NCBI GenBank assembly: GCA_025934375.1
Contig: JAICYD010000013.1
Span: 1-64,000, forward strand
Reading direction: 5' to 3'
From: Streptosporangiaceae bacterium
Lineage (GTDB): Bacteria; Actinomycetota; Actinomycetes; Streptosporangiales; Streptosporangiaceae
DNA: 64,000 bases
Part shown: piece after piece, positions 1 to 64,000 of the stretch
Layout of the letters: the number at the start of each line of letters is the position of its first letter
Numbering within the stretch: position 1 is the stretch's first letter
The notes under the pieces: generated by a model
What the model was told of the DNA's origin: nothing
What the model saw: the letters and a program-made list of their open reading frames with translations, nothing else
Database searches by the model: none
Program-made: the position numbers and the translations under genes

Positions 1-1431
1 GACCGGCGGCGCGATCGTGGCCGGCGCGCTGCTGGCCGTCGCCGTGGCCGTCGCCGTGTCCCCGGTCGCGCCGCTGGGCACCGTGCGCGCCGTGTACCCC
101 TACCCGGGGGTCGCCGCCGCCGGGGCCGCCCTGGCGGCGGGCGCCGGGCTGCTCATCGCCGTGCTGTCGGCCGTCGCGGTGACCGTGGCCTGGCGGCAGG
201 CACCGCACCGGGCCGCCCGCCCCCGGCGAGGACGGGCCTGGCCGCGGGCGTCGTGCGGGCCGCCCGGGCCTGCGGCCTGCCCGTGCCGGCCGCCGAGGGG
301 ATCCGGCTGGCCCTGGAGCCGGCCACCGACCGCTCGGCCATCCCGCTGCGGTCGGTCATCGCCGGCACGGTGCTGGCGGCGATGGTCACCGTCGCCACGG
401 TGACCTTCGGCGCGAGCCTTTCCGCGCTGGTCGCCCACCCGGCGCTGTACGGGTGGAACTGGACGTTCGACCTCAGCTCGGGGACAACCTCCGGTTCCCT
501 GGCGCGCGCCCGGGTAGCGCCCGCGATGGCCCGCGACCCGGCGGTCGCCGCGTGGACCGGCATCTACTACGGCGCGGCCCGGATCGACGGGCAGACCGTC
601 CCGCTCATCGGCATGAGCCCGAACGCGCCCATCACGCCCCCGGTCCTGACCGGCCATGCCCTGGCCGGCCCCGGTCAGGTGGTGCTCGGCACGTCCACCC
701 TCGCGGCGCTGGGCACGCGAATCGGCAACGTAGTCACGGTGCAAAGCCCCGGCGGGCGGCCGTCCGCCCTGCGGGTCGTCGGCACCGCGACGCTGCCGTC
801 GCTCGGCGTCGCCGAGACCCTGCACACCGAGATGGGGACCGGCGCGGTGGTCCCCCTCCAGGTCATTCCGGGGGCGGACCCCGGCCAGCCGAACGAGGTG
901 CTGGTCACGCTGCGCCCGGGGGCGGACGTCGCGGCGGCCCGCGACCGGCTGCAGCGGCTCGTCCCGGCCGCTGACGGCGGGGTGGTGATCGGGGCGCAGC
1001 GGCCCGCCGAGATCGTCAACTACGAGTCGATGGGCACCGCCCCGGCTGTCTTGTCCGGCACGCTGGCGGTGGCCGCGGTCACCTCGCTGTGGCTGACCCT
1101 CATGGCCTCGGTGCGCCGCCGGCGGCGGGACCTGGTGATCCTGAAGACGGTCGGATTCACCCGGCGCCAGCTAGCCGCCACCGTCACCTGGCAGTCGGCC
1201 ACCGCCGTCACCGCGGGCCTGGTCATCGGGGTGCCGGCGGGCGTCGCCGTGGGCAGGTCGCTGTGGCAGCTGTTCGCCCGGCAGATCGACGTGATCCCGT
1301 ATCCCGCGGTGCCGGTGCCCGACGTCGCCCTGGTCATCGGCGGGGCGCTCGCCCTGGCCGCCCTCGTGGCCTTCCTCCCCGGCCGCGCCGCCGGGCGCAT
1401 CCCCGCGGCCACCTTGCTGCGGGCTGAGTGA
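1..1431 (+). pseudogene. FtsX-type ABC permease, partial and frameshifted
   Basis: This is the 3' part of a large ABC-transporter permease of the FtsX/MacB type; the 5' end lies outside the window. Residues with permease character run in frame 2 up to about base 215 (two hydrophobic segments, then a WRQAPHRAARP stretch). The homologous continuation (GLPVPAAEGIRLALEP, then an extracellular domain, then C-terminal membrane segments with the RRRRRDLVILKTVGFTRRQ motif) is in frame 1 to the stop at 1429-1431. A one-base loss in the C-rich run near 200-235 explains the switch. An intact protein starting at the GTG at 253 would lack the first membrane segments. It could be a real lesion or a sequencing error in a homopolymer. 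The substrate is unknown. Confidence 0.7.
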
Positions 1432-1492
1432 CCTCGGGGCCCATGACAGCGAACCGGACGGCCGGGATGGCGAAGACGAAGAGGGGGAACGC

Positions 1493-3697
1493 ATGACCTC
1501 GGCATGGCTGGTGGCGCGCTCGGGGCTGCGTGCGCGCTGGCGGTCCTGGCTGGCCCTGGCACTGGTGGCGGGCCTGGCCGGCGGCCTGGTCATCGCGCTG
1601 GCGGCCGGCGCGCGGCGCGCGGACGCCGCCTACCCGAGCCTGGAGGCCTGGAGCCGGCCGCCCGCCGAGCTGATCGGGCTGGACGCCGGTAAGGACTTCG
1701 CGTCCGTCTCAGCGACCCAGGCGAGAACGCTGCCCCAGGTCAGCGCGGTCACGTCGTTCACCGGCTTCGTCACGCTCAACCCGGTGGAGATCGGCGTGAT
1801 GGCCCCGGCTGATGCCACGGTCCCGGGCGCGCTGTGGCACCGCAAACTGCTCGCGGGGCGGCTGCCAGCGCCGGCCGGGCCGACGAGGCGGACATCTCCT
1901 TCGCGACCGCCCAGTCCCTGCACGTCGGCGTCGGCGACCTGCTGCCGGTGACGTTCCTGGGCGCCAGCGGACGGCCGGTGCGCGCGCAGTTCCGGGTGGT
2001 CGGCGTGGACGCCGCCCCCAGCGAGTTCCCTCCGCAGTACGGGACCGCGATCGACATCGTGTGGACGACGCCCGCGTTCGGCCAGCGGATGAGCGCCACC
2101 GTGACGAGCACCCGCAACCTCGCGCTGTGGCTGCGGCACGGGCCGGCGGACCTGCCCGCTGTCGAGGCGGGGATAAGCCGCATGGCGGGCGGGAAGGCGC
2201 TCAGCGAGTACCCGCTCGCGCCGCAGGCGGCGAACACCCGCCGCTCCATCCACCTGCAGGCGGTCACGCTGTGGCTGCTGGCCGGGCTGCTGGCGCTGCT
2301 CGGCCTTATCATCACCGGTCAGCTGCTCATCCGGCTCACCGCGGTCGAATCCGCCGGCTTTCCTGTGCTCGCCGCCGTCGGGATGAGCCCCGCGCAGCTC
2401 ACCGTGGCCGGGCTGGCGCGCGCCGCCATCATCGGCGCGGCCGGCGCGGTGCTGGCCCTGGCGGTCGCCCTCGGCTTGTCGCCACTGTTCCCGGTCGGGC
2501 TGGCCGCCGTGGCCGAGCTGCATCCTGGCGTGGACGCCGACTGGCCCGCCCTGCTGGCCGGCATGGCCGCGGTCGTGGCCGCCATGGTCGCCTGCGCGGC
2601 GTGGCCGGCCCGCCGGGCGGCCACCAGGCGGGCCGGGCCGGCCGGCGACCAGCCAAGCCTGGCCGGGCAGGCGCGCTGGTCAGGCATCACCCGCGCCTAC
2701 CATCCGGTCGCGCTCGCCATGGGGATCCGGCTGGCCCTGCGGCGCGGGGCCGGCCGGGCCGCCGTCCCGGTCCTGAGCACCGTCGCCGCCGCCACCGTCG
2801 GCGTCATCGGGCTCGGCGTCGCGCTGGTCTTCACCACGAGCCTGAACCACCTGCTCGCCACCCCCCGGCTGTACGGGGTGACCTGGGACGCGCTCGTGGT
2901 GAACCTGCAAAACGGCCCGGTGGACAGCGTCGCCGCCGAGGTCGCCCGCGACGGCGGGGCCGCGCGCTGGTCAGCGGCCTACACCGGCGTCCCGGTGCAG
3001 GTCAACGGCATTCAGGTGGGCGTGATCACGACGAGCGGGAACCCCGGCGACACGCTGGCCGCGGTGCCGGCCCGCGGTCGCCCGCCGCGTGGCCGTAACG
3101 AGATCGTCCTGGGAGAGCGGACACTCGCCGCGGTTCACGCGCGCGTCGGGGCGACCGTCATGGTCGACATCCCCGGGATGGGCAAGCCCGCCCCGCGAAC
3201 GGTGGTCGGGACGGCGGTCTTCCCGGCCATGGGTGATGAGACCCAGCTGGGAAGCGGGGCCGAGCTGACGACCGATGGCCTGCGCGACCATGGTCCCGCC
3301 GGGCGTGCCCATCCCGCCGCCCGGCGCCCTGGGCGTCTTGACGCTGCTCACCATCGCGCACCTGCTGCTTACCTCGGTACGCCAGCGGCGCCGGGAGATC
3401 GCGGTACTGCGGGCGATCGGGTTCACCCCGCGCCAGGCCCGGGCGGCCGTGGCCTGGATGGCCGCCGCGCTGGCGGCGCCCGCCCTCGCCGTGGGCATCC
3501 CCCTGGGGATCGCCTGCGGGCGGCTGGCCTGGCAGGCCTTCGTCGGGCAGTTCGGCATCCAGCCTGAGCCGGTGGTCGCGCCCAGCCCGTTCCTCGCCGT
3601 GGCCGCCGCCGCGCCGCTGCTCGCCGTCGCCATCGCCGCCGTCCCGGGCATGACCGTGAGCCGGCTGCGCCTCGCCCAGGTGCTGCGCGCGGAGTAG
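1493..3697 (+). pseudogene. FtsX-type ABC permease, frameshifted with an internal deletion
   Basis: A second FtsX-like permease starts at ATG 1493 after a GAGGGGG ribosome site, 61 bases behind the first. It opens with a membrane segment and a periplasmic domain in frame 2, continues in frame 1 from about 1870 (GRADEADISFATAQSLHVG), and ends in frame 2 from about 3290 (membrane segments with RQRRREIAVLRAIGFTPRQ, ending VLRAE). At the second junction, comparison with the neighbouring permease suggests that roughly 80 residues before the last membrane block are also missing. Two frame breaks plus a deletion point to a decaying gene rather than a sequencing slip. No ATPase partner is in the window. 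Confidence 0.72.
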
Positions 3698-3973
3698 CCC
3701 CCGCGGGATAACGGGGCGGCGGCGCCGTGGCCGGCCTGATCGGGCAGTGCCGCGCGATAGCCATGCTGCCTGTCACATCCATAAAGGCTGTAGTATTGGG
3801 GAGGATAGAATCCCACCATAGGTGATGGTGAGGCGCATATCTTCATAAAGAACCGGAGGGCGGTGCCGGTAAACCTCTGTCCTCGCGGCAGTCGAATCGT
3901 CCGCTTCATGGCGCTTTAATTCTACCGTTCCGTACGGCTATTAACCAAAGGTCAGATTTCCGTTGGCTGCTGA

Positions 3974-4002
3974 GTTCGACTGCGGAAAGGGGGCAGTCAG
4001 GC
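3974..4002 (+). promoter_or_regulatory. StrR-type operator, site 1
   Basis: GTTCGACTG, an 11-base spacer starting CGG, then CAGTCAGGC. The left half-site is a perfect match to the StrR consensus GTTCGActG-N11-CagTcGAAc, and the right half matches its first five bases. It sits about 350 bases upstream of the ABM gene at 4354. Confidence 0.75.
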
Positions 4003-4160
4003 GCCAGCTGGCGCCGGTATACTCCGGTACTCCGAACACGGCTCCGTTGACCAGTTTGAATCCGCCCTCGCAGGTTCTGCTTGAGCACGCCGGGAAATGG
4101 GCGCCCTCGCTGCCGCGGAGCCGCTCGTCTCGGCGGGCAGCGTCGATCGAGCCAGTCCGC

Positions 4161-4187
4161 CGTCACATTCCCCGGCTGCCATCCGTC
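4161..4187 (+). promoter_or_regulatory. ECF41-type promoter, copy 1
   Basis: CGTCACA (4161-4167), a 16-base spacer, then CGTC (4184-4187) followed by ATAG. This matches the TGTCACA / CGTC promoter described for ECF41 sigma factors. It precedes the ABM gene at 4354. The same arrangement with the same 16-base spacing recurs at 4782, 44659 and, reversed, 41860. Confidence 0.65.
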
Positions 4188-4353
4188 ATAGGCGAGACGG
4201 GCCAAGTGGCCTGACCGGCTCCTGCCCCGGGGAGCGTGACGGTCACCAGGAAGTCGAAGGCGGCGATCGCGCGTGCCCGGCGGTACGGAAGCTCCGCCAG
4301 GCCGGCCAGGCTTTTGGCCGGGCGAGGCCGTTTTCCCACGGGAGGAGAAACAC

Positions 4354-4726
4354 CATGGTCAGGCTCGACGATCTCGACCCTTCGGCACCGTTCCAGTCCC
4401 AGCTCCTCACCCAGGACAAGGGACCGGTCGTCCTTGTCAACACCTTCGTCGTCCCGGAGGGAGGCATGGAGAAATTCCTTGAGCTGTGGCAGGAGACCGC
4501 CAGGTACATGAAGCGCTGCCCTGGCCAGGTTTCCACGCAGCTGCACCGGGGTATCGCTGGTAGCAATGCCCTCGTGAATGTCTCGGTCTGGGAATCTGCC
4601 CAGGCATTGCGGCAAGCTCATGCCAACCCAGAATTCCGCGAGAAAATCAAGGGCTATCCCGATGGGACTGTATCTTGCCCGCACCTGTTTCAGAAGGTCG
4701 CGGTCGAGGGAGTGTGCGTGGCGTAG
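4354..4726 (+). CDS. Antibiotic biosynthesis monooxygenase (ABM) family protein
   Basis: A 123-residue protein with a single ABM / dimeric alpha-beta-barrel domain in the middle (VVLVNTFVVPEGGMEKFLEL, then a VSVWESAQALRQAHANPEF segment). Members include anthrone oxygenases of the ActVA-Orf6/TcmH class, which oxidise aromatic polyketides without a bound cofactor, and small quinone-modifying proteins. Start ATG 4354 follows a strong GGAGGAG site. It stands alone before the NmrA gene, behind both a StrR-type operator and an ECF41-like promoter. The substrate cannot be read from sequence; a role in polyketide oxidation is inferred from context. Confidence 0.7.
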
Positions 4727-4781
4727 CCGCCCGGCATCAAGCGGCCGTCCGTGGCCCCACCAGCCAGCGACTCGGGCCGCC

Positions 4782-4808
4782 CGTCACATTTCGCTGCCGA
4801 CTGCCGTC
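4782..4808 (+). promoter_or_regulatory. ECF41-type promoter, copy 2
   Basis: CGTCACA (4782-4788), a 16-base spacer, CGTC (4805-4808) followed by ATAG. It is nearly identical to copy 1, and lies about 75 bases before the NmrA-type gene. It would drive the NmrA and AhpD-like pair. Confidence 0.68.
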
Positions 4809-4882
4809 ATAGAACAGAGGGATCATGTCAGGTGGACGTCACCGGCTCCCGCGCGGGCCGGGCCGAAGGTAAGGGGAAGCGC

Positions 4883-5689
4883 ATGACATCGCCAGTCCTC
4901 GTCACGGGCGGTACCGGCCGCCTGGGGCGATCTGTCGTTGCCCGGCTGGTCGATGCCGGACACGAGGTGCGCGTGCTGGCCCGCCGTCAGCGCGACACTC
5001 TGCCACAGGTCACATTCTTCGCGGGAGACCTTCTGCGGGGCGAGGGCATCGACCCGGCCGTGCGGGGCGCCGGGGCGATCATCAACTGCGCAACCGCCAC
5101 GAAGGGCGACGCGCAGGTGACCAGGAACCTGGTGGCCGCGGCGGCCAGGGCCGGCTCTCCGCACTTCGTGCAGCCGTCCATCGTCGGCATCGACCTCATG
5201 GCGCAGTGGGGATACGTGAAGACCAAGCTCGAGGTCGAGCGGATCGTGGAGAACAGCGGCCTGCCGTGGACGATCCTGCGAGTGACGCAGTTCTACAACT
5301 ATTGCTTCGAGAATTCCCGGAAGCTCGCGAAGTTCCCGCTGGTGGCACCGGTACCTGGAGGCTTTACAGTCCAGCCGGTCGATTCCCGTGAGGTCGGGGC
5401 CCGGCTGGTCGGGCTCGCGCTTGGCGAGCCCGCCGGCCGCGCCCCGGACATGTCGGGACCGGAGGTATCGAGCTGGAAGGACCTGTTCCGCAGCTACCTG
5501 GCGGCCACCCATCAGCGCAAGTGGGTGGTCCCCATGCCGGTACCCGGAAGCAAGGCCGTGCGCAACGGCGCCCTGCTCCCAGGGCCGGGGCACACCGAAG
5601 GGATCAGGACCTGGGACCAGTTCCTGACCGAGGAGCTGGGGGAACACCGCGGCGGCCTGGACCCCGCCTCGCAGGTCAAGAGCGCCTAG
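4883..5689 (+). CDS. NmrA-like atypical short-chain reductase
   Basis: A 268-residue NAD(P)-binding protein of the atypical SDR/NmrA class. The N-terminal Rossmann motif is VLVTGGTGRLGRSVV (residues 5-19), followed by RVLARR typical of NADP binding. No classical YxxxK pair is obvious beyond YVKTK near residue 115, where atypical members keep it. Start ATG 4883 has AAGGGGA upstream. ECF41 sigma factors usually control carboxymuconolactone decarboxylases, oxidoreductases or epimerases; this gene and its downstream neighbour fit that set. It may act on quinones or polyketide intermediates; the exact substrate is unknown. Confidence 0.75.
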   Translation: MTSPVLVTGGTGRLGRSVVARLVDAGHEVRVLARRQRDTLPQVTFFAGDLLRGEGIDPAVRGAGAIINCATATKGDAQVTRNLVAAAARAGSPHFVQPSIVGIDLMAQWGYVKTKLEVERIVENSGLPWTILRVTQFYNYCFENSRKLAKFPLVAPVPGGFTVQPVDSREVGARLVGLALGEPAGRAPDMSGPEVSSWKDLFRSYLAATHQRKWVVPMPVPGSKAVRNGALLPGPGHTEGIRTWDQFLTEELGEHRGGLDPASQVKSA

Positions 5690-5771
5690 TAGCTCGTTCG
5701 GTCCCACCGCCTGTCCGCAATCACCCGATCATCCCTGCACGCACGATCTCGACTCAAGGAGGAGCACGCTC

Positions 5772-6239
5772 ATGCAAGCCCGCATGAAGAGCCCGGCCAT
5801 CGTCATTCCCGACGCGATGACCGCGATCAAGTCGCTGAACGAGGCCGTACAACAAGGTGGTGTGCCGCAGCGAACGCTCGACCTGGTTCACCTGCGAGCC
5901 AGCCAGATCAACGGATGCAGCGTCTGCCTCGGCGCCGCGACCAAGGCCAGGAAAGATGGCGAGACAGACGAGCGGCTCTTCACGCTGCCCGGCTGGCGGG
6001 ATACGCCGTACTTCAGTGACGCGGAACGCGCCGCCCTGGCCCTCACGGAAGCCGTCACCCGGCTCAGCGACCGGACCGATCCCGTACCTGACGAGATCTG
6101 GGACGAGGCCGCACAGCACTACGACGAGAAGGGGATGGCCGCGCTGGTCTTGTGGATCGCCACCGTGAACGTCTTCAACCGCGTCAACGTCGCCACCAGG
6201 CAAGTCCCCGGCGAATGGGCCCACCAACGGCGCGAATAG
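5772..6239 (+). CDS. AhpD-like carboxymuconolactone decarboxylase-family protein (intact CxxC)
   Basis: A 155-residue all-helical CMD/AhpD-family protein with the redox motif INGCSVCLGAATKARK near residues 50-65, the expected place for the CxxC pair of alkylhydroperoxidase-like proteins. A strong AAGGAGGAG site precedes ATG 5772. It follows the NmrA gene by about 80 bases and is the likely second gene of that unit. Two more paralogs in this window share the MQAR(M) start and the YxTDAERAALALTEAVT block but have lost one or both cysteines. It probably gives thiol-dependent peroxide or quinone detoxification. Confidence 0.82.
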   Translation: MQARMKSPAIVIPDAMTAIKSLNEAVQQGGVPQRTLDLVHLRASQINGCSVCLGAATKARKDGETDERLFTLPGWRDTPYFSDAERAALALTEAVTRLSDRTDPVPDEIWDEAAQHYDEKGMAALVLWIATVNVFNRVNVATRQVPGEWAHQRRE

Positions 6240-6254
6240 CGCATCTCGGGAGCC

Positions 6255-6275
6255 GGCCCGCGGGCGAGCCGGGCC
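6255..6275. terminator. Short hairpin between convergent genes
   Basis: GGCCCG (6255-6260) pairs with CGGGCC (6270-6275) between the end of the AhpD gene and the stop of the aromatase/cyclase gene. The stem is only six G/C pairs with no T run, so it is a weak candidate. Confidence 0.35.
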
Positions 6276-7249
6276 TAGCGGCCGGCGGCTTTACCTGACG
6301 CCTCCGCGTAGGACTTCGCGTGCTTGAGCGTGGCGAGGCTGTTGCCGCTCAGCGCCCCGCGCACGAATTCCTGCGCCGAGGCCAGGTCCGCGTTCTCGCC
6401 CAGGATGGCGGTGATCCGCGACTCGTCGATCCTGATCGTGTGCTCCGACGTCACCGACACGCGTGACGGAGCGCGCTTTTCGATCAGCCAGCGCCCGGTG
6501 TGCAGCGTCAGCAGGCCGGGCAGGACGACCTGCTTGTACAGGATCTTGTGGTGCGGCTCACAGAGCCGGACGGACGCGGTGGTGTGGACCGACCCGTCTG
6601 CGGCCCGGGTGTCCATCTCCAGGATCTGGAGCCCGGGCGTGTCTTCCTGCAGGTTCACCCTGAGCACGTGCGGCAGCCGCTTCTCCCACAGGCCCGCCTC
6701 GTTGATGAAGTCGTAGACGTCGGCGGCGGCGCCGTCCACGTCAACGGCGTCGGCGAAGGTGAGCAGGGTACGTGCGTCGTCCGCCTCCGCGGCGGACTTC
6801 AGTGCCCGCAGCTCTGCTGTGCTGTTGCGATCCACCGCCTTGGCGATCCAGTCAAGATCGGCGGGCTCGCCGGTGGCAGCGAAGTAGTCGTGAGACAGGC
6901 GGACGTGGCATTCATCCTCAGCCAGCGGTTCGATTGCCCACGTTCCGCCCATGCCGCCGACCGGATGCTGGGAGCGCTCCTGCCGGAACGTGATGGTCCT
7001 GGCGGCGGGGTCGAGCTTGCGTCGCGACGTCCAGGTCTTAACGGTCTCGTTGGCGGTTGCCCAGATGCGGATCTGCTCCGACTGCCCGTCCTGCCCGACC
7101 TGCTCGGCGTGGATGGTCGGGCCGAACAGCTGCGGCCACTTCTGCACGTCGGCGATAAACGCGTAAACGCGGTCGGCCGGCGCGGACACGGTAATCTCGT
7201 GTTCTGCGTAATGCACGGCGCCGGCATCCGGCGCGTCCTTTGCCTTCAT
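6275..7249 (-). CDS. Didomain aromatase/cyclase (SRPBCC)
   Basis: A 324-residue polyketide aromatase/cyclase with two SRPBCC (START-like) domains. The first begins at about residue 13 (HYAEHEITVSAPADRVYAFI) and carries the DVQKWPQLFGPTIHAEQV segment seen in TcmN/ActVII-type domains; the second begins near residue 162 (ADAVDVDGAAADVYDFINEAG). Didomain members act after C9 ketoreduction, closing the first ring (C7-C12) and aromatising it. The start is ATG 7249, preceded by GAGGAGG; an upstream ATG at 7288 falls inside the preceding reading frame. It is the last gene of the core PKS operon, right behind the ketoreductase, as in angucycline and actinorhodin-type clusters. Confidence 0.88.
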   Translation of the reverse strand: MKAKDAPDAGAVHYAEHEITVSAPADRVYAFIADVQKWPQLFGPTIHAEQVGQDGQSEQIRIWATANETVKTWTSRRKLDPAARTITFRQERSQHPVGGMGGTWAIEPLAEDECHVRLSHDYFAATGEPADLDWIAKAVDRNSTAELRALKSAAEADDARTLLTFADAVDVDGAAADVYDFINEAGLWEKRLPHVLRVNLQEDTPGLQILEMDTRAADGSVHTTASVRLCEPHHKILYKQVVLPGLLTLHTGRWLIEKRAPSRVSVTSEHTIRIDESRITAILGENADLASAQEFVRGALSGNSLATLKHAKSYAEASGKAAGR

Positions 7250-7259
7250 GATGTCCTCC

Positions 7260-8045
7260 TCAGAAATTTCCGAGCCCGCCGCAGACATTGATCGCCTGGG
7301 CCAGCACGGCGCCTGCCGCGTCGCTTACCAGGTAGCCCACCATCGCCGCCACTTCCTCGGGCGTGGAGTAACGGCCTAGCGGGATCTTCGCCTCGAACTG
7401 CTTCAGTATTTCTTCCTCGGTCTTCTTCCAGGCGTTCGCGTAACCCTGCCGAACCCGCCTGGCCATTGGCGTCTCCACATAACCAGGGCAAACCGCGTTT
7501 ACCGTGATGCCGGTTTTCGCGAGCTCGTTCCCCAGCGCCTTGGTGAAGCCGACGACGCCGTGCTTGGATGCCGAGTAAGGCGCCCCGAGGACGACGCCCT
7601 GCTTGCCGGCGGTTGAGGCAATGTTCACGATCCTGCCCCACCCTTTATCGCGCATCCCGCCAACGGAAAGCGCGTCGCGAGTCATGAAGAACACGCTGTT
7701 GAGGTTCGTATTGATGACGTCGAGCCACAAATCGTCCTCGATGTCCGCGGTCACGCCGCCGCCGCTGCGGCCGACGTTGTTGACCAGGATGTCAATGGCG
7801 CCGAAGTGCGCGACGGCAGCCTCGACGAACTCCCTCACCTGCGCCGCTGACCGGACGTCGCACACGGTGCCGTCCACGTCGAGGCCCTGCGCGCGCAGGG
7901 CCTTCACGGCCTGCGTGACCTCATCCGCATCCCGCGCGCAGACGAAAACGCGGTGCCCCTGCCTGGCGAGCAGATCAGCCACCGCGAACCCGATGCCGCT
8001 GGTCGCTCCAGTGACGATCGCTGCCCGCTGTGCCGGTCCGGACAT
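7260..8045 (-). CDS. Type II PKS C9 ketoreductase (ActIII-type SDR)
   Basis: A 261-residue short-chain dehydrogenase that reduces the C9 ketone of the nascent poly-beta-ketone with NADPH. The cofactor motif TGATSGIGFAV lies at residues 12-22, and the catalytic set is Ser144, Tyr157 and Lys161 (NIASTAGKQG, YSASKHG), at the same positions as in ActIII. The chain ends in NVCGGLGNF, a hallmark of this subfamily. NNVGRSGGG near residue 90 corresponds to the substrate-loop GGG motif. It sits between AccC and the aromatase/cyclase in one operon. Its presence shows the product scaffold is ketoreduced, as in angucyclines, anthracyclines and kinamycins. Confidence 0.93.
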   Translation of the reverse strand: MSGPAQRAAIVTGATSGIGFAVADLLARQGHRVFVCARDADEVTQAVKALRAQGLDVDGTVCDVRSAAQVREFVEAAVAHFGAIDILVNNVGRSGGGVTADIEDDLWLDVINTNLNSVFFMTRDALSVGGMRDKGWGRIVNIASTAGKQGVVLGAPYSASKHGVVGFTKALGNELAKTGITVNAVCPGYVETPMARRVRQGYANAWKKTEEEILKQFEAKIPLGRYSTPEEVAAMVGYLVSDAAGAVLAQAINVCGGLGNF

Positions 8046-8075
8046 CTTTGCCTCCTGTGTCGTGAGTGAATCTCG

Positions 8076-9452
8076 CTACGCCGCCGCTGGCCGGCCGGCC
8101 GCCGACGTGCCGAGTAGCCGCGGAACCAGCCCGGTGTCGTGCCTGGCCGCGCGGAACTCCTCGGCAGCCAGAACGCGCCCGAGGAACCGCGCCGTGGTGC
8201 TTATCCCGGGACCGCTGATCTCGAATTCGCTCAGTGCCCTTTCCATCCGCGCGATCGCGTCGTCCCTGGTCGGCGCCCATGTGATTACCTTGGCTAGCAG
8301 GGAGTCGTAGATCGCTGGCATGCGGTATCCGGCATAGCCGTGCGTGTCCACTCGCACGAACGGGCCGGCCGGCAGCGCGAGCGAGTCGATCCGGCCCGGG
8401 CAGGGCGCGAATGACCTGTCGGGGTTCTCCATGTTGATGCGGCATTCCAGTGCCGCCCCGCGGCTGGCCACGTCCTGCTGCCGCAGGCCCAGCCGATGGC
8501 CAGCCGCGATCTTGAGCTGCTCCTGTACCAGGTCGATGCCGGTCACCATTTCGGTCACTGGGTGCTCGACCTGGATCCGGCAGTTGGCCTCGATGAAGAA
8601 GTAGTCGTTGTCCGGGTCGAGGAGGAATTCGAAGGTGCCCGCGCCGACGTATCCGCAGGCTTTAGCGCCGGCGACCGCGTCCTCTCCCATGCGGCGCGCG
8701 ATGTCCGCGGGCAGCGAGGGCGCCGGGGATTCTTCCACCAGCTTCTGATGGCGGCGCTGCACGGAGCAGTCGCGAAGCCCGAGATGGATCGCGTTGCCGT
8801 GGGCATCGCCGAGTACCTGCACCTCGACATGCCGCGCGGACGGCAGGTAACGCTCCAGGTATACCCGTGAATCACCAAACAGCGCCCGCGCCTCGGCAGC
8901 GGTGCTGCGGTAGTCGCGGAGGAAATCGCGCCGGTCGTATACCACCCGCATCCCGCGCCCGCCGCCGCCCGCCACTGCCTTGATGATGACGGGGAACCCG
9001 GTCTCGTCCGCTATCACGCACGCTTCCTCCGGTGATCGCATCGGATGACGGCTGCCGGGCAGGACGGGCAGGCCGGTGCCGGCCATGACCATGCGCGCCG
9101 CCGACTTCTCGCCCAGCTGGGAAATCACCTCGGCCGGCGGCCCGATGAAGACCATGTCGTTGGCCTGGCAGACCTCGGCGAAGTCCGGATCCTCGGAAAG
9201 GAACCCGTACCCCGGGTGTATCGCGTCGGCGCGGGTTTGCCTGGCCGCCTCGATTATCGCGGCCATGTTGAGGTAGCTCCGCTTTGCCGGGCCCGGGCCG
9301 ATGTGGACGGCCTCGTCGGCATAGCCGCGGATCGCCGAGTCCCTGTCCTCGGTCGAGTAGACCGCGACCGTCTTGATGCCCAGCTCACGGCACGCACGGG
9401 CGATCCGGATGGCGATCTCCCCGCGGTTGGCGATCAGCACCTTGCCGAACAT
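8076..9452 (-). CDS. accC: Acetyl-CoA carboxylase, biotin carboxylase subunit
   Basis: A 458-residue biotin carboxylase. It opens MFGKVLIANRGEIAIRI and has an ATP-grasp domain with the glycine-rich loop AVAGGGGRGMRVV (near residue 160) and the EANCRIQVEHPVTEMVTG block of the active site near residue 290. It carboxylates the biotin on the carrier protein encoded just upstream. Length is normal for a free-standing AccC. Together with AccB and AccDA it forms a cluster-dedicated malonyl-CoA supply, as JadJ-type carboxylases do in jadomycin-like clusters. Confidence 0.93.
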   Translation of the reverse strand: MFGKVLIANRGEIAIRIARACRELGIKTVAVYSTEDRDSAIRGYADEAVHIGPGPAKRSYLNMAAIIEAARQTRADAIHPGYGFLSEDPDFAEVCQANDMVFIGPPAEVISQLGEKSAARMVMAGTGLPVLPGSRHPMRSPEEACVIADETGFPVIIKAVAGGGGRGMRVVYDRRDFLRDYRSTAAEARALFGDSRVYLERYLPSARHVEVQVLGDAHGNAIHLGLRDCSVQRRHQKLVEESPAPSLPADIARRMGEDAVAGAKACGYVGAGTFEFLLDPDNDYFFIEANCRIQVEHPVTEMVTGIDLVQEQLKIAAGHRLGLRQQDVASRGAALECRINMENPDRSFAPCPGRIDSLALPAGPFVRVDTHGYAGYRMPAIYDSLLAKVITWAPTRDDAIARMERALSEFEISGPGISTTARFLGRVLAAEEFRAARHDTGLVPRLLGTSAAGRPAAA

Positions 9453-9456
9453 GACC

Positions 9457-9945
9457 TCAGTCCTCCGCAGACGTCAGCGCGAACAGCGGCTCGTCGTATT
9501 CGACGGGGGCTCCGTTCGCCTTGAGTACATCGATGACGATTCCGGCCCGGTCGGCCTCCACGGGGAGCATCAGCTTCATGGCCTCAACGATGCCGACCTG
9601 CTGCCCTGGCTCAACGGCGCTGCCCACCGAGACGAACGGCTCCGCCCCTGGCTCTTTGGCGTGGTAGAACACTCCCACGGCGGGCGAGGTGAGGTATTCC
9701 CGCGGCTCAGCATGAGTGCTCTCGTGGCCGGCGTGGCCATCGCGGGCGTGGCCGTTAGGGGAGATCGCGTCAATGGCGAGACCGTCAGCGGCGTGGTGGC
9801 CGGGGCGCGGTACGTCGGCCGGCCAGGTGATGTCCACCGTGATGTCACCGGCTTGAACGTGCAAGCTGCTCGGCTGCTGCCTGAGCTTGCCCAGGAACCC
9901 GACCACGTGTTCTTGCACCTGGGCCAGGTCGGGCCGGTCGTTCAT
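9457..9945 (-). CDS. accB: Acetyl-CoA carboxylase, biotin carboxyl carrier protein
   Basis: A 162-residue BCCP. The C-terminal biotinyl domain carries VGIVEAMKLMLPVE with the biotinylated lysine at about residue 124. It is preceded by a low-complexity linker rich in His, Ala and Gly (residues 45-80) and an N-terminal helix. ATG 9945 overlaps the TGA of accDA (ATGA), so translation is coupled. It carries CO2 from AccC to the carboxyltransferase. Confidence 0.92.
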   Translation of the reverse strand: MNDRPDLAQVQEHVVGFLGKLRQQPSSLHVQAGDITVDITWPADVPRPGHHAADGLAIDAISPNGHARDGHAGHESTHAEPREYLTSPAVGVFYHAKEPGAEPFVSVGSAVEPGQQVGIVEAMKLMLPVEADRAGIVIDVLKANGAPVEYDEPLFALTSAED

Positions 9946-11630
9946 GACGTCCTCCCGCCGGGCCGCCGCGCTCCGAACGACCGGAACCTCTCCCGGCGGG
10001 CGCTGACCAGTTCCGCTGGGGGGAGGCCGGCCAGCCGGCGCAGGCTGGCATGCAGGACGCTCGCGACGCGCTGGGCCGCCTCCTGGTGGTCGGCCTGGCT
10101 GCCCCCCGCGGGCTCACCGATGACCCCGTCCACCACGCCCAGCAGGAGCAGGTTCCGCGCGTCCACCTTGAGCGCGGCTGCGGCGGCGGGCGCCATCGAC
10201 GCGTCGTTCCACAAGATGGAGGCGCAGCCCTCGGGACTGATCACCGAGTACACCCCGTGCTCATTGATCAGTACCTCATCGGCTACCGCGAGGGCCAGCG
10301 CTCCACCGCTTCCCCCCTCGCCGATGATGACCGTCACGATGGGAACCGGAAGGCTGGTCATCATGCCGATGCACTGCGATATCGCCCCGGCCTGCCCCTG
10401 CTCCTCAGCCTCGGCCCCCGGGTAGGCCCCGGGGGTGTCGATGAACGTCACGATCGGCAGGCCCAGCTTGGCCGCCAGTCGCATGAGCCGGGCCGCCTTC
10501 CGGTATCCCGCCGGGCTCGGCATGCCGTAGTTCCGGGCGGTGAGCTCGCTCGCCGTGTGCCCTCGCTGGTGGCCGACGACCACCACCGTGGTGTTCGCGA
10601 GCTTCCCGATCCCGCCCACCATTCCGCGGCACTCGCCGCCGATCCGGTCCCCGTGCAACTCCTCGAAGTCGCGAAAGCCCCGCTCGATGTAATCCAGCGT
10701 GGTCGGGCGGCCGAGATCCCGCGCCCGCTGGACGGACTGCCACGGGTCCATCCCGGGAAGTTGAGCCGCGTCGCGGATCAGGACGTCCTGCACCTGCGGG
10801 AGATCCGCGACGGCGACAGGAGGGCTGCCGGGCAGCAGCCTGCGCAGCGTCTCCCGGAGCGCCTGGCGCGGCTTGATCATGTCGATGATGCCGCGCTCGG
10901 CGAGGAACTCCGCCGTCTGGAAACCCTCGGGAAGCTCGTGGCCGATCGTCTGCTCGATGACCCGGCGCCCGGCGAAGCCAAAGCGCGCCGCTGGCTCGGC
11001 GATGATGACGTCGCACAGCGTGGCGAACGACGCGGCGACACCGCCATAGGTCGGATCCGTGATCAGGGCGATCGTCATGATGCGAGCCTCATCCAGGCGC
11101 GCGAGCGCCTGGCTGGTCTTCGCCATCTGCATGAGGGATATCGGCCCCTCTTGCATCCGGGCGCCTCCCGACGCCGTCACGATGAGCAGTGGCAGGCGAT
11201 GCTCGAGGGCCGTCTCGGCGGCATTCGTGATCAGCTCGCCGGCCGCGGCTCCCAGGCTGCCGCCGAGGAAGCGGAAATCCATGACCGCGGCGATGAGCGG
11301 CATGTCGTCGATCCGGCCCGCGGCGACGACGATGCCTTCCCGCAGGCCCGTGTTACGGCGCGCCTGTTCCAGCCGTTCGAGGTAGGGCCTGGTGTCGGCG
11401 AACGCCAGGACGTCCTCGGTGCTGGCCGGGAAGTCGAGGATCTCGGCGCTGTCAGGGTCGAAGAGCTGGCGGACGCGCTCGTCAGCCGGTAGCCGATGAT
11501 GGTAGCCGCATTCCGGGCAGACCTTGAGGTTCCTTGATAGCCGCCTCCCGTAAAGCATCGCGCTACAGCCAGGGCACATGACCCATTGCTCTGCGGCGGT
11601 CCCGATATCCGCCGATGACATGGTGGTCAT
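9942..11630 (-). CDS. Acetyl-CoA carboxylase carboxyltransferase, fused beta-alpha subunits
   Basis: A 562-residue fusion of the AccD-like beta half and the AccA-like alpha half. The N terminus has the zinc ribbon CPGCSAML...CPECG (about residues 19-41) typical of bacterial AccD. The first crotonase-like half carries LIVTASGGARMQEGPISLMQM, and the second carries TFIDTPGAYPGAEAEEQGQAGAI and IGEGGSGGALALAVAD. It transfers carboxyl from biotin to acetyl-CoA, giving malonyl-CoA for the PKS. The start is ATG 11630 after GAGGAG with eight bases of spacing; the reading frame is open further upstream but lacks a site. It follows the acyl carrier protein by 37 bases. Confidence 0.9.
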   Translation of the reverse strand: MTTMSSADIGTAAEQWVMCPGCSAMLYGRRLSRNLKVCPECGYHHRLPADERVRQLFDPDSAEILDFPASTEDVLAFADTRPYLERLEQARRNTGLREGIVVAAGRIDDMPLIAAVMDFRFLGGSLGAAAGELITNAAETALEHRLPLLIVTASGGARMQEGPISLMQMAKTSQALARLDEARIMTIALITDPTYGGVAASFATLCDVIIAEPAARFGFAGRRVIEQTIGHELPEGFQTAEFLAERGIIDMIKPRQALRETLRRLLPGSPPVAVADLPQVQDVLIRDAAQLPGMDPWQSVQRARDLGRPTTLDYIERGFRDFEELHGDRIGGECRGMVGGIGKLANTTVVVVGHQRGHTASELTARNYGMPSPAGYRKAARLMRLAAKLGLPIVTFIDTPGAYPGAEAEEQGQAGAISQCIGMMTSLPVPIVTVIIGEGGSGGALALAVADEVLINEHGVYSVISPEGCASILWNDASMAPAAAAALKVDARNLLLLGVVDGVIGEPAGGSQADHQEAAQRVASVLHASLRRLAGLPPAELVSARRERFRSFGARRPGGRTS

Positions 11631-11667
11631 CGCAGTGACTCCTCGTCCCCGTTTCGAGCCAAGCGGA

Positions 11668-11916
11668 TTAGCTGGCATTGACCAAGTTAATGAGCAGGCG
11701 CGGTGTCGTGTCCCCGGTTACTGCGTCGTCCTCGATGGTCACCCGGTACTCCCTGGCGATTCTCGCCAGGGTTTCCATGCGGATAACCGAGTCATAACCC
11801 AGCTCATCGAACGTTGCATCGAGTGCTGTCATTTCGAATGAGTCTTCCGGCTCCTCGCCGGCGCAATCCCGCAGGATTCGCTTGAGGTCGTTATATTCAA
11901 ATCTGCTGGCTGCCAT
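11668..11916 (-). CDS. Acyl carrier protein, possible internal start within the fusion
   Basis: The 82-residue ACP part of the preceding frame, beginning [15 protein letters not shown]. It carries the extender chain on a phosphopantetheine at Ser43 ([14 protein letters not shown]; most type II PKS ACPs have DSL). The start ATG 11914-11916 has GGGTGAG six bases upstream, good enough for independent initiation. A free ACP would be translated from this site; otherwise the ACP exists only as the tail of the chain-length factor. Confidence 0.75.
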   Translation of the reverse strand: MAASRFEYNDLKRILRDCAGEEPEDSFEMTALDATFDELGYDSVIRMETLARIAREYRVTIEDDAVTGDTTPRLLINLVNAS

Positions 11917-13167
11917 TACTAACTCACCCTTTTCTTCCCTACTGCTCGCGCCGTCCTGAGCGCGCACAATCAGAGCGGAGTTGAATCCCCGGTAACCCCG
12001 GGCGATCACCATCGCCGCCCGCACCCGCCGGGGCCGGCGTACCTCAGTCACCACATCGAGGGGGTAGCGCTGCGATGGCCGGACGTTGATCGTCGGCGGC
12101 ATCAGGCCATCGCGGATCGACAGCAGGGCGGCCGCGACGTCCACCGCGGCGGCTCCCGCGTACATGCGGCCGGTCATCGTCTTGGGCGCGGTGACGGGCA
12201 CCGCCCGTTCCCCGAACACCGCGGTGATGGCGTCGGCCTCGGCCTGGTCCATGTCCCGCACCCCGGCGGCGTCCGCGAACACGACGTCGATGTCGGCAGG
12301 GCTCATGGCGGCATCGGCTAGCGCGCCCATGATGGCCCGTCTCAGCGTCGGCTCCCGCGCGCTGCCCGGGGGAGGGTCGAAGGTCGCCGCGTACCCGGCT
12401 ATCTCCCCGTACACCACCGGGGCACCGCGGTCCCGCGCGGCCTGCCCATCCTCGATGACCAAGATCGCGCCGCCCTCGGCCGGCACGTGCCCCGACGCGC
12501 GCTCGTCGAACGGGAGATACGCCGTCTGCGGGTCATCGCCCTGGCTGAGCCGGCCGCTCGCCATCTGCCCGATCCAGCCCCACGGGCAGATTGAGCCGTC
12601 CACCCCGCCCGCCAGGATCAGCCTGCTCCCGCGCCGCAACTGCCGCCGGGCAGACGCGATCGCGTCGAGCCCGCCAGCCTGGTCGGTGACGATGACGCCG
12701 CTGGGGCCCTTGAACCCGTGCCTGATGGAGATCTGGCCCGTGTTCACCGCGTAGAACCACGCGAAAGACTGATAGGCGCTGACGTACTCGTTGCCGAGCC
12801 GCCACAGGTTCTGCAGTTCTTGCTGTCCGAATTCGAAGCCGCCAGCGGTGCTCGCGGTGATGACCCCCCGCTCAAGAGGGTCACCCGGGCAGTCCGCGGC
12901 CTTCGCCTCCTCAAGTGCCGAGGCGGCCGCCACCAGCGCGAGCCTGGTCATGTGGTCGGTTTGCGGCAGCAGCCTGGCCGGCAGGTGCTCCTGTGGCCGG
13001 AACTCCGCGACCTCGCCGGCCAGGCGGCTGGGGTATCGGCTGGCGTCGAAGCGTGCGACCGGGCGGATTCCTGATTCCCCGGCCCGGGTCGCGGACCAGT
13101 AGCGCGCGGTGCCGAGCCCGTTCGGAGCGACCACCCCGATCCCGGTGACCACTGGTGGCTGCGTCAT
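11668..13167 (-). CDS. Chain-length factor (KS-beta) fused in frame to acyl carrier protein
   Basis: A single 499-codon open frame. Residues 1-405 are a chain-length factor: the KS active-site cysteine is replaced by Gln163 ([12 protein letters not shown]), as in typical CLFs, and the domain ends [15 protein letters not shown]. No stop follows. A 12-residue linker ([12 protein letters not shown]) runs into an 82-residue ACP with the phosphopantetheine serine in DELGYDSV (about residue 460). ATG 13167 overlaps the KS-alpha TGA. CLF and ACP are normally separate genes. A GGGTGAG ribosome site six bases before the ACP methionine (11916) also allows a free ACP to be made. The fusion reading is direct from sequence; whether the fused protein exists in the cell is not known. 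Confidence 0.88.
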
Positions 13168-14432
13168 GCTGCCTGGCCATCGACTTGGCGCAGCACCATC
13201 GCGCTCTGGAAGCCGCCGAAGCCGCTGCCGACGCTCAGCACCGTGCTGGTCTGCCACTGCCGCGCGGTCCGCGGAACGTAATCCAGGTCGCACTCGGGAT
13301 CCGGAGTCGTCAGATTCGCTGTCGGGGGCACCACGTTGTGCTGGATGGCCAGCACTGACGCGGCGATCTCCAGGGAGCCGATCGCGCCCAGCGAGTGACC
13401 GATCATCGATTTGACGGAGCTGACCGGGACGTCGTACGCGTAGGGCCCGAGGCTGATCTTAAAGGCCGCGGTTTCATGCCTGTCGTTCTGCTTGGTGCCG
13501 GAGCCGTGCGCGTTAATGTAGTCGATATCCGATGCGTTCAGCCTCGCCTCGTCAAGGGCGGCGGCAATCGCGGCCGCCATTTCGGCGCCATCTGGGCGCA
13601 GCCCCGTCATGTGGAACGCGTTGCACCGGGAGCCGAAGCCGGCGATCTCGGCATAGATGCGCGCCCCCCGCCTGCGCGCCGCTTCCAGGTCCTCGAGCAC
13701 GAACATGGCCGCGCCCTCGCCGAGCACGAAGCCGTCGCGAGACCGGTCGAACGGACGGGAGGCATGCTCCGGGTCGTCGTTGCGCGCGGTGGTGGCCTTG
13801 ATGGCGTCAAAGCAGGCCACGGTGATCGGCGAGATCGGCGCGTCGGTCGCCCCGGCGATCAGGATGTCGGCCGAGCCTTCGCGTATGAGCTCGCACGCGT
13901 GCGCGACGGAGTCCAGGCCCGAGGTGCAGCCGGTCGATATCACGCTGACCGGCCCCTCCGCGCCGCATGCCCACGCGACTTCCGAGGCGAAGGAGCTCGG
14001 GACGAGGCAGTCATACAGATGCGGCACGGCGTACTCGTGGCCGACCAGGTACAGTCGGCCGTCGTCGCTGGTCACCCGGTACTCCTGCTCCAGGCTCATG
14101 GTGGCGCCGACGGCCGTTCCCACCGTCACGCCCAGGCGCGCGGGATCGGTGCCGGCGAATGCCAGCTCGCTGTCCGCGATAGCCTCCCGGGCCGCCACCA
14201 CGGCGAGTTGGGCGGCCCGGTCCATCCGGCGGATCTCCCGCTGCGTCAGCCCGCAGGCCGCCGGGTCGAAGTCGATTTCCGCCGCGACCCTCGAACGGAA
14301 CCTGGCGGGGTCGAAGAACGAGATTCGCCGCGTAGCGGTGCGCCCGTTAACCAGCAGGTTCCAAAATTCCTTTGTCCCGATTCCACCGGGTGCGACGACC
14401 CCGACTCCGACTATCACCACTCGGCGTCGCAT
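13164..14432 (-). CDS. Type II PKS ketosynthase alpha
   Basis: A 422-residue ketosynthase that extends the chain with malonyl-ACP as a heterodimer with the chain-length factor. The catalytic Cys169 lies in [11 protein letters not shown]; the two histidines lie in [11 protein letters not shown] and [12 protein letters not shown]. The C terminus [15 protein letters not shown] is typical. The start [13 protein letters not shown] at ATG 14432 is at the expected place. The stop overlaps the CLF start (ATGA), enforcing 1:1 translation. It is the diagnostic gene of the cluster. The length and motifs fit benzoisochromanequinone, angucycline and related families alike, so they do not settle the scaffold. 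Confidence 0.95.
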
Positions 14433-14481
14433 GCGCTTGCCTTCCTGCTAGAACCCGTCGAATTTCCCGGACCACCGCCGA

Positions 14482-14808
14482 TTAGCCGGCGCTCCAGTGG
14501 TAGAAGCGCTGAGCCATCGCATCCTTGGGGGATCGCCAGGATTGCGGGTCATAAGGCGCGATGTACTGTTTGAGGTCGCCACTGATCTGGACGAATGACG
14601 GGTGCTGTTTCGTAGCCTCGATGGCCTCGCCGCCGTCATCGTGGTCGAAATCCTGGAGGTGGAAGTAGAGCCCGTGGAAGCCGAATAGCTGCCTGCGCCG
14701 GGTCCCCATGAGATGGGGCATGCCAGTCGCGTCGAACTCGGCGAACAGCCGGGCTACGCCCGCGCCGTCGTGTGGCTGCATCCTGGCCACGATCAAGGTG
14801 CTGTGCAC
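14482..14808 (-). CDS. TcmI-family polyketide cyclase
   Basis: A 108-residue ferredoxin-like (dimeric alpha-beta barrel) cyclase. Family signatures are HSTLIVARMQP at the start, RRQLFGFHGLYFHLQDF in the middle, and YIAPYDPQSWRSPKDAMAQRFYHW at the end. TcmI-type enzymes close the last rings of aromatic polyketides. It lies 49 bases before KS-alpha in the same operon, where angucycline-type clusters also carry a small cyclase. Confidence 0.88.
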   Translation of the reverse strand: MHSTLIVARMQPHDGAGVARLFAEFDATGMPHLMGTRRRQLFGFHGLYFHLQDFDHDDGGEAIEATKQHPSFVQISGDLKQYIAPYDPQSWRSPKDAMAQRFYHWSAG

Positions 14809-14843
14809 ATTACCCTCCGATGGTCTTCCTGGCGTTCACATGC

Positions 14844-16370
14844 TCATGCCGTGGCACTGACCCGGTCAGGGCCAGATGGCGGCTGGCCCCGGCCGGCCGG
14901 CCGGGGCGGGCCGAACCACCGGCCCAGTGCCTCGTCCAGAGGCCCGTATCCAGGTCCCGCCCAGGCCACGTAGCCGTCCGGGCGGATCAGCGCCGCCATC
15001 GTCACCTGGTCACCAGCGGCTGCCACCAGCGGGAACGAGCTCAGCGGGACGACGTCCACCCGGTCCTGCCACCCCGCGATGGCCGAGTGGACCCCGGCGG
15101 GATCGGCGGTGCTGATGAGAACTCCGCGCGCCGAGTACAGCAGTGCCGGGACCCGCGTCCGGCTGCCGTCGCGCAGCTGCAGTTCACTGTCAGGCATGCG
15201 GTGGCCCGCCAGGGGATGCTCCGGGGACTGGCCGGTGTCATACCGGATGTCGAGGCCGCTGACCATCCCGGCCAGGTGGCGCGCCGCATCGGGGATGGCG
15301 ACTACCTCGGCCAGTACCGAGCGGAGAGGGTCCATCTCCGCGCCGGTGAGGTAGAGCATCCCCTGGGCGAGAGTATTGCGCAGTACCCTCGCGCCCACCG
15401 GATGCCGCTCGCTGTGATAGGTGTCGAGCAGGCCGTCAGGCGCCCAGCCGCGGATTGTCGCCGCGAGCTTCCAGCCCAGGTTAGCCGCGTCCTGAATGCC
15501 GAGGCTGAGTCCCTGACCGCCGGCCGGGAGATGAACGTGCGCGGCGTCTCCGGCCAGCAGCACGCGCCCGCGGCGGTACTGCGTGGCCTGGCGGGCGGCA
15601 TCGGTAAAGGCACTGACCCACCTGGACTCGGCGCCGTGCAGGGACTCGCCGGTCAAGCGCTGCCAGGCGTCTGCCACCTGGTCGAACGTCACGCCTTGGC
15701 GTCCCGGTGACGGTCGCGTGCCGTCCTCGCAGACGATGATGCGGTCGACCGTCGCCTCCAACGGCGCCGACATCGCCATGCCGCCGGGCACGCGCTCGCC
15801 GATGAACCGCGGCTTGATGTGACGCCCGGCCACGTCCGCGAGGTACATCTCGCGCGTGGCATCCGTTCCCGTGAAGTCGAACCCGGCCCGCTGCCGGACG
15901 GCGCTGCGCCCGCCGTCACAGCCGACCAGGAAGGCGGCCTTCGCGGTGGAACGGCCGGCGGATCCGGATATCTCCGCGACGATCCCGTCGGGCTGCTCGG
16001 CAAGGTCGAGTACCTCGTGATCGCGCAAGATGGTGGCGCCGAGGCCGGCCGCCCACTCTTCGAGGATCCGCTCGACCTGGTACTGGAAGACACCACGGAC
16101 CGTGAAGAACGCGCCTTCGAGCACGCCGAAGTCCAGCGGTATGCCGCCGAAATGCCCTTGCCTGGCCGGCTCGGCATTGGCCAGCCTGTCGTACAGCCCG
16201 CGCTGGTTGAATACCTCCATGGCGACGGCGGTAAAGCCGAGGCCTCGTGATTCCCCGCTGGGGACGGTTCGCCGTTCCAGGACCGTGACGTCAGCCCCGC
16301 CCAGGCGAAGCTCGCCGGCCAGCATCAATCCAACGGGCCCGGCACCGACCACGATAACGTCGGTTTCCAT
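14844..16370 (-). CDS. FAD-dependent aromatic polyketide hydroxylase (first gene of the core operon)
   Basis: A 508-residue class A flavoprotein monooxygenase of the PgaE/JadH/MtmOI type. Motifs: GAGPVGLMLAGELR (FAD ADP loop, about residues 9-22), GCDGGRSAVR (DG motif near residue 158), and LAGDAAHVHLPAGGQGLSLG (GD motif near residue 285), then a thioredoxin-like C-terminal region. It hydroxylates aromatic intermediates with NAD(P)H and O2. ATG 16370 follows GGAGG. The StrR-type operator at 16591-16619 lies about 220 bases upstream on the same strand. It is one of four related flavoproteins here; regiochemistry cannot be assigned from sequence. Confidence 0.88.
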   Translation of the reverse strand: METDVIVVGAGPVGLMLAGELRLGGADVTVLERRTVPSGESRGLGFTAVAMEVFNQRGLYDRLANAEPARQGHFGGIPLDFGVLEGAFFTVRGVFQYQVERILEEWAAGLGATILRDHEVLDLAEQPDGIVAEISGSAGRSTAKAAFLVGCDGGRSAVRQRAGFDFTGTDATREMYLADVAGRHIKPRFIGERVPGGMAMSAPLEATVDRIIVCEDGTRPSPGRQGVTFDQVADAWQRLTGESLHGAESRWVSAFTDAARQATQYRRGRVLLAGDAAHVHLPAGGQGLSLGIQDAANLGWKLAATIRGWAPDGLLDTYHSERHPVGARVLRNTLAQGMLYLTGAEMDPLRSVLAEVVAIPDAARHLAGMVSGLDIRYDTGQSPEHPLAGHRMPDSELQLRDGSRTRVPALLYSARGVLISTADPAGVHSAIAGWQDRVDVVPLSSFPLVAAAGDQVTMAALIRPDGYVAWAGPGYGPLDEALGRWFGPPRPAGRGQPPSGPDRVSATA

Positions 16371-16590
16371 TTCTGCGGCCTCCAGGTTGCAGGGAAAGTG
16401 AACTCTCCGTTACTGCCAGTCTCCGGCAGCTAAAGGCACTGATATTTAGTGCGGCCGGTTGCGGTCTGGCACCAGGGTAAGAATAGGCTCATGGCAGCCA
16501 TGAGGGGAAATTAAATTAAGCAAGGGCGCAACCGCGGCCCTTCTTTCGCAGCTAGATTAGTTAGCGGGAGCGGTCCGCACAAAAGACTGC

Positions 16591-16619
16591 GTCTGACCGC
16601 GGAGGCACCGCAGTCGAAC
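16591..16619 (-). promoter_or_regulatory. StrR-type operator, site 3 (core PKS operon)
   Basis: Read on the minus strand: GTTCGACTG, 11-base spacer starting CGG, then CGGTCAGAC. The left half is perfect and the right half keeps six of nine consensus bases. It faces the core PKS operon that starts at 16370. Confidence 0.75.
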
Positions 16620-17032
16620 ATCGCCGCGGCAGCTGATTCGGTTCTGCGGGAACACCGCCTCCCGCTTACCGGATTGCCCGCCCGCTCGGGCTGCCGCACG
16701 GCCTCCTTACCTGATCACCTTGTGAGGATCTTTAGTTTTAGCAGTAGCCGCCGCTGAATCGGTGCCGGCCCTCTGGGCGCGCTGAAAGTTTCCGCGAGCC
16801 GCGGCACCGGCCCTGGTTCCGCTTACCCGGCGGCGTGGTCGCGGCACGAAGTCCGGCGGCCCCGGCAGGCGCGGGATCACGCATGAGTCACCAGTTCACA
16901 TCCGCCACAGCTTGTGTTAGATGCAATCCTGACTGCCTGGTCAGATCGTAATCAATCTATCACGGTCCGGCCGGAAAAGGCTCAGTAAGTAACACGAGCC
17001 ACAATGGCCATCAATGATGCTTACGTTTGTTG

Positions 17033-17062
17033 TTGACGCATTGGCCAATCACGGCATACGGT
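17033..17062 (+). promoter_or_regulatory. Candidate housekeeping promoter of the StrR-type gene
   Basis: TTGACG (17033-17038), an 18-base spacer and TACGGT (17057-17062) resemble a sigma-70-type promoter. It lies about 280 bases before the regulator start, so a long leader is implied. This is a pattern match only. Confidence 0.3.
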
Positions 17063-17344
17063 ACCAAAACATGTACATGCGGCGGTGAGGGCGTGAGGCG
17101 CCGCGAGGGACGGCAAGTGGATCATCACCGGCGTGGACATGCTAATCATCACGGGGCGATCTTTGATGCAAATGCAGGTGCCGTTTAGATCTAGTTTGCT
17201 GTGAGCTTGTTTATAGTTTCGCTGACGGGCTCAGCGCCGTTATCAGTCAGCTCGTCAAGGCAATGGCGCCTGGATCCGGCGTAGCGGAAAGGCGTCAAGG
17301 CTGCACCGGCAGACCCGACCAACGACGATAAGCCATGAAAGGAA

Positions 17345-18529
17345 ATGCCTGCAATGGGGGCCGAAAGGCGGAGACCACCGGAGCCAGCAGACAGCACATC
17401 CACTCCAGCTTCATCCGTTGAATCAGGGACGGGAGCATCCCCAGATTCGTCGGCGCATTCGAATCAGGCCACGTTCCCCGGATCGGCGGCGTTGTCTTCG
17501 GCCTGGATCGAATCGCATCCGGCCGTCATGGTAGCGATCGATTCGCTGCTGTTCGACTTCTCGCCGAGGCTTGGCGGAGAGGATCCAGAGCATGTCCGGA
17601 TGCTCGCGCAGGCCAGCGGCCCGCTGCCGCCGATCACGGTCCACGCGCCCACGATGCGCGTGATCGACGGGGTGCACCGGGTCCGCGCCGCCCGGCTGAA
17701 CTGCCTCAGCGAGATCCCGGCCCGGATGCTCGACTGCGATGAGCAATCAGCGTTCATCCTGGCGGTGAAGGCCAATATCAGCCACGGCCTGCCGCTGTCC
17801 AAGGACGACCGCACCACGGCCGCCATCCAGATCATCGCCAGCCATCCGGACTGGTCCGACCGGGCCGTCGCGGCCGTGACCGGCCTGTCTGACAAGACCG
17901 TCTCGCGGATCCGGGCCCTTTCGGTCTCCGCGACACCGCAGTCCAGCATCCGGCGCGGGCGTGACGGCCGGATCCGGCCGCTCGACACGACGGAAAAGCG
18001 CGAGCAGGCCGCCGACCTGATCGCCAAAGGGTCCCATACGGGCTTGCGCGAGATAGCCAAGGAGACGGGCTTGTCGCTCGCGACCGTGCAAGACGTCCGG
18101 CAGCGGATCAACCGGGGCGAGGATCCGGTCCCCAGCCGGTACCGGCTCGCGAAGGGACACACGCGCGCGGCGGCCACCCCGGCGCACCCGCCAAGCGCGC
18201 AGCGCACCAGGTACAAGGAGACGCCTGCCGATCGGCGGGTGGTACTGGCGAAGCTGGACCACGATCCCTCGCTCAAGTTCAGCGAGGCTGGCCGCTACCT
18301 CTTGCACTGGCTTCACCGGTACTCGATTGACGCGGACGGGGCGAAGGCCGTTTGCGACAGCGTCCCCGACCACTGGACACCGGTGATCTCCGAGCTGGCG
18401 CGCACGTGCGCCACGGCCTGGAGCCGGCTAGCCGACGTGCTTGACGCGCGGCCACTGGATCCCGAGAGCGCGCGAAGCGGATCTTGGGACTCCGAGGGCT
18501 GCCCATCGCGGACGAAGGAGGCCACATGA
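17345..18529 (+). CDS. StrR-family (ParB-like) pathway-specific activator
   Basis: A 391-394 residue DNA-binding activator of the StrR/NovG type. It has a ParB-like N-terminal domain (VAIDSLLFDFSPRLGGEDPE, then VIDGVHRVRAARL near residue 100), a first helix-turn-helix (DRAVAAVTGLSDKTVSRIRA, about 178-197) and a second HTH-like segment (GLREIAKETGLSLATVQDVR, about 234-253). ATG 17345 is very close to AAAGGA; the ATG at 17354 has better spacing. StrR proteins bind GTTCGActG-N11-CagTcGAAc, and six such sites occur in this window before likely transcription units. StrR-type control is usual for aminoglycoside, aminocoumarin and glycopeptide clusters, but unusual for type II PKS clusters, which mostly use SARPs. 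Confidence 0.88.
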   Translation: MPAMGAERRRPPEPADSTSTPASSVESGTGASPDSSAHSNQATFPGSAALSSAWIESHPAVMVAIDSLLFDFSPRLGGEDPEHVRMLAQASGPLPPITVHAPTMRVIDGVHRVRAARLNCLSEIPARMLDCDEQSAFILAVKANISHGLPLSKDDRTTAAIQIIASHPDWSDRAVAAVTGLSDKTVSRIRALSVSATPQSSIRRGRDGRIRPLDTTEKREQAADLIAKGSHTGLREIAKETGLSLATVQDVRQRINRGEDPVPSRYRLAKGHTRAAATPAHPPSAQRTRYKETPADRRVVLAKLDHDPSLKFSEAGRYLLHWLHRYSIDADGAKAVCDSVPDHWTPVISELARTCATAWSRLADVLDARPLDPESARSGSWDSEGCPSRTKEAT

Positions 18530-20007
18530 CCGCGCTCGATACCGATGTGATTGTCGTCGGCGCCGGGCCAACCGGGCTGATGCTCGCTGGTGAACTGCGC
18601 CTCGCGGGGATCGCGGTCACCGTCCTTGACCGGCTGGCCGAGCCGATGAGGCAGTCCCGGGCACTGGGGTTCTCGGCCAGGACCATCGAGGAATTCGGCC
18701 AGCGCGGGCTGCTGCCTCGCTTCGGTGAGCTGCAGACCATACCGATTGGTCATTTCGGCGGCCTGTCCATTGACTACCGCGTGCTGGACGGTGGCTCATA
18801 CGGTGCCCGGGGCAAGCCGCAGTCTCTCACCGAATCCATACTCGCGGACTGGGCCACCGGCCTCGGGGCACGGCTGCATCGCGGCCATGAAGTCGTCGAG
18901 CTCAGCGCCGGCGATGACGGCGCCGGCGTCACTGTGGTCTCGCCTGCGGGTCGCGGCAGCCTGCGCGCCCGCTATGTGGTCGGATGCGACGGCGGGCGCA
19001 GCACCGTCCGCGGCCTGGCCGGCATCGGCTTCCCCGGCACCGACGCTGTCATCGAGATGTGGCTCGCCGACGTGGTCGGCTGCGAACTGCGGCCACGCTT
19101 CTCCGGGGAGCGGGTCCCCGGTGGCATGGTCATGGTGCTGCCGCTTGGTCCCAAGGTCAACCGCGTCGTGGTCTATGACAGGGACGCGGGACGGCCAGGC
19201 CATCGCCCGCCGGCATTCACTGACGTAGCCAAGGCGTGGCAACGCCTGACCGGAGAGGACATCCATGGCGGGACGCCGCTTTGGGTGAGCTGGTTCACCG
19301 ACTCCAGTCGGCAGGCGAGCGAGTATCGCCGCGACCGGGTTTTCATCGCCGGCGACGCGGCGCACGTGCACATGCCAATCGGCGGCCAGGGCATGAGCGC
19401 TGGCATTCAGGATGCGGTCAACCTCGGCTGGAAACTGGCAGCGGCGATCCGCGGCTGGGCACCAGAGGGCCTGCTTGACAGCTATCACGGAGAGCGTCAT
19501 CCAGTCGGCGGCCGCATCCTCGCCAACACCCTCGCCCAGCGCATCCTGTATCTCGGCGGCGACGAGATGGAGCCCTTGCGGGCGGTGCTCGCCGAGTTGC
19601 TCGCCTACCCGGACGTCCAGCGCCACCTGGTCGGAATGGTCACCGGGCTGGACATCCGCTATGACGTCGGCTGCGACCATCCACTGGCCGGGCGGCGCGT
19701 GCCCAGCGTCGACCTCGTGACCGGGAGTGGCCAGCCGGGAAAGACGACCACGTTCGCAGAGCTGCATGCCGCTCGTGGCGTGCTGTTCGACCTGGCCGAC
19801 AGCGTCAGCCTGCGAGACGCCGCCGGCGGCTGGGCCGATCGTGTGAAGGTCATCACGGCGAGGCCGCGTGCGGGCAGCCCGCTCGACGATGTCGCCGCCC
19901 TGCTGGTCCGCCCGGACGGCTATGTGGCGTGGGCAGGCCGGCCCGGCCAGGAAGCCGACGGCCTGTCCGGCGCGCTAGCCCGTTGGTTCGGCCGGCCATG
20001 TCCGTAA
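18526..20007 (+). CDS. FAD-dependent aromatic polyketide hydroxylase, second copy
   Basis: A 493-residue class A flavoprotein hydroxylase. Motifs: GAGPTGLMLAGEL near residue 11, GCDGGRSTVR (DG), AGDAAHVHMPIGGQGMSAG (GD). ATG 18526 overlaps the regulator stop (ATGA) and has AAGGAG upstream. It is close to the enzymes encoded at 14844 and 21534, with which it shares the ERVPGGM and LDIRYD segments, and suggests duplication within the cluster. Likely roles are ring hydroxylation or an epoxidation/dehydration step before ring opening. Confidence 0.86.
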   Translation: MTALDTDVIVVGAGPTGLMLAGELRLAGIAVTVLDRLAEPMRQSRALGFSARTIEEFGQRGLLPRFGELQTIPIGHFGGLSIDYRVLDGGSYGARGKPQSLTESILADWATGLGARLHRGHEVVELSAGDDGAGVTVVSPAGRGSLRARYVVGCDGGRSTVRGLAGIGFPGTDAVIEMWLADVVGCELRPRFSGERVPGGMVMVLPLGPKVNRVVVYDRDAGRPGHRPPAFTDVAKAWQRLTGEDIHGGTPLWVSWFTDSSRQASEYRRDRVFIAGDAAHVHMPIGGQGMSAGIQDAVNLGWKLAAAIRGWAPEGLLDSYHGERHPVGGRILANTLAQRILYLGGDEMEPLRAVLAELLAYPDVQRHLVGMVTGLDIRYDVGCDHPLAGRRVPSVDLVTGSGQPGKTTTFAELHAARGVLFDLADSVSLRDAAGGWADRVKVITARPRAGSPLDDVAALLVRPDGYVAWAGRPGQEADGLSGALARWFGRPCP

Positions 20008-20089
20008 CGCACGGGGGCGCCGCATGCCCCCCAGAGCCTCATCAGAACCGTTGTGCCCAATTCCCGCTGACCCGAAGGGACAAGAGGTC

Positions 20090-20794
20090 ATGCCCATCAT
20101 CACCACAGACGAGCCCGTCCTGACCGTCATCAACCTGTTCTCAACCGACTCGCAGCAAAAGCAGGACTTCCTGCTCGACGAGATGCGGAAGATCGTCGAC
20201 ACCGCCGCCTTCCCCGGATGGATCTCCAGCACCGTGCACAGCGGCCTGGCCTGGCCGGGCACCGCGAACTTCATCCAGTGGCGCAGCGGCGAGGATCTCC
20301 AGGCGCGCTATGCCGGTGACGTGTTCCGGCACCGGACCGTCCCGCTGTTCGAGGAGAAGACGAAGTGGATGAAGCTGCTGCGAACCGAGGCCGTGTTCAC
20401 CCAGCGGCATCCCTCACTCGGCGGGGTCACGGAGATCTCTCCGCAGCGCGACGACTACACGGTCATCGAGTTCTTCGGAGTCCGCCCCCAGCGGCTGGAC
20501 GAAGTCGTTGACACGCTGGGGCCATCGCAGGAATGGCTGGTTAATGTCCCCGGATACCGGTCGCACAGCGTGCTGCGCGGCCTGGGCGCGCGCGGTTACG
20601 ACGGGCAGTTCGCCGTGATGTACTCGCAATGGGCTAGCAAAGAAGATCACGACGCCTTCCGCGGCCTGCCGGAAAGCGAGCAGCGGGACATCCGGCGGTC
20701 AACGAAGGCCCGGCTGGACTCACTGATCACATCCAGCGACTGGAACTCCTACCGGGTGGTGCATACCCGGTCGGCTTCCCTGCAGGGCTCATGA
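20090..20794 (+). CDS. Two-domain ABM oxygenase, candidate ring-opening enzyme (JadG/AlpJ/GilOII class)
   Basis: A 234-residue protein with two ABM (dimeric alpha-beta-barrel) units: the first at about residues 8-100 (EPVLTVINLFST, WISSTVHSGLAWPGTANFIQW), the second at about 120-215 (DDYTVIEFFGV, YRSHSVLRGLGARGYDGQF). Two-domain ABM proteins next to angucycline-type hydroxylases include JadG, AlpJ and GilOII, which open the B ring oxidatively in jadomycin, kinamycin and gilvocarcin biosynthesis. The start is ATG 20090 after AGAGG. Assignment to that group rests on architecture and context. Confidence 0.65.
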   Translation: MPIITTDEPVLTVINLFSTDSQQKQDFLLDEMRKIVDTAAFPGWISSTVHSGLAWPGTANFIQWRSGEDLQARYAGDVFRHRTVPLFEEKTKWMKLLRTEAVFTQRHPSLGGVTEISPQRDDYTVIEFFGVRPQRLDEVVDTLGPSQEWLVNVPGYRSHSVLRGLGARGYDGQFAVMYSQWASKEDHDAFRGLPESEQRDIRRSTKARLDSLITSSDWNSYRVVHTRSASLQGS

Positions 20795-21537
20795 CGATCA
20801 TGGATACGGCGGGACGGCCGGTAATCGGGATCGGAGCACATGCGGGACAGGTACACCTCGGGGGCGCCGACCGGAAGGTGACCTTCGTTCCGCAGGTGTT
20901 CATCAGCCGGCTCATGGCGGCAGGCTGCGCACCCGTGCTGGTGTCACCGGTTCCCGGCTGCGGGTCCGCCGTCGCCGCGCTGGATGGATTGCTGCTGCTC
21001 GCGGGCCCGGACATGGACCCGGCGACGTATTCGGCGCGGCCTCACCAGAAAACTGGACAAATCGATCCGGGCCGTGACGCCGCCGAGCTCGAGCTGGCCG
21101 GCGCGGCTCTGCGCGCCGGAGTGCCGGTCCTGGGCATCTGCCGCGGCATGCAGGTGCTGAACGTCTTCCGCAAGGGCACGCTGCACCAGCATCTGCCCGA
21201 CATCGTCGGGCATGACGATCATCTGCCGGGCCTGGCCCGCTACGGTGCCCAGCCGCTGCGGCTGCGGCCAGATAGCCATATCGCCGCCATCTTCGACGGG
21301 AAGGCGGCCATCGTGCCCTGCCATCACCATCAGGCGGTCGACCAGCCCGGCGCCGGCCTGATCCCGACCGCCTGGTCCGGGGACGAGACGATCGAGGCCA
21401 TTGAGGCCACCGATCACCCGTTCGCCGTCGGGGTGCAATGGCACGCCGAGGAAAGCGAGGACGACGGGCCGTTCCTGGCGCTGGCCAATGCCGCCAGGGC
21501 CTTGTCGCCGAGACTGCAAAGGAATTACGCGAAATGA
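20791..21537 (+). CDS. Class I glutamine amidotransferase-like gamma-glutamyl hydrolase (peptidase C26)
   Basis: A 248-residue PuuD/peptidase C26-type hydrolase. The nucleophile is Cys117 (LGICRGMQVLNV), with His218 and Glu220 in VQWHAEES completing the triad; LAGPDMDPATY replaces the usual GGDVDP loop. It cleaves gamma-glutamyl amides. It is coupled on both sides by ATGA overlaps, so it belongs to the oxygenase operon. Because kinamycin-type hydrazine is delivered as gamma-glutamylhydrazine, this enzyme is a reasonable candidate to strip the glutamyl group after transfer to the polyketide. That role is inferred. Confidence 0.82.
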   Translation: MTIMDTAGRPVIGIGAHAGQVHLGGADRKVTFVPQVFISRLMAAGCAPVLVSPVPGCGSAVAALDGLLLLAGPDMDPATYSARPHQKTGQIDPGRDAAELELAGAALRAGVPVLGICRGMQVLNVFRKGTLHQHLPDIVGHDDHLPGLARYGAQPLRLRPDSHIAAIFDGKAAIVPCHHHQAVDQPGAGLIPTAWSGDETIEAIEATDHPFAVGVQWHAEESEDDGPFLALANAARALSPRLQRNYAK

Positions 21538-23036
21538 ATGCTGACGTCATAGTCATCGGTGCCGGGCCAGTCGGATTGATGCTGGCCGGCGAACTCCGGC
21601 TCGGCGGTGCCGACGTCATTGTCTTCGAGCAGCGGGAGCATCCCTGCGGGGAAACCAGGGGCCTTGGTTTCACCTCGCGAGCGGCGGAAGTGTTTGACCA
21701 GCGCGGCCTGCTTGCCCGGTTCGGGGAGGTCGAGATGGGCACGCAAGCGCACTTCGCCGGAATCCGGATCGACCCGGCGCTGCTTGACGAGCACCACCTA
21801 GGCGTGCGAAGCATACCTCAGCACCGCATCGAGAAGGTCCTCGAGGACTGGGCGCGCGAGCTAGGCGCGTCAGTAATGCGGGGATACACGCTGACCGACC
21901 TAAAAGACACCGGGGACCGCGTGGTGGCGGTGGTCGACGGGCCAGATGGCAGCGGTGAGCACACTGCCCGGTACCTGGTCGGCTGCGACGGCGCCCGGAG
22001 CAGGGCCCGGCACCTGGCCGGCATCGATTTCACCGGCACCGAGGCGACCCGCGGGATGTACCTCGCGGAGATCGTCGGCAAGACGATGCGGCCGAGGTAT
22101 GTCGGGGAAAGGGTTCCCGGGGGCATGGTGATGTCCTTCCCCCTCGAAGGCGCAGCGGTGCGGATCACCATCCACGAAGACGTCGCCCCCCCGCCCGCTC
22201 CCGACCACGTCGTGACGTTCACCGAGGTGGCCGACGCGTGGCAGCGCATGACCGGGGAATCCGTGCATGACGCGGAGCCCCTGTGGGTGAGCGCCTTTAC
22301 CGACGCGACCCGCCAGGCCAGCGAGTACCAGCGGGGCCGGGTGTTCGTCGCGGGCGACGCCGGCCACATCCACCTGCCAGTCGGATCGCAGGGCCTCAGC
22401 GTCGGCGTGCAGGACGCCGTGAACCTCGGATGGAAGCTGGCCGCCACGATTAAGCGCTGGGCCCCCGAGGACCTGATCGGCACCTACCACGGCGAGCGTC
22501 ATCCGGTGGGTGCCAGGGTGCTGCGCAACACGCTGGCCCAGAGGACGATTTACCTTAACGGGGACGAGATGGACCCGCTGCGGGCGGTCATGGGCGAGCT
22601 CGTAGCGATCCCGTCCGTCGCGTGCCACCTGGCGGCGATGGTGAGCGGACTCGATATCCGCTACGACATGGGCGCGTCGGGGCATCCGCTGCTCGGCAAG
22701 CGCATCCCGCCGAATAAGCAGGTGACGCTGCCCGGCGGCCACCGGGTGAACATCGCCGAACTGATGCACAAGGCACGGGGCGTCCTCGTCAGCACCAGCC
22801 ACCAGGATGGAACGGCTCAGCTCGCCGCCAGGTGGTCTGACCGGGTCGACATGGTCACCGGGCAGTGGAGCCAGGCATGGGCGAGTGGCGGGGTCCCGGT
22901 GGAGTCGGTGCTCATCCGTCCCGACGGCTACGTCGCCTGGATAACGCCGGACGGCGGCCAACTGGAGGATGCCCTGCGCCGTTGGCTGGGCTCGCCGCAG
23001 TACCCAGGCCCCGTCGTTAACCCGCCGCGGGCCTAG
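21534..23036 (+). CDS. FAD-dependent aromatic polyketide hydroxylase, third copy
   Basis: A 500-residue class A flavoprotein hydroxylase starting MNADVIVIGAGPVGLMLAGE. Later motifs are VGCDGARSRARHLAG (DG; SRAR rather than the usual STVR) and VAGDAGHIHLPVGSQGLSVG, where the usual AAH is AGH and GGQG is GSQG. ATG 21534 overlaps the hydrolase stop. It closely resembles the flavoproteins at 14844 and 18526. The altered GD motif might reflect a different substrate pocket. Confidence 0.86.
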   Translation: MNADVIVIGAGPVGLMLAGELRLGGADVIVFEQREHPCGETRGLGFTSRAAEVFDQRGLLARFGEVEMGTQAHFAGIRIDPALLDEHHLGVRSIPQHRIEKVLEDWARELGASVMRGYTLTDLKDTGDRVVAVVDGPDGSGEHTARYLVGCDGARSRARHLAGIDFTGTEATRGMYLAEIVGKTMRPRYVGERVPGGMVMSFPLEGAAVRITIHEDVAPPPAPDHVVTFTEVADAWQRMTGESVHDAEPLWVSAFTDATRQASEYQRGRVFVAGDAGHIHLPVGSQGLSVGVQDAVNLGWKLAATIKRWAPEDLIGTYHGERHPVGARVLRNTLAQRTIYLNGDEMDPLRAVMGELVAIPSVACHLAAMVSGLDIRYDMGASGHPLLGKRIPPNKQVTLPGGHRVNIAELMHKARGVLVSTSHQDGTAQLAARWSDRVDMVTGQWSQAWASGGVPVESVLIRPDGYVAWITPDGGQLEDALRRWLGSPQYPGPVVNPPRA

Positions 23037-23095
23037 CGCGGCAGGCCGCGATGCGAGCACGAGAAATACCGCCACAGAAAAACGAGGAGTAGTCC

Positions 23096-23551
23096 GTGCC
23101 TTCCGCAGAAACACCGAACATATCGATCTTCCTGACATTCGAGAATAATGCCGAAGAGGCAATGACCTTCTACCTGTCCCTCTTCGATGACGCCAGGGTC
23201 ATCAACGTCATACGAGCCCAGCCGGGTGAGCCCGGCTGGACGGCAGGCACGCTGCAACACGCGATCTTCAGCTTCGGGGCCCAGGAGTTCATGGCCATTA
23301 ACGCGCCGCCGGCCGGCGCGCGCGGGTCCGATCACGGCCCCTGGCACGAGTTCGGGTTCACGCCGGCGATCGCGCTGTACGTGCAGTGCGGGACGGAGGA
23401 CGAAATCGAGCGGCTCTATTCCGCGCTGTCCGAGAAAGGGGAAATATTCATGCCGCTGGGCGACTACGGGTTCAGCAGGCGATTCGCCTGGGTGAACGAC
23501 CGGTTCGGGGTTTCCTGGCGGCTCAACGTGTCCGCGGACTCCCCCCGCTAG
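23096..23551 (+). CDS. VOC-superfamily (PhnB-like) protein
   Basis: A 151-residue protein of the PhnB / 3-demethylubiquinone methyltransferase-like VOC family: ISIFLTFENNAEEAMTFYLSLF at the start, WHEFGFTPAIALYVQC in the middle, and GDYGFSRRFAWVNDRFGVSW at the end. The start is GTG 23096 after GAGGAG. In polyketide clusters VOC proteins act as oxygenases, cyclisation aids or resistance (drug-binding) proteins. It lies between two flavoprotein hydroxylases in one operon. The specific role is unknown. Confidence 0.75.
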   Translation: MPSAETPNISIFLTFENNAEEAMTFYLSLFDDARVINVIRAQPGEPGWTAGTLQHAIFSFGAQEFMAINAPPAGARGSDHGPWHEFGFTPAIALYVQCGTEDEIERLYSALSEKGEIFMPLGDYGFSRRFAWVNDRFGVSWRLNVSADSPR

Positions 23552-23563
23552 GATTACGCCGCC

Positions 23564-25066
23564 ATGAGCACTCAGGTGCTGATCGCGGGGGCCGGGCCGG
23601 TCGGGCTCATGCTTGCCTGTGAGCTCGGGAGGTCAGGCGTGCAGGTGACCGTCCTGGAGCGCCTGGCGGCCCCGATGCGGGAGTCCCGGGCGAGCCTGCT
23701 TAACACCTGCACGGCCGAGCTACTTCACGCCCGCGGCTTCGATTCCCTGCTGGATCCCGCCCAGCGTGAGGTGAAAACACACTTCGCGGGGTTTCCCATC
23801 GACTTGTCCGCGGCCCCAAGCGACTACGCCGGCCACTTCAAGGTGCCGCAGTACGTCACCGAGCAGGTCCTCGGCGACGAGGCGCAGCGAGCGGGGGTAA
23901 CGCTACTCAGGTCTCGCGAACTCACCGGGATCAGGGAAACCGGCGATCGCGTCGCCTGCGCGTTCGACGGCCCGGCGGGCCGCGTCGTGCTCGAGACGGA
24001 ATACCTGGTCGGATGCGACGGCGCCGGCAGCACGGTTCGCCGGCTGGCTGGATTCGGCGCGTCACAGCGGACCGCGACCAGGGAGCTGCTGCGGGCCGAC
24101 GTGGTCGACGCCGGCATCCGCGATCGCCGGTTCGAAAGACTCGAGGGCGGATTCGCGGTGGCTAACACGCGCCGTGGCGTTACCCGGGTCATGATGCACG
24201 TGCGCGGCCATGAGCCGGTCAGGCGCCAGTCCCCGCCCGCGTTCTCCGAGGTCGCCAGTTCCTGGAAGAAGGTGACTGGCGAGGATATCTCCCGCCGCGA
24301 AGCCCTGTGGGCGGACTCCTTCGACAACTCTTACGGCCAGGCTGATTGTTACCGGCGCGGCCGGGTCCTGCTGGCCGGGGACGCCGCCCACTGGCACATG
24401 CCCATTGGCGGCCAGGCGTTGAACGTCGGCCTGAGCGACGCGGTAAACCTGGGCTGGAAGCTGGCCGCCGCGGTAACGGGCTGGGCGCCAAAAGGGCTTC
24501 TGGACACTTATGACTCCGAGCGGCGGGCCGCGGCGGCCAGGGTGATCAGGCACGTCGCCGCGCAAGAAACGCTGATGCTAGGCGGAGCCGAAGTCGAGCC
24601 CTTGCGCCACGTGCTGTCCGGATTGATCGCGATCGAGGGAGCGCAGCACCTCATCGGCCTCTTCTGCGCGGGCCTTGATGACCGGTACGGAACGCAGGGC
24701 GATGACGGCCTGGCTGGCCGGCACATGGCACACCTGAGGCCCGGGCGCGTACCCGGCGTGCTGTCCCCCGATCTGCTCACCGCAGCCCCAACGGGCGTGC
24801 TTGTCCGCTTCGCGGACCCGGGGCAGGCGGCCGGGGATAATCCCGTCAGGCGCACCCCGGCCGCGCAGTCGGTGTCGCTCCCGAACGGAGCACCGCTGCG
24901 GATAGTCCGCGTGGCCCAGCCGCCCGGCGACGGGGTCACCGATGTGCTGCTGCGCCCGGACGCGCACATCGCGTGGGCCGGATGTGGCGAACGTCGGCTG
25001 AGCGACGCGCTCAGCCAGTGGTTCGGCGCGCCGCTCCCTGATAATCACCGGGGCTCCCGCGCCTAA
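23564..25066 (+). CDS. FAD-dependent aromatic polyketide hydroxylase, fourth and most divergent copy
   Basis: A 500-residue class A flavoprotein hydroxylase (MSTQVLIAGAGPVGLMLACEL). DG motif GCDGAGSTVRRLAG; GD motif LAGDAAHWHMPIGGQALNVG. It differs from the other three through its RESRASLLNTCTAELLHARG segment in place of the usual LGFTxxA block, and is closer to RdmE/JadF-like enzymes. It is the last gene of the operon and ends in front of a strong hairpin. A role in quinone formation or hydroxylation (AlpK-like) is possible. Confidence 0.85.
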   Translation: MSTQVLIAGAGPVGLMLACELGRSGVQVTVLERLAAPMRESRASLLNTCTAELLHARGFDSLLDPAQREVKTHFAGFPIDLSAAPSDYAGHFKVPQYVTEQVLGDEAQRAGVTLLRSRELTGIRETGDRVACAFDGPAGRVVLETEYLVGCDGAGSTVRRLAGFGASQRTATRELLRADVVDAGIRDRRFERLEGGFAVANTRRGVTRVMMHVRGHEPVRRQSPPAFSEVASSWKKVTGEDISRREALWADSFDNSYGQADCYRRGRVLLAGDAAHWHMPIGGQALNVGLSDAVNLGWKLAAAVTGWAPKGLLDTYDSERRAAAARVIRHVAAQETLMLGGAEVEPLRHVLSGLIAIEGAQHLIGLFCAGLDDRYGTQGDDGLAGRHMAHLRPGRVPGVLSPDLLTAAPTGVLVRFADPGQAAGDNPVRRTPAAQSVSLPNGAPLRIVRVAQPPGDGVTDVLLRPDAHIAWAGCGERRLSDALSQWFGAPLPDNHRGSRA

Positions 25067-25111
25067 TCACCTCGCCTTCCGCGTCGTGACGCTTAGCCCG
25101 ACCCGGAATGC

Positions 25112-25153
25112 CCGAAACGCCGGAGCCGCGCAACGCGGGCTCCGTCGTTTCGG
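25112..25153. terminator. Strong hairpin between convergent operons
   Basis: CCGAAACG (25112-25119) pairs with CGTTTCGG (25146-25153), and inside it CGGAGCC (25121-25127) pairs with GGCTCCG (25138-25144). It lies between the flavoprotein gene and the MMPL gene, which converge here, so it can serve both strands. Confidence 0.7.
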
Positions 25154-25166
25154 CGCCGGGTCCTTG

Positions 25167-27314
25167 TCAGCTGCGGGCCGAGTCGAGTGATACGGGAGCC
25201 GTGACGGGCATCGGCGACGGCGGGACTCGCAGGAGCCGCGCCGCCGCCGGGGGAAGCCGCCAGTTCCACCTGCCGAACAGCGAGACGGTGGCCGGCACCA
25301 GCAGCGCGCGGATGATGGTGGCGTCCAGGATGATCCCGGCGCCCAGCCCGGTAGCCATCATCTTGACCAGCGTGTTGGGCGTGGTGCTCATGGCCGCGAA
25401 GGCCAGGAAGAGGATCAGCGCGGCGCAGGTAACCAGGCGGCCGGTCCGGCCGATTCCGCGGACGACGGCGGTGTCGGTCGAGCCGGTCGCGTCGTACTCT
25501 TCGCGCATCCGGGAGAGGATGAACACCTCGTAGTCCATCGAGATCCCGAACAGGAACGCGAATACCATCACCGGAACCCAGTTCGGTATGGACCCGGTCG
25601 CGGGGATTCCCCACAGGGCATTGGACCCGTACCCCTTCTGCCAGATCAGGATCAGTGCCCCCCAGGCGGCCGCGACGCTGACGATGTTGAGCGCGACCGC
25701 CTTGAGCGGAAGCAGCAGCGACCGGAAAGCACGGGCGAGCAGGATGTAGGCCAGGACTGCGAGAACGACCACCATCAACGGGAAGCTGCCGTAGACGGCG
25801 CTGTTGAAATCGCGGTTCTGGGCATCGATCCCGCCGACCGTGATCCCGGGACCGTAGGCGTGCGCGGTGTCCTGGACCAGGGCCACTGTCGCGTCGTTGT
25901 CGTTGTGGGTGAAGACATCGACGATGGCGGTACTTCCCGCGCGCCAGCTGTCGGCGGACGGGGCGATCGCGCCCTGCACGTTCGGTAGGCCGCTGAGCTG
26001 GTGGGCAAGGCCCGGCGCGGGGCCGGGCGACGCGAGGATCTCGATGGGAGTGAGCGCGCTTTGCCCGATGCCCGACTGCTCGAGCTGGGTGAGGCCAGCC
26101 TTGGCCTGGCCGGCCTGGCTGATCGCGTCGGAGTTGCCGTCCGCGGGGCCGAGCGTCAGCCCGGTCGCGGCCACGATCAGCAGCGCCAGCACGGCCAGCG
26201 CGATGCCCGCGGCGGCCCAACGGCGCCGCACAATGAACCCGGCCCAGCTCGTCCAGGAACGGCTGGCCTTGTCGTCGCGGCGGATATGAGGCCAGTCAAG
26301 CCGCGGACCGATCGTCGCCAGGATAACCGGGAGCAGGGTGACCGTGACGGCGACGCTGATCAGCGGGATCAGCAGCCCGCCGTACCCGACGCTACGCAGG
26401 AAGGGGACCGGTATCGCGATGAGCGACAGCAGGCCGATCGCGACGGCGGTGCCGCTGAAGACCACGGCCCGGCCCGCGGAGCTCATCGCACGGATGATCG
26501 CCTCGTCGCCGTGCCCGATCCGGGCCCGCTCTTCTCGCCAGCGCACCACGACCAGAAGCGTGTAATCGATCGCGATACCGAGGCCGACCAGGGCGATCAG
26601 GTATTCCACAATCGACGAGATCGCGGTGAGGCTCGCCAGTCCCCAGATGATGAGGAGGCTGGTCATGATGGAGACCACCGCGGCCATCAGCGGAACGACG
26701 GCAAGGAACGAACCGAAGACGAACACGAGCACGGCCAGGGCTCCGATGCCGCCGATCATCGACTCGGCGAGCAGGCTCGGACCGCCCCGCGACCCGGTCT
26801 GCGCGGCCAGGGCGTCAAGGCCAGTGAGGCGAACCGGGGCGCCCTCGACGGTTACGCCCCGGAGCGCGGCATTGGCGGCCTTCACGGCGGCCGGGCTCGT
26901 GCCGTACGCGCCCGGCGTGGGCGGCGGGTAGGCGATCACGAACGTGGTCCGGCCGTCGTGAGACACGAAAGCCGGATTGCCGGTCGAGGCAAGGGAAGCG
27001 ACCCGCGCGCCCGGCACCGCGTGCTCGATACGCGAATCGACCGATTGCAGCTCCGCGGACACCGTCGGCGAAGTGGCGCTCGCCCCGGCCGGCAAGGTGA
27101 CGACCGCGAGCATCGGCGCGCCAGAGCCGCCGTTCCCGAACCTGGCGGCGATAGCCTGATTAGCCGTGTAACTCTCGTGACCCGGGTTGGAATATTGCTC
27201 ACTAAGCGCCTTCGTGGCCTTATTGGCAGAGGCTATCCCGGCGATTGTCAGCAGGATCCAGATTACGACGACAAGACGCTTATGGTTGAGAGACCATCGG
27301 ACGATGCTGGTCAC
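25167..27314 (-). CDS. MMPL-family (RND) transporter
   Basis: A 715-residue MmpL/ActII-ORF3-type exporter with 11-12 membrane segments. The first is at about residues 12-30, after SIVRWSLNHKRLV. Large extracytoplasmic domains follow TM1 and TM7, and the signature GISMDYEVFILSRMREEYDATG lies near residue 560. Such proteins export polyketides and lipids by proton-motive force. GTG 27314 after GAAGGG is the best start; the frame is open to 27365. It is the last gene of the minus-strand N-N cassette operon, behind a gap of about 190 bases, so it may have its own promoter. Likely product efflux. Confidence 0.87.
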   Translation of the reverse strand: MTSIVRWSLNHKRLVVVIWILLTIAGIASANKATKALSEQYSNPGHESYTANQAIAARFGNGGSGAPMLAVVTLPAGASATSPTVSAELQSVDSRIEHAVPGARVASLASTGNPAFVSHDGRTTFVIAYPPPTPGAYGTSPAAVKAANAALRGVTVEGAPVRLTGLDALAAQTGSRGGPSLLAESMIGGIGALAVLVFVFGSFLAVVPLMAAVVSIMTSLLIIWGLASLTAISSIVEYLIALVGLGIAIDYTLLVVVRWREERARIGHGDEAIIRAMSSAGRAVVFSGTAVAIGLLSLIAIPVPFLRSVGYGGLLIPLISVAVTVTLLPVILATIGPRLDWPHIRRDDKASRSWTSWAGFIVRRRWAAAGIALAVLALLIVAATGLTLGPADGNSDAISQAGQAKAGLTQLEQSGIGQSALTPIEILASPGPAPGLAHQLSGLPNVQGAIAPSADSWRAGSTAIVDVFTHNDNDATVALVQDTAHAYGPGITVGGIDAQNRDFNSAVYGSFPLMVVVLAVLAYILLARAFRSLLLPLKAVALNIVSVAAAWGALILIWQKGYGSNALWGIPATGSIPNWVPVMVFAFLFGISMDYEVFILSRMREEYDATGSTDTAVVRGIGRTGRLVTCAALILFLAFAAMSTTPNTLVKMMATGLGAGIILDATIIRALLVPATVSLFGRWNWRLPPAAARLLRVPPSPMPVTAPVSLDSARS

Positions 27315-27502
27315 AAACGTACCCTTCTCGGTCAGCTGCTTATCGACGAGAACCGGCCGCCGCATGCCGATCTCCCGGCCGGGGCCACTCCCCGGGGCCT
27401 GGTTTCATATCTATGACGGACCGGCGCCGCAAAGTGTGACCGGGGCGATCGTCGCGCCGGGGCGGCGGCCGCCGCCACGGATTTCGCAGATGGCCGGCGA
27501 TC

Positions 27503-29401
27503 TCACTGAGCCGGCGGCGACTCGATCTTCGCCCAGTGCCACTGGGAGTCGAACGCGGTGATGTTGATGTCCGCGCCGTCGCCGGCCAAGGCCGCCGCGG
27601 CACCGGTCACCGTGGCGATGAACGCCGACGCGCGATGCGCGGCGAGCATGTCCTGCTCGTCGAACGGCGAGCCCTCGCAGCGCAGCAGCCGGAGATCGAC
27701 GAACCCGTTGAACGTCCGGCCGAGCACCTCGACCGCCTGCGGGCTGCGGATGCTGAAGCGCACCTTGGCGGCGACATGGCCGTGGTGATGCTGATCGGAG
27801 TAGTAGGCGATATCGGGGATGGTCGGCGGCACGAAGTAATCACGGGCGACCACCTCAGGGACCTTCGGCAGATTGCCGACCAGGAAGTGCCACGAGTTGT
27901 ACTGCATCCGCGAAGAGATGGCCCACGCCATGTCGGCCAGCCAGGCCGGCGAGTCGCCGAAATGGCGGTGGGCCTGCGCCGCCGGGACCACGCAACAGTA
28001 GAAGTGCGGCAGGTCCCACTGCGCGATCTGCGCCCAGTCTTCGGCCCGCAGCGCCCGCACCAGGGCGGTCAGCGAGCGGCTGCCCCGGCTCATGGCCATG
28101 TCGCATCCGAAGGCCGCCGTCGACGCCGCCACGGTCTCATACAGCAGCGACTCCAGCCCCGTCGCGAACTCGCCATGCGGCTCGGCCAGCCACGCCGGCG
28201 ACGCCGCGATGCTCGCGCCGAGCTCGCCGAAGGTGGCGCCCGCGGCGGGGAGCCGCTCGCTCAGGCGCGCGCAGAGCCCGCCTTCCCGTTGCCGCGCGGC
28301 GTGTGACCGGGCGGGCGCGATGCGCTCGATCTTGTGCATCAGCGGCCCGTGTATCTCACGGTACAGCTGGGCAACCATCCCGATTTCCCGGCGGCGCCCG
28401 CTGAGTGCCCCGGCGAGGTCGGCCAGCGCCGCCACCCGGGCCGAGGAGGCCGGCGGCACCCGCTGGCCGCCGGGCACGCTTTCGTACTTGAGCCGGGTCT
28501 GCTCGAGCAGGTGCGCGACGTGATCGATCGTCAGCTGCGTGCCGTTGGCCTCCTCGATCCGCGCGAACCCCGCCGACCGCACGAGGAGCGTAAGGGATAC
28601 CACCATCACGACATCGCCGTCCGACCATAGGTCGAGGGGCAGCGCCACCAAGCTGCTCAGCGCGCAGTCGGGGTGGCCGGGCCACAGCGTCTTTCCGGTC
28701 AGCGTGTTCCTGTCCCGGAAGTTCGTGTATTGCCTGTCCCCCTGGTACAAGACGAAAGGCGCGGTCCTGCGGGCGGCTTCCTTCAGGTCCTCGAGCATGC
28801 CCGCCCGGCCGCCGGGGCCGGCCGCGGCCAGCCACTGGCGGCAGTCGGCGACGGCATCGGCGGACCGCCCGCGAAGACGGTTCAGCGTGGCCCGGTAGGC
28901 ACGCAGGGCGCCGGCCGGCCACGGCACGCGCAGCACGCCGCCCACGAGATTCTCATGGCCCGCCAGGGGGCCGCGACCGGGCACGCGCAGCACTACCTGT
29001 CCGCTGACGGTCAGCCCGATCTCGCCGAGGAACTCCGGCTTGCCCGCAGCGGCGCCCAAGCCGGGAGCGCCATCGTCTTCCCGGCGCCACGTCTTGCCGC
29101 ACAAGACCTTCAGCGCGCACTCATCCGCTAGGCGCAAGGCGCGCAGCTGGACATCAGCGGGGACATGACCGCCGAGCGTGAGCAAGATGTCCACCGCCGT
29201 AGCCAGGTCGGGAGCCGAGACCGCCTGCTTCCAGCTCCGGCCGAGCAGCCCGGGGAACCCGGCGTCGGCCGGGACCGGGTAGTCGGGCTCGGCGGCCGCC
29301 CCGGCCGCCGAGCCGAGCCGGCTGGGCCGGCGGCTCTGCCGCGCCTGGGCCAGGGCGGCCCTGCGGGAAGTGGCGGCGCCTCGCTCGATCGGCAGCGTCA
29401 T
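27503..29401 (-). CDS. Unrecognised 632-residue protein of the N-N cassette
   Basis: I do not recognise this family. The protein is soluble, with no signal peptide or membrane segment, and alanine/arginine-rich at the N terminus. Conserved-looking blocks are YQGDRQYTNFRDRNTLTG (about residue 215), REIHGPLMHKIERI (about 365), a PHFYCCVVPAAQAHRHFGD stretch (about 490) and a striking YYSDQHHHGHVAAKVRFSIR cluster (about 550) that could bind a metal or act in catalysis. ATG 29401 overlaps the ferredoxin stop (ATGA), so it is translated with it. Its place between ferredoxin and exporter ties it to nitrogen chemistry. Shared hypothetical proteins are reported in kinamycin and lomaiviticin cassettes; I cannot verify identity here. 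Confidence 0.6.
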   Translation of the reverse strand: MTLPIERGAATSRRAALAQARQSRRPSRLGSAAGAAAEPDYPVPADAGFPGLLGRSWKQAVSAPDLATAVDILLTLGGHVPADVQLRALRLADECALKVLCGKTWRREDDGAPGLGAAAGKPEFLGEIGLTVSGQVVLRVPGRGPLAGHENLVGGVLRVPWPAGALRAYRATLNRLRGRSADAVADCRQWLAAAGPGGRAGMLEDLKEAARRTAPFVLYQGDRQYTNFRDRNTLTGKTLWPGHPDCALSSLVALPLDLWSDGDVVMVVSLTLLVRSAGFARIEEANGTQLTIDHVAHLLEQTRLKYESVPGGQRVPPASSARVAALADLAGALSGRRREIGMVAQLYREIHGPLMHKIERIAPARSHAARQREGGLCARLSERLPAAGATFGELGASIAASPAWLAEPHGEFATGLESLLYETVAASTAAFGCDMAMSRGSRSLTALVRALRAEDWAQIAQWDLPHFYCCVVPAAQAHRHFGDSPAWLADMAWAISSRMQYNSWHFLVGNLPKVPEVVARDYFVPPTIPDIAYYSDQHHHGHVAAKVRFSIRSPQAVEVLGRTFNGFVDLRLLRCEGSPFDEQDMLAAHRASAFIATVTGAAAALAGDGADINITAFDSQWHWAKIESPPAQ

Positions 29402-29733
29402 GGTTGGCCCTCGGTTGTCAGCTCGATGTGATTCCACATGTCGGGATCGGTCTCCTTCCATTCCTCGTCCACGTAAATGCAGTCAACCGGGCATACCATC
29501 ACGCAGACCGGACAGCCCGAGCACAGTTCAGGAACTATGATGACGTCGAGGCCGCGGTCGAATATCGCCCCGAATTCCGGCGGGCAGTTGCGCAGGCAGG
29601 TATCGCAGGTGATGCACTCTGACGCCTCGATGCGCCGTGGCGGTTTCTTCCAGGTCTCGCTACGGGCGCGGTGGGCGACTCGGCCTGCCCGCCCGTCACC
29701 CGCGGCGGCCGGGGACCCCTTACCCCAGGGCAT
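29398..29733 (-). CDS. Two-cluster [4Fe-4S] ferredoxin
   Basis: A 111-residue ferredoxin. Residues about 40-90 carry two complete CxxCxxCxxxCP motifs: CITCDTCLRNCP and CSGCPVCVMVCP. They are flanked by a basic N-terminal extension (MPWGKGSPAAAGDGRAGRVA) and an acidic tail (DEEWKETDPDMWNHIE). It supplies low-potential electrons, most likely to the DUF3050 oxygenase-like protein encoded just upstream or to the unknown protein just downstream. The start, ATG 29733, lies one base after the upstream stop; the downstream gene overlaps by ATGA. Tight coupling argues for a stoichiometric partner. Confidence 0.9.
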   Translation of the reverse strand: MPWGKGSPAAAGDGRAGRVAHRARSETWKKPPRRIEASECITCDTCLRNCPPEFGAIFDRGLDVIIVPELCSGCPVCVMVCPVDCIYVDEEWKETDPDMWNHIELTTEGQP

Positions 29734-29734
29734 G

Positions 29735-30523
29735 TCAGCGCTCGCAAATCTGCCCGAGAATGCCATCCCACAGCCGCACCCGGGCCGCGAAGGCGAGGTT
29801 GATAGCCTCCTGGCACTCCGCCCACCTGTGGTCATCGTCGCCGCACAGGTCGACAAGCATCTGCATCGCCATGGGAGTGTGCTCTTCGCTGTCGACCTGA
29901 ATATGCCGTCGGAGGTAGTCGACAAAGGTAGACAGGTTGCCTGATTCGGCATTCAGCCCGACCACTTGGTCGAACATCTCGGGGATCAGGTCCTCGCGGC
30001 CGAAGGCGAACGCTGCGGCCTGGCAGTGCACGGGCGCGTCGGAGATGAACTTGTAGGTTGCGGCCGCGAATCCGGCCGCTGGCTCCGGCACGTTCGCCGC
30101 GCGGAGCGATGGGATGACGGGCTGGCCGGCGCGCAGCAAGTCGATGAAGGCGTCGACGTGCGTGGTGTCCGCTCCGGCCTGCCGCATGCCGCCCAGGTAC
30201 AACTCGAAGTGGCTGATGAAGCCGCCGTCAAGCTCGTCGCTCTCCTCCACCAGCGTGATGTCGTTGATGAGCCGCCGGCTGACCATCGGCCCGGTCGGCA
30301 CCCACGGCATCTGAACGCAGGTGAGGCTGCGCTGCAGGCTCTTCAGCAAGGACATGAAGTCCCAGACAGCGAACACGTGATGCTCCATGAACGTCACCAC
30401 CGCGTCCGTCGTATTCAACTGGCGGTACAGCGGATGGCCGATCACCTTCCGTCGGCCCGGGTCCACCGCCTCCTTAAGCCGCTCGATCGCAGGATTGGTC
30501 CGTCCCCAGTCATATCGCGACAT
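29735..30523 (-). CDS. DUF3050 protein, heme-oxygenase-like fold (candidate diiron N-oxygenase)
   Basis: A 262-residue DUF3050-family protein with an all-helical heme-oxygenase-like fold. Candidate metal ligands can be seen in the spacing expected for heme-oxygenase-like diiron oxidases: Glu47 and His48/49 ([12 protein letters not shown]), Glu93/94 and His105 ([15 protein letters not shown]), and His207-x3-Asp211-x3-His215 ([11 protein letters not shown]). Relatives such as SznF, BesC and UndA use two irons and O2 to oxidise amines or carbon chains; some N-oxygenate. ATG 30523 follows GAAAGGAA. It is directly followed by a ferredoxin that could feed it electrons. N-oxidation is inferred, not shown. 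Confidence 0.72.
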
Positions 30524-30559
30524 TAGTATTTTCCTTTCGGTTATTGAGCGTGGCGCGGT

Positions 30560-32050
30560 TCAGAAGACCCGGAAGTACTCGCGTTGCTCCCACTCCGTTA
30601 CGCCGCCCGAGGCAGGGCCTTCTTCCGCGCACCACGCGTCGAACCGCGCCGCCTCGCTTTCCTTCAGCTTCAGAAGGCACGCCTTGAGCGGCTCGCCGAG
30701 CAGGTCCGTGGCGCGGCCGCTGTCGCCGAACGCGCGCAGGGCCTCGCGCAGCGACCGTGGCAGCCCCGGACGGGGCCCGGCCAGCGGCCGGCCCGCGGTG
30801 AGCCCGTCGAGCCCGGCCGACAGCTGCGAGGCGATCGCCAGGTAGGGATTCGCGCACGGCTCCCCGATCCGGTTCTCGACGTGCGTCGAGCTTCCGCCGC
30901 TGAGCACCCGGACCATCACGGTCCGGTCCTCGTAACGCCAGTTGGGCTCCGTAGGGGACAGCGAGAATTCGGGGGCGAGCCGGCGGTATCCGTTCACCGT
31001 CGGAACCGAGAGCAGGCAGTACTCGTGAGCGCGGGCCAGCAGCCCCTCGATGTAGGCCTCCCCGTCAGGGGACATCGTCCCCTGGGCGCCATCCGCGGCG
31101 AAGACGTTGCGGTCCGTTTTCGTGCTGGTGACCGACTGGTGCAGGTGCCAGCCGCTGGGGTCGAAGCTGTCCACGCGCGGGAGGGTCATGAACGACGCGT
31201 GGTATCCGCGCCGCGCGCAGAACTGCTTGACCTGCGTACGGAACAGCAGCATCGCGTCCGCGGCGTCCAGGGCGCGCATCGGGGTGAACGTCGTCTCCAG
31301 CTGCCCGGGGCCCGACTCGTGCTCCATCGTCCGCAGCGGCAGGCCCAGCGCCATGAGCATCGCCGCCACCGGGTCGGCTACCTCGGCCACCGAGTCGTAG
31401 TAGGCGTCCAGGTTGAATTGGTAGCCGGCGTTCATGGCCTGCACCGCCGGGGCGGGTCCTTGCAGGCCGAAGCCGTTCCCGGCGTTGCCGGGCGGTCCGG
31501 GAAGCAGCCGCGTGAGGTACCACTCCACCTCAAGCCCGATGACCGGGACCAGATCGCGCTTGGCGTACTGCGCGGCCACCCGGTGCAGCACGCCCCGGCT
31601 CGCCAGCGGGTGCGGCTGGCCGTCCCGCTGGTACTCATCTCCCAGTACCCAGGCCGTCCGGGGCCCGGCTCCCGGCAGCACCTGGAACGTCCGGGGGTCG
31701 GGAACGAGCACGAAATCACCCGCGCCGGCTAGCTCGCTGACGCCCACTCCGGGGTCGGAGGTGAAGTCGACGGCCACCGCGTGCCCGGTATCGAACACGA
31801 ACGGCCCGGCGCTGAAGTCCATGCCGTTGCGCAAGACCGCGCGGAACATGGCCGCGGGCACCGTCTTGGACCGGGCCAGCCCGTGCGGGTCGCAATAGAC
31901 GACCCGCACCAGGTCGACCCCGTTCAGCTCCACTTCTACCCGCTCGGCAACCGCGGCCTGATGATCGCTCCAGAGTCCGAATTCGGCCACGAACGAAGGG
32001 GCGCCCACGCAGCCTTCTTCGCCGTGCCTGGACCATGGTCGGAAAGTCAT
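30560..32050 (-). CDS. Glutamine synthetase-like ligase (candidate gamma-glutamylhydrazine synthetase)
   Basis: A 496-residue type I glutamine synthetase-like enzyme. The N-terminal beta-grasp has RVVYCDPHGLARSKTVP (about residues 48-64). The catalytic domain has EHESGPGQLETTFTP (about 250), GWHLHQSV (about 305), SGGSSTHVENRIGEPCANPYLA (about 395). The GPGQLE form is typical of gamma-glutamylamine and gamma-glutamylhydrazine synthetases rather than true ammonia-assimilating GlnA. It ligates glutamate to an amine using ATP. The start is ATG 32050. In kinamycin and fosfazinomycin clusters the homolog joins glutamate to hydrazine; here that job is inferred from its neighbours. Confidence 0.85.
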   Translation of the reverse strand: MTFRPWSRHGEEGCVGAPSFVAEFGLWSDHQAAVAERVEVELNGVDLVRVVYCDPHGLARSKTVPAAMFRAVLRNGMDFSAGPFVFDTGHAVAVDFTSDPGVGVSELAGAGDFVLVPDPRTFQVLPGAGPRTAWVLGDEYQRDGQPHPLASRGVLHRVAAQYAKRDLVPVIGLEVEWYLTRLLPGPPGNAGNGFGLQGPAPAVQAMNAGYQFNLDAYYDSVAEVADPVAAMLMALGLPLRTMEHESGPGQLETTFTPMRALDAADAMLLFRTQVKQFCARRGYHASFMTLPRVDSFDPSGWHLHQSVTSTKTDRNVFAADGAQGTMSPDGEAYIEGLLARAHEYCLLSVPTVNGYRRLAPEFSLSPTEPNWRYEDRTVMVRVLSGGSSTHVENRIGEPCANPYLAIASQLSAGLDGLTAGRPLAGPRPGLPRSLREALRAFGDSGRATDLLGEPLKACLLKLKESEAARFDAWCAEEGPASGGVTEWEQREYFRVF

Positions 32051-32063
32051 GATCAGTGGCCTT

Positions 32064-33512
32064 TCATGTCGCGACCAGGGGTGCCATGGGTAGCCCGAGG
32101 TCCGCCTCCAGGCCGCTGGCCGTGGAAAGCACCAGGTCATCGCCGCCCAGCGGCCCTACGAGCTGGAGGCCAACCGGGAGGCCCGCCGGCGATAGGCCGA
32201 CGGGAACCGACAGTGCGGGCTGGCCTGTCATGTTGAAGGGGTAGGTCGCGGGCGTCCACGCCAGCCACTGCAGCTCGTCCGCCTCCGCCCAGGGCGGCGC
32301 GATCGCGCCGACGCTGAAGGGTTCGACGGGAACCGTCGCCATCGCCAGCAGGTCGTAGCGATCCATGACCGACCGCAGCCGGGTCCGCAGGGCCAGCCGC
32401 GCCTCCTCGGCGCGCATCAGCGCCGCCCCGCTGACCGTCCGCCCGTACCGGACGAGGCGCAGCCGCCCCGGATCGTGCTTGTCCTCGTCGGCCGGCGCGG
32501 TGGCGGCCGCCGCGCCCGCGGCGAGGATGTCCACCAGCGCCGGGTACGGGTCATCGAACGGCACGTCGATGAATTCGACCCGGTGTCCCTGCGCCGCGAG
32601 CGCGGGCCAGGCCCGCTCGGTGACCTTGCGGATCTCGGCGCTCGTTCGCGGGAACTCCATCCAGCCGATGCGCAGTGCCGCGGCAGTCCCCCTCAGGCTC
32701 GCGCCCGGGCCCGGCGCCGAGTCGGGGTCCCCTGGGTGCGGCCCGGCGAGGACCGCCATGAGCTCCGCGACGTCAGCCACGCTGCGGGCCAGCGGGCCCG
32801 CGTGCGCCAGCCGGTCGGCGCAGGGCGGGACATAGGGAACACGGCCGAACGACGGCTTGTAGCCGACCACGCCGCAGAACGCCGCGGGAATGCGGATCGA
32901 GCCCGCGCCGTCGGTACCGAGCGCGGCGGTGCACAGGCCCGCCGCCACGGCCGCGGCGCTGCCCCCGCTTGAGCCGCCGGCCGAGCGGCCGGGCGCCCAG
33001 GGGTTCCTCGTGGGACCGGTCACCCGGGACACGGTGCTCGCGCTCCACCCGTACTCCGAAGTCGTGGTCTTGCCGACCACGATCGCGCCCGCGGACCGCA
33101 GGCGGGCCACGGCCGGCGCGTCCGTTACGGGACGGCGGTTGGCCACCAGGGAGCCCCGCCTCGTGGGAAGCTGCTCGGTCTGGATGAGGTCCTTGACGGA
33201 CAGGGTCACGCCAAGCAGTGGCCGGTCCCGCCAGGCCGCGTTGCCAAGCGTGCCGATGAGGCGGTCGGCCGCCTCGGCCTCCCGCACGGCCGCCTCGCCG
33301 GCCACCGCCACGAAAGCGCCAAGCCCGGGGTCGACCTCGCCAATGGCTGTGAGCGCCGACGAGACAAGCTCGGTGACGGTAGAATCGCCGCGGCGCAGGA
33401 ACTCCCGCGTCTCGCGAATACCGAGACGGGCCCGGTGCGCCGCGGGCTTATTACCCGGTTTGATCAAGCCTGACACGGGACTAGGAAATGACACCTCCTG
33501 AATGCCGCGCAA
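32064..33512 (-). CDS. Amidase-signature hydrolase
   Basis: A 470-482 residue amidase with the Ser-cisSer-Lys triad: Lys107 (GVTLSVKDLIQTE), Ser181/182 (GRSAGGSSGGSAAA), Ser205 (GTDGAGSIRIPA), numbered from the TTG at 33512. It hydrolyses C-N amide or hydrazide bonds. The start is uncertain: the TTG at 33512 and GTG codons at 33494 and 33476 are possible, and no ribosome site decides. It lies 13 bases before the glutamine synthetase-like gene. In kinamycin-type cassettes an amidase is proposed to release hydrazine from acetylhydrazine. A StrR-type operator lies 42 bases upstream. Confidence 0.85.
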   Translation of the reverse strand: MRGIQEVSFPSPVSGLIKPGNKPAAHRARLGIRETREFLRRGDSTVTELVSSALTAIGEVDPGLGAFVAVAGEAAVREAEAADRLIGTLGNAAWRDRPLLGVTLSVKDLIQTEQLPTRRGSLVANRRPVTDAPAVARLRSAGAIVVGKTTTSEYGWSASTVSRVTGPTRNPWAPGRSAGGSSGGSAAAVAAGLCTAALGTDGAGSIRIPAAFCGVVGYKPSFGRVPYVPPCADRLAHAGPLARSVADVAELMAVLAGPHPGDPDSAPGPGASLRGTAAALRIGWMEFPRTSAEIRKVTERAWPALAAQGHRVEFIDVPFDDPYPALVDILAAGAAAATAPADEDKHDPGRLRLVRYGRTVSGAALMRAEEARLALRTRLRSVMDRYDLLAMATVPVEPFSVGAIAPPWAEADELQWLAWTPATYPFNMTGQPALSVPVGLSPAGLPVGLQLVGPLGGDDLVLSTASGLEADLGLPMAPLVAT

Positions 33513-33553
33513 GTAGAGCCGTTCCTTTCCAGTAGGTCCGGCTCAGATCGCGA

Positions 33554-33582
33554 GTTCAACAACGGAGGGCCCGCACTCGAAC
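33554..33582. promoter_or_regulatory. StrR-type operator, site 4 (N-N cassette, divergent)
   Basis: On the minus strand GTTCGAGTG, an 11-base spacer starting CGG, then TTGTTGAAC. The outer arms (GTTCGA and TTGAAC) form a near-palindrome of 29 bases. It lies between the divergent amidase and lyase-like genes and can serve both directions, which would place the whole N-N cassette under one switch. Confidence 0.72.
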
Positions 33583-33757
33583 GACCGCAAAGCGAGCTTG
33601 CATCGAGCGCCGGCTCATGTCAAAATGAACGCTATCCCGCCTTCCATCGACCGTCCCTTTCGCTGGCTCGCGCGCTCATCATGGCGTAAATACCGCGGTC
33701 GGTCCTGTTGACGCGCTGATAATCTACTGATACCTCACCCGTGGAATGGGAGCCGCA

Positions 33758-35032
33758 ATGATACCCCGCTATGCGCGGCCGGAAATGGCGGACCTATGGT
33801 CCGATCAGTCGCGTTACGCCACGTGGGCCAGGGTGGAGGTCCTGGCCGCGCGGGCGCAGGCGATCCTCGGGCGGGTGCCACCGGATGCCCTCGCCGACAT
33901 CCAGCGCGCCCGGGTGCCGTCCGCGGCCCGCGTCGCTGCGATCGAGCGCGAGCGAGACCATGAGATCCTGTCCTTCCTCGCGGCGTTCTGCGAGGACATC
34001 CCCGCGGACTCCGCCCGGTGGGTGCACCTGGGGATGACCAGCTATGACCTGGTCGACACCGCCTTCGGGCACACCCTTGCCCGGGCGGTCGACCTGCTGG
34101 CCGACGCGGTGACGCGGCTGCGCCGGGTGCTGGCCGCGAAGGCGGCCGAGCACTGGCGAACGGTGTGCATCGGCCGCACCCATGGCGTTCACGCCGAGCC
34201 CACGACGTTCGGCCATAAGCTGGCTGGCTTCGCCTTCGCCATCGACCGTTGCGCAGGGCGGCTGGCCGCGGCGCGCGAGGCCGTCGCGGTGGGCACGATT
34301 TCCGGCTCGGTGGGCACCTACGCGCTGATCGACCCGTTCGTTGAGGAGTACGTCTGCGGTGAGCTCGGCCTCGGCGTAGAGCCCGCCCCGAGCCAGGTCG
34401 TCGCCCGCGACCGCCACGCCCAGCTGGTCCAGGCGGTGGCGACGCTCGGTGCCTGCGTGGAGCAGATCGCGCTTGAGCTGCGGCTGCTCCAGCGCACCGA
34501 GGTGCGCGAGGTAGAGGAGCACAGGACCGCTGCCTACCAGGGGTCGAGCGCCATGCCGCACAAGCGCAATCCGACGGCCAGCGAGCGGCTGTGCGGGCTG
34601 GCCCGGATACTGCGCGGCTATGCGGGAATGGTGCTGGAGGACGTGGCGCTGTGGCATGAGCGGGACCTGTCTCACTCGTCCGTCGAGCGGGTCGCGGTGC
34701 CCGACAGCATGACCGTGGCGCACTTCCAGGTCACCGCCGCCGCCGACCTCGTGGAGACGCTGGAGGTGTTCCCGGGCCGCATGCGAGCGGCCATCGACGC
34801 CACGAACGGCCTGGTGTTCAGCTCGGCAGTCCTCGCCGACCTGCTTGAAAATGGCGTCGAACGAGAGAAGGCCTACCGGTGCATCCAGGCGGCGGCCGAC
34901 CGCACCAGCGCATCCGGCGGCGATTTCCGTGCCATGCTCAAGGCCGAGGGAATAGATCCGGGACCGCTACAGCCAGAGCGCTTCCTGGTTCACCATGACG
35001 TAATCCTTTCTCGATTGGAAAATCTTTCATGA
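33758..35032 (+). CDS. Adenylosuccinate lyase-like enzyme (aspartase/fumarase superfamily)
   Basis: A 424-residue fumarase/aspartase-superfamily lyase closest to PurB. The signature loop QGSSAMPHKRNPTASERL lies near residue 268; GRTHGVHAEPTTFGHKLAG near 147 carries the catalytic histidine; MTSYDLVDTAFG near 94 is the substrate-binding block. Family members eliminate fumarate from N-succinyl or related substrates. ATG 33758 follows TGGGAG; an ATG at 33746 lacks spacing. Context (amidase, GS-like ligase, GNAT) and not purine genes argues for a role in N-N synthon formation, as for the lyases of the fosfazinomycin and kinamycin clusters. Which succinyl compound it cleaves cannot be read from sequence. 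Confidence 0.82.
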   Translation: MIPRYARPEMADLWSDQSRYATWARVEVLAARAQAILGRVPPDALADIQRARVPSAARVAAIERERDHEILSFLAAFCEDIPADSARWVHLGMTSYDLVDTAFGHTLARAVDLLADAVTRLRRVLAAKAAEHWRTVCIGRTHGVHAEPTTFGHKLAGFAFAIDRCAGRLAAAREAVAVGTISGSVGTYALIDPFVEEYVCGELGLGVEPAPSQVVARDRHAQLVQAVATLGACVEQIALELRLLQRTEVREVEEHRTAAYQGSSAMPHKRNPTASERLCGLARILRGYAGMVLEDVALWHERDLSHSSVERVAVPDSMTVAHFQVTAAADLVETLEVFPGRMRAAIDATNGLVFSSAVLADLLENGVEREKAYRCIQAAADRTSASGGDFRAMLKAEGIDPGPLQPERFLVHHDVILSRLENLS

Positions 35033-35430
35033 CTTGGCACATCGCCCGCGTAGCCGGCAGCGAGCTGGACATCGGGGAAGTTCTCGCGATTTATCGATCC
35101 TCGGGCCTTGGCGAACGCAGGCCGGTAGCCGACGCGGAGCGCATGGCCGCGATGATACGGAACGCCAATCTCATAGTCACCTGCCGCGTGGCCGGGGAAA
35201 TGGTCGGCATCGCCAGGAGCATCTCGGACTTCTCTTACGTTACCTACCTCTCCGATATAGCGGTCAGCCGCCCCTTCCAGCGAGAGGGAATCGGCAGGGC
35301 ACTTATCGACGCAACCAGGAAAGAAGCGCCGCAGGCTAAAATCGTGCTGCTGTCGGCGCCGGCCGCGACCGGCTATTACCCGCACATAGGGTTTTCGAGG
35401 CACGACTCGGCATGGGTGCTGAACCCATAG
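35029..35430 (+). CDS. GNAT N-acetyltransferase
   Basis: A 133-residue GCN5-related acetyltransferase. The acetyl-CoA loop is RPFQREGIGRALIDATR (about residues 80-97), preceded by the beta-4 strand YLSDIAVS; the C-terminal YYPHIGFSRHDSAW closes the fold. ATG 35029 overlaps the lyase stop (ATGA). Kinamycin and fosfazinomycin cassettes carry such an enzyme to handle the acetylhydrazine synthon, so the same substrate is proposed here. The small size is within the family range. Confidence 0.85.
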   Translation: MTWHIARVAGSELDIGEVLAIYRSSGLGERRPVADAERMAAMIRNANLIVTCRVAGEMVGIARSISDFSYVTYLSDIAVSRPFQREGIGRALIDATRKEAPQAKIVLLSAPAATGYYPHIGFSRHDSAWVLNP

Positions 35431-35459
35431 CGCCGATCTCACCGAACAACGTTAGGAGT

Positions 35460-35735
35460 ATGGCTGTGCTCACCTTGAACCCTCCCGCCGTCGAGGCTAT
35501 CCGGATGCTGACGGGCAGGCCGGGACTGCCGACAAGTTCCGGCCTGCGGATTGTCCACGGCGACACCGCCGGAGGAATCGAATTGTTCATCACTTCGCAG
35601 CCGGCCGTGGGAGACCAGGTCATAGAGATCGACGGCGTGCGAGTCTTCCTCCATGAGAACGTCGCCGCCATGCTCAGCGGGCGGTCGCTCGGTGCCGAGA
35701 TCAGCGAGGATGACGTGGTCTTCCGCATTCAGTGA
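35460..35735 (+). CDS. HesB/IscA-like protein without cysteines
   Basis: A 91-residue protein with the HesB/IscA fold pattern (LTLNPPAVEAIRMLT at the start, GLRIVHGDTAGGIELFIT, VIEIDGVRVFLHENVAAML). True A-type iron-sulfur carriers bind metal through three cysteines; this protein has no cysteine at all, so it cannot carry a cluster in the usual way. ATG 35460 follows TTAGGAG. It closes the lyase-GNAT operon. It may be a structural or binding partner; the function is unknown. Degenerate HesB-like proteins do occur in actinobacteria. Confidence 0.72.
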   Translation: MAVLTLNPPAVEAIRMLTGRPGLPTSSGLRIVHGDTAGGIELFITSQPAVGDQVIEIDGVRVFLHENVAAMLSGRSLGAEISEDDVVFRIQ

Positions 35736-35769
35736 ACGGCTCCCCTCACCGGGGACTCCGGCCGTAAGA

Positions 35770-35802
35770 AGTGGCCCCCGCCGCGGTGCGGCGGGGGCCA
35801 CT
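35770..35802. terminator. Strong terminator hairpin
   Basis: AGTGGCCCCCGCC (35770-35782) pairs perfectly with GGCGGGGGCCACT (35790-35802) across a seven-base loop, followed by GTTTGG. It lies between the converging HesB-like and halogenase-like genes. Confidence 0.8.
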
Positions 35803-35824
35803 GTTTGGCCCCTTGCTGTGCGAG

Positions 35825-37192
35825 TTAGTCCCCGGCATGCACCGGGCACTCGTAGACCGGCTTGAAGTCATCGAACAGGTGCCATGACTTTTCTTCCCGC
35901 AGCCGCTGGAAGAAGCGGTTCTTACCGGACCAGAAGTCCCCGTTGAGCGCCCTCACCAGCCAGAAGTGCTCGATGGCCTCCTCGGTGTCGAACGGGCCGC
36001 CGGACGTGGCCCGCAGCTTCTCCTGGATGCCCCACCAGCCCGCTCCCGCCAGGCGCCGGTCGTCGGCGTACGGGGTCACCCTCAGCTCGCGCCCGCCGCT
36101 GGCGTAGCGGTTATCGTAGACGGCGCGGATGAGCCGGTAGTAGGTTTCGTAGCCGGTCTTGAAGAAGTTCTGGTAGCGCTCCGCCGCCTCGGCCTCGCCC
36201 GACTCGCCGGCCAGGCATATCGCCGTCTCCTCGGCCGCCCGGCGGCCGGTGGTGAGGGCGAGCAGGACCCCCCCGGAGAAGACAGGGTCGGTGAAGCTGC
36301 CCGCGTCGCCGATGATGAAATAGCCCGGCCCGGCGAGGGTGTCGCAGTGGTACTCGAAGTTGTTCTCGCCGGCAAGCTCACGGACAACGGTCGTTCCCTC
36401 AATGCGCTCGCGGATCCTGGGGATCCGCGCCAGGTGCTCGTCCCAGACCTCCTCGGGGCGCGATGCCCGCAGGATCTCGGCCGGCGCCACGCAGCCGATG
36501 CTGATGGTGTCGGGGCGGATGGGAATGGCCCAGACCCACCCGTCGGCGTGCAGGCCGAGCTGGATGTCGCCCTCCGTAGCGGGGTTCTTGCCTTCGTCCA
36601 GGCCGCCGAGGTGCTTGAAGACCGCCGCCATCTTGAGGTGGTCGTCTGCCTTCCGCAGGTTCAGGCCCCTGGCGATCACGCCGGCCCGCCCGCTCGCGTC
36701 GATGACGAACCTCGCGGTGGCGACGTGCTCCGCGCCGTCGTGGCCGTAACGGACGCCGCTGATGCGCTCGCCGGAGTTGAGCAGGCGGGTGACGCGGGCC
36801 TTCTGCAGGACGGTGACACCGGGGGTCTCGGCGGCGGTGTCGAGGAGGATCTTGTCGAATTCGGATCGCTCCACGTGAAGGGTCCACCCCCGCAGGCCCT
36901 CTCCCACCTTTCCGAGCTGCAGGCGCCTGAACGTTCCCTCGGTGCCGGTGAGCTCGATCCCCCGCTTGACGACGAAGCCGGCCGCGCTCATCCGATCCAG
37001 GACCCCGAGCTGGTCCAGGACATCCGCGGTGTACGTCAGCAACGACTCGCCGATGTGGAACCTCGGGAACTGCTCCCGCTCAAGGAGCAGGACTGAATGG
37101 CCCAGGCGGGCAAGCGTCATGGCGTAGGAGGACCCGGCAGGGCCTCCGCCGACTACGATGGCATCGTAATCCTTATTGTTGGCATCAGCCAC
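35825..37192 (-). CDS. Flavin-dependent halogenase-like protein
   Basis: A 455-residue FAD protein of the tryptophan-halogenase superfamily. Motifs: IVVGGGPAGSSYAM (GxGxxG, residues 12-25), ERE...FHIGESLL, DGWVWAIPI (the WxWxIP motif that separates halogenases from hydroxylases, near residue 215) and GDAGSFTDPVFSGGV (near 290). It would need a flavin reductase, not seen in the window. The start is GTG 37192, six bases behind AAGGAG; the ATG at 37207 lies before this site. Substrate and halide cannot be deduced, and some members of this family hydroxylate or epoxidise. A StrR-type operator lies at 37307-37335. Confidence 0.75.
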   Translation of the reverse strand: MADANNKDYDAIVVGGGPAGSSYAMTLARLGHSVLLLEREQFPRFHIGESLLTYTADVLDQLGVLDRMSAAGFVVKRGIELTGTEGTFRRLQLGKVGEGLRGWTLHVERSEFDKILLDTAAETPGVTVLQKARVTRLLNSGERISGVRYGHDGAEHVATARFVIDASGRAGVIARGLNLRKADDHLKMAAVFKHLGGLDEGKNPATEGDIQLGLHADGWVWAIPIRPDTISIGCVAPAEILRASRPEEVWDEHLARIPRIRERIEGTTVVRELAGENNFEYHCDTLAGPGYFIIGDAGSFTDPVFSGGVLLALTTGRRAAEETAICLAGESGEAEAAERYQNFFKTGYETYYRLIRAVYDNRYASGGRELRVTPYADDRRLAGAGWWGIQEKLRATSGGPFDTEEAIEHFWLVRALNGDFWSGKNRFFQRLREEKSWHLFDDFKPVYECPVHAGD

Positions 37193-37306
37193 AGGTTGCT
37201 CCTTCATCTCGAATGAGGATTATGCCAAGGATGCTTCCTTGCCGTCCCTTAGGGTGCGAGGCTCGCGCAGCGGAAGTCAACCTGGCCATCCCTTTCCTGC
37301 GCCAGA

Positions 37307-37335
37307 GTTCGACTGCGAGATTGTCGCGGTCGAAC
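37307..37335. promoter_or_regulatory. StrR-type operator, site 5 (best match)
   Basis: GTTCGACTG, an 11-base spacer, then CGGTCGAAC: 17 of 18 consensus bases and almost a perfect palindrome. It lies between the divergent halogenase-like and O-methyltransferase-like genes. A TATTCT at 37365-37370, 29 bases further, may be the -10 element of the plus-strand gene. Confidence 0.85.
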
Positions 37336-37403
37336 CGACGTTGTGAGCGGCGAGCGTGTCGTTCTATTCTTGGCCCGGAAAGGCGACTAATTCAGGAGGG
37401 CTC

Positions 37404-38432
37404 ATGTCTGCACCAGCCTACACAAGAGATCAGGCGGCTACTTTTGCGCTGCTTGACTTGACGCAGGGATCGGTGATAACCCAGGCGCTCTATGTCGCGG
37501 CCCGGCTTAGCATAGCCGACATCCTGAGCGACGGCCCGCTGGCGGCTGCCGAAATAGCGAAGAGAGCAGATGCCAACCCGGAAGCGGTATACCGCCTGCT
37601 GCGCCTGCTCTCCGGCTACTCGGTATTCGCCGAGGGCGAGGACGGCCGGTTCGGGCTGACGCCGATGGCCAGCGCCCTGCGTGACGATGCGCCGGATTCC
37701 ATGCGCGGCATAGCGTTGCTCATGGGGCACCCGCTGTTCCGTGAAGACTGGGGACACCTGCTCACCTCGGTGCGGACCGGCGAGCCGAGCCTGCCCACGC
37801 TGCGCGGCATGGGGGCCTTCGAGTTCCTCATGGCGAACCCCGAATACAGGATCGCGTTCTTCCAGGGAATGGGCAACCTTTCCGCTCCGGAGACCGACCC
37901 CGTGGTCGCGGCGTATGACTTCTCCAGGTTCCGCACGATTGTCGACCTCGGCGGCGGGCGCGGCGCCCTTCTCGCGGGTATCCTCAACCGGGCCAACGCC
38001 TCGACGGGAATCCTGTTTGACCATCCGCAAGCGACGGCCGACGCCGCCGACGTCATCAAGGCAGCAGGGGTGGCCGGCCGCTGCACGATCGAGAACGGCT
38101 CATATTTCGAAACCGTGCCCGCCGGCGCCGACGCCTATCTGCTCAAGCACACGCTGCATGACTTCAGCGAGCCGCAGATCCGCGCCGTCCTCAAGAATGT
38201 CCGTAACGCAATCAATCCCAGCGGTGCGCTCTTCGTGATCGAGTACGTGCTCCCCGAAGGCAATGAGCGTCATATCGGAAACATCATCGACATGTGGCTC
38301 CTGCTAATGCTGGGCGCTAAGGAGCGTACCCGGCAGCAGTACGCCGACCTCCTTGCCAGTGAGGGATTCAGGCTAACCAGCATCATCCCGACCACGTCGC
38401 CGGTGTCGATTATCCAGGCCGAGCCCGTATGA
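37404..38432 (+). CDS. O-methyltransferase-like protein (possible hydrazine-installing AlpH-type enzyme)
   Basis: A 342-residue class I SAM O-methyltransferase of the plant-OMT/ActO type. It has an N-terminal dimerisation winged helix (residues 10-90), motif I VDLGGGRGALLAGIL (180-194) and the catalytic region LLKHTLHDFSEPQIRAVLKN (247-266) with His249/His252. ATG 37404 has CAGGAGGG upstream. The SAM site looks intact. In kinamycin biosynthesis AlpH, a protein of this family, couples glutamylhydrazine to the polyketide without using SAM. An equivalent role is attractive here because a GS-like ligase and a gamma-glutamyl hydrolase are present; plain O-methylation is the default alternative. 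Confidence 0.78.
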   Translation: MSAPAYTRDQAATFALLDLTQGSVITQALYVAARLSIADILSDGPLAAAEIAKRADANPEAVYRLLRLLSGYSVFAEGEDGRFGLTPMASALRDDAPDSMRGIALLMGHPLFREDWGHLLTSVRTGEPSLPTLRGMGAFEFLMANPEYRIAFFQGMGNLSAPETDPVVAAYDFSRFRTIVDLGGGRGALLAGILNRANASTGILFDHPQATADAADVIKAAGVAGRCTIENGSYFETVPAGADAYLLKHTLHDFSEPQIRAVLKNVRNAINPSGALFVIEYVLPEGNERHIGNIIDMWLLLMLGAKERTRQQYADLLASEGFRLTSIIPTTSPVSIIQAEPV

Positions 38433-38459
38433 CGGGCATCGCGCCCAGGAGCCCCGGAA

Positions 38460-39722
38460 ATGGATAACCTGATCGCCGTCGTGACCGGCGACGCCGCGCT
38501 CGTGCTGATCGTGTCGTCGCTGTTCGGCGCGGCCGCCAGGCGGCTCGGGCAGCCCGCGGTCATCGGCCAGATCCTGGCCGGGATCCTGCTTGGGCCCAGC
38601 CTGCTCGGCCACCTGCCCGGTCACCTCAGCAGCCGGCTGTTCCCGCATGCGGCGCTGCCCTACCTGAGCGTGATATCCCAGGTCGCCGTGGCGCTGTTCA
38701 TGTTTGGCGTCGGATATGAGCTCAGCAGGAAGTCGCTGCGCCACGGCTACCGGGCGGCGGCGCTGGTGGCCGCGGGGGCGCTAGTGGTTCCCATGCTGCT
38801 CGGCTCGGGATCGGTGCTGGCCTTCCGATCGGCCTACGCCAGCCTTGGCCAGTCCGATTTCGGCCACTCCCTGGTCCTGTTCATAGGGGTCGCCACGTCC
38901 ATCACCGCGCTGCCGGTCCTGGCTGCGATCATGCGGGAGCGCGGCCTTTCCGGGACCACGGCCGGCGCGACGGCCACTACCGCGGCCGGGATCATGGACG
39001 TGGCGGCGTGGATCACGCTGGCCGCGTCACTGGCCGGCACGGCGAACAGCCCGCACCGGTCGTGGCCGGTCGTGCTCGTGCTGGTCACCGGATTCGCTGT
39101 GGTCATGCTGCTCGGCGTCCGGCCGGCGCTGCGCTGGTGGATCCGCCGCCCGGGAGCCGTGCTCGCGAACCAGGTCCCCGTCGCGCTGGCCCTCACCCTT
39201 GGCAGTGCCTGGGTGACGGCATCGCTTGGCCTGCACCCGGTGTTCGGCGGGCTACTGGCCGGTCTCACGATGCCGGGCAGGGACGGCGGCGCCGATCCGG
39301 ACGTGCTGCGCACCATGGAAGGCACCAGCAACGCGCTGCTGCCCTTGTTCTTCGTCGTCACCGGCCTGTCGGTCAACGTGAGCCAGCTGAGCGGCTCCGC
39401 CTTCGCCATGCTGGCGCTGCTGATGGCGATCGCGAGCATCGGCAAGCTGACCCCCGCGTACCTGGGGTCCCGCGCCGGTGGCCTCGACCACACCGACGCG
39501 GCCACCACGGCCGCGCTCGTCAACACCAGGGGCCTGACCGAGCTCATCGCCCTCAACGCCGGGCTCAGCTCGGGCCTGATCGGCCAGCGGCTGTTCAGCG
39601 TTCTGGTGCTGATGGCGGTGCTGACCACGGTGATGACCGCGCCCCTGCTCACCTTGATCCGCCCCCGCACGCAGACCGCGCCATCTGGTGACCGTCTATT
39701 CGAAGAGAAGGGTGCAGTATGA
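38460..39722 (+). CDS. Cation/proton antiporter (CPA2, KefB-like)
   Basis: A 420-residue CPA2-type membrane antiporter with 12-13 hydrophobic segments and no C-terminal TrkA domain. The family motif GQPAVIGQILAGILLGPSLLG lies at about residues 30-50, and GLTELIALNAGLSSGLIGQRLFS near 357. ATG 38460 follows AGGAG at short distance and 28 bases after the O-methyltransferase stop. CPA2 antiporters are found in several antibiotic clusters, where pH or ion homeostasis or export is proposed. It is likely self-protection. Confidence 0.82.
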   Translation: MDNLIAVVTGDAALVLIVSSLFGAAARRLGQPAVIGQILAGILLGPSLLGHLPGHLSSRLFPHAALPYLSVISQVAVALFMFGVGYELSRKSLRHGYRAAALVAAGALVVPMLLGSGSVLAFRSAYASLGQSDFGHSLVLFIGVATSITALPVLAAIMRERGLSGTTAGATATTAAGIMDVAAWITLAASLAGTANSPHRSWPVVLVLVTGFAVVMLLGVRPALRWWIRRPGAVLANQVPVALALTLGSAWVTASLGLHPVFGGLLAGLTMPGRDGGADPDVLRTMEGTSNALLPLFFVVTGLSVNVSQLSGSAFAMLALLMAIASIGKLTPAYLGSRAGGLDHTDAATTAALVNTRGLTELIALNAGLSSGLIGQRLFSVLVLMAVLTTVMTAPLLTLIRPRTQTAPSGDRLFEEKGAV

Positions 39723-40879
39723 GCCAACGATTCAGGGCAAGGGCCGCGGTGGCGGCCGCGGGCGTCGCTGCTGGCGTCGTCACTTTGGGGCTGTCAGCGG
39801 CGGCCCCGGTCAGCGCCTCGACGCCGGGCGCGAGCACGCCCACCGTGCGGGTGATAGCCAGCGGGCTGGACAATCCCAGGGCGATCACCGTCGGGCCGGG
39901 CGGCTTGTACGTCACCGAGGCGGGGAACGGCGGGAGTACCTGCATAACGGTGTTCGGGTTTTCCCTGTGCGAGGGCCTGACCGCTTCGGTGGTGGTGGTG
40001 ACCCCGTTCGGCACGCGGACGGTACTGTCCGGGCTGCCCTCCGCAGGAGGTGCCGACGGCACGGCGGGACCCGCCGCCGTGACGTTCGACAGGGGAAGGC
40101 TCGCGGTGCTCATGCAGGACTCGGCGGTGAATCCGGACGGCACCACGGCGATACAGGGACCAGGGGCGGAGGCCTTCGGCAAGCTGCTGCTGGCGCGGCC
40201 GCTGGCCAGTTCGAGGGAATGGCATTTTGCTGCCGACGTCGCTGCCTTCGCGGCCGCCCACCCGCAGGACCCGGCAACCCTTGGCGGACTTCCCGGGCAG
40301 GAGACCGTCTACGATTCCGACCCGTATGACATCATCTCGTTCCACGGCGGCTACGCGATCGCCGACGCCGCCGCCAACGACGTGGTGTGGCTCAGCTCGC
40401 AGGGCCGCCTGTCCGTGCTGGGCCGGCTGCCGACCACGCCGATGCCGTTCAACGGCACGACGGTCGACGCGCAGGCGGTGCCGACCTCCCTGGCGGTCGG
40501 TCCTGACGGCGCGCTGTACGTCGGCACGCTGATCGGCGTCCCCAGCCTGCCCGGCACCGCGGCCGTCTACCGGCTGGTGCCAGGCCATGCGCCAACCGTC
40601 GCGGCGGGCGGGCTGACCGCGGTGACCAGCATCGCGTTCGATCACCGAGGCGACTTGCTCGCCTTGGAGTTCAGCACCGGCGGGTTGCTGGCCCCGCCCG
40701 GCACCCCCGGGGCGCTGGTCCGGGTGAACCTGGCAGCCGGCACGAGAGCGACGCTCCCGGTCAGCCTGCCGGAGCCGACCGGGCTTGCGGTAGGGCCCCG
40801 CGGCTCGGTTTACGTGGCCGCCAACGGCAACGCCGGCCCCGGGGCCGGCGAGGTGCTGAAGATCAGCGGACTGGGCTGA
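39719..40879 (+). CDS. Secreted ScyD/ScyE-like beta-propeller protein
   Basis: A 386-residue exported protein. It has a signal peptide (RFRARAAVAAAGVAAGVVTLGLSAAAPVSA, cleavage near residue 34) followed by repeated blades with GPGGLYVTE, GPDGALYVGT and GPRGSVYVAANG, as in the ScyD/ScyE family. ATG 39719 overlaps the antiporter stop (ATGA). The location is extracellular or envelope. Such beta-propellers bind or protect small molecules, but none is known to act in a polyketide pathway. It ends before a strong terminator. Confidence 0.8.
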   Translation: MSQRFRARAAVAAAGVAAGVVTLGLSAAAPVSASTPGASTPTVRVIASGLDNPRAITVGPGGLYVTEAGNGGSTCITVFGFSLCEGLTASVVVVTPFGTRTVLSGLPSAGGADGTAGPAAVTFDRGRLAVLMQDSAVNPDGTTAIQGPGAEAFGKLLLARPLASSREWHFAADVAAFAAAHPQDPATLGGLPGQETVYDSDPYDIISFHGGYAIADAAANDVVWLSSQGRLSVLGRLPTTPMPFNGTTVDAQAVPTSLAVGPDGALYVGTLIGVPSLPGTAAVYRLVPGHAPTVAAGGLTAVTSIAFDHRGDLLALEFSTGGLLAPPGTPGALVRVNLAAGTRATLPVSLPEPTGLAVGPRGSVYVAANGNAGPGAGEVLKISGLG

Positions 40880-40890
40880 GGCCCGGTACC

Positions 40891-40947
40891 GGCCAATCGC
40901 AGCAAGCGCCCGGCGGCGCCGCCGCCGGGCGCTTGCTCCTATTGGCC
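40891..40947. terminator. Large bidirectional terminator hairpin
   Basis: AGCAAGCGCCCGGCGGC (40901-40917) pairs with GCCGCCGGGCGCTTGCT (40921-40937), and outside it GGCCAAT (40891-40897) pairs with ATTGGCC (40941-40947). It separates the converging ScyD-like and sigma factor genes. Confidence 0.8.
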
Positions 40948-40958
40948 GCCGGAGGCGG

Positions 40959-41822
40959 TCAGTCCGCCAACTGGTCGAGAATGGTCAGGTCGGCTTCAGC
41001 GACATGGCCGGGGTTGTCGATGATGTCGATCGCGGCGATCTTGGCGCCGGTGATCGTGAACACGGTGAGCGTGATCGGCCTGCCCTGGGCGGCCGTGACC
41101 ATGCCGAGGGCCCCGTCTATCAAGGCGGGCAAGGTGACCTGGGCGGATCGCGCGAAGCCGGACGAGCGTACCGCCACCGCCGCCGCACCGCGAATCACCT
41201 GGGCGCCGTTGGAGCGCACCACGACGTCTGGGTCGAGCGCCTTCAACAGCGCTTCGAAGTCGCCGTCGCGGGCAGCGGTGAGGAAGGCGTCGACGATTGA
41301 CCGCTGCCGGCGCAACTCGGTGCCGAGGACGGGAGCCACGCCCCGGACCCGCCGGCGGGCGCGGCTGGCCAGCTGCCGGGAAGCAGTGGGCGAGCGCCCG
41401 ACGATCGGCGCGATGTCGTCGAACGGGACGGCAAAAATGTCGTGCAGGACAAATGCGAGCCTTTCAGCGGGCAGTAGTGTTTGCAGGATTACCAGTAGCG
41501 CGGGGCCGATCGAGTCGGCGAGCAGCGCTTCTTGTTCGGGGTCGATACCGCCGGAGTCGTTCGCGGCTGATTCGGGCAGGTGTATCCCTATCGGCTTTTC
41601 CCGGCGCGACTGTAGCATGTCCAGGCACACCCGGGCGACAACCGTCGTCAGCCACCCGCCCAGGTTCTGGATGTTGCTGGAGTCGGAGCGGCTCAGCCGC
41701 AGCCAGGCTTCCTGAACGGCGTCCTCGGCCTCGCTGGGCGAGCCCAGCGTGTGGTAGGCGACCGCTCGCAGTCGGGTTCGGTGGGCCTCGAACAGATCCA
41801 CGAGCTCAGCATTTTCATCCAT
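40959..41822 (-). CDS. ECF41-type sigma factor with C-terminal SnoaL-like domain
   Basis: A 287-residue extracytoplasmic-function sigma factor. Sigma-2 lies at about residues 8-75 (GSPSEAEDAVQEAWLRL), sigma-4 at about 115-165 (LLPAERLAFVLHDIFAVPFDDIAPIVG), and a SnoaL/NTF2-like domain fills the rest. ECF41 members have no anti-sigma factor; the fused C-terminal domain controls them through linker and tail motifs. Here the linker reads HLPES (family WLPEP) and the tail NPGHV (family NPDKL), so both are variant. The gene has its own ECF41-like promoter at 41860-41886. Expected targets are carboxymuconolactone decarboxylases, oxidoreductases and epimerases, and such genes lie here on both sides of the cluster. 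Confidence 0.87.
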   Translation of the reverse strand: MDENAELVDLFEAHRTRLRAVAYHTLGSPSEAEDAVQEAWLRLSRSDSSNIQNLGGWLTTVVARVCLDMLQSRREKPIGIHLPESAANDSGGIDPEQEALLADSIGPALLVILQTLLPAERLAFVLHDIFAVPFDDIAPIVGRSPTASRQLASRARRRVRGVAPVLGTELRRQRSIVDAFLTAARDGDFEALLKALDPDVVVRSNGAQVIRGAAAVAVRSSGFARSAQVTLPALIDGALGMVTAAQGRPITLTVFTITGAKIAAIDIIDNPGHVAEADLTILDQLAD

Positions 41823-41859
41823 TGGTCACATTTCTCTTGTCGTGGTCCTTTATATGTGT

Positions 41860-41886
41860 GACTGACCAGACCCCGCCGATGTGACA
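41860..41886 (-). promoter_or_regulatory. ECF41-type autoregulatory promoter
   Basis: On the minus strand TGTCACA (41886-41880), a 16-base spacer, then AGTC (41863-41860), 38 bases before the sigma factor start. The -35 element is a perfect consensus match; the -10 has A in place of C. Confidence 0.65.
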
Positions 41887-42019
41887 AGAAGGCCGATTTA
41901 GCATCCGGTGGAACGTGGCCTGCGGCGGGCCGCTGCTGCAGGTTACCCCCCGACGCTGCTGTGCGTGGATTTCGAGCGACATCTGGCCATGCCGCGAACG
42001 TGCCCTCAGGCCCGGGATG

Positions 42020-42057
42020 GCAATGCCCCCGCCGGGATGACCCGGCGGGGGCATTGC
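42020..42057. terminator. Terminator of the CMD-hydrolase gene
   Basis: GCAATGCCCCCGCCGGG (42020-42036) pairs perfectly with CCCGGCGGGGGCATTGC (42041-42057) across ATGA. It lies just after the end of the minus-strand gene at 42075. The 200 bases between it and the sigma gene hold only the sigma promoter. Confidence 0.8.
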
Positions 42058-42074
42058 AGCGGGAGGCAGGACTG

Positions 42075-43286
42075 TCAGGATTTGAAGAAGTTGGTCAGCT
42101 GGTCCAGGACGTGTGCGCTGACCGTGCGGCCGGCGAAGCTGGCGGGAATGCTGTGGTGCTGCGCGCCGGGTACCGCGTCGGCCACGGTGAGCGAGTCCTT
42201 GTGCGACCGGTCATTCGCGTCCCGGTCGATCACCAGGGTAGGGACGGCAATGCCGCGATAGCGGTCGGCCGATGACTCCTCGGAGACGGTGAGGTCGTAC
42301 ATGATCGTGGGCGCGACCGCCTCAAGGGCCTCCCAGAACAGGTCTCCGCGCGCGATCCGGAATTCGTCCGACACCGCGTCAGAGCCGTGGAACAAGGCGA
42401 CTGCGTCCGCGTTGCGGCCCGCCTTGAGTAGCTCGCTGAGCTTGGGCCGCAGGTCCTCCTGGCCGTCCGCGCTGGCCAGCCTCGGCTCGCGCAGGACGAG
42501 CCTGCTGATCCCGGTGACGCCGGCCGCGGTGGCCTCCAGGGCAAGCACCGCGCCCGACAACATGCCGTAGACCCCGACATTCTCCCCGCCGGCCGCCTTT
42601 ATGACGGCTTGCAGGTCCTCGAGCTCGCGCTCAACCGAGTACGGCGCGGTGTCTCCGCTGTCGCCCCGGCCCCGGCGATCGTAGGTGTAGACGGTGAAGT
42701 TCTCGGCGAGCAGCGAAGCGAACTTCATCGACGGGCCGTACGTGCGAGAGGACGTGGGACCGTCGACGATGACAACCGCGGGCCCTGTACCGCGGCTTTC
42801 CAGGGTAATGCGGGTGCCGTCGCGGGAATCCACTGTCTCGACGTTGACGATCTCGCCGGCCGGCTGACGGACGGAGATGTTGAGACGGTTCCATACCCCC
42901 ATGACGGCGATGCAGACGAGCAGCGCCGCGAGCGACTTCTCGTCGTAGTGGCGGGCGGCTTCGTACCACACGTCGTCCGGGACGGGATCGCCCTGGCCGG
43001 CGATAGTGGTGACAGCGTCGGTCAGCGCCAGCGCCGCGCGTTCGGCATCGGTGAAGCATGGCGCGTCGCGCCAGGCCGCTACCGCCTGCATGCGCTCGTT
43101 GTCCTCGCCGAGCAGCCTGATGAAGTTGGGGTCCAGCCACCCGCTGACGACCCCCGCGCGCAGTTGCACCAAGCCCGTCGTGGTTATCGGCAGGCCACCC
43201 GACTGGATACCGACCCTGCCCAGCGCCTGAAGCGCTTCCACGGCACCGGGCAGCACCATCGCAGGGTTCCTCATCCGAGCCTGCAT
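42075..43286 (-). CDS. Fusion of degenerate AhpD-like domain and alpha/beta hydrolase-like domain
   Basis: A 403-residue two-domain protein. Residues 1-150 match the two AhpD-like proteins of this window (MQARMRNPAMVLPGAV; CFTDAERAALALTDAVT), but the redox site GCSVC is replaced by SGWLDP, so no CxxC remains. Residues 155-403 form an alpha/beta hydrolase fold (TYDRRGRGDSG; C-terminal PTLVIDRDANDRSH; QHHSIPASF), but the nucleophile elbow reads YGMLSGAV: leucine sits where the catalytic serine of GxSxG belongs. Both active sites look dead. ATG 43286 after GAGG is the best start. It may serve as a binding or sensing protein; it lies behind the PPOX gene in one unit. Confidence 0.75.
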   Translation of the reverse strand: MQARMRNPAMVLPGAVEALQALGRVGIQSGGLPITTTGLVQLRAGVVSGWLDPNFIRLLGEDNERMQAVAAWRDAPCFTDAERAALALTDAVTTIAGQGDPVPDDVWYEAARHYDEKSLAALLVCIAVMGVWNRLNISVRQPAGEIVNVETVDSRDGTRITLESRGTGPAVVIVDGPTSSRTYGPSMKFASLLAENFTVYTYDRRGRGDSGDTAPYSVERELEDLQAVIKAAGGENVGVYGMLSGAVLALEATAAGVTGISRLVLREPRLASADGQEDLRPKLSELLKAGRNADAVALFHGSDAVSDEFRIARGDLFWEALEAVAPTIMYDLTVSEESSADRYRGIAVPTLVIDRDANDRSHKDSLTVADAVPGAQHHSIPASFAGRTVSAHVLDQLTNFFKS

Positions 43287-43329
43287 TTTTCTACCTCGCA
43301 TTTCCGTAACGTGGCGAATGCCATCGTTG

Positions 43330-43872
43330 CTAGGCAGGCAGCCTCGGGGCTGCCTGCTGGTCGCCGCCGTAGGGCTGGCTGTACCCGCGCGTCCCTATGA
43401 GCTTGTGATCGGGCGCGTACGTGCGGCTCACCACTTCCGCCGGATCGTCTCCCAGGCCGGCGGCAACGATCTTCTCCACGTGCACCCGGATCATTTCCAG
43501 GGAGATCAGCTTTGCCCTGAGGGCGATCATCTCCGGTGGCATCTTCGGCGCACTCGGCGGGGTGGGGAGGGGATCGCTCGGCTTGCGGATCACGATCTCC
43601 GCCGCGCCGCGCAGGTGCAGGAACCGGGTTCGATAGGGCATGAGGGAAACGACGTCATCGACGACGAAGGACGCGCGGCCGAACCCCACGATGTTCTTGT
43701 ATTTCTGGGACTTGGTCATCTCCCGGCCGATGATGTCAATGCTCTCGAACTCGGGATTGTACATGTAGTTGACGGGGATGACATGCGGATCGCCGCTCTT
43801 TGTGACAGTAGCGAGGCATCCGAGGCGATGCTGTTGCATGTACTCGATCTCGTAGTCCGTGAAAATACCCAT
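43330..43872 (-). CDS. PPOX-class F420/FMN-dependent oxidoreductase
   Basis: A 180-residue split-barrel flavin- or F420-binding protein: GIFTDYEIEYMQQHRLGCLATVTKSGDPHVIPVNYMY at the start, then SQKYKNIVGFGRASFVVDDVV. It probably uses F420 or FMN to reduce a quinone or unsaturated ring. AGGAGG lies ten bases before ATG 43872. A housekeeping-like promoter (TTGACC, 17 bases, TAGGTT) lies upstream near 43960-43930 on the minus strand. It shares its unit with the AhpD-hydrolase fusion. F420-dependent steps are known in angucycline and tetracycline pathways; assignment to this product is not proved. Confidence 0.78.
   Translation of the reverse strand: MGIFTDYEIEYMQQHRLGCLATVTKSGDPHVIPVNYMYNPEFESIDIIGREMTKSQKYKNIVGFGRASFVVDDVVSLMPYRTRFLHLRGAAEIVIRKPSDPLPTPPSAPKMPPEMIALRAKLISLEMIRVHVEKIVAAGLGDDPAEVVSRTYAPDHKLIGTRGYSQPYGGDQQAAPRLPA
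43334..43357. terminator. Attenuator-like hairpin at the end of the PPOX gene
   Basis: GCAGGCAGCC (43334-43343) pairs perfectly with GGCTGCCTGC (43348-43357) around TCGG, a stable tetraloop. It overlaps the last codons of the PPOX gene and lies before the AhpD-hydrolase fusion, so it may reduce expression of the second gene or protect the upstream message. Confidence 0.5.
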
Positions 43873-43997
43873 CTCGGCGGTCGCCTCCTAAATTATGAGC
43901 ACGTGAATTTCGGCGCAGCCAGTCAGAACCTACTAGGGCAGATTCGGCTGGTCAACGTCGCCGAGTGGCGGCGCCCGACGGGAACCGGGTCCTTCTG

Positions 43998-44026
43998 GTT
44001 CGACTGCGGAAACCGGGCAGTCGGTC
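43998..44026 (+). promoter_or_regulatory. StrR-type operator, site 2
   Basis: GTTCGACTG, an 11-base spacer starting CGG, then CAGTCGGTC: 16 of 18 consensus positions. A possible -10 (TACACT, 44054-44059) lies 27 bases downstream, and the AhpD-like gene starts at 44143. Confidence 0.78.
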
Positions 44027-44142
44027 GCTGGCGGGCTACCGGTGCAGTCGGGGTACACTGCCCACCGGGTGCATTCAATTCCCCGATCCGATCGCGTTTC
44101 TACGCGTTAATCCGGGTCTGCCGATCCTTAGGAGGGACCACG

Positions 44143-44589
44143 ATGCAAGCGCGCATGCAGCATCCTGAATCAATTTTCCCGGGCGCGGCACGGGCCATTG
44201 CCGACGTGAAGGCCGCTGTTGACAGGAGCAGGCTGTCCAGGAAGATGCGGAACCTCGCCCAGCTTCGGGTGAGCCAGATCAATGGCTCGAGCTCGTGTCT
44301 CCACGCGGCGGGCAACCAGGCGCGGAAGGCGGGTGAGACCGACGTCCGGATGATTGCCTTGAACGCGTGGCGGGAATCGCCCTATTACACCGATGCAGAG
44401 CGCGCGGCGCTGGCGCTCACCGAGGCTGTCACCCGGCTCGAAGGGCCCGCACCGGTGCCCGAGGATGTGTGGCGGGACGCGAGCGAGCATTTCGACGAGC
44501 AGAGCCTGGCTGCCCTCCTGCTGACGATCGCTATCACCAACGCCACCAACCGGTTCAGCGTTGCCACCCGGCACGTGGCTGGCACCTGA
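44143..44589 (+). CDS. AhpD-like protein with one active-site cysteine
   Basis: A 148-residue CMD/AhpD-family protein, paralogous to the protein at 5772. The redox motif is INGSSSCLHAAGNQARK: the first cysteine has become serine, leaving only the resolving position. The ribosome site AGGAGGG (44130-44136) fixes ATG 44143; the frame is open much further upstream but without coding character. It lies directly before the ABC exporter genes and may share a protective role. A one-cysteine form cannot run the normal disulfide cycle. Confidence 0.82.
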   Translation: MQARMQHPESIFPGAARAIADVKAAVDRSRLSRKMRNLAQLRVSQINGSSSCLHAAGNQARKAGETDVRMIALNAWRESPYYTDAERAALALTEAVTRLEGPAPVPEDVWRDASEHFDEQSLAALLLTIAITNATNRFSVATRHVAGT

Positions 44590-44658
44590 CCCAGGCAACG
44601 TTTCCGGTCTGGCGGGCTAAAGGGCCACATGACGCCGTTGCCATTACCGCGGCGGCCT

Positions 44659-44685
44659 GGTCACGTTCGCCGGCTCTCCGTCGTC
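44659..44685 (+). promoter_or_regulatory. ECF41-type promoter, copy 3
   Basis: GGTCACG (44659-44665), a 16-base spacer beginning TT, then CGTC (44682-44685) followed by ATG. The -35 core GTCAC is kept, though both flanking bases differ from consensus. It lies about 94 bases before the ABC ATPase gene, so the exporter would join the sigma factor regulon. Confidence 0.5.
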
Positions 44686-44778
44686 ATGTAGACAGGGACC
44701 TAGCGGGGGTGGCGGCCGGCTCGCGCGTCTGCGGAGCCCGCGCTGCCGGCGGCTCGCACAGCATGAGAGGACGTTTCA

Positions 44779-45750
44779 ATGGCTCCGATCCTTGAGGCGC
44801 ACGGGCTCACGAAACGGTTCGGTAAAACGCAGGCGCTGGACGGGCTGGACCTGGTGGCCCAGCCTGGCCGGGTGGTCGCGCTGCTCGGGCCTAACGGGGC
44901 CGGGAAGACCACGTTCGTCCGGGCGGTCGCCACCTTGCTGCGCCCGGACTCCGGGACGCTGTACGTCGACGGAATCGATGCCCTGCGCAAGCCGGCCCGG
45001 GTACGGCAGGTGATCGGCCTGGCGGGTCAGTTCGCGGCCGTTGAGGAGGCGATGACCGGCAGGGAGAACCTTGAGATGGTCGGCCGCCTGTTCGGGCTGC
45101 GCAGGAAGGAGTCCAAGGCGGCGGCGGTCAGGGTCCTGGACCTGATGCAGCTCACCGACGACGCCGACCGGCTTGTGCGCACCTACTCCGGCGGTATGCG
45201 CCGCCGCATCGACCTGGGCGTCAGCCTGGTCGGAACCCCCCGGCTGCTCCTGCTGGACGAGCCGTCGACAGGCCTGGATCCCGGCAGCCGCATCCAGCTC
45301 TGGGACACCATCAGGGGCCTGGTCGTCACCGGCACCGACATCCTGCTGACGACCCAGTACCTCGACGAAGCTGACCGGCTCGCCTCAGATGTCGTCATTA
45401 TCGACCACGGCAAGGTGATCGCCTCAGGCACGCCCGCGGAGCTGAAGACCCTCGCCGGGGACGACATGATCGAGGTGCACGTCCACGACGCCGACCTCCT
45501 ACCGGCGGTCTCCGGCGTGCTCGGCAGGATCGGTCATGACCTACGGGTTGACGTCCCTACCCGTCGCGCCTTCGTGTCGGCGGACGACGGGAACACCCGG
45601 CTGATGGAGGCACTGCGGGTCCTTGACCAAGAGGGCATCGCCGTCGAGGACATCTCGTTGCGCCGCCCCACCCTGGACGAGGTCTTCCTCACCCTCACCG
45701 GCAAGCCCGCGCAGACCACCGACTCACCGGAACAGCCCGCCAGCGTCTGA
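44779..45750 (+). CDS. ABC transporter ATPase (DrrA-like)
   Basis: A 323-residue ATPase. Walker A GPNGAGKTTF (about residues 38-47), signature YSGGMRRRIDLG (about 136-147), Walker B LLLLDEPSTGLDP (about 156-168), then the drug-exporter C-terminal domain. It is the DrrA class that powers export of anthracyclines and related aromatic polyketides through a separate membrane partner. ATG 44779 has GAGAGGA upstream. The permease gene follows after 23 bases. Likely self-resistance by efflux. Confidence 0.9.
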   Translation: MAPILEAHGLTKRFGKTQALDGLDLVAQPGRVVALLGPNGAGKTTFVRAVATLLRPDSGTLYVDGIDALRKPARVRQVIGLAGQFAAVEEAMTGRENLEMVGRLFGLRRKESKAAAVRVLDLMQLTDDADRLVRTYSGGMRRRIDLGVSLVGTPRLLLLDEPSTGLDPGSRIQLWDTIRGLVVTGTDILLTTQYLDEADRLASDVVIIDHGKVIASGTPAELKTLAGDDMIEVHVHDADLLPAVSGVLGRIGHDLRVDVPTRRAFVSADDGNTRLMEALRVLDQEGIAVEDISLRRPTLDEVFLTLTGKPAQTTDSPEQPASV

Positions 45751-45773
45751 CCAGCAGGCACAGAGGAGACATC

Positions 45774-46613
45774 ATGGCTAACGCGTCGGCAATCACGCTG
45801 CCTCAGAATCCGCGCCAGGCTTCGGTTAACGCTGGGGCCGGGCTATGGACCAGCTCCCTGACCGTGGCGGGGCGGATGGTGCGCAAGTTCGCCCGCACCC
45901 CGCAGCTCATCATGTTCACCACGATTCAGAGCGCGCTGTTCCTGTTCATGTTCCGCTTCGCGTTCGGCGGTGCCATCAAAAGCGGAGGCGCCCTGTCGTA
46001 CGTCGACTACATGGTGCCAGGGTTTATCACCACCACCATCATGTGGGCGGGCTCGGGGGCTGCGGTCGGCGTGGCCGACGACGTGGAGCACGGCTTCGTC
46101 GACAGGCTCCGCTCGCTGCCCATTCCGCGCGTATCGGTGCTGACCGGGCGAGCGCTGGCCGACGCCACCTTGATGCTGTGGTCGCTCGTGACCGCCACGA
46201 TCTTCGGCTTCATTGTGGGATTCCGCCTGACCGGGTCTGTTCCGCGGGCCTTGGCCGCATTCGGGTTGTGCGTGCTGTTCGGGCTGGCCTTCGAATGGGT
46301 CTTCATCGTAGTCGGGCTGGTAGCCGGAACCGCGCAGAGCGCCCAGTCGATGGGGCTGCTCGTGGTGCCGCTGATCTTCCTTTCCAGCGCCTACGTGCCC
46401 ATCGGGGGCATGCCTCCTGGGGTGAAGCAGTTCGGTGAGTTCGAGCCGCTGACCCCAATGGTCAACTCGGTGCGCAACCTCGCCATGGGGCCCGACGCGC
46501 AGGCCCTGGTCCCGCACAGCACCGGCTACTACATCGGGATGTCACTGGCGTGGACCGCGGGAATCTTCGTGGTGTTCGGGTTCCTGGCATTCCTTCGCTT
46601 CGCGCGACGCTGA
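45774..46613 (+). CDS. ABC-2 type permease (DrrB-like)
   Basis: A 279-residue ABC-2 membrane protein with six hydrophobic segments, the first at about residues 44-64 (LIMFTTIQSALFLFMFRFAFG), and the YVPIGGMPPGVKQFGEFEPLTPMVNSVRNL loop near residue 210 that marks DrrB-type permeases. ATG 45774 follows GAGGAG. It pairs with the preceding ATPase to form an exporter. Together with the MMPL protein and antiporter, the cluster carries three membrane systems. Confidence 0.88.
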   Translation: MANASAITLPQNPRQASVNAGAGLWTSSLTVAGRMVRKFARTPQLIMFTTIQSALFLFMFRFAFGGAIKSGGALSYVDYMVPGFITTTIMWAGSGAAVGVADDVEHGFVDRLRSLPIPRVSVLTGRALADATLMLWSLVTATIFGFIVGFRLTGSVPRALAAFGLCVLFGLAFEWVFIVVGLVAGTAQSAQSMGLLVVPLIFLSSAYVPIGGMPPGVKQFGEFEPLTPMVNSVRNLAMGPDAQALVPHSTGYYIGMSLAWTAGIFVVFGFLAFLRFARR

Positions 46614-46657
46614 TTCATTAGCAAAGGTTGTCGACGCGAGCCAGCCGGGCACCTTGC

Positions 46658-46876
46658 TTAATGGCGCCGCAGGTGGCTGACGAGCGCATCCCATTCCCGC
46701 TTCTCAGCAGGAGAGAGAATTTCCGGCTCCTGATCGCTCAGATCGGCGACGGGCCAGCCGTATTCGGGAAGGTAGACCCCGGCCATGGGTGCGCACGAAT
46801 TGCCCAGCTCAAGCATGATCCTGAGAGCGGCATGGAGAAAGTTCCTGACGCGCCGCCGCCTAATCATCTTATGCAT
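46658..46876 (-). CDS. Small hypothetical protein
   Basis: A 72-residue frame (86 if started at 46918) with a very basic start (MHKMIRRRRVRNFLHAALRIM) and an acidic end (LSPAEKREWDALVSHLRRH). I do not recognise a family. The ribosome site is weak and the GC pattern is less convincing than that of its neighbours. It ends 44 bases past the permease stop on the opposite strand. It could be a small actinobacterial protein or a chance frame. Confidence 0.35.
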   Translation of the reverse strand: MHKMIRRRRVRNFLHAALRIMLELGNSCAPMAGVYLPEYGWPVADLSDQEPEILSPAEKREWDALVSHLRRH

Positions 46877-46921
46877 AGCCACTGTCTGATTCTGGCAAGA
46901 AGAGCGCCTGATGCTCAAGTC

Positions 46922-46950
46922 GTCCGGCCGCGGCGGGCCCGCAGTCGAAC
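46922..46950. promoter_or_regulatory. StrR-type operator, site 6 (transacylase gene)
   Basis: On the plus strand GTCCGGCCG, an 11-base spacer, then a perfect CAGTCGAAC half-site. A TAAAAT (46977-46982) lies 26 bases beyond, similar to the spacing at sites 2 and 5. It precedes the malonyl transacylase gene at 47105. Confidence 0.72.
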
Positions 46951-47104
46951 GATTTTCCGTGCTCTATCGCCCGCGCTAAAATGGGCCTGCGGCTACCAGT
47001 GCAATCCTTAAGCGCGGCCGCCATTATGCGCCGTGAATGAGGGGCTGGCCGCCCGGGTATCCGCCCGCGGGCATCGCATCGGAACATGGGTTTGGGGTGC
47101 AGAG

Positions 47105-48022
47105 GTGTTGGTCGTAACAGCGCCGGGGCAAGGCGCGCAGACCCCCGGGTTCCTCAGTCCCTGGCTGGAGCTTCCCGGCGCGGCCGAGCGGCTCGGCGCC
47201 TGGTCTGAGCTCGCCGGGGTCGACCTTATCCGGATGGGGACAGTCGCCAGCCCCGCCGACATCACCGATACGGCGGTGGCCCAGCCGTTGCTGGTAGCGA
47301 CCGCGCTGCTGGCCGCGGAGCACATCGCCGGGGCCGGCATCGCCGCAGGGCACAGCGTGGGCGAGCTCGCCGCGGGCGCGATCGCGGGCGTCGTGTCACC
47401 CGAGGACGCGATCCGACTGACCGGCGCTCGCGGCCGGGCCATGGGCGAGGCCACTCGCATGGCCCCCACCGCGATGATCGCAGTGCTCGGAGGCGAGGAG
47501 AACGCAGTCCTGGCCGCGATCGCCCGGCACGGCCTCACCCCAGCCAACATCAACGCTCAGGGCCAGATCGTGGCGGCCGGCACCCTCGCCCAGCTTGAGG
47601 GACTGACCGCTGACCCGCCGCCGGGTACCCGCTTGCGCCCGCTGCGGGTGGCGGGTGCATTCCATACCGCTCACATGGCACCCGCGGCCGAAGCGCTCGC
47701 GGCCGCCGCGGCCGGCATCACTGTGCATGACCCCGCGATCGCGCTGCTATCGAACCGGGACGGCGGCGTGGTCGCCTCCGGCCCCGACTGGCTCGAGCGA
47801 GTGATCGCCCAGGTCGCCGCTCCCGTCCGCTGGGACCTGTGCATGGAGACGATGGCCGCCCTGGGCGCGACCGTGGTGGTCGAGTTGCCTCCGGCCGGGG
47901 TCCTGGCCGGCCTCGCCAGGCGCGCCCTGCCCGGCGTGGAGCGCATCGCCCTGAAGGCCCCCGATCAGCTTGACGCCGTCACGAGCTTCCTGGTCCGCGC
48001 GCAGGGCCCGGGTGGGCGATAG
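47105..48022 (+). CDS. fabD: Malonyl-CoA:ACP transacylase
   Basis: A 305-residue FabD-type transacylase. It opens MLVVTAPGQGAQTPGFLSPW; the nucleophile Ser lies in AAGHSVGELAAG (about residue 84), and the catalytic His lies in AFHTAHM (about 187). It loads malonyl units from CoA onto the ACP. The start is GTG 47105; upstream codons to 47033 are open but outside the family alignment. Actinobacterial fabD normally sits with fabH, acpP and fabF; here it stands alone behind a StrR-type operator. Type II PKS clusters generally borrow the housekeeping enzyme, so a dedicated copy is notable. Confidence 0.9.
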   Translation: MLVVTAPGQGAQTPGFLSPWLELPGAAERLGAWSELAGVDLIRMGTVASPADITDTAVAQPLLVATALLAAEHIAGAGIAAGHSVGELAAGAIAGVVSPEDAIRLTGARGRAMGEATRMAPTAMIAVLGGEENAVLAAIARHGLTPANINAQGQIVAAGTLAQLEGLTADPPPGTRLRPLRVAGAFHTAHMAPAAEALAAAAAGITVHDPAIALLSNRDGGVVASGPDWLERVIAQVAAPVRWDLCMETMAALGATVVVELPPAGVLAGLARRALPGVERIALKAPDQLDAVTSFLVRAQGPGGR

Positions 48023-48059
48023 TAGACCTGAGGCAGCGGGCTAGCGGGAAGGTGATCGC

Positions 48060-48962
48060 ATGCGGGACAACCTTGGGTCGCTGACCGCCGCGCAAGCCGG
48101 GCATTTCCTGGAGCGGGGCTTCGTGACCGTGCGGGGCGCCTTCGACGCCGCCAGCGCGCGGCAATGGCTGGAGGACGCCTGGATCCGGTTCGGGTATGAC
48201 CCCGACGACCCCGGAAGCTGGGCCGAGAAGCGCGTCCACCTGTCGTCGCGCTCGCATGTCGACGCGCGGTCGTTCGCGCCCGCCGCCTGGCACGCGGCAG
48301 TGGAGCTGGCCGGCGGCGCCCAGCGCGTGCGGCTGCCCTGGAAATGGGGTAACGGCTTCATCGCCAACCTCGGGGTCGGGGACGACCGGCCCTGGCAGCC
48401 GCCATCGCCGGCCGTTGCGGGATGGCACAAGGACGGTGACTTCTTCCGGCACTTCCTCGATTCCCCGGAGCAGGCGCTGCTGTCCCTCGTGCTGTGGACC
48501 GACATGCTCCCCAGGGGCGGCGGGACGTTCGTGGCGGCCGATTCGGTGCCAGTGGTGGCCCGCTTCCTCGCGCGGCACCCCGAGGGAGTGCTGCCCGGCG
48601 ACTTCGACTACGCCGAGCTGATCGGGCAGTGCCGCGACTTCGTGGAGCTGACCGGAGCGGCGGGCGACGTGGTGCTGCTGCACCCGTACACGCTGCACGC
48701 CACGTCCCAGAACGTGCTGGGCGTCGCCCGGGTCATCACCAACCCGCCGCTGGCGCTGCGCCAGCCGATGAACTTCAACCGCGCCGAGCCAGGTGACTTC
48801 TCACTGGTGGAGCGGGCGGTCCTGCGGGGGCTGGGGGCCAGCCGGCTCGACTTCGCCCCGTCGGCGCCACGCCAGGACGTGGTGCCCGAGCGGGTGTCAA
48901 GCCAGCGGGCGCGCGCGGCCGCCGAGGACGCGCGGCTAGGCGCCGCCCGGCGCGCGACGTAG
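48060..48962 (+). CDS. Phytanoyl-CoA dioxygenase-like Fe(II)/2-oxoglutarate enzyme
   Basis: A 300-residue PhyH-family protein. The iron site is WHKDGDFFRHF (His-x-Asp, about residues 122-124) with a distal histidine in LHPYTLHATSQN (about 218), and a downstream Arg in GVARVITNPP that could bind 2-oxoglutarate. It hydroxylates small molecules using O2. GGAAGGTG lies before ATG 48060, 37 bases after fabD. It might tailor the polyketide or belong to the flanking region; the position right behind fabD leaves both open. Confidence 0.78.
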   Translation: MRDNLGSLTAAQAGHFLERGFVTVRGAFDAASARQWLEDAWIRFGYDPDDPGSWAEKRVHLSSRSHVDARSFAPAAWHAAVELAGGAQRVRLPWKWGNGFIANLGVGDDRPWQPPSPAVAGWHKDGDFFRHFLDSPEQALLSLVLWTDMLPRGGGTFVAADSVPVVARFLARHPEGVLPGDFDYAELIGQCRDFVELTGAAGDVVLLHPYTLHATSQNVLGVARVITNPPLALRQPMNFNRAEPGDFSLVERAVLRGLGASRLDFAPSAPRQDVVPERVSSQRARAAAEDARLGAARRAT

Positions 48963-49003
48963 CCCGCCGGTGACAGGTGCCGCGTGATGGCCAACTGGGC
49001 GGG

Positions 49004-49855
49004 TTAGTCGCCCACCTTCAGGGCGCGCAGCGTGTAGGTGTGCGGGACCCGGGCCGGATTGTCCGCGAGCCGCCACTCGCCGCCGCCGACCTGCTTCATC
49101 TTGCCCGGCAAGGCGTCCCAGGGGACGCTGTCGTGCTCGGTCAGGCCCGTGATCGCCAGCCCCGCGTCGAGCAGCGCGGTGACGATCTCGCCCAGGCCGT
49201 GGTTCCAGGAGTGGCTGACGTTGTTGGTGAAGACGGCGTCGGTCGGCACGTACGTGCCGGGCTGGGTGAACGTGAGAGGCTCGGCCGTCTCGAAGTACGG
49301 GTACCGGACGACGAGCAGGTCATCACCGGTCCGCAGGTCATCAAGCGCCCACAGCACCGGGTGGCCCTCGCGCAGGAACAGCCGCCCGCCGGGGCGCAGC
49401 AGCGCCGCCACCACGTCCGCCCAGCGGCGGATGTCCGGCAGCCAGCACAGCGCGCCGACCCCGGTGTACACGAGGTCAAAGCGGCCATGGCCCAGCGCGT
49501 CGGGCGCGTCGTAGACCTCTGCCCGCGTGAACGTCGCGCTGGCGCCGGTCGCGGAAGCCAGCTCGCGGGCGGCGGCGACGGCCGGGACGGAGAAGTCCAG
49601 CCCGGTCATCGCCGCGCCCAGCCGGGCCAGCGAGACGGTGTCGGTGCCGATGTGGCACTGCAGGTGCACCCCGGCCAGCCCGCGCACGTCACCGAGCAGC
49701 GGCAGGTCGAACCGGACGACCTCACTGAGGAACCCGGGGTCGGCGAGGAAGTCCTGGACCGCGTAGCCGGGTGATGCCACGTGCGCGGGCACCCGCTCAT
49801 CCCAGTTGGCCTGGTTGGTCGCCCGGTAGCCTGTGTAGTCCGCGTCTTCGATCAC
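49004..49855 (-). CDS. Class I SAM-dependent methyltransferase
   Basis: A 283-residue methyltransferase. Motif I is LQCHIGTDTVSLARLGAAMTGLDFS (about residues 66-90), the usual ExGxG replaced by QCHIGTD as in a known actinobacterial subgroup; later come DLVYTGVGALCWLPDI and LLRPGGRLFLREGHPVLWAL. The start is GTG 49855 (VIEDADYTGYRATNQANWDER); the frame is open further but not coding. The substrate is unknown. It faces the PhyH gene and probably lies outside the cluster. Confidence 0.75.
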   Translation of the reverse strand: MIEDADYTGYRATNQANWDERVPAHVASPGYAVQDFLADPGFLSEVVRFDLPLLGDVRGLAGVHLQCHIGTDTVSLARLGAAMTGLDFSVPAVAAARELASATGASATFTRAEVYDAPDALGHGRFDLVYTGVGALCWLPDIRRWADVVAALLRPGGRLFLREGHPVLWALDDLRTGDDLLVVRYPYFETAEPLTFTQPGTYVPTDAVFTNNVSHSWNHGLGEIVTALLDAGLAITGLTEHDSVPWDALPGKMKQVGGGEWRLADNPARVPHTYTLRALKVGD

Positions 49856-49911
49856 CCCGGTAGTGTGCCAGCCGCCGGGCGCGGGCTCAAAGGGTTTCCC
49901 GCGGCGTCTTC

Positions 49912-50295
49912 CTACAGGGCGGGACCCGCGACGCTGCCCGCGATGGCGGCGTTGGCGGCCTCGACGTCCTTGTGGAAGCGCTTGTGCACCCAGTAGCGAC
50001 TGCCGCCCAGGTTGAGCTGGCCCCACAGCCCCGAGGGACTCTCCATCGGCTGCCGCGGCAGCCGCGCGATCACGCTCTTGGCCACGCTGCCCGTGAGCCG
50101 GCCGTTGCGAAGCACCACGACTGCCCGGTCGGTCACCACGATGGTGGCGTACCCGGCCGCGATGATGACGATCCACGAGCTGAGGAATGACCAGTAGGGC
50201 GAGGGCCCCGACTGGGCCAGGAAGACCGACTGGATCTGCTCGCCGGGCTCGAGGAACGGAGTCGCTCGCTGGGCCAGCTTGTCCCGTAGTGCCAT
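49912..50295 (-). CDS. Small membrane protein with PH-like domain
   Basis: A 127-residue protein starting MALRDKLAQRATPFLEPGEQIQSVF, with a membrane segment at about residues 38-56 (WSFLSSWIVIIAAGYATIVV) and a PH-like beta domain (TDRAVVVLRNGRL). AGGAG lies five bases before ATG 50295. Similar small actinobacterial proteins have no known function. The 150 bases between it and the next gene show nothing notable. Confidence 0.7.
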   Translation of the reverse strand: MALRDKLAQRATPFLEPGEQIQSVFLAQSGPSPYWSFLSSWIVIIAAGYATIVVTDRAVVVLRNGRLTGSVAKSVIARLPRQPMESPSGLWGQLNLGGSRYWVHKRFHKDVEAANAAIAGSVAGPAL

Positions 50296-50445
50296 AGAAG
50301 CTCCTGTTAAACCAGAGAATGTGGCTGGATAGTAGCGCTGACCACCTTTGGGATGCTTCTGCATTTACTCTTGCCGATCCAGCGCCCGCGGGCGGGCGGT
50401 ATCGCCAGGGGAGGAAGAGGCGCGGGCGCCGGGGGAGCGCGCCCG

Positions 50446-51723
50446 CTATAGCGCCTGGTCCAAGGCGGTGCGCATCGGGCGGAACTTCGCCAGCGTCTCG
50501 GCCACCTCGGCGGCTGGGTCCGAGCCGGCCACGATGCCGCACCCCGCGACCAGCCGGGCACGCCGGCCGTCGGCCGGGTCGAGCTGGGCGCAGCGCAGCG
50601 CGATCCCCCACTCGCCGTTGCCCGCGGGGTCCATCCAGCCGACCGGCCCGGCGTACCGGGCGCGGTCCATGCCCTCCAGCTCCCGGATCAGCTCCACCGC
50701 GACGTCGGTGGGATCGCCGCCCACCGCGGCGGTCGGGTGCAGCGCCGCCGCCAGCGCCAGCGCCGAGCGCTCGGCGGCCAGCCGCCCGACCACCCGCGTC
50801 CCCAGGTGGAAGACATTCGGCAGGCGGAGCAACTCGGGGCCGGGGGAGGAGCCGTCCAGCGTCTCGCACAGCGGCGCCAGCACCCGGCGGACCGACGCCG
50901 CCGCGTAGTCGTGCTCCTCGACCTCCTTGGCCGAGCTGAGCAGCGCCGCCGCGAGCCGGGCGTCTTCCCCGGCGGTAGCGCCCCGCGGCATCGTCCCGGC
51001 CAGCACCAGCGAGCGCACCTCATCGCCGTCCCGGCGGATGAGCAGCTCGGGGGTCGCGCCGACGAGGCCGCCGCAGGCGAAGGTGTAGCAATCGGGGTAA
51101 CGGTCGGCGAGCCGCCCGAGGATCGTGCGCACGTCGATCGGGTGCTCGGCCGTGGCATAGATGTCGCGCGCGAGCACCACCTTGCGCAGGTCCCCGCGGG
51201 CGATCCGGGCCACGGCGACGGCCACCGCCGCCGCCCACTCGCCCGCGGGCAGTGCCCCCTCACGCCACTGGACGGGGCCGGGATCGGCGGGCGGCACGCG
51301 GGTGAGCGCGGTCTCGTCGGCAGTAGCGTGGTCGTCGCCCGGCCGGCTGACCGTCGTGAGCCATGCCCGGCCCTGGCCGTCGCGGCCGAGCACCAGGCGC
51401 GGGACGGTGAGGACGGAGCCGTCGGAGCAGTCATCGAAGGTGAAGCTGCCGAACGCGATCGGGCCGCTGCCGGGGACGGCGACCTCATCGCGGACCCGCG
51501 TCCCGTCGAAGACCTCGCGCAGCCACTTCTCGGCGGCGGCGAACCGGTCGGTCCCGGCGGTCAGCGTCACCTGGGCCGCCTCACCCCAGCCGACCAGCCC
51601 GGCGCCGTGCCGGACCCACGCCGCCAGCGGAGCGGCACCGGTGATCAACGGACCGCGGGGAAGGACGGCGAACAAGTCGCCGGGGTCCGGCAAGGGAACG
51701 GTCCGGACCGCCAGGCGTTCCAT
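50446..51723 (-). CDS. menF: Isochorismate synthase
   Basis: A 425-residue chorismate-utilising enzyme of the MenF/DhbC/EntC type. Motifs: GDLRKVVLARDIYATAE (about residue 178), FACGGLVGATPELLIRR (about 218), LAGTMPRGATAGEDA (about 246), ELRQ-equivalent LPNVFHLGTRV (about 305), HPTAAVGGDPTDVA (about 332) and GWMDPAGNGEWGIALRCA (about 365). It isomerises chorismate to isochorismate for menaquinone, or for a siderophore. The start is ATG 51723. Its presence suggests the classical Men route rather than the futalosine route of Streptomyces. It belongs to the flanking genome. Confidence 0.85.
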   Translation of the reverse strand: MERLAVRTVPLPDPGDLFAVLPRGPLITGAAPLAAWVRHGAGLVGWGEAAQVTLTAGTDRFAAAEKWLREVFDGTRVRDEVAVPGSGPIAFGSFTFDDCSDGSVLTVPRLVLGRDGQGRAWLTTVSRPGDDHATADETALTRVPPADPGPVQWREGALPAGEWAAAVAVAVARIARGDLRKVVLARDIYATAEHPIDVRTILGRLADRYPDCYTFACGGLVGATPELLIRRDGDEVRSLVLAGTMPRGATAGEDARLAAALLSSAKEVEEHDYAAASVRRVLAPLCETLDGSSPGPELLRLPNVFHLGTRVVGRLAAERSALALAAALHPTAAVGGDPTDVAVELIRELEGMDRARYAGPVGWMDPAGNGEWGIALRCAQLDPADGRRARLVAGCGIVAGSDPAAEVAETLAKFRPMRTALDQAL

Positions 51724-52212
51724 CACGGGCCCCTCGCCCGTGCCCGGCCCCCCGGCCGTCAGCCCTGCCACGAGCTCATCCGGGTCCCGGTGCTGACTGC
51801 CATGGAAGGCAATTCTAATGGCCGCCCCCGCGCCTCAAGTGACGGCAGCCCCCTGCGCGGGTGCGGCACGCATCACACCCGCGCCCAATTCACCCGAGCC
51901 TCCGGCTCGCATCGGAGAACGGAGGTTCGCCAGGCGTGGCGAGCTCGCGAGCGCGGCCGCGGGCGGTCCGGCAAGCCGCGGCGGACCCGGTAACCGGGCC
52001 GGTCGGGCGCGGTCGTCGCCTCCCGGACGGCGCCCCCCAAGCCGACCCGCAGGTCAGCCGCTTCCCGGGGAGCGGTTTGGGCGACCCCGGGGCCAGGGGG
52101 GTGAAAGGGGGGACAGCGTCCCCCCTTGCCCGGGGGGCCTGGGAGGTTGGTTTAAGCCCCCCAGAAAACACGGCTATTTATCCCGTTCCTTTTCCGGGCG
52201 GTTACCAGAGCG
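51724..52212. other. Intergenic region with G-run hairpins
   Basis: No convincing gene is seen in these 489 bases. The left part is ordinary GC-rich sequence with shadow frames only. The right part (52090-52165) carries a composite G/C-run palindrome described separately. A promoter for the isochorismate synthase gene is expected near 51750-51830 but no clear box is visible. Confidence 0.5.
52105..52162. repeat. G-run palindromic repeat, copy 1
   Basis: AAGGGGGGAC (52105-52114) pairs with GTCCCCCCTT (52118-52127) around AGC; directly after it GGGGGGC (52132-52138) pairs with GCCCCCC (52156-52162). Related double hairpins built on GGGGGG arms occur at 60228-60278 and 62007-62040. This looks like a dispersed REP-type element; it also could terminate the ArsR gene transcript that ends at 52213. 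Confidence 0.6.
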
Positions 52213-52566
52213 TTACTCCAGGGGGTCCAGCATGCGTGCCATTGCGGACAGCACGCCAGGCGCGACCCGGCAGTAAACCCAGGTGCCGCGGCGTTCGGAG
52301 GTGATGAGCCCGGCCTCCCGGAGTTTCTTGAGGTGATGGCTGACCGTGGGCTGCGAGACGCCCACGTTCTGAATGTCGCATACGCAGGCTTCCCCGCTCT
52401 GGTGGGCCGCTAGCCGGGAGAACAGGCGCAGGCGCACTGGGTCCGCGAGTGCCTTGAACATGCTGGCCATGCGCTCGGCCTCGGCACTCGAAAGCTCCGC
52501 CGCGCCGAGGGGCGGGCAGGGAAAGTCAACGGCGCTCTCGGCGATGAGTTCCGCTGGAATCGTCAT
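52213..52566 (-). CDS. ArsR/SmtB-family metalloregulator
   Basis: A 117-residue winged-helix repressor. The HTH is VGVSQPTVSHHLKKLREAGLI (about residues 66-86), and the metal site EACVCDIQNV (about 58-67) carries the CVC pair typical of ArsR-type arsenite sensors; the wing is RRGTWVYCRV. It would derepress on As(III)/Sb(III) binding. No ars transporter or reductase is next to it, so its target is elsewhere or is itself. ATG 52566. The 246 bases upstream to 52812 hold no gene. Confidence 0.85.
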   Translation of the reverse strand: MTIPAELIAESAVDFPCPPLGAAELSSAEAERMASMFKALADPVRLRLFSRLAAHQSGEACVCDIQNVGVSQPTVSHHLKKLREAGLITSERRGTWVYCRVAPGVLSAMARMLDPLE

Positions 52567-52812
52567 AGGGCAATACTCACTCGCCCCAGCGGTAGCGTGC
52601 TACCGATCTCGCCATAACGTGACATCACCTATACCTGTGAACCCCGTAGGCGTTCCGATACTCATGGGTAACTACATCGAGCCGTTTGTGGTACCCGTTA
52701 GCCGTCGCGATGCAAGGCGCGCGAAATCGCGCTCTTTACCACATCAAAGCCAGGAGATCGAATCTCTTCGAACAAGAGATGGCCAGGTGGGGAGGGCGGG
52801 GGCCGGGCTGGC

Positions 52813-54999
52813 TCAAAGCAAGGTCAGCTGCTCGTGCGCCGGCGGCGCCGGGGCCGGGGCGGGCGCGGGCAGCCGCGGGATGCCGCGCGCGTCGCGGTTC
52901 GCGCTCTGCTGGCGGGCCGCCCAGGCGCGGCCGACGCCGTAGCGCTCGGCCAGGTCGCGGACCTGCGCGGCGATCCGCGCCTGGTAGGCCTTCGGCGCGT
53001 AGGCGCCGCGCCCGTATAGCTCGCCATAGCGGGGGAGCAGCTCGGGATGGGCGGTGCGCAGCCAGGACAGGAACCACTCGCGGGCCCCCGGGCGCAGGTG
53101 GAGCACGATCGGCGTGACGTGCGCCGCGCCCGCGTCGGCGATCCGGCGGATCGCCGCCTCCAGCTGGGCGGGGGAGTCCGACAGGTACGGCACCACCGGC
53201 CCCATGAGCACGCCGCACCGCAGGCCGTTATCGTTGAGCGTCGCGCAGGCCTCCAGGCGCCGCTCCGGCGCCGGCGTGCCCGGCTCGATGGCCCGCCATA
53301 GCGACTTGTCGACAAACCCCGCCGACACGTTCAGCCCCACGTCGGTCACCTGCGCCGCCTCCAGCAGCAGGTCCAGGTCCCGCAGGATCAGCGTCCCCTT
53401 GGTCAGGATCGAGAACGGGTTGGCCGCGTCGCGCAGCGCCGCGATGATCCCGCGCATCAGCTCATAGCGCCCCTCGGCGCGCTGGTAGCAGTCGACGTTG
53501 GTTCCCATCGCGATGTGCTCGCCGCCCCACGACGGCGAGGCCAGCTTGGCCCGCAGCAGCTCCGGCGCGTTGACCTTGACGATGACCTTGGAGTCGAAGT
53601 CCTGGCCCGCGTCCAGGTCCAGGTACGTATGGGTGCTGCGCGCGAAGCAGTTGTGGCTCACCACCCCGTTCGCGATGAAGTCCCCGGTCCCGGTCGTGAT
53701 GTCGTACATCGGAACCTCAAGCCCGAGCGGCTCGATCGAGGCGACCTTCAGCTTGGCGTCGCTCTTGATCGCGACCCCGTCGATGCTCCGCTTGCGGGTG
53801 ATCGCCGGGTCGGTCGCGTGGAAGAACCGCATGACCTCCCGCAGCCCGCCCCGCAGGCGCACCCCGGCGAGGCCATTGCCGGTCCGGGTCGGCTCCAGTG
53901 CGTACGTGAAGCCAAGTGAGTCCAGCGCCCGGGTGGTCCACTCGATGATCTGCGGGTCGGCGTCGCGCAGGCGCCAGATGCTCCGGCTGCAGCTTCCCTC
54001 AGCGTCGAAGACGCCGGCCAGGAATCCCTTGTACCAGTCGGGGGTCGGCTCCGCCGGCCAGCTGATCAGGTGCAGGATCGTGTCCGCCCAGCCGCGAGCA
54101 CTCGCCCGAATCGCCCGCACCTCCCGGCGCTTGTCGATCGCCGGTGAGCAGCCGGACTCGTCGGTGGGCACCCCGAAGGTCGTCCCCAGGTAATCGCGGG
54201 CCCGGGTGAGCGCCTCCGCGTCCGCCGGGGCGAGGCGGAACCGCCAGGCATCGCCGGACGCGTGGCTATAGCTGCCGTGGTGACCGTCGCCGCGGATCAT
54301 GCCGCACAGGTAGCCGCGCCGGTAGTCCACGCAGTCCTTCGGGCTCTCGGCGAAGCCGCCCATGCCCATCAGCTTGATGTTGACCGTCAGGAACGGGCGC
54401 TGCGCCGGGCCCTGCCCGGCTCCGGTGACATGCTTCCATCCGCGCTCGGACAGGAACCGGTGGTCGCCGCTGGCGACCAGCTGGGTGCCGTCCTCCAGCG
54501 TGATCCGGTAGGCGGGCTTGACCGTGGACCAGTGCGCGAGCACTGTCGTGACCGTGTAGTGCCGGTAGAAGCCGCCCTTGACAGTGCCGTAGATCTGGTC
54601 GCCAACCCTGACATCGGCGAGCGCCTTTGTGCGCCCATCAGCCATGAGGATCGGCGTATCCCCACCTTGGCAGTAGGCGCAGGCATGCTGGCATCCCCGG
54701 TAGGGGTTGATCGTCCAGCGGAAGGACATGCGGGAGGCGGGCGGGACGTGGCTGACGATGGACTTGGCGTGGATCTCGTAGAAGGTCATGCCGCGGAAGC
54801 CCGGGGTGTCGAAGGTGCGGGTCACCGCGTTGCGGGCGAACAGCGGCGGCTCGGGCAGGCTGGCGGGCGGCACCGCGACTCCGGCGCTGCCGGTGCCGGT
54901 GCCGCAAGTCCCGCCCGTGCCTCCCCCGTCTGTACTGCCCCGGTCTGTGCCGCAGGTTCCGTCGGGGGCGTCGTCGATTCGCAGGCTGTCCCAGCGCAT
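52813..54999 (-). CDS. Rv2578c-family radical SAM protein interrupted by an intein
   Basis: A 728-residue precursor. The extein parts (residues 1-109 and 451-728) form an Rv2578c-like radical SAM protein. The iron-sulfur motif CxxxCxxC is GCQHACAYC before the insertion and is completed only after splicing, which joins ACAY to CFARSTHTYLD. The C-terminal part carries GTNVDCYQRAEGRYELMRGII and TLNDNGLRCGVLMGPVVPYLSDS. ATG 54999 (MRWDSLRIDD) matches the family start; an open stretch to 55035 does not. A Gly/Thr-rich segment (residues 14-40) is variable. The function of the family is unknown. Confidence 0.9.
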   Translation of the reverse strand: MRWDSLRIDDAPDGTCGTDRGSTDGGGTGGTCGTGTGSAGVAVPPASLPEPPLFARNAVTRTFDTPGFRGMTFYEIHAKSIVSHVPPASRMSFRWTINPYRGCQHACAYCQGGDTPILMADGRTKALADVRVGDQIYGTVKGGFYRHYTVTTVLAHWSTVKPAYRITLEDGTQLVASGDHRFLSERGWKHVTGAGQGPAQRPFLTVNIKLMGMGGFAESPKDCVDYRRGYLCGMIRGDGHHGSYSHASGDAWRFRLAPADAEALTRARDYLGTTFGVPTDESGCSPAIDKRREVRAIRASARGWADTILHLISWPAEPTPDWYKGFLAGVFDAEGSCSRSIWRLRDADPQIIEWTTRALDSLGFTYALEPTRTGNGLAGVRLRGGLREVMRFFHATDPAITRKRSIDGVAIKSDAKLKVASIEPLGLEVPMYDITTGTGDFIANGVVSHNCFARSTHTYLDLDAGQDFDSKVIVKVNAPELLRAKLASPSWGGEHIAMGTNVDCYQRAEGRYELMRGIIAALRDAANPFSILTKGTLILRDLDLLLEAAQVTDVGLNVSAGFVDKSLWRAIEPGTPAPERRLEACATLNDNGLRCGVLMGPVVPYLSDSPAQLEAAIRRIADAGAAHVTPIVLHLRPGAREWFLSWLRTAHPELLPRYGELYGRGAYAPKAYQARIAAQVRDLAERYGVGRAWAARQQSANRDARGIPRLPAPAPAPAPPAHEQLTLL
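53650..54672 (-). mobile_element. Intein with LAGLIDADG homing endonuclease
   Basis: A 341-residue in-frame insertion. The first residue is a cysteine (CQGGDTPILMADG), block B is LVASGDHRFL, and the end is NGVVSHN followed by Cys +1, so both splice junctions look functional. Two LAGLIDADG dodecapeptides are present, YLCGMIRGDG and FLAGVFDAEG, each with its acidic catalytic residue, suggesting active homing. Insertion occurs exactly at the third cysteine of the host's radical SAM motif: the intein Cys1 takes its place and the +1 Cys restores it after excision. Confidence 0.9.
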
Positions 55000-55229
55000 G
55001 CTTGACAGGATAGAACGACTATTCGATGATAGCAAACATCTGTTCGTACCCGCTGGGTGGGGTGATGTTGTGGTTGCCGTGTGAGGCGGCCGTGAACGCG
55101 GGCCGCGGCCCGCTCCGGCGGGGTCTGAAAACGGCCGGGAACAAACTAAGAACGATTGGATAAACCTCCCGCCGTGGGGGATAGTTAGAGAGTTCCCAAC
55201 TGGCGCGCGGAACGCGGAGGTATGGCGCT

Positions 55230-55526
55230 ATGGCGCTGTCGATGGACGAGCAGCGCATGCTCGCCGAGATTGAGCGGCGGCTTGCCGCGGAGGACCCGGG
55301 CCTGGCGACCCGGCTGTCCTCGTTCAGGCGCCGTCCCGGCCCGACGGCCGGACTGCGCACCCCCCGAGGCCGGATCATCCTGCTCGTGGGCATGCTGTCG
55401 CTGATAGCGGTGATCTCCGTCGTGGTCTACGTGCTAGCTCCGTTGCGCCCGGCGAAAGCGCCGAGTACCCCGCAGACCGCCCATCCCGCCGTCATCGTTC
55501 AGGGCAACGACAACGCGGCACCGTAA
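55230..55526 (+). CDS. DUF3040 membrane protein
   Basis: A 98-residue DUF3040 protein: MALSMDEQRMLAEIERRLAAEDPGLATRL at the start, then one membrane segment (about residues 51-70, ILLVGMLSLIAVISVVVYVL) and a short polar tail ending GNDNAAP. The family is confined to actinobacteria and of unknown function. GGAGG precedes the start. The 230 bases upstream contain no other gene. Confidence 0.85.
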   Translation: MALSMDEQRMLAEIERRLAAEDPGLATRLSSFRRRPGPTAGLRTPRGRIILLVGMLSLIAVISVVVYVLAPLRPAKAPSTPQTAHPAVIVQGNDNAAP

Positions 55527-55619
55527 GGGCCGTAGACCCCCAGCGATCGACAGCAGGTATCAGGCAGCGCGAGCCGTGGCGAGCGCCAGCACGGACAATT
55601 ACCCCATGGATGGTTATTC

Positions 55620-55683
55620 GCGCTGTCTGTGAGACGCGCTGTCTGTGAGGCGCGCAGTCTGTGAAACCCGCTGTCCCTGAATG
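55620..55683. repeat. Four tandem 16-base repeats
   Basis: Units begin GCGCTGTCTGTGAGAC (55620), GCGCTGTCTGTGAGGC (55636), GCGCAGTCTGTGAAAC (55652) and CCGCTGTCCCTGAATG (55668). The first three differ by one to three bases; the fourth is degenerate. They lie between DUF3040 and a converging gene. Confidence 0.75.
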
Positions 55684-55701
55684 GTGCCCCCGCCGGAAAG
55701 G

Positions 55702-56220
55702 CTAAGAGTCTCGCCAGAGCTGGACGAGGTAGCGCTCGACGCCTTCCAGCTTGCGCTTCTCGCGCTGGAAGTCGTCGCTGAGCGGGTCACGGTGCTGGTT
55801 GAACAGATCGGCGTACATCCGCACGACCGCTTCGCGGTAGCGGGCGTACACCCGCACCTCGTAATTGCCGACGCCGCCAGATAGCCGAAGCCGCTGGACC
55901 GCCATGCCCGCCGAGCCCATGTCGACCGACACCTGGCCGCGCAGGTACAGGCGGGCCTTGGCCTCCTCCTCCCAGGCGTCGGGCAGCAGCGGCTGGCCGT
56001 CCCATTCCTCGAGCACGAGCCGGACGTCGACGTCCTGCTGCAGGCTGCCCACCCACAGCTGCTCGCGGCTCGTCGAGATCAGCGCGCCGACCGGCGGCAA
56101 CGGGCTGCCGGGGGCGTCCGGGGTCACCTCGGGGTCATGGATGTGGAACATGCGGCGGTCCGGAAAGACCGGCATGACGAGCTGCAGTAGCCTGCGGCTC
56201 ACGTATCCCCCATCTGGCAC
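55702..56220 (-). CDS. Hypothetical protein
   Basis: A 172-residue soluble protein (or 166 from the GTG at 56202, which has GGGGGA upstream). It opens SRRLLQLVMPVFPDRRMFHIHDPE and ends LEGVERYLVQLWRDS; the middle has REQLWVGSLQQDVDVRLVLEEWDG and YEVRVYARYREAVVRMYADLFNQHRD. I do not recognise a family. Codon use is typical of the region, and it lies divergent from an MFS exporter gene. Confidence 0.65.
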   Translation of the reverse strand: MPDGGYVSRRLLQLVMPVFPDRRMFHIHDPEVTPDAPGSPLPPVGALISTSREQLWVGSLQQDVDVRLVLEEWDGQPLLPDAWEEEAKARLYLRGQVSVDMGSAGMAVQRLRLSGGVGNYEVRVYARYREAVVRMYADLFNQHRDPLSDDFQREKRKLEGVERYLVQLWRDS

Positions 56221-56319
56221 ACTGCAAATTTAAACCGCTGCCACTCGCCGCGCAGGCAGAATGACTGTCGAGAATTTATTGAACACTATCTGTGACGCTA
56301 TTGACTACAGTCTGCATCT

Positions 56320-57960
56320 ATGGGACGTTATATCCGTAACATCACGACGGATCCCCCCGGATGGTGCTCAATGCGGTCGGCTGCTGCTGCCCATGATCAG
56401 CTACCTAACGTTCCGCATAAGCTACAATTTGTAACAAAGGGTCGCGGGGGAGATCCCGGAGCCGGGCAGGCCATCCGGCCGGCGCCGGCGCGGGCGGCGG
56501 ACAGGCAGGTCCCACCGGGCGGGAACCTGGTGCCCGGGGGCTCCTCCGGTAACGGAGCCGCGATCGGCTCCGGAAAGCGCGCGGTGGTGCTGGCGGTCTG
56601 CTGCAGCGCGCTGTTCATGGTGGGCCTGGACAACACCATCGTCAACGTCGGGCTCCCCGCTATCGGGCAGAGCCTGCACACCACCGTGGCCGGCCTGCAG
56701 TGGACCGTCGCCGGCTACACCATCGTGCTGGCCAGCTTGCTGATGTTCTCCGGCGCCGCCGCCGACCGGATCGGCCGCCGGGTGATCTTCCAGGTGGGCC
56801 TGTCGCTGTTCACCCTCGGGTCGTGGCTGTGCAGCCTCGCCCCCAGCCTGGGCTGGCTGATCGCGTTCCGCTTGCTGCAAGGCGCGGGCGGGGCGATGCT
56901 GAACCCGCCCGCGCTGGGCATCATCACGAACACGTTCACCCGGCCCGCCGAGCGCGCCCGGGCGATCGGGGTGTGGGACGGCGTGTTCGGCCTGTCGATG
57001 GCGCTGGGCCCGGTGCTCGGCGGCATCCTGATCGGCACCGTCGGCTGGCGCGGCATCTTCTGGGTCAACATCCCCGTGGGCCTGGCGGCCATCTCGCTGA
57101 CCGCGCTGTTCGTCCCCGACTCGCGTGCCCCCAAGGGCCGCAAGGCCGACCCGGTGGGCCAGTTCCTGGTCATCGTGATGCTCGGCTCGCTCGCCTACGC
57201 GATCATCCAGGGGCCGGAGTACGGCTGGACCTCGCCGAAGATCATCGCGTTCTTCGCGCTGTCGGCCGCGGCGCTGGCCATCTTGCTGGCCTACGAGCCG
57301 CGCCGCGAGGAGCCACTGGTCGACTTCCGGCTGTTCCGCAGCGTCCCGTTCGCCAGCGCCAACCTGGTCGCGATCTGCGCCATCGCGGCGACGGCGGGCT
57401 TCTTGTTCCTCACCAGCTTGTACCTGCAGGACGTGCGCGGCTACAGCGCGGTGCGCGCGGGCCTGACGATCTTGCCGATGCCGGCCGCGATGGCGCTGTG
57501 CGCGCCGCTGTCGGGCCGGATGCTGGCCCGCTCGGGCTCGCGCGGCCCGCTGGTCATCGCGGGCACCGCGCTGACCTTGTCCAGCGCCGCGCTGTCGCAG
57601 CTCACCGACTCCTCGACGATGACCTTCCTGATCATCACCTACGCGCTGTTCGGCGTCGGCGTCGGCATGGTCTCCTCGGCGATCACCAACACGTTCATGT
57701 CCGGGGTGCCGAAGTCGCAGGCGGGCGTCGCGTCCGGGATGAACTCCGCGAGCCGCCAGCTGGGGACCTCGCTCGGCGTCGCGATCGTCGGGTCGGTGCT
57801 GGCGGCGTCGCTGCGCGGCTCGATGCACGCCGGGTTCCTGACCGCCGCCCATCCGGGCTGGTGGGTGATGGCCGGCTGCGGCTACGCGGTCCTCCTGCTC
57901 GGCCTCATCTCAACGACCCAGTGGGCGCGGATGACAGTCAGCCGGGTCCGTTCTGAGTAA
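56320..57960 (+). CDS. MFS drug exporter (DHA2, 14-TM)
   Basis: A 546-codon frame encoding an EmrB/QacA-type major facilitator. Motif A is GAAADRIGRRVIFQVG (about residue 148), and motif C-like AIGVWDGVFGLSMALGPVLGGIL lies at about 220. About 14 hydrophobic segments fill residues 85-540. The N-terminal 80 residues are hydrophilic and lack family character, so the true start probably lies downstream of 56320; no strong ribosome site decides. Proton-driven efflux of hydrophobic drugs is likely. It is outside the cluster, though it could help resistance. Confidence 0.85.
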   Translation: MGRYIRNITTDPPGWCSMRSAAAAHDQLPNVPHKLQFVTKGRGGDPGAGQAIRPAPARAADRQVPPGGNLVPGGSSGNGAAIGSGKRAVVLAVCCSALFMVGLDNTIVNVGLPAIGQSLHTTVAGLQWTVAGYTIVLASLLMFSGAAADRIGRRVIFQVGLSLFTLGSWLCSLAPSLGWLIAFRLLQGAGGAMLNPPALGIITNTFTRPAERARAIGVWDGVFGLSMALGPVLGGILIGTVGWRGIFWVNIPVGLAAISLTALFVPDSRAPKGRKADPVGQFLVIVMLGSLAYAIIQGPEYGWTSPKIIAFFALSAAALAILLAYEPRREEPLVDFRLFRSVPFASANLVAICAIAATAGFLFLTSLYLQDVRGYSAVRAGLTILPMPAAMALCAPLSGRMLARSGSRGPLVIAGTALTLSSAALSQLTDSSTMTFLIITYALFGVGVGMVSSAITNTFMSGVPKSQAGVASGMNSASRQLGTSLGVAIVGSVLAASLRGSMHAGFLTAAHPGWWVMAGCGYAVLLLGLISTTQWARMTVSRVRSE

Positions 57961-57963
57961 AAG

Positions 57964-58188
57964 TCAGCCACATCCGCAGCCGCCGCCGCAGCAGCCACCA
58001 CCACCACCACCGGACGGCATGGCCTGGCCGCCGCGGGAGGCCACCCCGGAGACCGCGACCGTCGATAGCAGCTTGACGGTGTCGTCGTGGCCCTGGGGGC
58101 AGGCGCACGGGGCGGAGGACTCGCTCATCGGGCGAGTCATCTCGAAGGTGTCGCCGCAGGCGCGGCAGCGGTATTCGTATCGGGGCAC
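57964..58188 (-). CDS. FmdB-type zinc ribbon protein
   Basis: A 74-residue protein. It opens VPRYEYRCRACGDTFEMTRPM with the CxxC zinc knuckle, a second cysteine pair in CACPQGH, and a Gly/Cys-rich tail (SGGGGGGCCGGGCGCG). GTG 58188 is the family start; the frame is open to 58281 without matching. FmdB-like proteins may be transcriptional or assembly factors. It converges with the MFS gene, leaving three bases between stops. Confidence 0.85.
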   Translation of the reverse strand: MPRYEYRCRACGDTFEMTRPMSESSAPCACPQGHDDTVKLLSTVAVSGVASRGGQAMPSGGGGGGCCGGGCGCG

Positions 58189-58198
58189 GACGCCGATT

Positions 58199-60094
58199 CT
58201 ACTCGCAGGTCCCGGTTTTGGCCGGGGAGCGCTCTCCGGTTCCCGGCCGGCCGGCACCGTGCCCATTCCCGCCGTGCCCATTCCCGCCGTGCCCGTTGCT
58301 GGCGGCTGCGTTCAGCGGGCGCCCGTTCGGGTGGCCGGCGGGCGCCGGCCGCGGCGCGGAGGGGGTCACGTTCAGCGCGGCCGCGACGGGGCCGGCTTCC
58401 CGTGCCGCCTGCAGTTCCTCGGCCTGCGGGGCCTGCGCGCGGACGGGCTTGCCGCGCAGCAGCGAGACGATCGCCCCGATGACCGACATGATCGCGGCGG
58501 CGGTGAACACGATCATCAGGCCGTGGTGGAACGGGCCGGAGATGAGGGTGGGGAAGAACTGGTTGCCGGTCAGCACGGCGACCGAGTGCGGCGGGAGCGT
58601 GCTGAGCAGGCCGGTCGGGTCGAGCAGGTTGTGCACCGGGTTGTAGCCGAGCATCGCGGCGAACACGGTGGACACCGGCGGCAGGTGGGCGATCGAGGAC
58701 GCGGTCGCCAGCGGGACGCCCTGGGAGGTCAGCCCGGCGGTCAGGGTGCGCGGCAAGGTGTTGGCCAGGCCCGCGATCATCAGCGAGAAGAAGACGCCGA
58801 TGGACAGCGACATGCCGGAGTTCTGGAACGTGGAGCGCATCCCGGAGGCCGCGCCCCGGTGATGGGCGGGGACGCTGGACATGATCGCGGCCGTGTTCGG
58901 CGCGGCGAACAATCCCGAGCCGACCCCGTTGCCGAAGATGAGCACCGCGAAGGCCGGGTACGGGAAGTCGACCGGCAGCAGCATCAGCCCGGTGAAGCAG
59001 CAGGCGGCCAGGAGCAGGCCGCCGGTCGCGAACGGGCGCGCGCCGAACCGGTCGCTCAGCGTCCCGGAGATCGGCCCGGCGATCAGGAACCCGGCGGTCA
59101 GCGGCAGCATGTAGATGCCCGCCCACAGCGGGGTCTGCTCGAAGTCGTAGCCGTGCAGCGGCAGCCAGATGCCGGCCAGCCAGATGACCAGCATGAACTG
59201 CAGGCCGCCGCGGGCGATCGAGCCGAGCAGGCTGGCGACGTTGCCCGCCGCGAACGCGCGGATGCGGAACAGGCCCATCTGGAACATCGGGTCGGTGATC
59301 TTCGTCTCCACCACGCAGAAGGTGGCCAGCAGCGCCACCCCGCCGGCCAGGCCGCCGATGACCAAGGGGTTGCCCCAGCCGGTGGCGGACGTCCCGTAGG
59401 GGCGGATGCCGAAGGTGATCGCGGTCAGCAGCATTGCGGCGCCCGCCGCGAACAGGAGGTTGCCGACCCAGTCGATGCGCGCCTTGCGGGTGACGGCCAG
59501 CTCGCGCAGGCTGACATAGGCCCACACCGTGCCGAACAGCCCGATCGGCACGTTGATCCAGAAGATCAGGCGCCAGTCCCACTCGGCCAGCAGGCCGCCC
59601 AGCAGCAGGCCGACGAACTGGCCGGAGATGCCGGCGACCTGGTTGACGCCCAGCGCCATGCCGCGCTTGTTGGCGGGGAACGCGTCGGTGAGGATGGCGG
59701 CGGTGTTGGCCATGAACATCGCGCCGCCGAACGCCTGCACCATCCGCCAGGCGATCAGCCAGAGCGCGCCGCCGGGGCCGGTCAGCGGGTCCAGGCTGAG
59801 GGCGATCGACGCGGCGGTGAACACGACGAACCCGAGGTTGTAAATGCGCACCCGGCCGAAGATGTCGCCCAGCCTGCCCAGCGTCACGACCAGCACGGAC
59901 TGCACCAGCAGGTAGCCGATGATCATCCACAGCAGGTAGGTGACGTTACCGGGGGTCAGCGGGTTCAGGTGGATCCCGCGGAAGATGGCGGGCATCGCCA
60001 CGATGACGATCGAGGCGTCGATGGTCGCCATCGTCATGCTCAGCGTGGTGTTCGACAGGGCCACCCATTTATAGCGCTCAGATAGTTGTGCCAC
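58199..60094 (-). CDS. MFS drug exporter (DHA2, 14-TM), long C-terminal tail
   Basis: A 631-residue EmrB/QacA-like transporter. The first membrane segment is at about residues 10-30 (WVALSNTTLSMTMATIDASIVIV), with motif A GRLGDIFGRVRIYNLGF (about 72) and a long cytoplasmic tail after residue 560 rich in Ala, Pro, Asn and Gly with a repeated NGHGGNGHGG. The start is GTG 60094, with CATAAT only a few bases upstream, so the message may be leaderless. An inverted repeat overlaps the start codon, suggesting repression by a TetR/MarR-type protein. No such regulator is adjacent. Confidence 0.85.
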   Translation of the reverse strand: MAQLSERYKWVALSNTTLSMTMATIDASIVIVAMPAIFRGIHLNPLTPGNVTYLLWMIIGYLLVQSVLVVTLGRLGDIFGRVRIYNLGFVVFTAASIALSLDPLTGPGGALWLIAWRMVQAFGGAMFMANTAAILTDAFPANKRGMALGVNQVAGISGQFVGLLLGGLLAEWDWRLIFWINVPIGLFGTVWAYVSLRELAVTRKARIDWVGNLLFAAGAAMLLTAITFGIRPYGTSATGWGNPLVIGGLAGGVALLATFCVVETKITDPMFQMGLFRIRAFAAGNVASLLGSIARGGLQFMLVIWLAGIWLPLHGYDFEQTPLWAGIYMLPLTAGFLIAGPISGTLSDRFGARPFATGGLLLAACCFTGLMLLPVDFPYPAFAVLIFGNGVGSGLFAAPNTAAIMSSVPAHHRGAASGMRSTFQNSGMSLSIGVFFSLMIAGLANTLPRTLTAGLTSQGVPLATASSIAHLPPVSTVFAAMLGYNPVHNLLDPTGLLSTLPPHSVAVLTGNQFFPTLISGPFHHGLMIVFTAAAIMSVIGAIVSLLRGKPVRAQAPQAEELQAAREAGPVAAALNVTPSAPRPAPAGHPNGRPLNAAASNGHGGNGHGGNGHGAGRPGTGERSPAKTGTCE

Positions 60095-60103
60095 GACAAC
60101 TAT
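60082..60103. promoter_or_regulatory. Operator-like inverted repeat over the exporter start codon
   Basis: ATAGTTGT (60082-60089) and ACAACTAT (60096-60103) form a perfect 8+8 inverted repeat with a six-base spacer, spanning the GTG start at 60094. The candidate -10 (CATAAT on the minus strand, about 60108-60103) touches it. A further GATCG-TTAG-CGATC palindrome lies next to it, upstream. Confidence 0.6.
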
Positions 60104-60227
60104 TATGATCGCTAACGATCTGAGGGGCGAGCTCGCCTTTCTTACGCTGAGCGTTAGTTCGAGTTACCCGCCGGGCCGCAGCGGTAGGCCCAGGGGCGAG
60201 CGGCTTGTGCTCGTCCCCTGGGGAGGG

Positions 60228-60278
60228 GGCAAGGGGGGCTTCCCCCTTTGCCGGGGGTCGGCAGGGGGCTCGGCCCCC
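60228..60278. repeat. G-run palindromic repeat, copy 2
   Basis: GGCAAGGGGGG-type arm (60228-60238) against CCCCC-TTTGCC (60242-60252), then GGGGGCTCGGCCCCC (60264-60278). It is built like copy 1 (AAGGGGGG...CCCCCCTT followed by a second G-run hairpin). It lies at the 3' end of the aldehyde dehydrogenase gene and could act as its terminator. Confidence 0.5.
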
Positions 60279-60282
60279 GGGG

Positions 60283-61749
60283 TCATACAGGAGGGAGGAA
60301 CACCGACTTGGTGGTGAGGTAGGAGTCCATGCCCTCGGGGCCGTAGGCGACCCCCTGCCCGCTCATCCCGCGACCACCCCACGGGGAGCCGATGTCGGGG
60401 ACGTACAGGTTGATGCCGAACGTGCCCACCCGGGTCCGGCGGGCGATGTCCAGGCCGCGCTGGGGGTCTTCGGTCCAGACGGTGGCGGCCAGGCCGAAGC
60501 CGTCGTTGGCGAACGCGATCGCCTCGGCCTCGTCCCGGTAGGACAGCACGCTCGCGACCGGCCCGCAGATCTCGTCCTTGGCGATCGCCATGGCCGCCGT
60601 GACGTCGGTGAGCACGGTCGGCTCGTAGTAGTACCCGCGCACCGGGGAGGAGGGGCGCCTGCCGCCGGCGGCGATGCGCGCCCCGTCGGCGACGCCGGCC
60701 CGGACCCGGCCCTCGACGTCGGAGCGGCGGCGCGCGGAGGCCATCGGGCCCATCGTGGTGTCCTCGGCGAGCGGGTCGCCGATCACGAACTTGGAGGCGT
60801 GCGCGGCCAGCGCGTCGACGAACTCATCATGGCGCTGCTCGGGCACCAGCACCCGGGACATCGCGAAGCACGTCTGCCCGGAGTTGCTGAAGCACAGCAG
60901 GCCCAGGCTGGCGGCGGTCTTGTCGAGGTCGGCGTCGTCGAGGACGATGGCGGCGGCCTGCCCGCCGAGCTCCAGGCTCGCGGGCTTGAGCTCGGCTCCG
61001 CAGATCGCCGCGATGCGGCGTCCCTGCGGGGTCGGGCCGGAGAACGCCACGGTGTCGACGCCAGGATGGCGGGCCAGCATGCTGGCGGTCTCGTGCGTGC
61101 CGGTGACCAGGTTGAAAACGCCCGGCGGGAAGTCGGCGGCCTCGAACGCCTCGGCCAGGATGTAGGCCGACAGGCTGGTCGCGGCGGCCGGCTTCAAGAC
61201 GATGGTGCACCCGGCCGCCAGCGCCGGGGCGAGGTGGCAGAAGGCCAGCATCAGCGGGTAGTTCCAGCTGGCGATCACGGCGGCGACCCCGGCCGGCTCG
61301 CGGCGGACCATGGTCCGGCCCGCGAAGCTGACGGCGTCGCGGGTCTCCTCGGTGCCGAGGCTCCGGGCCAGGCCCGCGTAGTAGCGCAAGATCGCGCACG
61401 GGGCGGCGGCGTTGTTCTGCCGGGAGTAGGCGATCGGCATGCCCATCTCGGCGGTGACCAGGCGGGCCGCGTCCTCGGTCCGGGCCTCGATGGCCGCCGC
61501 CAGGCGCTCCAGCGCGGCGGCGCGCTGGGCGGGGTCGCCGGTGGCCCAGTGGCCGTCGTCGAAGGCGCGCCGGGCAGCGCGGACGGCGTGATCGACGTCG
61601 GCGCTGACCGCCGACGGCACCGCGCCGACGATCTCTTCCGAGGCTGGGTTGACAATCGTGATGACGTCCGTCGACGCAGAACCGACTAGTCGCCCTCCCG
61701 CATAGATGTCGCGATACTCAAGCAATGCTCGCGCTTCCTTCCAGGACAT
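60283..61749 (-). CDS. NAD(P)-dependent aldehyde dehydrogenase
   Basis: A 488-residue ALDH-superfamily enzyme. The NAD-binding segment is IASWNYPLMLAFCHLAPALAAGCTIVLKPA (about residues 160-190), the general base Glu lies in KPASLELGGQAA (about 256-267), and the nucleophile Cys lies in FSNSGQTCFAMSRV (about 290-303). It oxidises an aldehyde to an acid, of the betaine-aldehyde or retinal dehydrogenase type. Start ATG 61749. The substrate is unknown, and no neighbouring pathway suggests one. Confidence 0.9.
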   Translation of the reverse strand: MSWKEARALLEYRDIYAGGRLVGSASTDVITIVNPASEEIVGAVPSAVSADVDHAVRAARRAFDDGHWATGDPAQRAAALERLAAAIEARTEDAARLVTAEMGMPIAYSRQNNAAAPCAILRYYAGLARSLGTEETRDAVSFAGRTMVRREPAGVAAVIASWNYPLMLAFCHLAPALAAGCTIVLKPAAATSLSAYILAEAFEAADFPPGVFNLVTGTHETASMLARHPGVDTVAFSGPTPQGRRIAAICGAELKPASLELGGQAAAIVLDDADLDKTAASLGLLCFSNSGQTCFAMSRVLVPEQRHDEFVDALAAHASKFVIGDPLAEDTTMGPMASARRRSDVEGRVRAGVADGARIAAGGRRPSSPVRGYYYEPTVLTDVTAAMAIAKDEICGPVASVLSYRDEAEAIAFANDGFGLAATVWTEDPQRGLDIARRTRVGTFGINLYVPDIGSPWGGRGMSGQGVAYGPEGMDSYLTTKSVFLPPV

Positions 61750-61787
61750 GAAGGTGCCTGATTATTTGCGCGCCCGATGCGGATCTG

Positions 61788-62153
61788 TCAAGTGCTGGTA
61801 ACCCGAGAGGTTGCCCGAAGCCGGGCTACAGTGGCCCTGAGCTGCTGGATTTCCTCCTGGAGGACGAGCTCTCGCTGGGTGGGGCCTTCCTGCGCGGCCT
61901 GCCGGCGCTCCCGGTCGGCGCGCTCGCTGACCTCCTTCAGCTCCGCGATCTCCCGCAGCCTGGTCACCTCCCGGTAGAGGTTGTCGATCGCCTCGGCGGT
62001 ACTGCCGGGGGGTACGGGGGGTCGCCCCCCCGTACCCCCCGGGCGGAAGCAGCCGGGCTCCTGAGCGAGGACCGCGCCGCAGCCCGGGCAGCGCGCGACG
62101 TGCCGGGGCGCGGCTGGCTGCGCGTTGTGGCCGGGCTTGGGCTGATCCGTCAT
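61788..62153 (-). CDS. Small zinc-ribbon/coiled-coil protein
   Basis: A 121-residue protein with an N-terminal CPGCGAVLAQEPGC zinc knuckle (about residues 22-35), a proline/glycine stretch encoded by the G-run palindrome at 62007-62040, and a C-terminal coiled coil (IDNLYREVTRLREIAELKEVSERADRERRQAAQ onward). The start, ATG 62153, gives the family-like MTDQPKPG; the frame is open to 62291. I recognise no family. The coiled coil suggests oligomerisation or a partner role. Confidence 0.65.
   Translation of the reverse strand: MTDQPKPGHNAQPAAPRHVARCPGCGAVLAQEPGCFRPGGTGGRPPVPPGSTAEAIDNLYREVTRLREIAELKEVSERADRERRQAAQEGPTQRELVLQEEIQQLRATVARLRATSRVTST
62007..62040. repeat. G-run palindromic repeat, copy 3 (inside a coding region)
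   Basis: GGGGGG-TAC-GGGGGG (62007-62021) pairs with CCCCCCC-GTA-CCCCCC (62025-62040) around a three-base loop: a 15-pair stem with one bulge. It lies inside the small zinc-ribbon gene and encodes its Gly/Pro linker. Confidence 0.7.
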
Positions 62154-62354
62154 GCCGTGAGTGTCCCCCAGCTTGAGGTGCGGTGCATCGTTGTCCAGGC
62201 CAAACAACCGGGGAAGCCCGCTGTGCGGGCGCACAGTCGGCTGAGCTGTTGCCATGCGCGCTCCGGGGCATGGACTTCCGTCATCCAACAACGCCGGTTA
62301 AGCTCCCTTTGTGGCGTACCACAAAGGCACAGACCAGTCATCGACGTATAGTTC

Positions 62355-63719
62355 GTGATCATGCCGGACACGCTGCCGGCCGCGGGCCGGCTCACTGACG
62401 CGCCGACTCCCAGGGAAAGCCCTCGGGACGTCGACCGGGAGAACGCTGTCCTTCGCGAGCTGGTGACCATCTACCGCCACCTCTCTGGCCTCGCGATGCA
62501 GGACGCTGACCTCGCCGGAGTCGTGCAACTGATCTCCGAGCGCGCCTCGGCCACCGTCGCGGTGGTCAGCCAGCTCATGGACGTGATGACCGCCGCCTCG
62601 CCGGGCCTGGGCCCGGACAAGGCCGCCGCGCTGGTGCGCGAGCAGGTCGTCCATCCCCGGCTGGGGCAGGTCCTGCGCGCCTCCCGGCTATCGCAGCGCG
62701 CCCTGCGGCTGCCCAATGTGGGCGGGGTCCCGGCGATCATCGTCGCGCCGATCCTCGTCGGCGATGAGGTCCCCTCGTACCTGATCACCTTGGACCCGGC
62801 CGAGGAGAACTTCAGCGAGGACATGTCGCTGCTGGTCACCGAGCACGCCGCAACCATCTGCGGGGTCATCTTGGGCCGGGAGCGAGTGGTGGCCGCCGCC
62901 GCCCGCCGGGTTCGCGACGACCTCGTCGAGGGCCTGCTGCTCGGCCGCGGCCGGGACGTCGGCGATGCCGCGCGGTGGGCCGCCCATCTAGGGTATGACG
63001 CCACCCGCCAGCACCAGGTGGCGGCGATCGCGTTCGAGCTCCCGCCCGCCCGGGCCGCGGACGCCGATGCCCTGCGGGCGCGGATCCGGGAGTCCATCGA
63101 GCACTTCATGACGACCCGGGCGCCCGAGGCGATCGTCTCCGCCCGGGAGGCGGAGGTCGTCGTGGTGGCCGCCGCGTCGCCCGACCCGCGCCGCCTGGGC
63201 CAGGCGTGCCTGGCCCGGCTGGCCGAGCTGTTCCCCGGCGCCAAGGTGGTCATCGGGATCGGCGGGCAGTGCCGGGACCCGCAGGAGATCGCCCGTTCCT
63301 ACGACCAGGCGCACCGCACCACCCAGACGCTATGGCGGCTGGGCCGGGCCGGCGCGGTGGCCGCCTTCGAGGACCTGGGCATCCACCGGCTGCTGCTGCA
63401 GGTGCCCGACCTCGGCGAGCTCCGCTCGTTCGCCGCCGAGGTGCTCGGCAAGCTGAGCGAGCACGAGCATGAGCACAAGTCGGAGTACCTGGCCACCCTC
63501 GCCTGCTACTTCCGGGAGAACAACAGCCCGCAACGCGCCTCCCGGCTGCTGCATGTCCACCCCAACACGGTGGCCTACCGGATCAAGCGGATTGAGGAGA
63601 TCACCGGGCTCAAGCTGGACAACTATCGTGACAGGCTGATAGCGCAGGTCGCCCTGGAGATCCTGGACGCCTTGCCTGAGCCCGCTAGTTCGACCGAGTC
63701 CCTGAGGGAGCGCTCATGA
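62355..63719 (+). CDS. PucR-family transcriptional regulator with GAF-like domain
   Basis: A 452-454 residue regulator. The N-terminal half (residues 20-180) is a GAF-like sensor (ENAVLRELVTIYRHLSGLAMQDADLAGVV; IIVAPILVGDEVPSYLITL), a middle cyclase-like domain follows, and the C-terminal PucR helix-turn-helix has LACYFRENNSPQRASRLLHVHPNTVAYRIKRIEEITGL (about 385-420). The start is GTG 62355 or ATG 62361. Such proteins sense metabolites and control catabolic or secondary metabolism genes. Its stop overlaps the next gene by ATGA, so it is co-transcribed with the methyltransferase gene. The target is unknown. Confidence 0.85.
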   Translation: MIMPDTLPAAGRLTDAPTPRESPRDVDRENAVLRELVTIYRHLSGLAMQDADLAGVVQLISERASATVAVVSQLMDVMTAASPGLGPDKAAALVREQVVHPRLGQVLRASRLSQRALRLPNVGGVPAIIVAPILVGDEVPSYLITLDPAEENFSEDMSLLVTEHAATICGVILGRERVVAAAARRVRDDLVEGLLLGRGRDVGDAARWAAHLGYDATRQHQVAAIAFELPPARAADADALRARIRESIEHFMTTRAPEAIVSAREAEVVVVAAASPDPRRLGQACLARLAELFPGAKVVIGIGGQCRDPQEIARSYDQAHRTTQTLWRLGRAGAVAAFEDLGIHRLLLQVPDLGELRSFAAEVLGKLSEHEHEHKSEYLATLACYFRENNSPQRASRLLHVHPNTVAYRIKRIEEITGLKLDNYRDRLIAQVALEILDALPEPASSTESLRERS

Positions 63720-64000
63720 GCCTCGTATCGGATGTGCTATCAGGTCAGCGCGTCCTGGTCTGCGACGGCGCGATGGGCACCTTGCTGCACGCGGCGGGCG
63801 CCGCCCTGGACCGGTCGCTGCCCGAGCTGAACCTCTCCGACCCGGGGCTGGTGGCCACCCTCCACGACAGCTACCTGGATGCCGGGGCGGACATCATCCA
63901 GACCAACACGTTCGGCGCCAACCGGCTGTGGCTCGGCGACCACGGGTTCCCCGACAAGGTCGAGGAGATCAACCGGGCCGGGGTGCGGATCGCGCGGGCG
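63716..64000 (+). CDS. Homocysteine S-methyltransferase domain protein, partial
   Basis: The first 95 codons of a gene that runs off the window. It begins MSLVSDVLSGQRVLVCDGAMGTLLHAAG and continues LPELNLSDPGLVATLHDSYLDAGADIIQTNTFGANR, the N-terminal barrel of homocysteine methyltransferases, either free-standing or fused to methylenetetrahydrofolate reductase. The zinc cysteines lie beyond the window. ATG 63716 overlaps the PucR gene stop. Coupling of a PucR regulator to this enzyme suggests a link to methionine or one-carbon metabolism. Confidence 0.85.
   Translation, partial: MSLVSDVLSGQRVLVCDGAMGTLLHAAGAALDRSLPELNLSDPGLVATLHDSYLDAGADIIQTNTFGANRLWLGDHGFPDKVEEINRAGVRIARA

Follow-up and report, generated by a model that had tools for sequence, protein, structure and literature searches.

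Known hydrazine clusters and the present locus

Kinamycin and lomaiviticin are antitumour compounds that carry an N-N bond on an aromatic polyketide, and the steps of the hydrazine pathway are known from several studies (PMC6133997, PMC12154649, PMC10477347), with the haem enzyme KinJ having been described in 2025 (PMC12154649). The kinamycin cluster (kin/alp) contains in addition CreE/CreD (Alp2F/2G; PMC12181624), and the fosfazinomycin cluster (fzm) contains FzmM/FzmL. For lomaiviticin, Lom29, 30, 32, 33, 34 and 35 have been named with the omission of Lom31, and the fluostatin producer has the same cassette, its dominant products being devoid of a diazo group (PMC6470958). HamA, MgoB and PvfA, the DUF3050 proteins of diazeniumdiolate pathways, likewise belong to N-N chemistry, where they are accompanied by an NRPS and an N-oxygenase of the AurF kind.

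We analyzed 64,000 nt from a Streptosporangiaceae bacterium (GCA_025934375.1, contig JAICYD010000013.1, positions 1-64,000, forward strand), hereafter the window, from a genome assembly that is 92.4% complete; the other compared genomes of the source genus are mostly fragmented assemblies. Gene coordinates were taken from the open reading frames of the sequence and families from profile searches (Pfam, NCBIfam), and kin and fzm were compared through published residues, the AlpH structure in the PDB, and the named Salinispora and M. rosaria loci. On this footing gene families, orthology (trees and identity), gene order, the KinJ and AlpH residues, and operators were established. Our best reading of the sequence, to which we assign a probability of about 0.85, is that the window carries a diazobenzofluorene-type (lomaiviticin/kinamycin-like) cluster of the lomaiviticin branch, spanning about 45 kb (roughly 4-49 kb) with cassette and type II PKS, under a putative StrR-type regulator. 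The central part is organized as follows:

27503-29401, minus: KinJ/FzmP/Lom29-type haem enzyme of 632 aa (ATG at 29401), putative L-hydrazinosuccinate synthase acting on L-Asp and nitrite
29398-29733, minus: KinI-type 2[4Fe-4S] ferredoxin with N-terminal extension, putative electron donor to KinJ (Fer4 dicluster families)
29735-30523, minus: DUF3050 protein of the HamA family, haem-oxygenase-like fold (PF11251, E 3e-92)
30560-32050, minus: KinL/FzmN-type glutamine synthetase (GS)-like ligase, acetylhydrazine + Glu (PF00120, E 5e-57; frame open from 32140)
32064-33512, minus: KinK/FzmO/FlsN3-type amidase, predicted to deacetylate glutamylacetylhydrazine (PF01425, E 8e-95)
33554-33582: StrR-like inverted repeat within the promoter region from which the amidase and lyase genes diverge, GTTCAACAACGGAGGGCCCGCACTCGAAC (GTTCAA-N17-TCGAAC)
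33746-35032, plus: KinM/FzmR-type adenylosuccinate-lyase-like enzyme, predicted to free acetylhydrazine from N-acetylhydrazinosuccinate (TIGR00928, 399 bits)
35029-35430, plus: KinN/FzmQ-type GNAT N-acetyltransferase, starting 4 bp before the lyase stop (PF13673, E 8e-13)
35412-35735, plus: small HesB/IscA-like protein, named from its translation alone
35825-37207, minus: flavin-dependent halogenase-like protein (PF04820, E 2e-27)
37307-37335: StrR-type operator between the halogenase-like gene and the AlpH homologue, 1 mismatch
37356-38432, plus: AlpH-type O-methyltransferase-like enzyme, proposed glutamylhydrazine-polyketide coupler (best PDB match AlpH 8h3t, E 9e-108)

The hydrazine cassette and its relatives

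The initial annotation had recognized an amidase, a GS-like ligase, a ferredoxin, an adenylosuccinate-lyase-like enzyme and a GNAT protein lying together, and profiles and identity bear these out as homologues of KinK, KinL, KinI, KinM and KinN. Two proteins within the same stretch, the 632-aa protein and the DUF3050 protein, had been left unnamed. By analogy with KinJ, we correct that account in one respect: the predicted maker of the N-N bond is the 632-aa KinJ-type protein, working together with the ferredoxin. This protein matched neither a Pfam or NCBIfam family in profile searches, as likewise reported for KinJ itself (PMC12154649), nor any PDB sequence. We found 61 KinJ loci, with identities to the window protein of up to 74%. 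All nine reported active-site residues are present (C489, R518, M519, N522, H525, H562, R572, R591 and K377, numbered from 29461), with spacing that matches C468, R497, M498, N501, H504, H541, R551, R570 and K356 of KinJ (positions from PMC12154649), and each is invariant in all rows ungapped at that position (56-57 rows); five loci whose extracted rows were too poorly filled (L019, L023, L024, L057, L061) were left out of the KinJ tree. The protein is predicted to bind haem b and synthesize L-hydrazinosuccinate. The KinJ/FzmP family is characterized by a dedicated low-potential 2[4Fe-4S] ferredoxin, and the window ferredoxin, whose gene overlaps the KinJ start, has two cluster motifs, CITCDTCLRNCP and CSGCPVCVMVCP, and is 65-86% identical to ferredoxins adjoining other KinJ homologues. 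N-N enzymes of the AurF or SznF type were not seen in the window.

The lyase, ligase and amidase could in principle be purine, glutamine or catabolic enzymes adjacent by chance, a reading to which their generic annotation lends itself, the lyase even passing the PurB cut-off (TIGR00928). We consider this extremely improbable and reject it, since the seven-gene order is conserved across unrelated genera, the trees place the enzymes otherwise, and the genome has separate PurB (at C213) and GS genes. The ligase is 78-79% identical to cassette homologues versus 40% to the nearest paralogue in its own genome, the amidase up to 72% versus at most 38%, and the lyase 79-81% versus 46% to its own PurB; the GNAT protein is 64-81% identical to those of KinJ cassettes. 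Identity and gene order thus cover all four enzymes and trees three of them. Ligase and amidase fall within KinJ-associated cassettes (SH-aLRT 99) with all tested own paralogues elsewhere, the amidase apart from six own-genome amidases, and the lyase clusters with cassette lyases on a weakly supported branch (46). Grouping with glutamine, purine or catabolic enzymes, named at the outset as the outcome that would speak against a cassette, was therefore not what the trees returned, and with all six cassette enzymes found and the KinJ residues complete, the proposal of a kin/fzm-type hydrazine cassette stands.

The named loci with this cassette include Salinispora pacifica and Micromonospora rosaria, and the order in the window is that of S. 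pacifica and Actinoallomurus. In a Salinispora locus (L021) that species and content suggest to be the lomaiviticin cluster, genes, order and orientation are all the same, including the DUF3050 gene between ligase and ferredoxin, a position that probably corresponds to Lom31. Streptomyces loci of the other branch, in contrast, have the order ferredoxin, KinJ, amidase, ligase, lyase, GNAT. Contrary to what had been supposed, gene order does not mark the window off from the known family, being that of lomaiviticin-type loci. Relative to the Salinispora cassette (65-82% identity) the window adds the halogenase-like and HesB/IscA-like genes, has an AlpH homologue with an intact GxGxG, and arranges its PKS and tailoring genes otherwise. 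The HesB/IscA-like protein has no Pfam match and no homologue in the 61 KinJ loci. With respect to kinamycin and fosfazinomycin, the window has homologues of KinI-N and FzmN-R and AlpH-, AlpJ- and AlpK-like enzymes, but neither CreE/CreD nor FzmM/FzmL.

The polyketide genes and their regulation

The type II PKS and its tailoring enzymes lie for the most part to the left of the cassette:

6275-7288, minus: aromatase/cyclase (Polyketide_cyc2)
7260-8045 and 8076-9452, minus: ketoreductase and biotin carboxylase, named from translation
11668-14432, minus: minimal type II PKS (KSalpha 13164-14432; KSbeta 13167 to about 11920; ACP 11916-11668)
14482-14808, minus: polyketide cyclase (PF04673, E 7e-43)
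14844-16370, minus: FAD monooxygenase (PF01494, E 3e-85)
17345-18529, plus: ParB-like/HTH regulator, candidate StrR-type activator (HTH_23, E 4e-07; only generic HTH matches)
18484-20007, plus: FlsO1/AlpK-like angucycline FAD monooxygenase (best PDB match FlsO1 7vwp, E 4e-208)
20024-20794, plus: AlpJ/JadG/GilOII-like B-ring oxygenase of the ABM family (PF03992; PDB 5f9p, E 1e-72, and 9kdp, E 3e-65)
20791-21537, plus: peptidase C26/gamma-glutamyl hydrolase-like amidotransferase (PF07722, E 4e-50)
21438-25066, plus: two FAD monooxygenases, at 21438-23036 and 23564-25066, separated by a VOC/PhnB-like protein (PF01494, PF06983)
42075-43301: alpha/beta hydrolase domain

The complete type II PKS reported earlier is real but does not adjoin the cassette, being separated from it by 13-20 kb. 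KSbeta and ACP are in frame with no intervening stop (one frame, 11668-13167; PF00109, PF02801, PF00550), and KSalpha is 75-77% identical to full KS genes in four KinJ loci (L014, L017, L059, L060). Homologues of the AlpJ-like oxygenase (49-57%) occur near KinJ in lomaiviticin-type loci, most of which have it paired with the FlsO1/AlpK-like gene. Homologues of the C26-like amidotransferase, which may be the remover of the glutamyl carrier, occur in six loci (L023, L024, L057, L059, L060, L061). The A-ring epoxide hydrolase of diazobenzofluorene clusters is Alp1U/Lom6.

The amidase and lyase genes do diverge around a StrR-like repeat, but this is not the single operator that had been described: with the stricter StrR consensus, GTTCGACTG-N11-CAGTCGAAC, and at most three mismatches, five sites are found elsewhere in the window (3974, 16591, 37307, 43998 and 46922) against an expectation of 0.03. 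That at 16591-16619 is upstream of the ParB-like/HTH regulator gene, and the halogenase-like gene and AlpH homologue have the one at 37307 in common. Based on these operators over cassette and tailoring promoters, together with the AlpJ-, FlsO1/AlpK- and AlpH-like enzymes, we conclude that cassette and type II PKS constitute one cluster.

DUF3050 and the supply of nitrite

Neither CreD nor CreE was found as a nitrite-forming pair in the 92.4% complete source genome, with no CreE at E 1e-20; the CreD-like matches were the cassette lyase, PurB, and PcaB encoded next to pcaC. This counts against our best reading, though CreDE is missing from most KinJ genomes (PMC12154649). As many NCBIfam CreD matches of 340-570 bits are PcaB of protocatechuate operons, score alone was rejected and CreD was called by neighborhood and CreE as well. 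The DUF3050 gene begins 36 bp after the ligase gene and ends 1 bp before the ferredoxin ATG. Its product has HamA as best PDB match (9vwb; sequence E 2e-54, fold TM 0.83, 37% identity by structure alignment), with further fold matches to TenA, UndA, CADD and PolF, and lower to RohS. Its conserved residues (E47, E93/E94/E97, H105, E177, H207-x3-D211-x3-H215) provide a Glu/His/Asp set at a candidate diiron site, the model having pLDDT <50 at 70-77 and 95-101. It thus shares Pfam family and fold with HamA/MgoB/PvfA, but is placed beside a haem enzyme and ferredoxin.

It is conceivable, if rather doubtful, that DUF3050 (HamA/Lom31) feeds KinJ nitrite or NO in place of CreDE by N-oxidizing an amino donor at this diiron site; we hold equally tentatively the wider proposal that, with the same function as HamA, it is the missing nitrogen-oxide source in a group of CreDE-less hydrazine pathways. 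In its favor are the shared operon with ferredoxin and KinJ, the part of HamA in the N-N-forming ham pathway (PMC5878181), and its frequency: 15 of 50 KinJ genomes, from at least two separate lineages, carry it in their cassettes, versus 13 of 394 other genomes of the class that have it. CreDE is also scarcer beside it (3 of 16 cassettes, the window counted, versus 25 of 34 without it; p = 0.0005, 50 genomes). However, this inverse association is not independent of ancestry, as the tree-based test fails (0.2 pairs agree with it and 1.8 run against it, p 0.5 by sign test), and seven related lomaiviticin-type genomes have neither gene set while three KinJ genomes have both. We accordingly reject DUF3050 as a general CreDE substitute despite the strong raw link, and keep its nitrite role only as a hypothesis. 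The odds are about even that nitrite comes instead from general metabolism, a nitrate/nitrite pathway or CreDE in the absent 8% of the assembly, with DUF3050 serving otherwise, for example in a tailoring oxidation. The genomes with neither gene set, the incompleteness of the assembly and the weak acceptance of nitrate by KinJ (PMC12154649) are consistent with this; conversely, a search limited to respiratory NarG gave nothing above cut-off in the source genome, and DUF3050, being closely coupled to KinJ and recruited more than once, probably has a role in the cassette.

The AlpH homologue and the predicted product

The AlpH homologue (next-best PDB match 3e-72) has F157, F170, M174, G202, K266, H267, H270, D271, W317 and L318 of AlpH, and thereby the catalytic and most substrate residues, but differs at L252 (Tyr), M177 (Leu), V314 (Ile) and C201, where Gly turns CxGxG into GGGRG. 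The degenerate SAM motif typical of AlpH, with the first Gly of GxGxG replaced, is therefore absent: among 36 homologues the window protein alone has the motif intact, the other 35 having a non-Gly first position, and it branches first in its clade. Consequently it may methylate instead, which weighs against the best reading, and the cassette, though functional, would then contribute hydrazine to minor products only, the main one being a benzofluorene without diazo, as in the fluostatins (PMC6470958), which are themselves a further point against the diazobenzofluorene-type reading. The Tyr at L252, aromatic like F241 of SAM-binding MmcR, agrees with such an ordinary O-methyltransferase. We regard this as unlikely, since the residues that impair AlpH when mutated (M174, K266, H267, H270, D271) are all kept and, among solved structures, no methyltransferase is as close to the protein as AlpH.

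Flavin-dependent halogenases are marked by a catalytic Lys, WxWxIP and FxxPxxSxG. The halogenase-like protein has K81, WVWAIP and FTDPVFSGG, with halogenase 8zop as best PDB match (E 3e-58), the Lys of which aligns with K81. Actinomadura soli (L028) has a 78% homologue close to its KinJ and DUF3050 genes, and 55-57% homologues occur in three Nocardia loci (L050, L051, L056). The product may be chlorinated.

For the diazobenzofluorene-type reading, we take the reaction at each step from work on homologues. The KinJ-type enzyme and ferredoxin would convert nitrite and L-Asp to L-hydrazinosuccinate, which the GNAT protein would acetylate and the lyase would then cleave to free acetylhydrazine; the ligase would load this onto Glu and the amidase strip the acetyl group to give L-glutamylhydrazine. 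Meanwhile, the PKS, cyclases and FAD monooxygenases would yield an angucycline, the B ring of which the AlpJ-like oxygenase and its partner may open. The AlpH-like enzyme would join glutamylhydrazine to the polyketide and close the five-membered ring, and loss of the glutamyl group would leave a diazo or hydrazine, the N-N bond presumably being kept in the final product.

The cluster branches early, has gained a halogenase-like gene and retains a coupling enzyme of ancestral look; its hydrazine set is recognizably complete, while no known nitrite gene was found. The window and its relatives point to DUF3050 as a candidate gene for CreDE-less KinJ genomes. Because the AlpH homologue branches basally and has its SAM motif intact, one can ask whether hydrazine coupling required that SAM binding be lost. 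The presence of a halogenase-like gene in a cluster of diazobenzofluorene type means that a new, halogenated compound might be added to this class of potent antitumour agents.

Organization of the cassette

The initial annotation had proposed that a hydrazine (N-N) gene set is embedded in a type II PKS cluster at 27503-38432. Gene reading and profile searches recovered the amidase, glutamine synthetase-like (GS) ligase, ferredoxin, lyase and GNAT genes where it had placed them, within the following cassette:

27503-29401, minus strand: 632-aa protein of the KinJ type
29398-29733, minus strand: ferredoxin
29735-30523, minus strand: DUF3050 protein
30560-32050, minus strand: GS-like ligase
32064-33512, minus strand: amidase, read from a divergent promoter
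33746-35032, plus strand: adenylosuccinate-lyase-like lyase
35029-35430, plus strand: GNAT

A 36-bp gap separates the GS and DUF3050 genes, the ferredoxin ATG follows 1 bp after the DUF3050 gene, and the ferredoxin end is overlapped by the KinJ start. A pattern search of the window returned five StrR-type operators (0.03 expected), with one additional, degenerate site in the amidase/lyase promoter; as the operators reach from 3974 to 46950, the cluster is likely to extend over ~4-49 kb.

The 632-aa protein matched no Pfam or NCBIfam family and no PDB chain. KinJ and FzmP are likewise described without a family match, and KinJ with the ferredoxin KinI converts L-Asp and nitrite to L-hydrazinosuccinate (PMC12154649). 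In our alignment the spacing of the nine residues proposed for KinJ is matched in the window protein, each position being invariant across all rows with letters there. One scan of genome contigs yielded 61 loci with KinJ-type homologues, including Salinispora pacifica and Micromonospora rosaria; a distant homologue (43%) from another genus of the same family (L130, G243) has a TGA within the matched frame.

The order GNAT-, lyase-, amidase+, GS+, DUF3050+, ferredoxin+, KinJ+ is common to the window and loci L008, L009, L010, L015, L016, L021, L022, L059, L061 and L067. In their trees the window GS and amidase each sit in a starred group made up of cassette members alone, separate from five and six own-genome paralogues, respectively. 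The lyase shares up to 81% identity with cassette lyases versus 46% with the own-genome PurB, and in a tree with three rows from outside the cassettes (PurB and PcaB of the same genome and one Streptomyces CreD) the cassette lyases stay together as an unbroken but weakly supported group. In the lyase (support 85), amidase (90), AlpH (100*) and KinJ (92) trees, the window sequence diverges before all other members of the lomaiviticin-type clade; the GS and DUF3050 trees place it inside that clade. At 399 bits the lyase clears the curated PurB threshold of 326 bits, and automatic annotation would therefore name it purB; the genome's separate PurB lies on contig C213.

The DUF3050 protein and the source of nitrite

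The DUF3050 protein belongs to the HamA family (PDB match 9vwb, titled "HamA, a Heme-Oxygenase-Like Enzyme"), as does MgoB (PMC3298696). HamA is part of the fragin/valdiazen pathway, where the genes dispensable for the signal are hamB, hamF and hamG (PMC5878181). The family is rare in other genomes of the class (13/394) and occurs in 15 of the 50 KinJ neighbourhoods covered by a genome-level search, with three placements: the GS/ferredoxin gap, divergent from the ferredoxin (L028, L030) and 3' of the GNAT (L068). In the DUF3050 tree the GS/ferredoxin-position group (99*) is split from the others by another starred branch, which implies that the family was recruited to KinJ cassettes at least twice. 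The conserved set listed for lomaiviticin comprises Lom29, Lom30 and Lom32-35 (PMC6470958); by its position, the skipped Lom31 is probably the DUF3050 gene. Homologues sister to the cassette clade (L154, L158, L160, L161) lie in a different cluster, with ketosynthases and pyruvate-dehydrogenase E1-like and dioxygenase-like genes.

Most KinJ genomes lack the nitrite-making CreDE pair (PMC12154649), and in the window's own genome we found no CreE at E 1e-20 and no NarG above cut-off. Its CreD-like matches proved to be the cassette lyase, PurB, and a PcaB encoded beside pcaC. Among 50 genomes scored for both traits, window included, CreDE is present in 3/16 with a cassette DUF3050 versus 25/34 without (Fisher p 0.0005). 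Tested on the KinJ tree, this association loses significance (median sign-test p 0.5), and seven relatives with lomaiviticin-type cassettes (L011, L013, L014, L017, L018, L060, L064) have neither; hence we offer the DUF3050 protein as nitrite source for KinJ only as a hypothesis. Salinispora cortesiana (L159, G008:C7) has CreE- and CreD-like genes ~5 kb apart, distant from its KinJ locus, and genomes G014, G009 and G018 have a CreE-like gene for which a CreD partner was not found.

Polyketide coupling and tailoring

The window also encodes a minimal PKS, cyclases and an AlpJ-like oxygenase adjoining an FAD monooxygenase; among solved structures, the best match of the latter is FlsO1. The KSbeta and ACP occupy a single open frame (11668-13167; ACP Met at 11916) with no intervening stop, unlike the separate overlapping genes of L060, pointing to a fusion or a lost stop. 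AlpH, which couples L-glutamylhydrazine without SAM (PMC10477347), is the best PDB match of the enzyme at 37356-38432 (plus strand), which retains M174, K266, H267, H270 and D271. AlpH has Cys for the first Gly of GxGxG, whereas the window homologue has Gly; across the clades examined this position is Cys, Val, Ile, Thr, Ala, Asn or Tyr, with Gly in the window only. Since ordinary methyltransferases have Gly, the simplest reading of these sequences is an ancestral motif retained in the window and lost separately in the two clades; reversion to Gly is possible. A Peptidase C26-like amidotransferase (20791-21537), within the tailoring operon, is a candidate enzyme for cleaving off the glutamyl carrier once coupling is complete.

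The protein at 35825-37207 has halogenase motifs, and its gene and that of the AlpH homologue have an operator in common, suggesting that the product may be chlorinated. No such gene was found in AlpH-bearing loci within the fetched flanks; the nearest homologue (78%) adjoins DUF3050 near KinJ in Actinomadura soli (L028). Four KinJ clusters (L028, L050, L051, L056) carry this halogenase-like gene with AlpH not detected, three of them with an antiporter resembling the one at 38460 in the window, and we regard them as a separate cluster type. Elsewhere in the window, reading by eye, an intein-like insert breaks the CxxxCxxC motif (CQGGDTPIL...VVSHN) of a radical-SAM-like protein (52813-55035).

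The initial annotation thus named the pathway class correctly: the cluster is genuine and belongs to a known type, and its variant features are worth testing.

Follow-up and report, generated by a model that had tools for sequence, protein, structure and literature searches.

An intein at the third cluster cysteine of a radical SAM protein gene in a Streptosporangiaceae bacterium

The locus described here raises the question of how an intein comes to lie at an iron-sulfur cluster cysteine of a radical SAM protein, and whether that position makes splicing a switch for the host. It lies on the minus strand of the window, the whole stretch of 64,000 nucleotides that was analysed. A single open frame (52813-55035, minus strand) contains both host and intein. 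The mechanical ORF reaches a TTG at 55035, and the ATG at 54997-54999 is the likely start codon of the host.

Anatomy of the intein and its host

The features of the locus, all on the minus strand, are as follows. Blocks A and B are conserved splicing motifs of inteins.

52813..54999, minus strand: host gene, Rv2578c family radical SAM protein with intein (ORF, NCBIfam and Pfam matches)
53650..54672, minus strand: full-length class 1 intein of 341 aa that includes a LAGLIDADG endonuclease (translation, profile, alignment, AlphaFold2/Foldseek)
54358..54672, minus strand: residues 1-105 of the intein, its N-terminal splicing region with blocks A and B (alignments; borders approximate)
53788..54357, minus strand: LAGLIDADG homing-endonuclease region, intein residues 106-295 (Pfam LAGLIDADG_3; absent from 21 mini-inteins; borders approximate)
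53650..53787, minus strand: C-terminal splicing region, intein residues 296-341, ending His340-Asn341 (translation, alignments)
54283..54312, minus strand: LAGLIDADG motif 1, YLCGMIRGDG, acid D129 (sequence; D in 81 of 85 full-length inteins)
53995..54027, minus strand: LAGLIDADG motif 2, GFLAGVFDAEG, acid E225 (sequence; D or E in 77 of 85 full-length inteins)
54670..54672, minus strand: Cys1 codon, predicted splicing nucleophile, which holds the third cluster position before splicing (sequence, alignment)
53647..53649, minus strand: Cys+1 codon, third cluster cysteine of the host and predicted second nucleophile (sequence, alignment)
54679..54681, minus strand: second of the host's cluster cysteines, Cys(-3), which might pair with Cys1 in a disulfide (sequence, alignment)
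54691..54693, minus strand: host Cys(-7), first cluster cysteine (sequence, alignment)
54460-54462, minus strand: block B His71 codon, motif S-G-D-H (sequence)

Translation of 53650-54672 is free of stops and gives 341 aa that begin with C-Q-G-G-D-T-P-I and end with G-V-V-S-H-N. The junctions read R-G-C-Q-H-A-C-A-Y / C1 ... H-N / C-F-A-R-S-T-H. The insertion point is thus between the codons of the -1 Tyr and the Cys, directly before the third cysteine of CX3CX2C, and the joined exteins restore the radical SAM motif as C-QHA-C-AY-C. As read from the sequence, the third-cysteine position is held by Cys1 in the precursor and by host Cys+1 once spliced. The preliminary description had placed an intein at these coordinates and proposed this exchange of cysteines; its coordinates prove exact, and the exchange can be assigned to single codons (54670-54672 and 53647-53649). 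Cys1, block B His71 and a C-terminal His340-Asn341 followed by Cys+1 mark the element as a class 1 intein. The Asn/His block, on which the preliminary description had staked its reading, is intact, and so are both LAGLIDADG motifs that it had reported, each with its acid (D129 and E225). At the level of sequence, an intein at the third cluster cysteine is confirmed. We infer, as was also proposed, that the precursor host is inactive until spliced.

Profile and structure searches lead to the same identification. The precursor matches NCBIfam NF038136, the model for intein-containing Rv2578c family radical SAM proteins, with 802.3 bits (cut-off 700, E = 3e-241), the host part matches NF038135 with 482.1 bits (cut-off 430), and Pfam Radical_SAM matches the precursor with 42.6 bits (cut-off 29.5). 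Among intein-free hosts aligned at the site, 42 of 42 carry all three cluster cysteines (Cys-7, Cys-3 and Cys+1); the empty host L112 was included in the alignment check. The E-value for NF038136 and the alignment of all these intein-less homologues across the site indicate that the intein is not a chance reading. With the intein alone, Pfam LAGLIDADG_3 gives 29.1 bits (cut-off 22.5), while the generic intein models are significant yet below their cut-offs (Pfam Intein_splicing, 28.2 against 35.8 bits; TIGR01445, 20.5 against 24.5 bits). When the window's own genome was searched with Pfam Intein_splicing, the radical SAM intein was missed and only the DnaB inteins of contig C85 were listed. 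An AlphaFold2 model of the precursor (52954-54882, 31 sequences) has a mean pLDDT of 83.9 and a pTM of 0.56, with pLDDT <50 at the cluster loop (residues 63-67) and at the start of the C-extein (residues 413-420). The first 12 Foldseek matches to this model are endonuclease-bearing inteins (E 1.7e-14 to 2.7e-10), the best being the TliVMA intein, PI-PfuI and PI-SceI; I-DmoI ranked later, by local fit.

An intein that no longer splices would leave the host a pseudogene. No positive sign of this was seen, although the N-extein is weakly constrained (dN/dS 0.34-0.48 over 65 codons in three congener pairs). However, dN/dS is low (0.07-0.20, three congener pairs) in the splicing parts and the C-extein. 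It is almost certain that the element is not such a dead remnant, and the pseudogene reading is rejected on account of a frame that is open throughout and catalytic residues that are all intact.

Occupancy of the site and its relatives

The preliminary description had called for a survey of site occupancy among homologues, which was run here. In the genus (eight genomes, including the window's own) the host is present in seven, and three of these seven carry the intein. In a class sample of 394 genomes, 31 exceed the cut-off of NF038136, and a search with the intein itself at E 1e-8 matches 33 of 394, one of which (G283) has it in another host gene. The host model NF038135 exceeds its cut-off in 158 of the 394; in the 14 control genomes there were three matches, none over the cut-off. 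Approximately one-fifth of the host-bearing class genomes sampled are therefore occupied, and occupancy across class and genus is sporadic.

A scan of named genomes gave at least 555 relatives, of which the best 80 were kept; these were chosen by a full-length query, so mini-inteins are under-represented among them. Hosts among these best 80 of at least 555 include Micromonospora, Geodermatophilaceae, Conexibacter, Beta- and Gammaproteobacteria MAGs and Omnitrophota, and full-length alleles occur in other phyla as well. All ten Micromonospora genomes tested carry a full-length copy, and in one of them the host part alone gives an additional weak match. A pattern-free alignment covered 114 intein-bearing loci, the 80 named and 34 others, with four loci (L121, L124, L144 and L188) counted twice. 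Cys-7, Cys-3 and Cys1 are cysteine in 112 of 114; in L126 these positions are not covered because the contig stops there, and in L137 the N-junction is out of frame. Cys+1, His71, His340 and Asn341 are conserved in 114 of 114. The 80 named loci are a selected set in this count, since the patterns that retrieved them contain His71 or the C-terminus, and only the 34 others form an unselected sample for those residues. By alignment, L148 and L182 have the same insertion site. The DNA of the site, TAC^TGCTTCGC, is at least 93% conserved per base in 41 empty alleles.

Relatives of the intein occupy the same cysteine in several phyla and in hosts of the PA0069 family. Of five non-typical hosts tested, L169, L146 and L191 exceed the cut-off of that family, L150 is just under it (338.8/360), and L153 passes no cut-off. 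More distant relatives are found in DUF5131-type genes, one in the class genome G283 (L081) and one on the Streptomyces plasmid NZ_CP129127 (L282), the assignment to DUF5131 being based on a Pfam run on L081 only. These two inteins share 28-29% full-length identity with that of the window and 56% with each other, and sit before the last cysteine of a C-X6-C-X2-C stretch. A broken remnant occupies that DUF5131 site in NZ_CP109486, a plasmid or chromosome. Empty DUF5131 relatives are common on plasmids: 342 records cover at least 80% of the joined query, with full cover in 19 of the 20 listed. In the class sample (384 genomes) the DUF5131-type intein occurs in G283 alone, the other nine of ten matches being loci already counted.

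A search of viral contigs gave 80 weak matches, and among them no radical SAM site was seen; with query P0003 the viral contig search gave no match. Where a C-terminal junction was found in the viral contig matches, it is nearly always HN/T-R-W, which we take to be that of a terminase. Among the phage record matches listed, terminases appear for query P0003, and query P0002 gave three records. The phage record KX853510 (L281) is annotated 'radical SAM protein-like' but reads as a helicase with a distant intein, from which the annotation probably derives. Bacillus phage SP-15 (L283) encodes another intein-like protein. Matches on haloarchaeal plasmids (L289-L291) lack Cys1 and resemble free-standing endonucleases. 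In the open-licence library searched, there was no paper linking an intein with Rv2578c or with radical SAM plus LAGLIDADG, and none for an intein with spore photoproduct lyase or with DUF5131, or for a mini-intein with Micromonospora.

Mobility and loss of the endonuclease

The divergence of the intein from that of the nearest congener, G004, is out of proportion to that of the host. The two inteins differ at 137 of 1020 aligned bases (13.4%), whereas the exteins differ at 35 of 999 (3.5%; C-extein 2.8%, N-extein 5.9%), a contrast with a Fisher P of 2.5e-16. In the flank, divergence from G004 is 3.1-3.7% for three stretches within 55706-64000. Immediately upstream of the gene, however, 54999-55700 also differs by 9.9%, which counts against the contrast. 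The disparity between intein and exteins suggests that the two copies were not simply inherited together. Within the intein, the endonuclease differs by 18.0%, the N part by 9.5% and the C part by 3.6%. In five of six comparisons, constraint within the intein is weakest in the endonuclease, with dN/dS of about 0.25-0.42 where the N splicing part has 0.12-0.18. Faster evolution could explain part of the excess. However, synonymous differences argue that faster evolution is not the whole cause: their proportions against G004 are 0.24, 0.29 and 0.12 in the N part, endonuclease and C part, compared to 0.06 and 0.11 in the C- and N-exteins. The plain reading of these sequences is that the inteins of the window and G004, or most of each, were gained separately or exchanged after the split. 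The C splicing part differs so little from G004, at synonymous sites as well, that the exchanged tract may be less than the whole intein. The gap narrows when the comparison is made with G001, a more distant congener (synonymous proportions of 0.58 in the N part, 0.55 in the endonuclease and 0.39 in the C-extein), and the strong contrast is that of one congener pair, the window and G004.

A comparison of host and intein trees extends this picture. The Spearman correlation is 0.21 over 104 rows, and none of 300 permutations is as high, which suggests some vertical signal within a mostly discordant history. The four duplicates and the short hosts L164 and L190 were left out of this comparison, and both trees were built quickly and resolve few forks.

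The endonuclease has decayed or been lost elsewhere in the family. The comparison took in 106 inteins, from 72 of the 80 named loci and from the 34 others; 85 are full length and 21 are mini-inteins of 146-166 aa without the endonuclease domain. Both LAGLIDADG acids are kept in 77 of the 85 full-length inteins, and eight have lost at least one. On the intein tree the mini and full labels require five changes, at least two of them by starred branches. In the genus g54, a 152-aa mini-intein is present in all 12 host-bearing genomes sampled and forms one starred clade. Such retention raises the possibility that lineages with only mini-inteins have domesticated the element, keeping it because slow or conditional splicing is useful. 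The block B His and the terminal HN are kept in 21 of 21 mini-inteins, in keeping with this view. Retention needs no benefit, however, as loss of splicing breaks the host and removal must be precise, a point made in PMC2814812; moreover, the window's own intein is full length and of another type, and the evidence is drawn from sampled species only. We therefore consider domestication quite improbable. Nevertheless, the g54 pattern counts against a purely selfish view, since a selfish element need not keep a mini-intein without its endonuclease in 12 of 12 genomes.

The reading we prefer, and regard as very probable, is that a mobile class 1 LAGLIDADG intein homed into a radical SAM gene at its third cluster cysteine. 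The endonuclease would cut intein-free alleles at the nearly invariant site DNA, and repair would copy the intein into the cut allele. In the precursor, Cys1 would attack the peptide bond that joins it to Tyr, the chain would pass to Cys+1, the third cluster cysteine of the host, and Asn341, aided by His340, would cyclise, whereupon the exteins would join to give an intact cluster motif. Splicing, cutting and the inactivity of the precursor are all predicted from what is known of inteins in general. Sporadic occupancy, divergence out of step with the host, and the decay and loss of the endonuclease in the family all favour homing. For a parasite the site is favourable: the host has little freedom to mutate it, an imprecise deletion would break the enzyme, and it supplies the Cys that is needed at +1. 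Sporadic occupancy together with exchange accords more readily with a homing parasite than with a regulator that is maintained.

Redox or iron-sulfur gating and known systems

The preliminary description had also proposed that oxidative conditions switch the host through splicing. In a redox gate of this kind, oxidation would join Cys(-3) and Cys1 in a disulfide that blocks the first splicing step, and the enzyme would mature only in a reducing cell. The required arrangement, Cys(-3)-A-Y-Cys1, is present. A precedent for this chemistry is found in MoaA, a radical SAM protein. According to a review that cites Callahan et al. 2011 (PMC3922620), the Pyrococcus abyssi MoaA intein is controlled by a native disulfide between Cys-3 and Cys1, and there, as here, Cys(-3) precedes Cys1. 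The MoaA host is archaeal and of another family, and the disulfide is stated to be native there, whereas here it is a possibility. A second precedent is the DnaBi1 intein of M. smegmatis, which H2O2 inhibits and whose catalytic Cys forms a disulfide, as described in PMC6195587. Like the window's intein, it is a catalytic-cysteine intein in an actinobacterial gene. However, that source has DnaBi1 as a class 3 intein with an internal partner, Cys48, whereas the only general partner candidates for the intein of the window are the cluster cysteines of its host.

All 42 empty hosts examined carry Cys(-3), as a cluster ligand would lead one to expect, and its presence is therefore no sign of selection for a switch. 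Within the intein, no non-catalytic cysteine is general. The best is Cys123 (59 of 86 filled rows), which lies within LAGLIDADG motif 1. In 20 of 21 mini-inteins, Cys1 is the sole cysteine. Both candidates were accordingly set aside as evidence of a switch, Cys-3 as constrained by the host, and Cys123 as a LAGLIDADG residue that is absent from mini-inteins. By a criterion of our own, which belongs to no published definition, a switch would call for a cysteine pair conserved beyond what host and chemistry demand, and no such pair was found. The cysteines common to the precursors are catalytic or belong to the host cluster, so any general gate would use residues that are already demanded. Sporadic occupancy also argues against a gate, and the motif loop (residues 63-67) is modelled with pLDDT <50. 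The part of the earlier proposal that stands is that redox gating is chemically plausible; the sequences compared give no visible sign of selection for it, and we regard such a gate as unlikely.

A related possibility is that an Fe-S cluster or loose iron binds Cys-7, Cys-3 and Cys1 before splicing and masks the nucleophile, in which case the supply or loss of clusters, in addition to disulfides, would act as the switch. A block of this type is conceivable because the precursor retains the CX3CX2C spacing with Cys1 as the third ligand, and we think it highly improbable. If true, related inteins that precede the third cysteine in Rv2578c, PA0069 and DUF5131 proteins would be naturally occurring inteins that respond to Fe-S.

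As it stands, the locus looks intact and exemplifies a widespread intein that has a cluster ligand as its +1 residue. It is of value as a test system, since a single host gene occurs across actinobacteria with alleles that are full length, decayed, mini or empty, some of them in culturable named strains. Such a system allows one to ask cleanly whether oxidants or iron affect splicing at an Fe-S cysteine, and why mini-inteins persist after loss of the endonuclease.

Compared with known inteins, that of the window shares with those of the PI-PfuI and PI-SceI type the architecture of an intein with a LAGLIDADG endonuclease. These differ in having only 12-16% identity to it, other host genes and longer chains, and global superposition is poor (rmsd about 15 A, TM 0.19-0.36). 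The kind of element is already catalogued, as NCBIfam names the combination of an intein with an Rv2578c radical SAM protein; the preliminary description mentions neither this entry nor the redox trap published for the MoaA intein. NF038136 (rSAM_Rv_intein) describes the same host family with the intein in the same stretch of the model, and nothing essential differs. To this the present analysis adds the survey of occupancy, evidence of exchange within a genus, a lineage of mini-inteins, and the use of the same site in PA0069 and, by a distant relative, DUF5131 hosts; the PA0069-family hosts (L169, L146 and L191) and the DUF5131 hosts fall below the cut-off of the catalogued model, and the wider survey thus reaches beyond it.

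Host gene copies and other inteins in the genus

Two copies of the host gene are present in the congener genome G002, and neither contains an intein. Their products share 77% (L007) and 61% (L010) identity with the C-extein encoded in the window, the second copy being the more distant. The genome from which the window derives harbors two further inteins, both within a single gene of contig C85 (7500-12500; L293). Reading of the sequence identifies this gene as that of the replicative helicase DnaB; one intein lies past the P-loop motif and the other ahead of a later conserved Ser.

The DUF5131 intein and its plasmid-borne relatives

The DUF5131 intein, a distant relative of the window's intein, is found in a DUF5131-type gene on Streptomyces plasmid NZ_CP129127 (L282, 1839-3674), a region for which the PLSDB table lists no feature. 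The gene is adjoined by tcmP, which encodes a three-Cys-motif partner. Streptomyces plasmid NZ_CP109486 retains the broken start of the DUF5131 intein at the identical insertion site (L292, 2501-2605), followed by unrelated sequence. Haloarchaeal plasmids (L289, L290 and L291) encode LAGLIDADG proteins related to the DUF5131 intein; these lack Cys1 and are apparently free-standing.

Intein-like inserts in phage proteins

Virus Rctr197k (KX853510; L281, 792-4061) encodes a protein annotated as radical SAM protein-like. From its sequence, this protein reads as a helicase bearing a distantly related intein, which is probably the source of the name. An intein-like insert also occurs within a protein of Bacillus phage SP-15 annotated as hypothetical (L283, 1674-3293); the insert begins with Cys and ends with HN|C.
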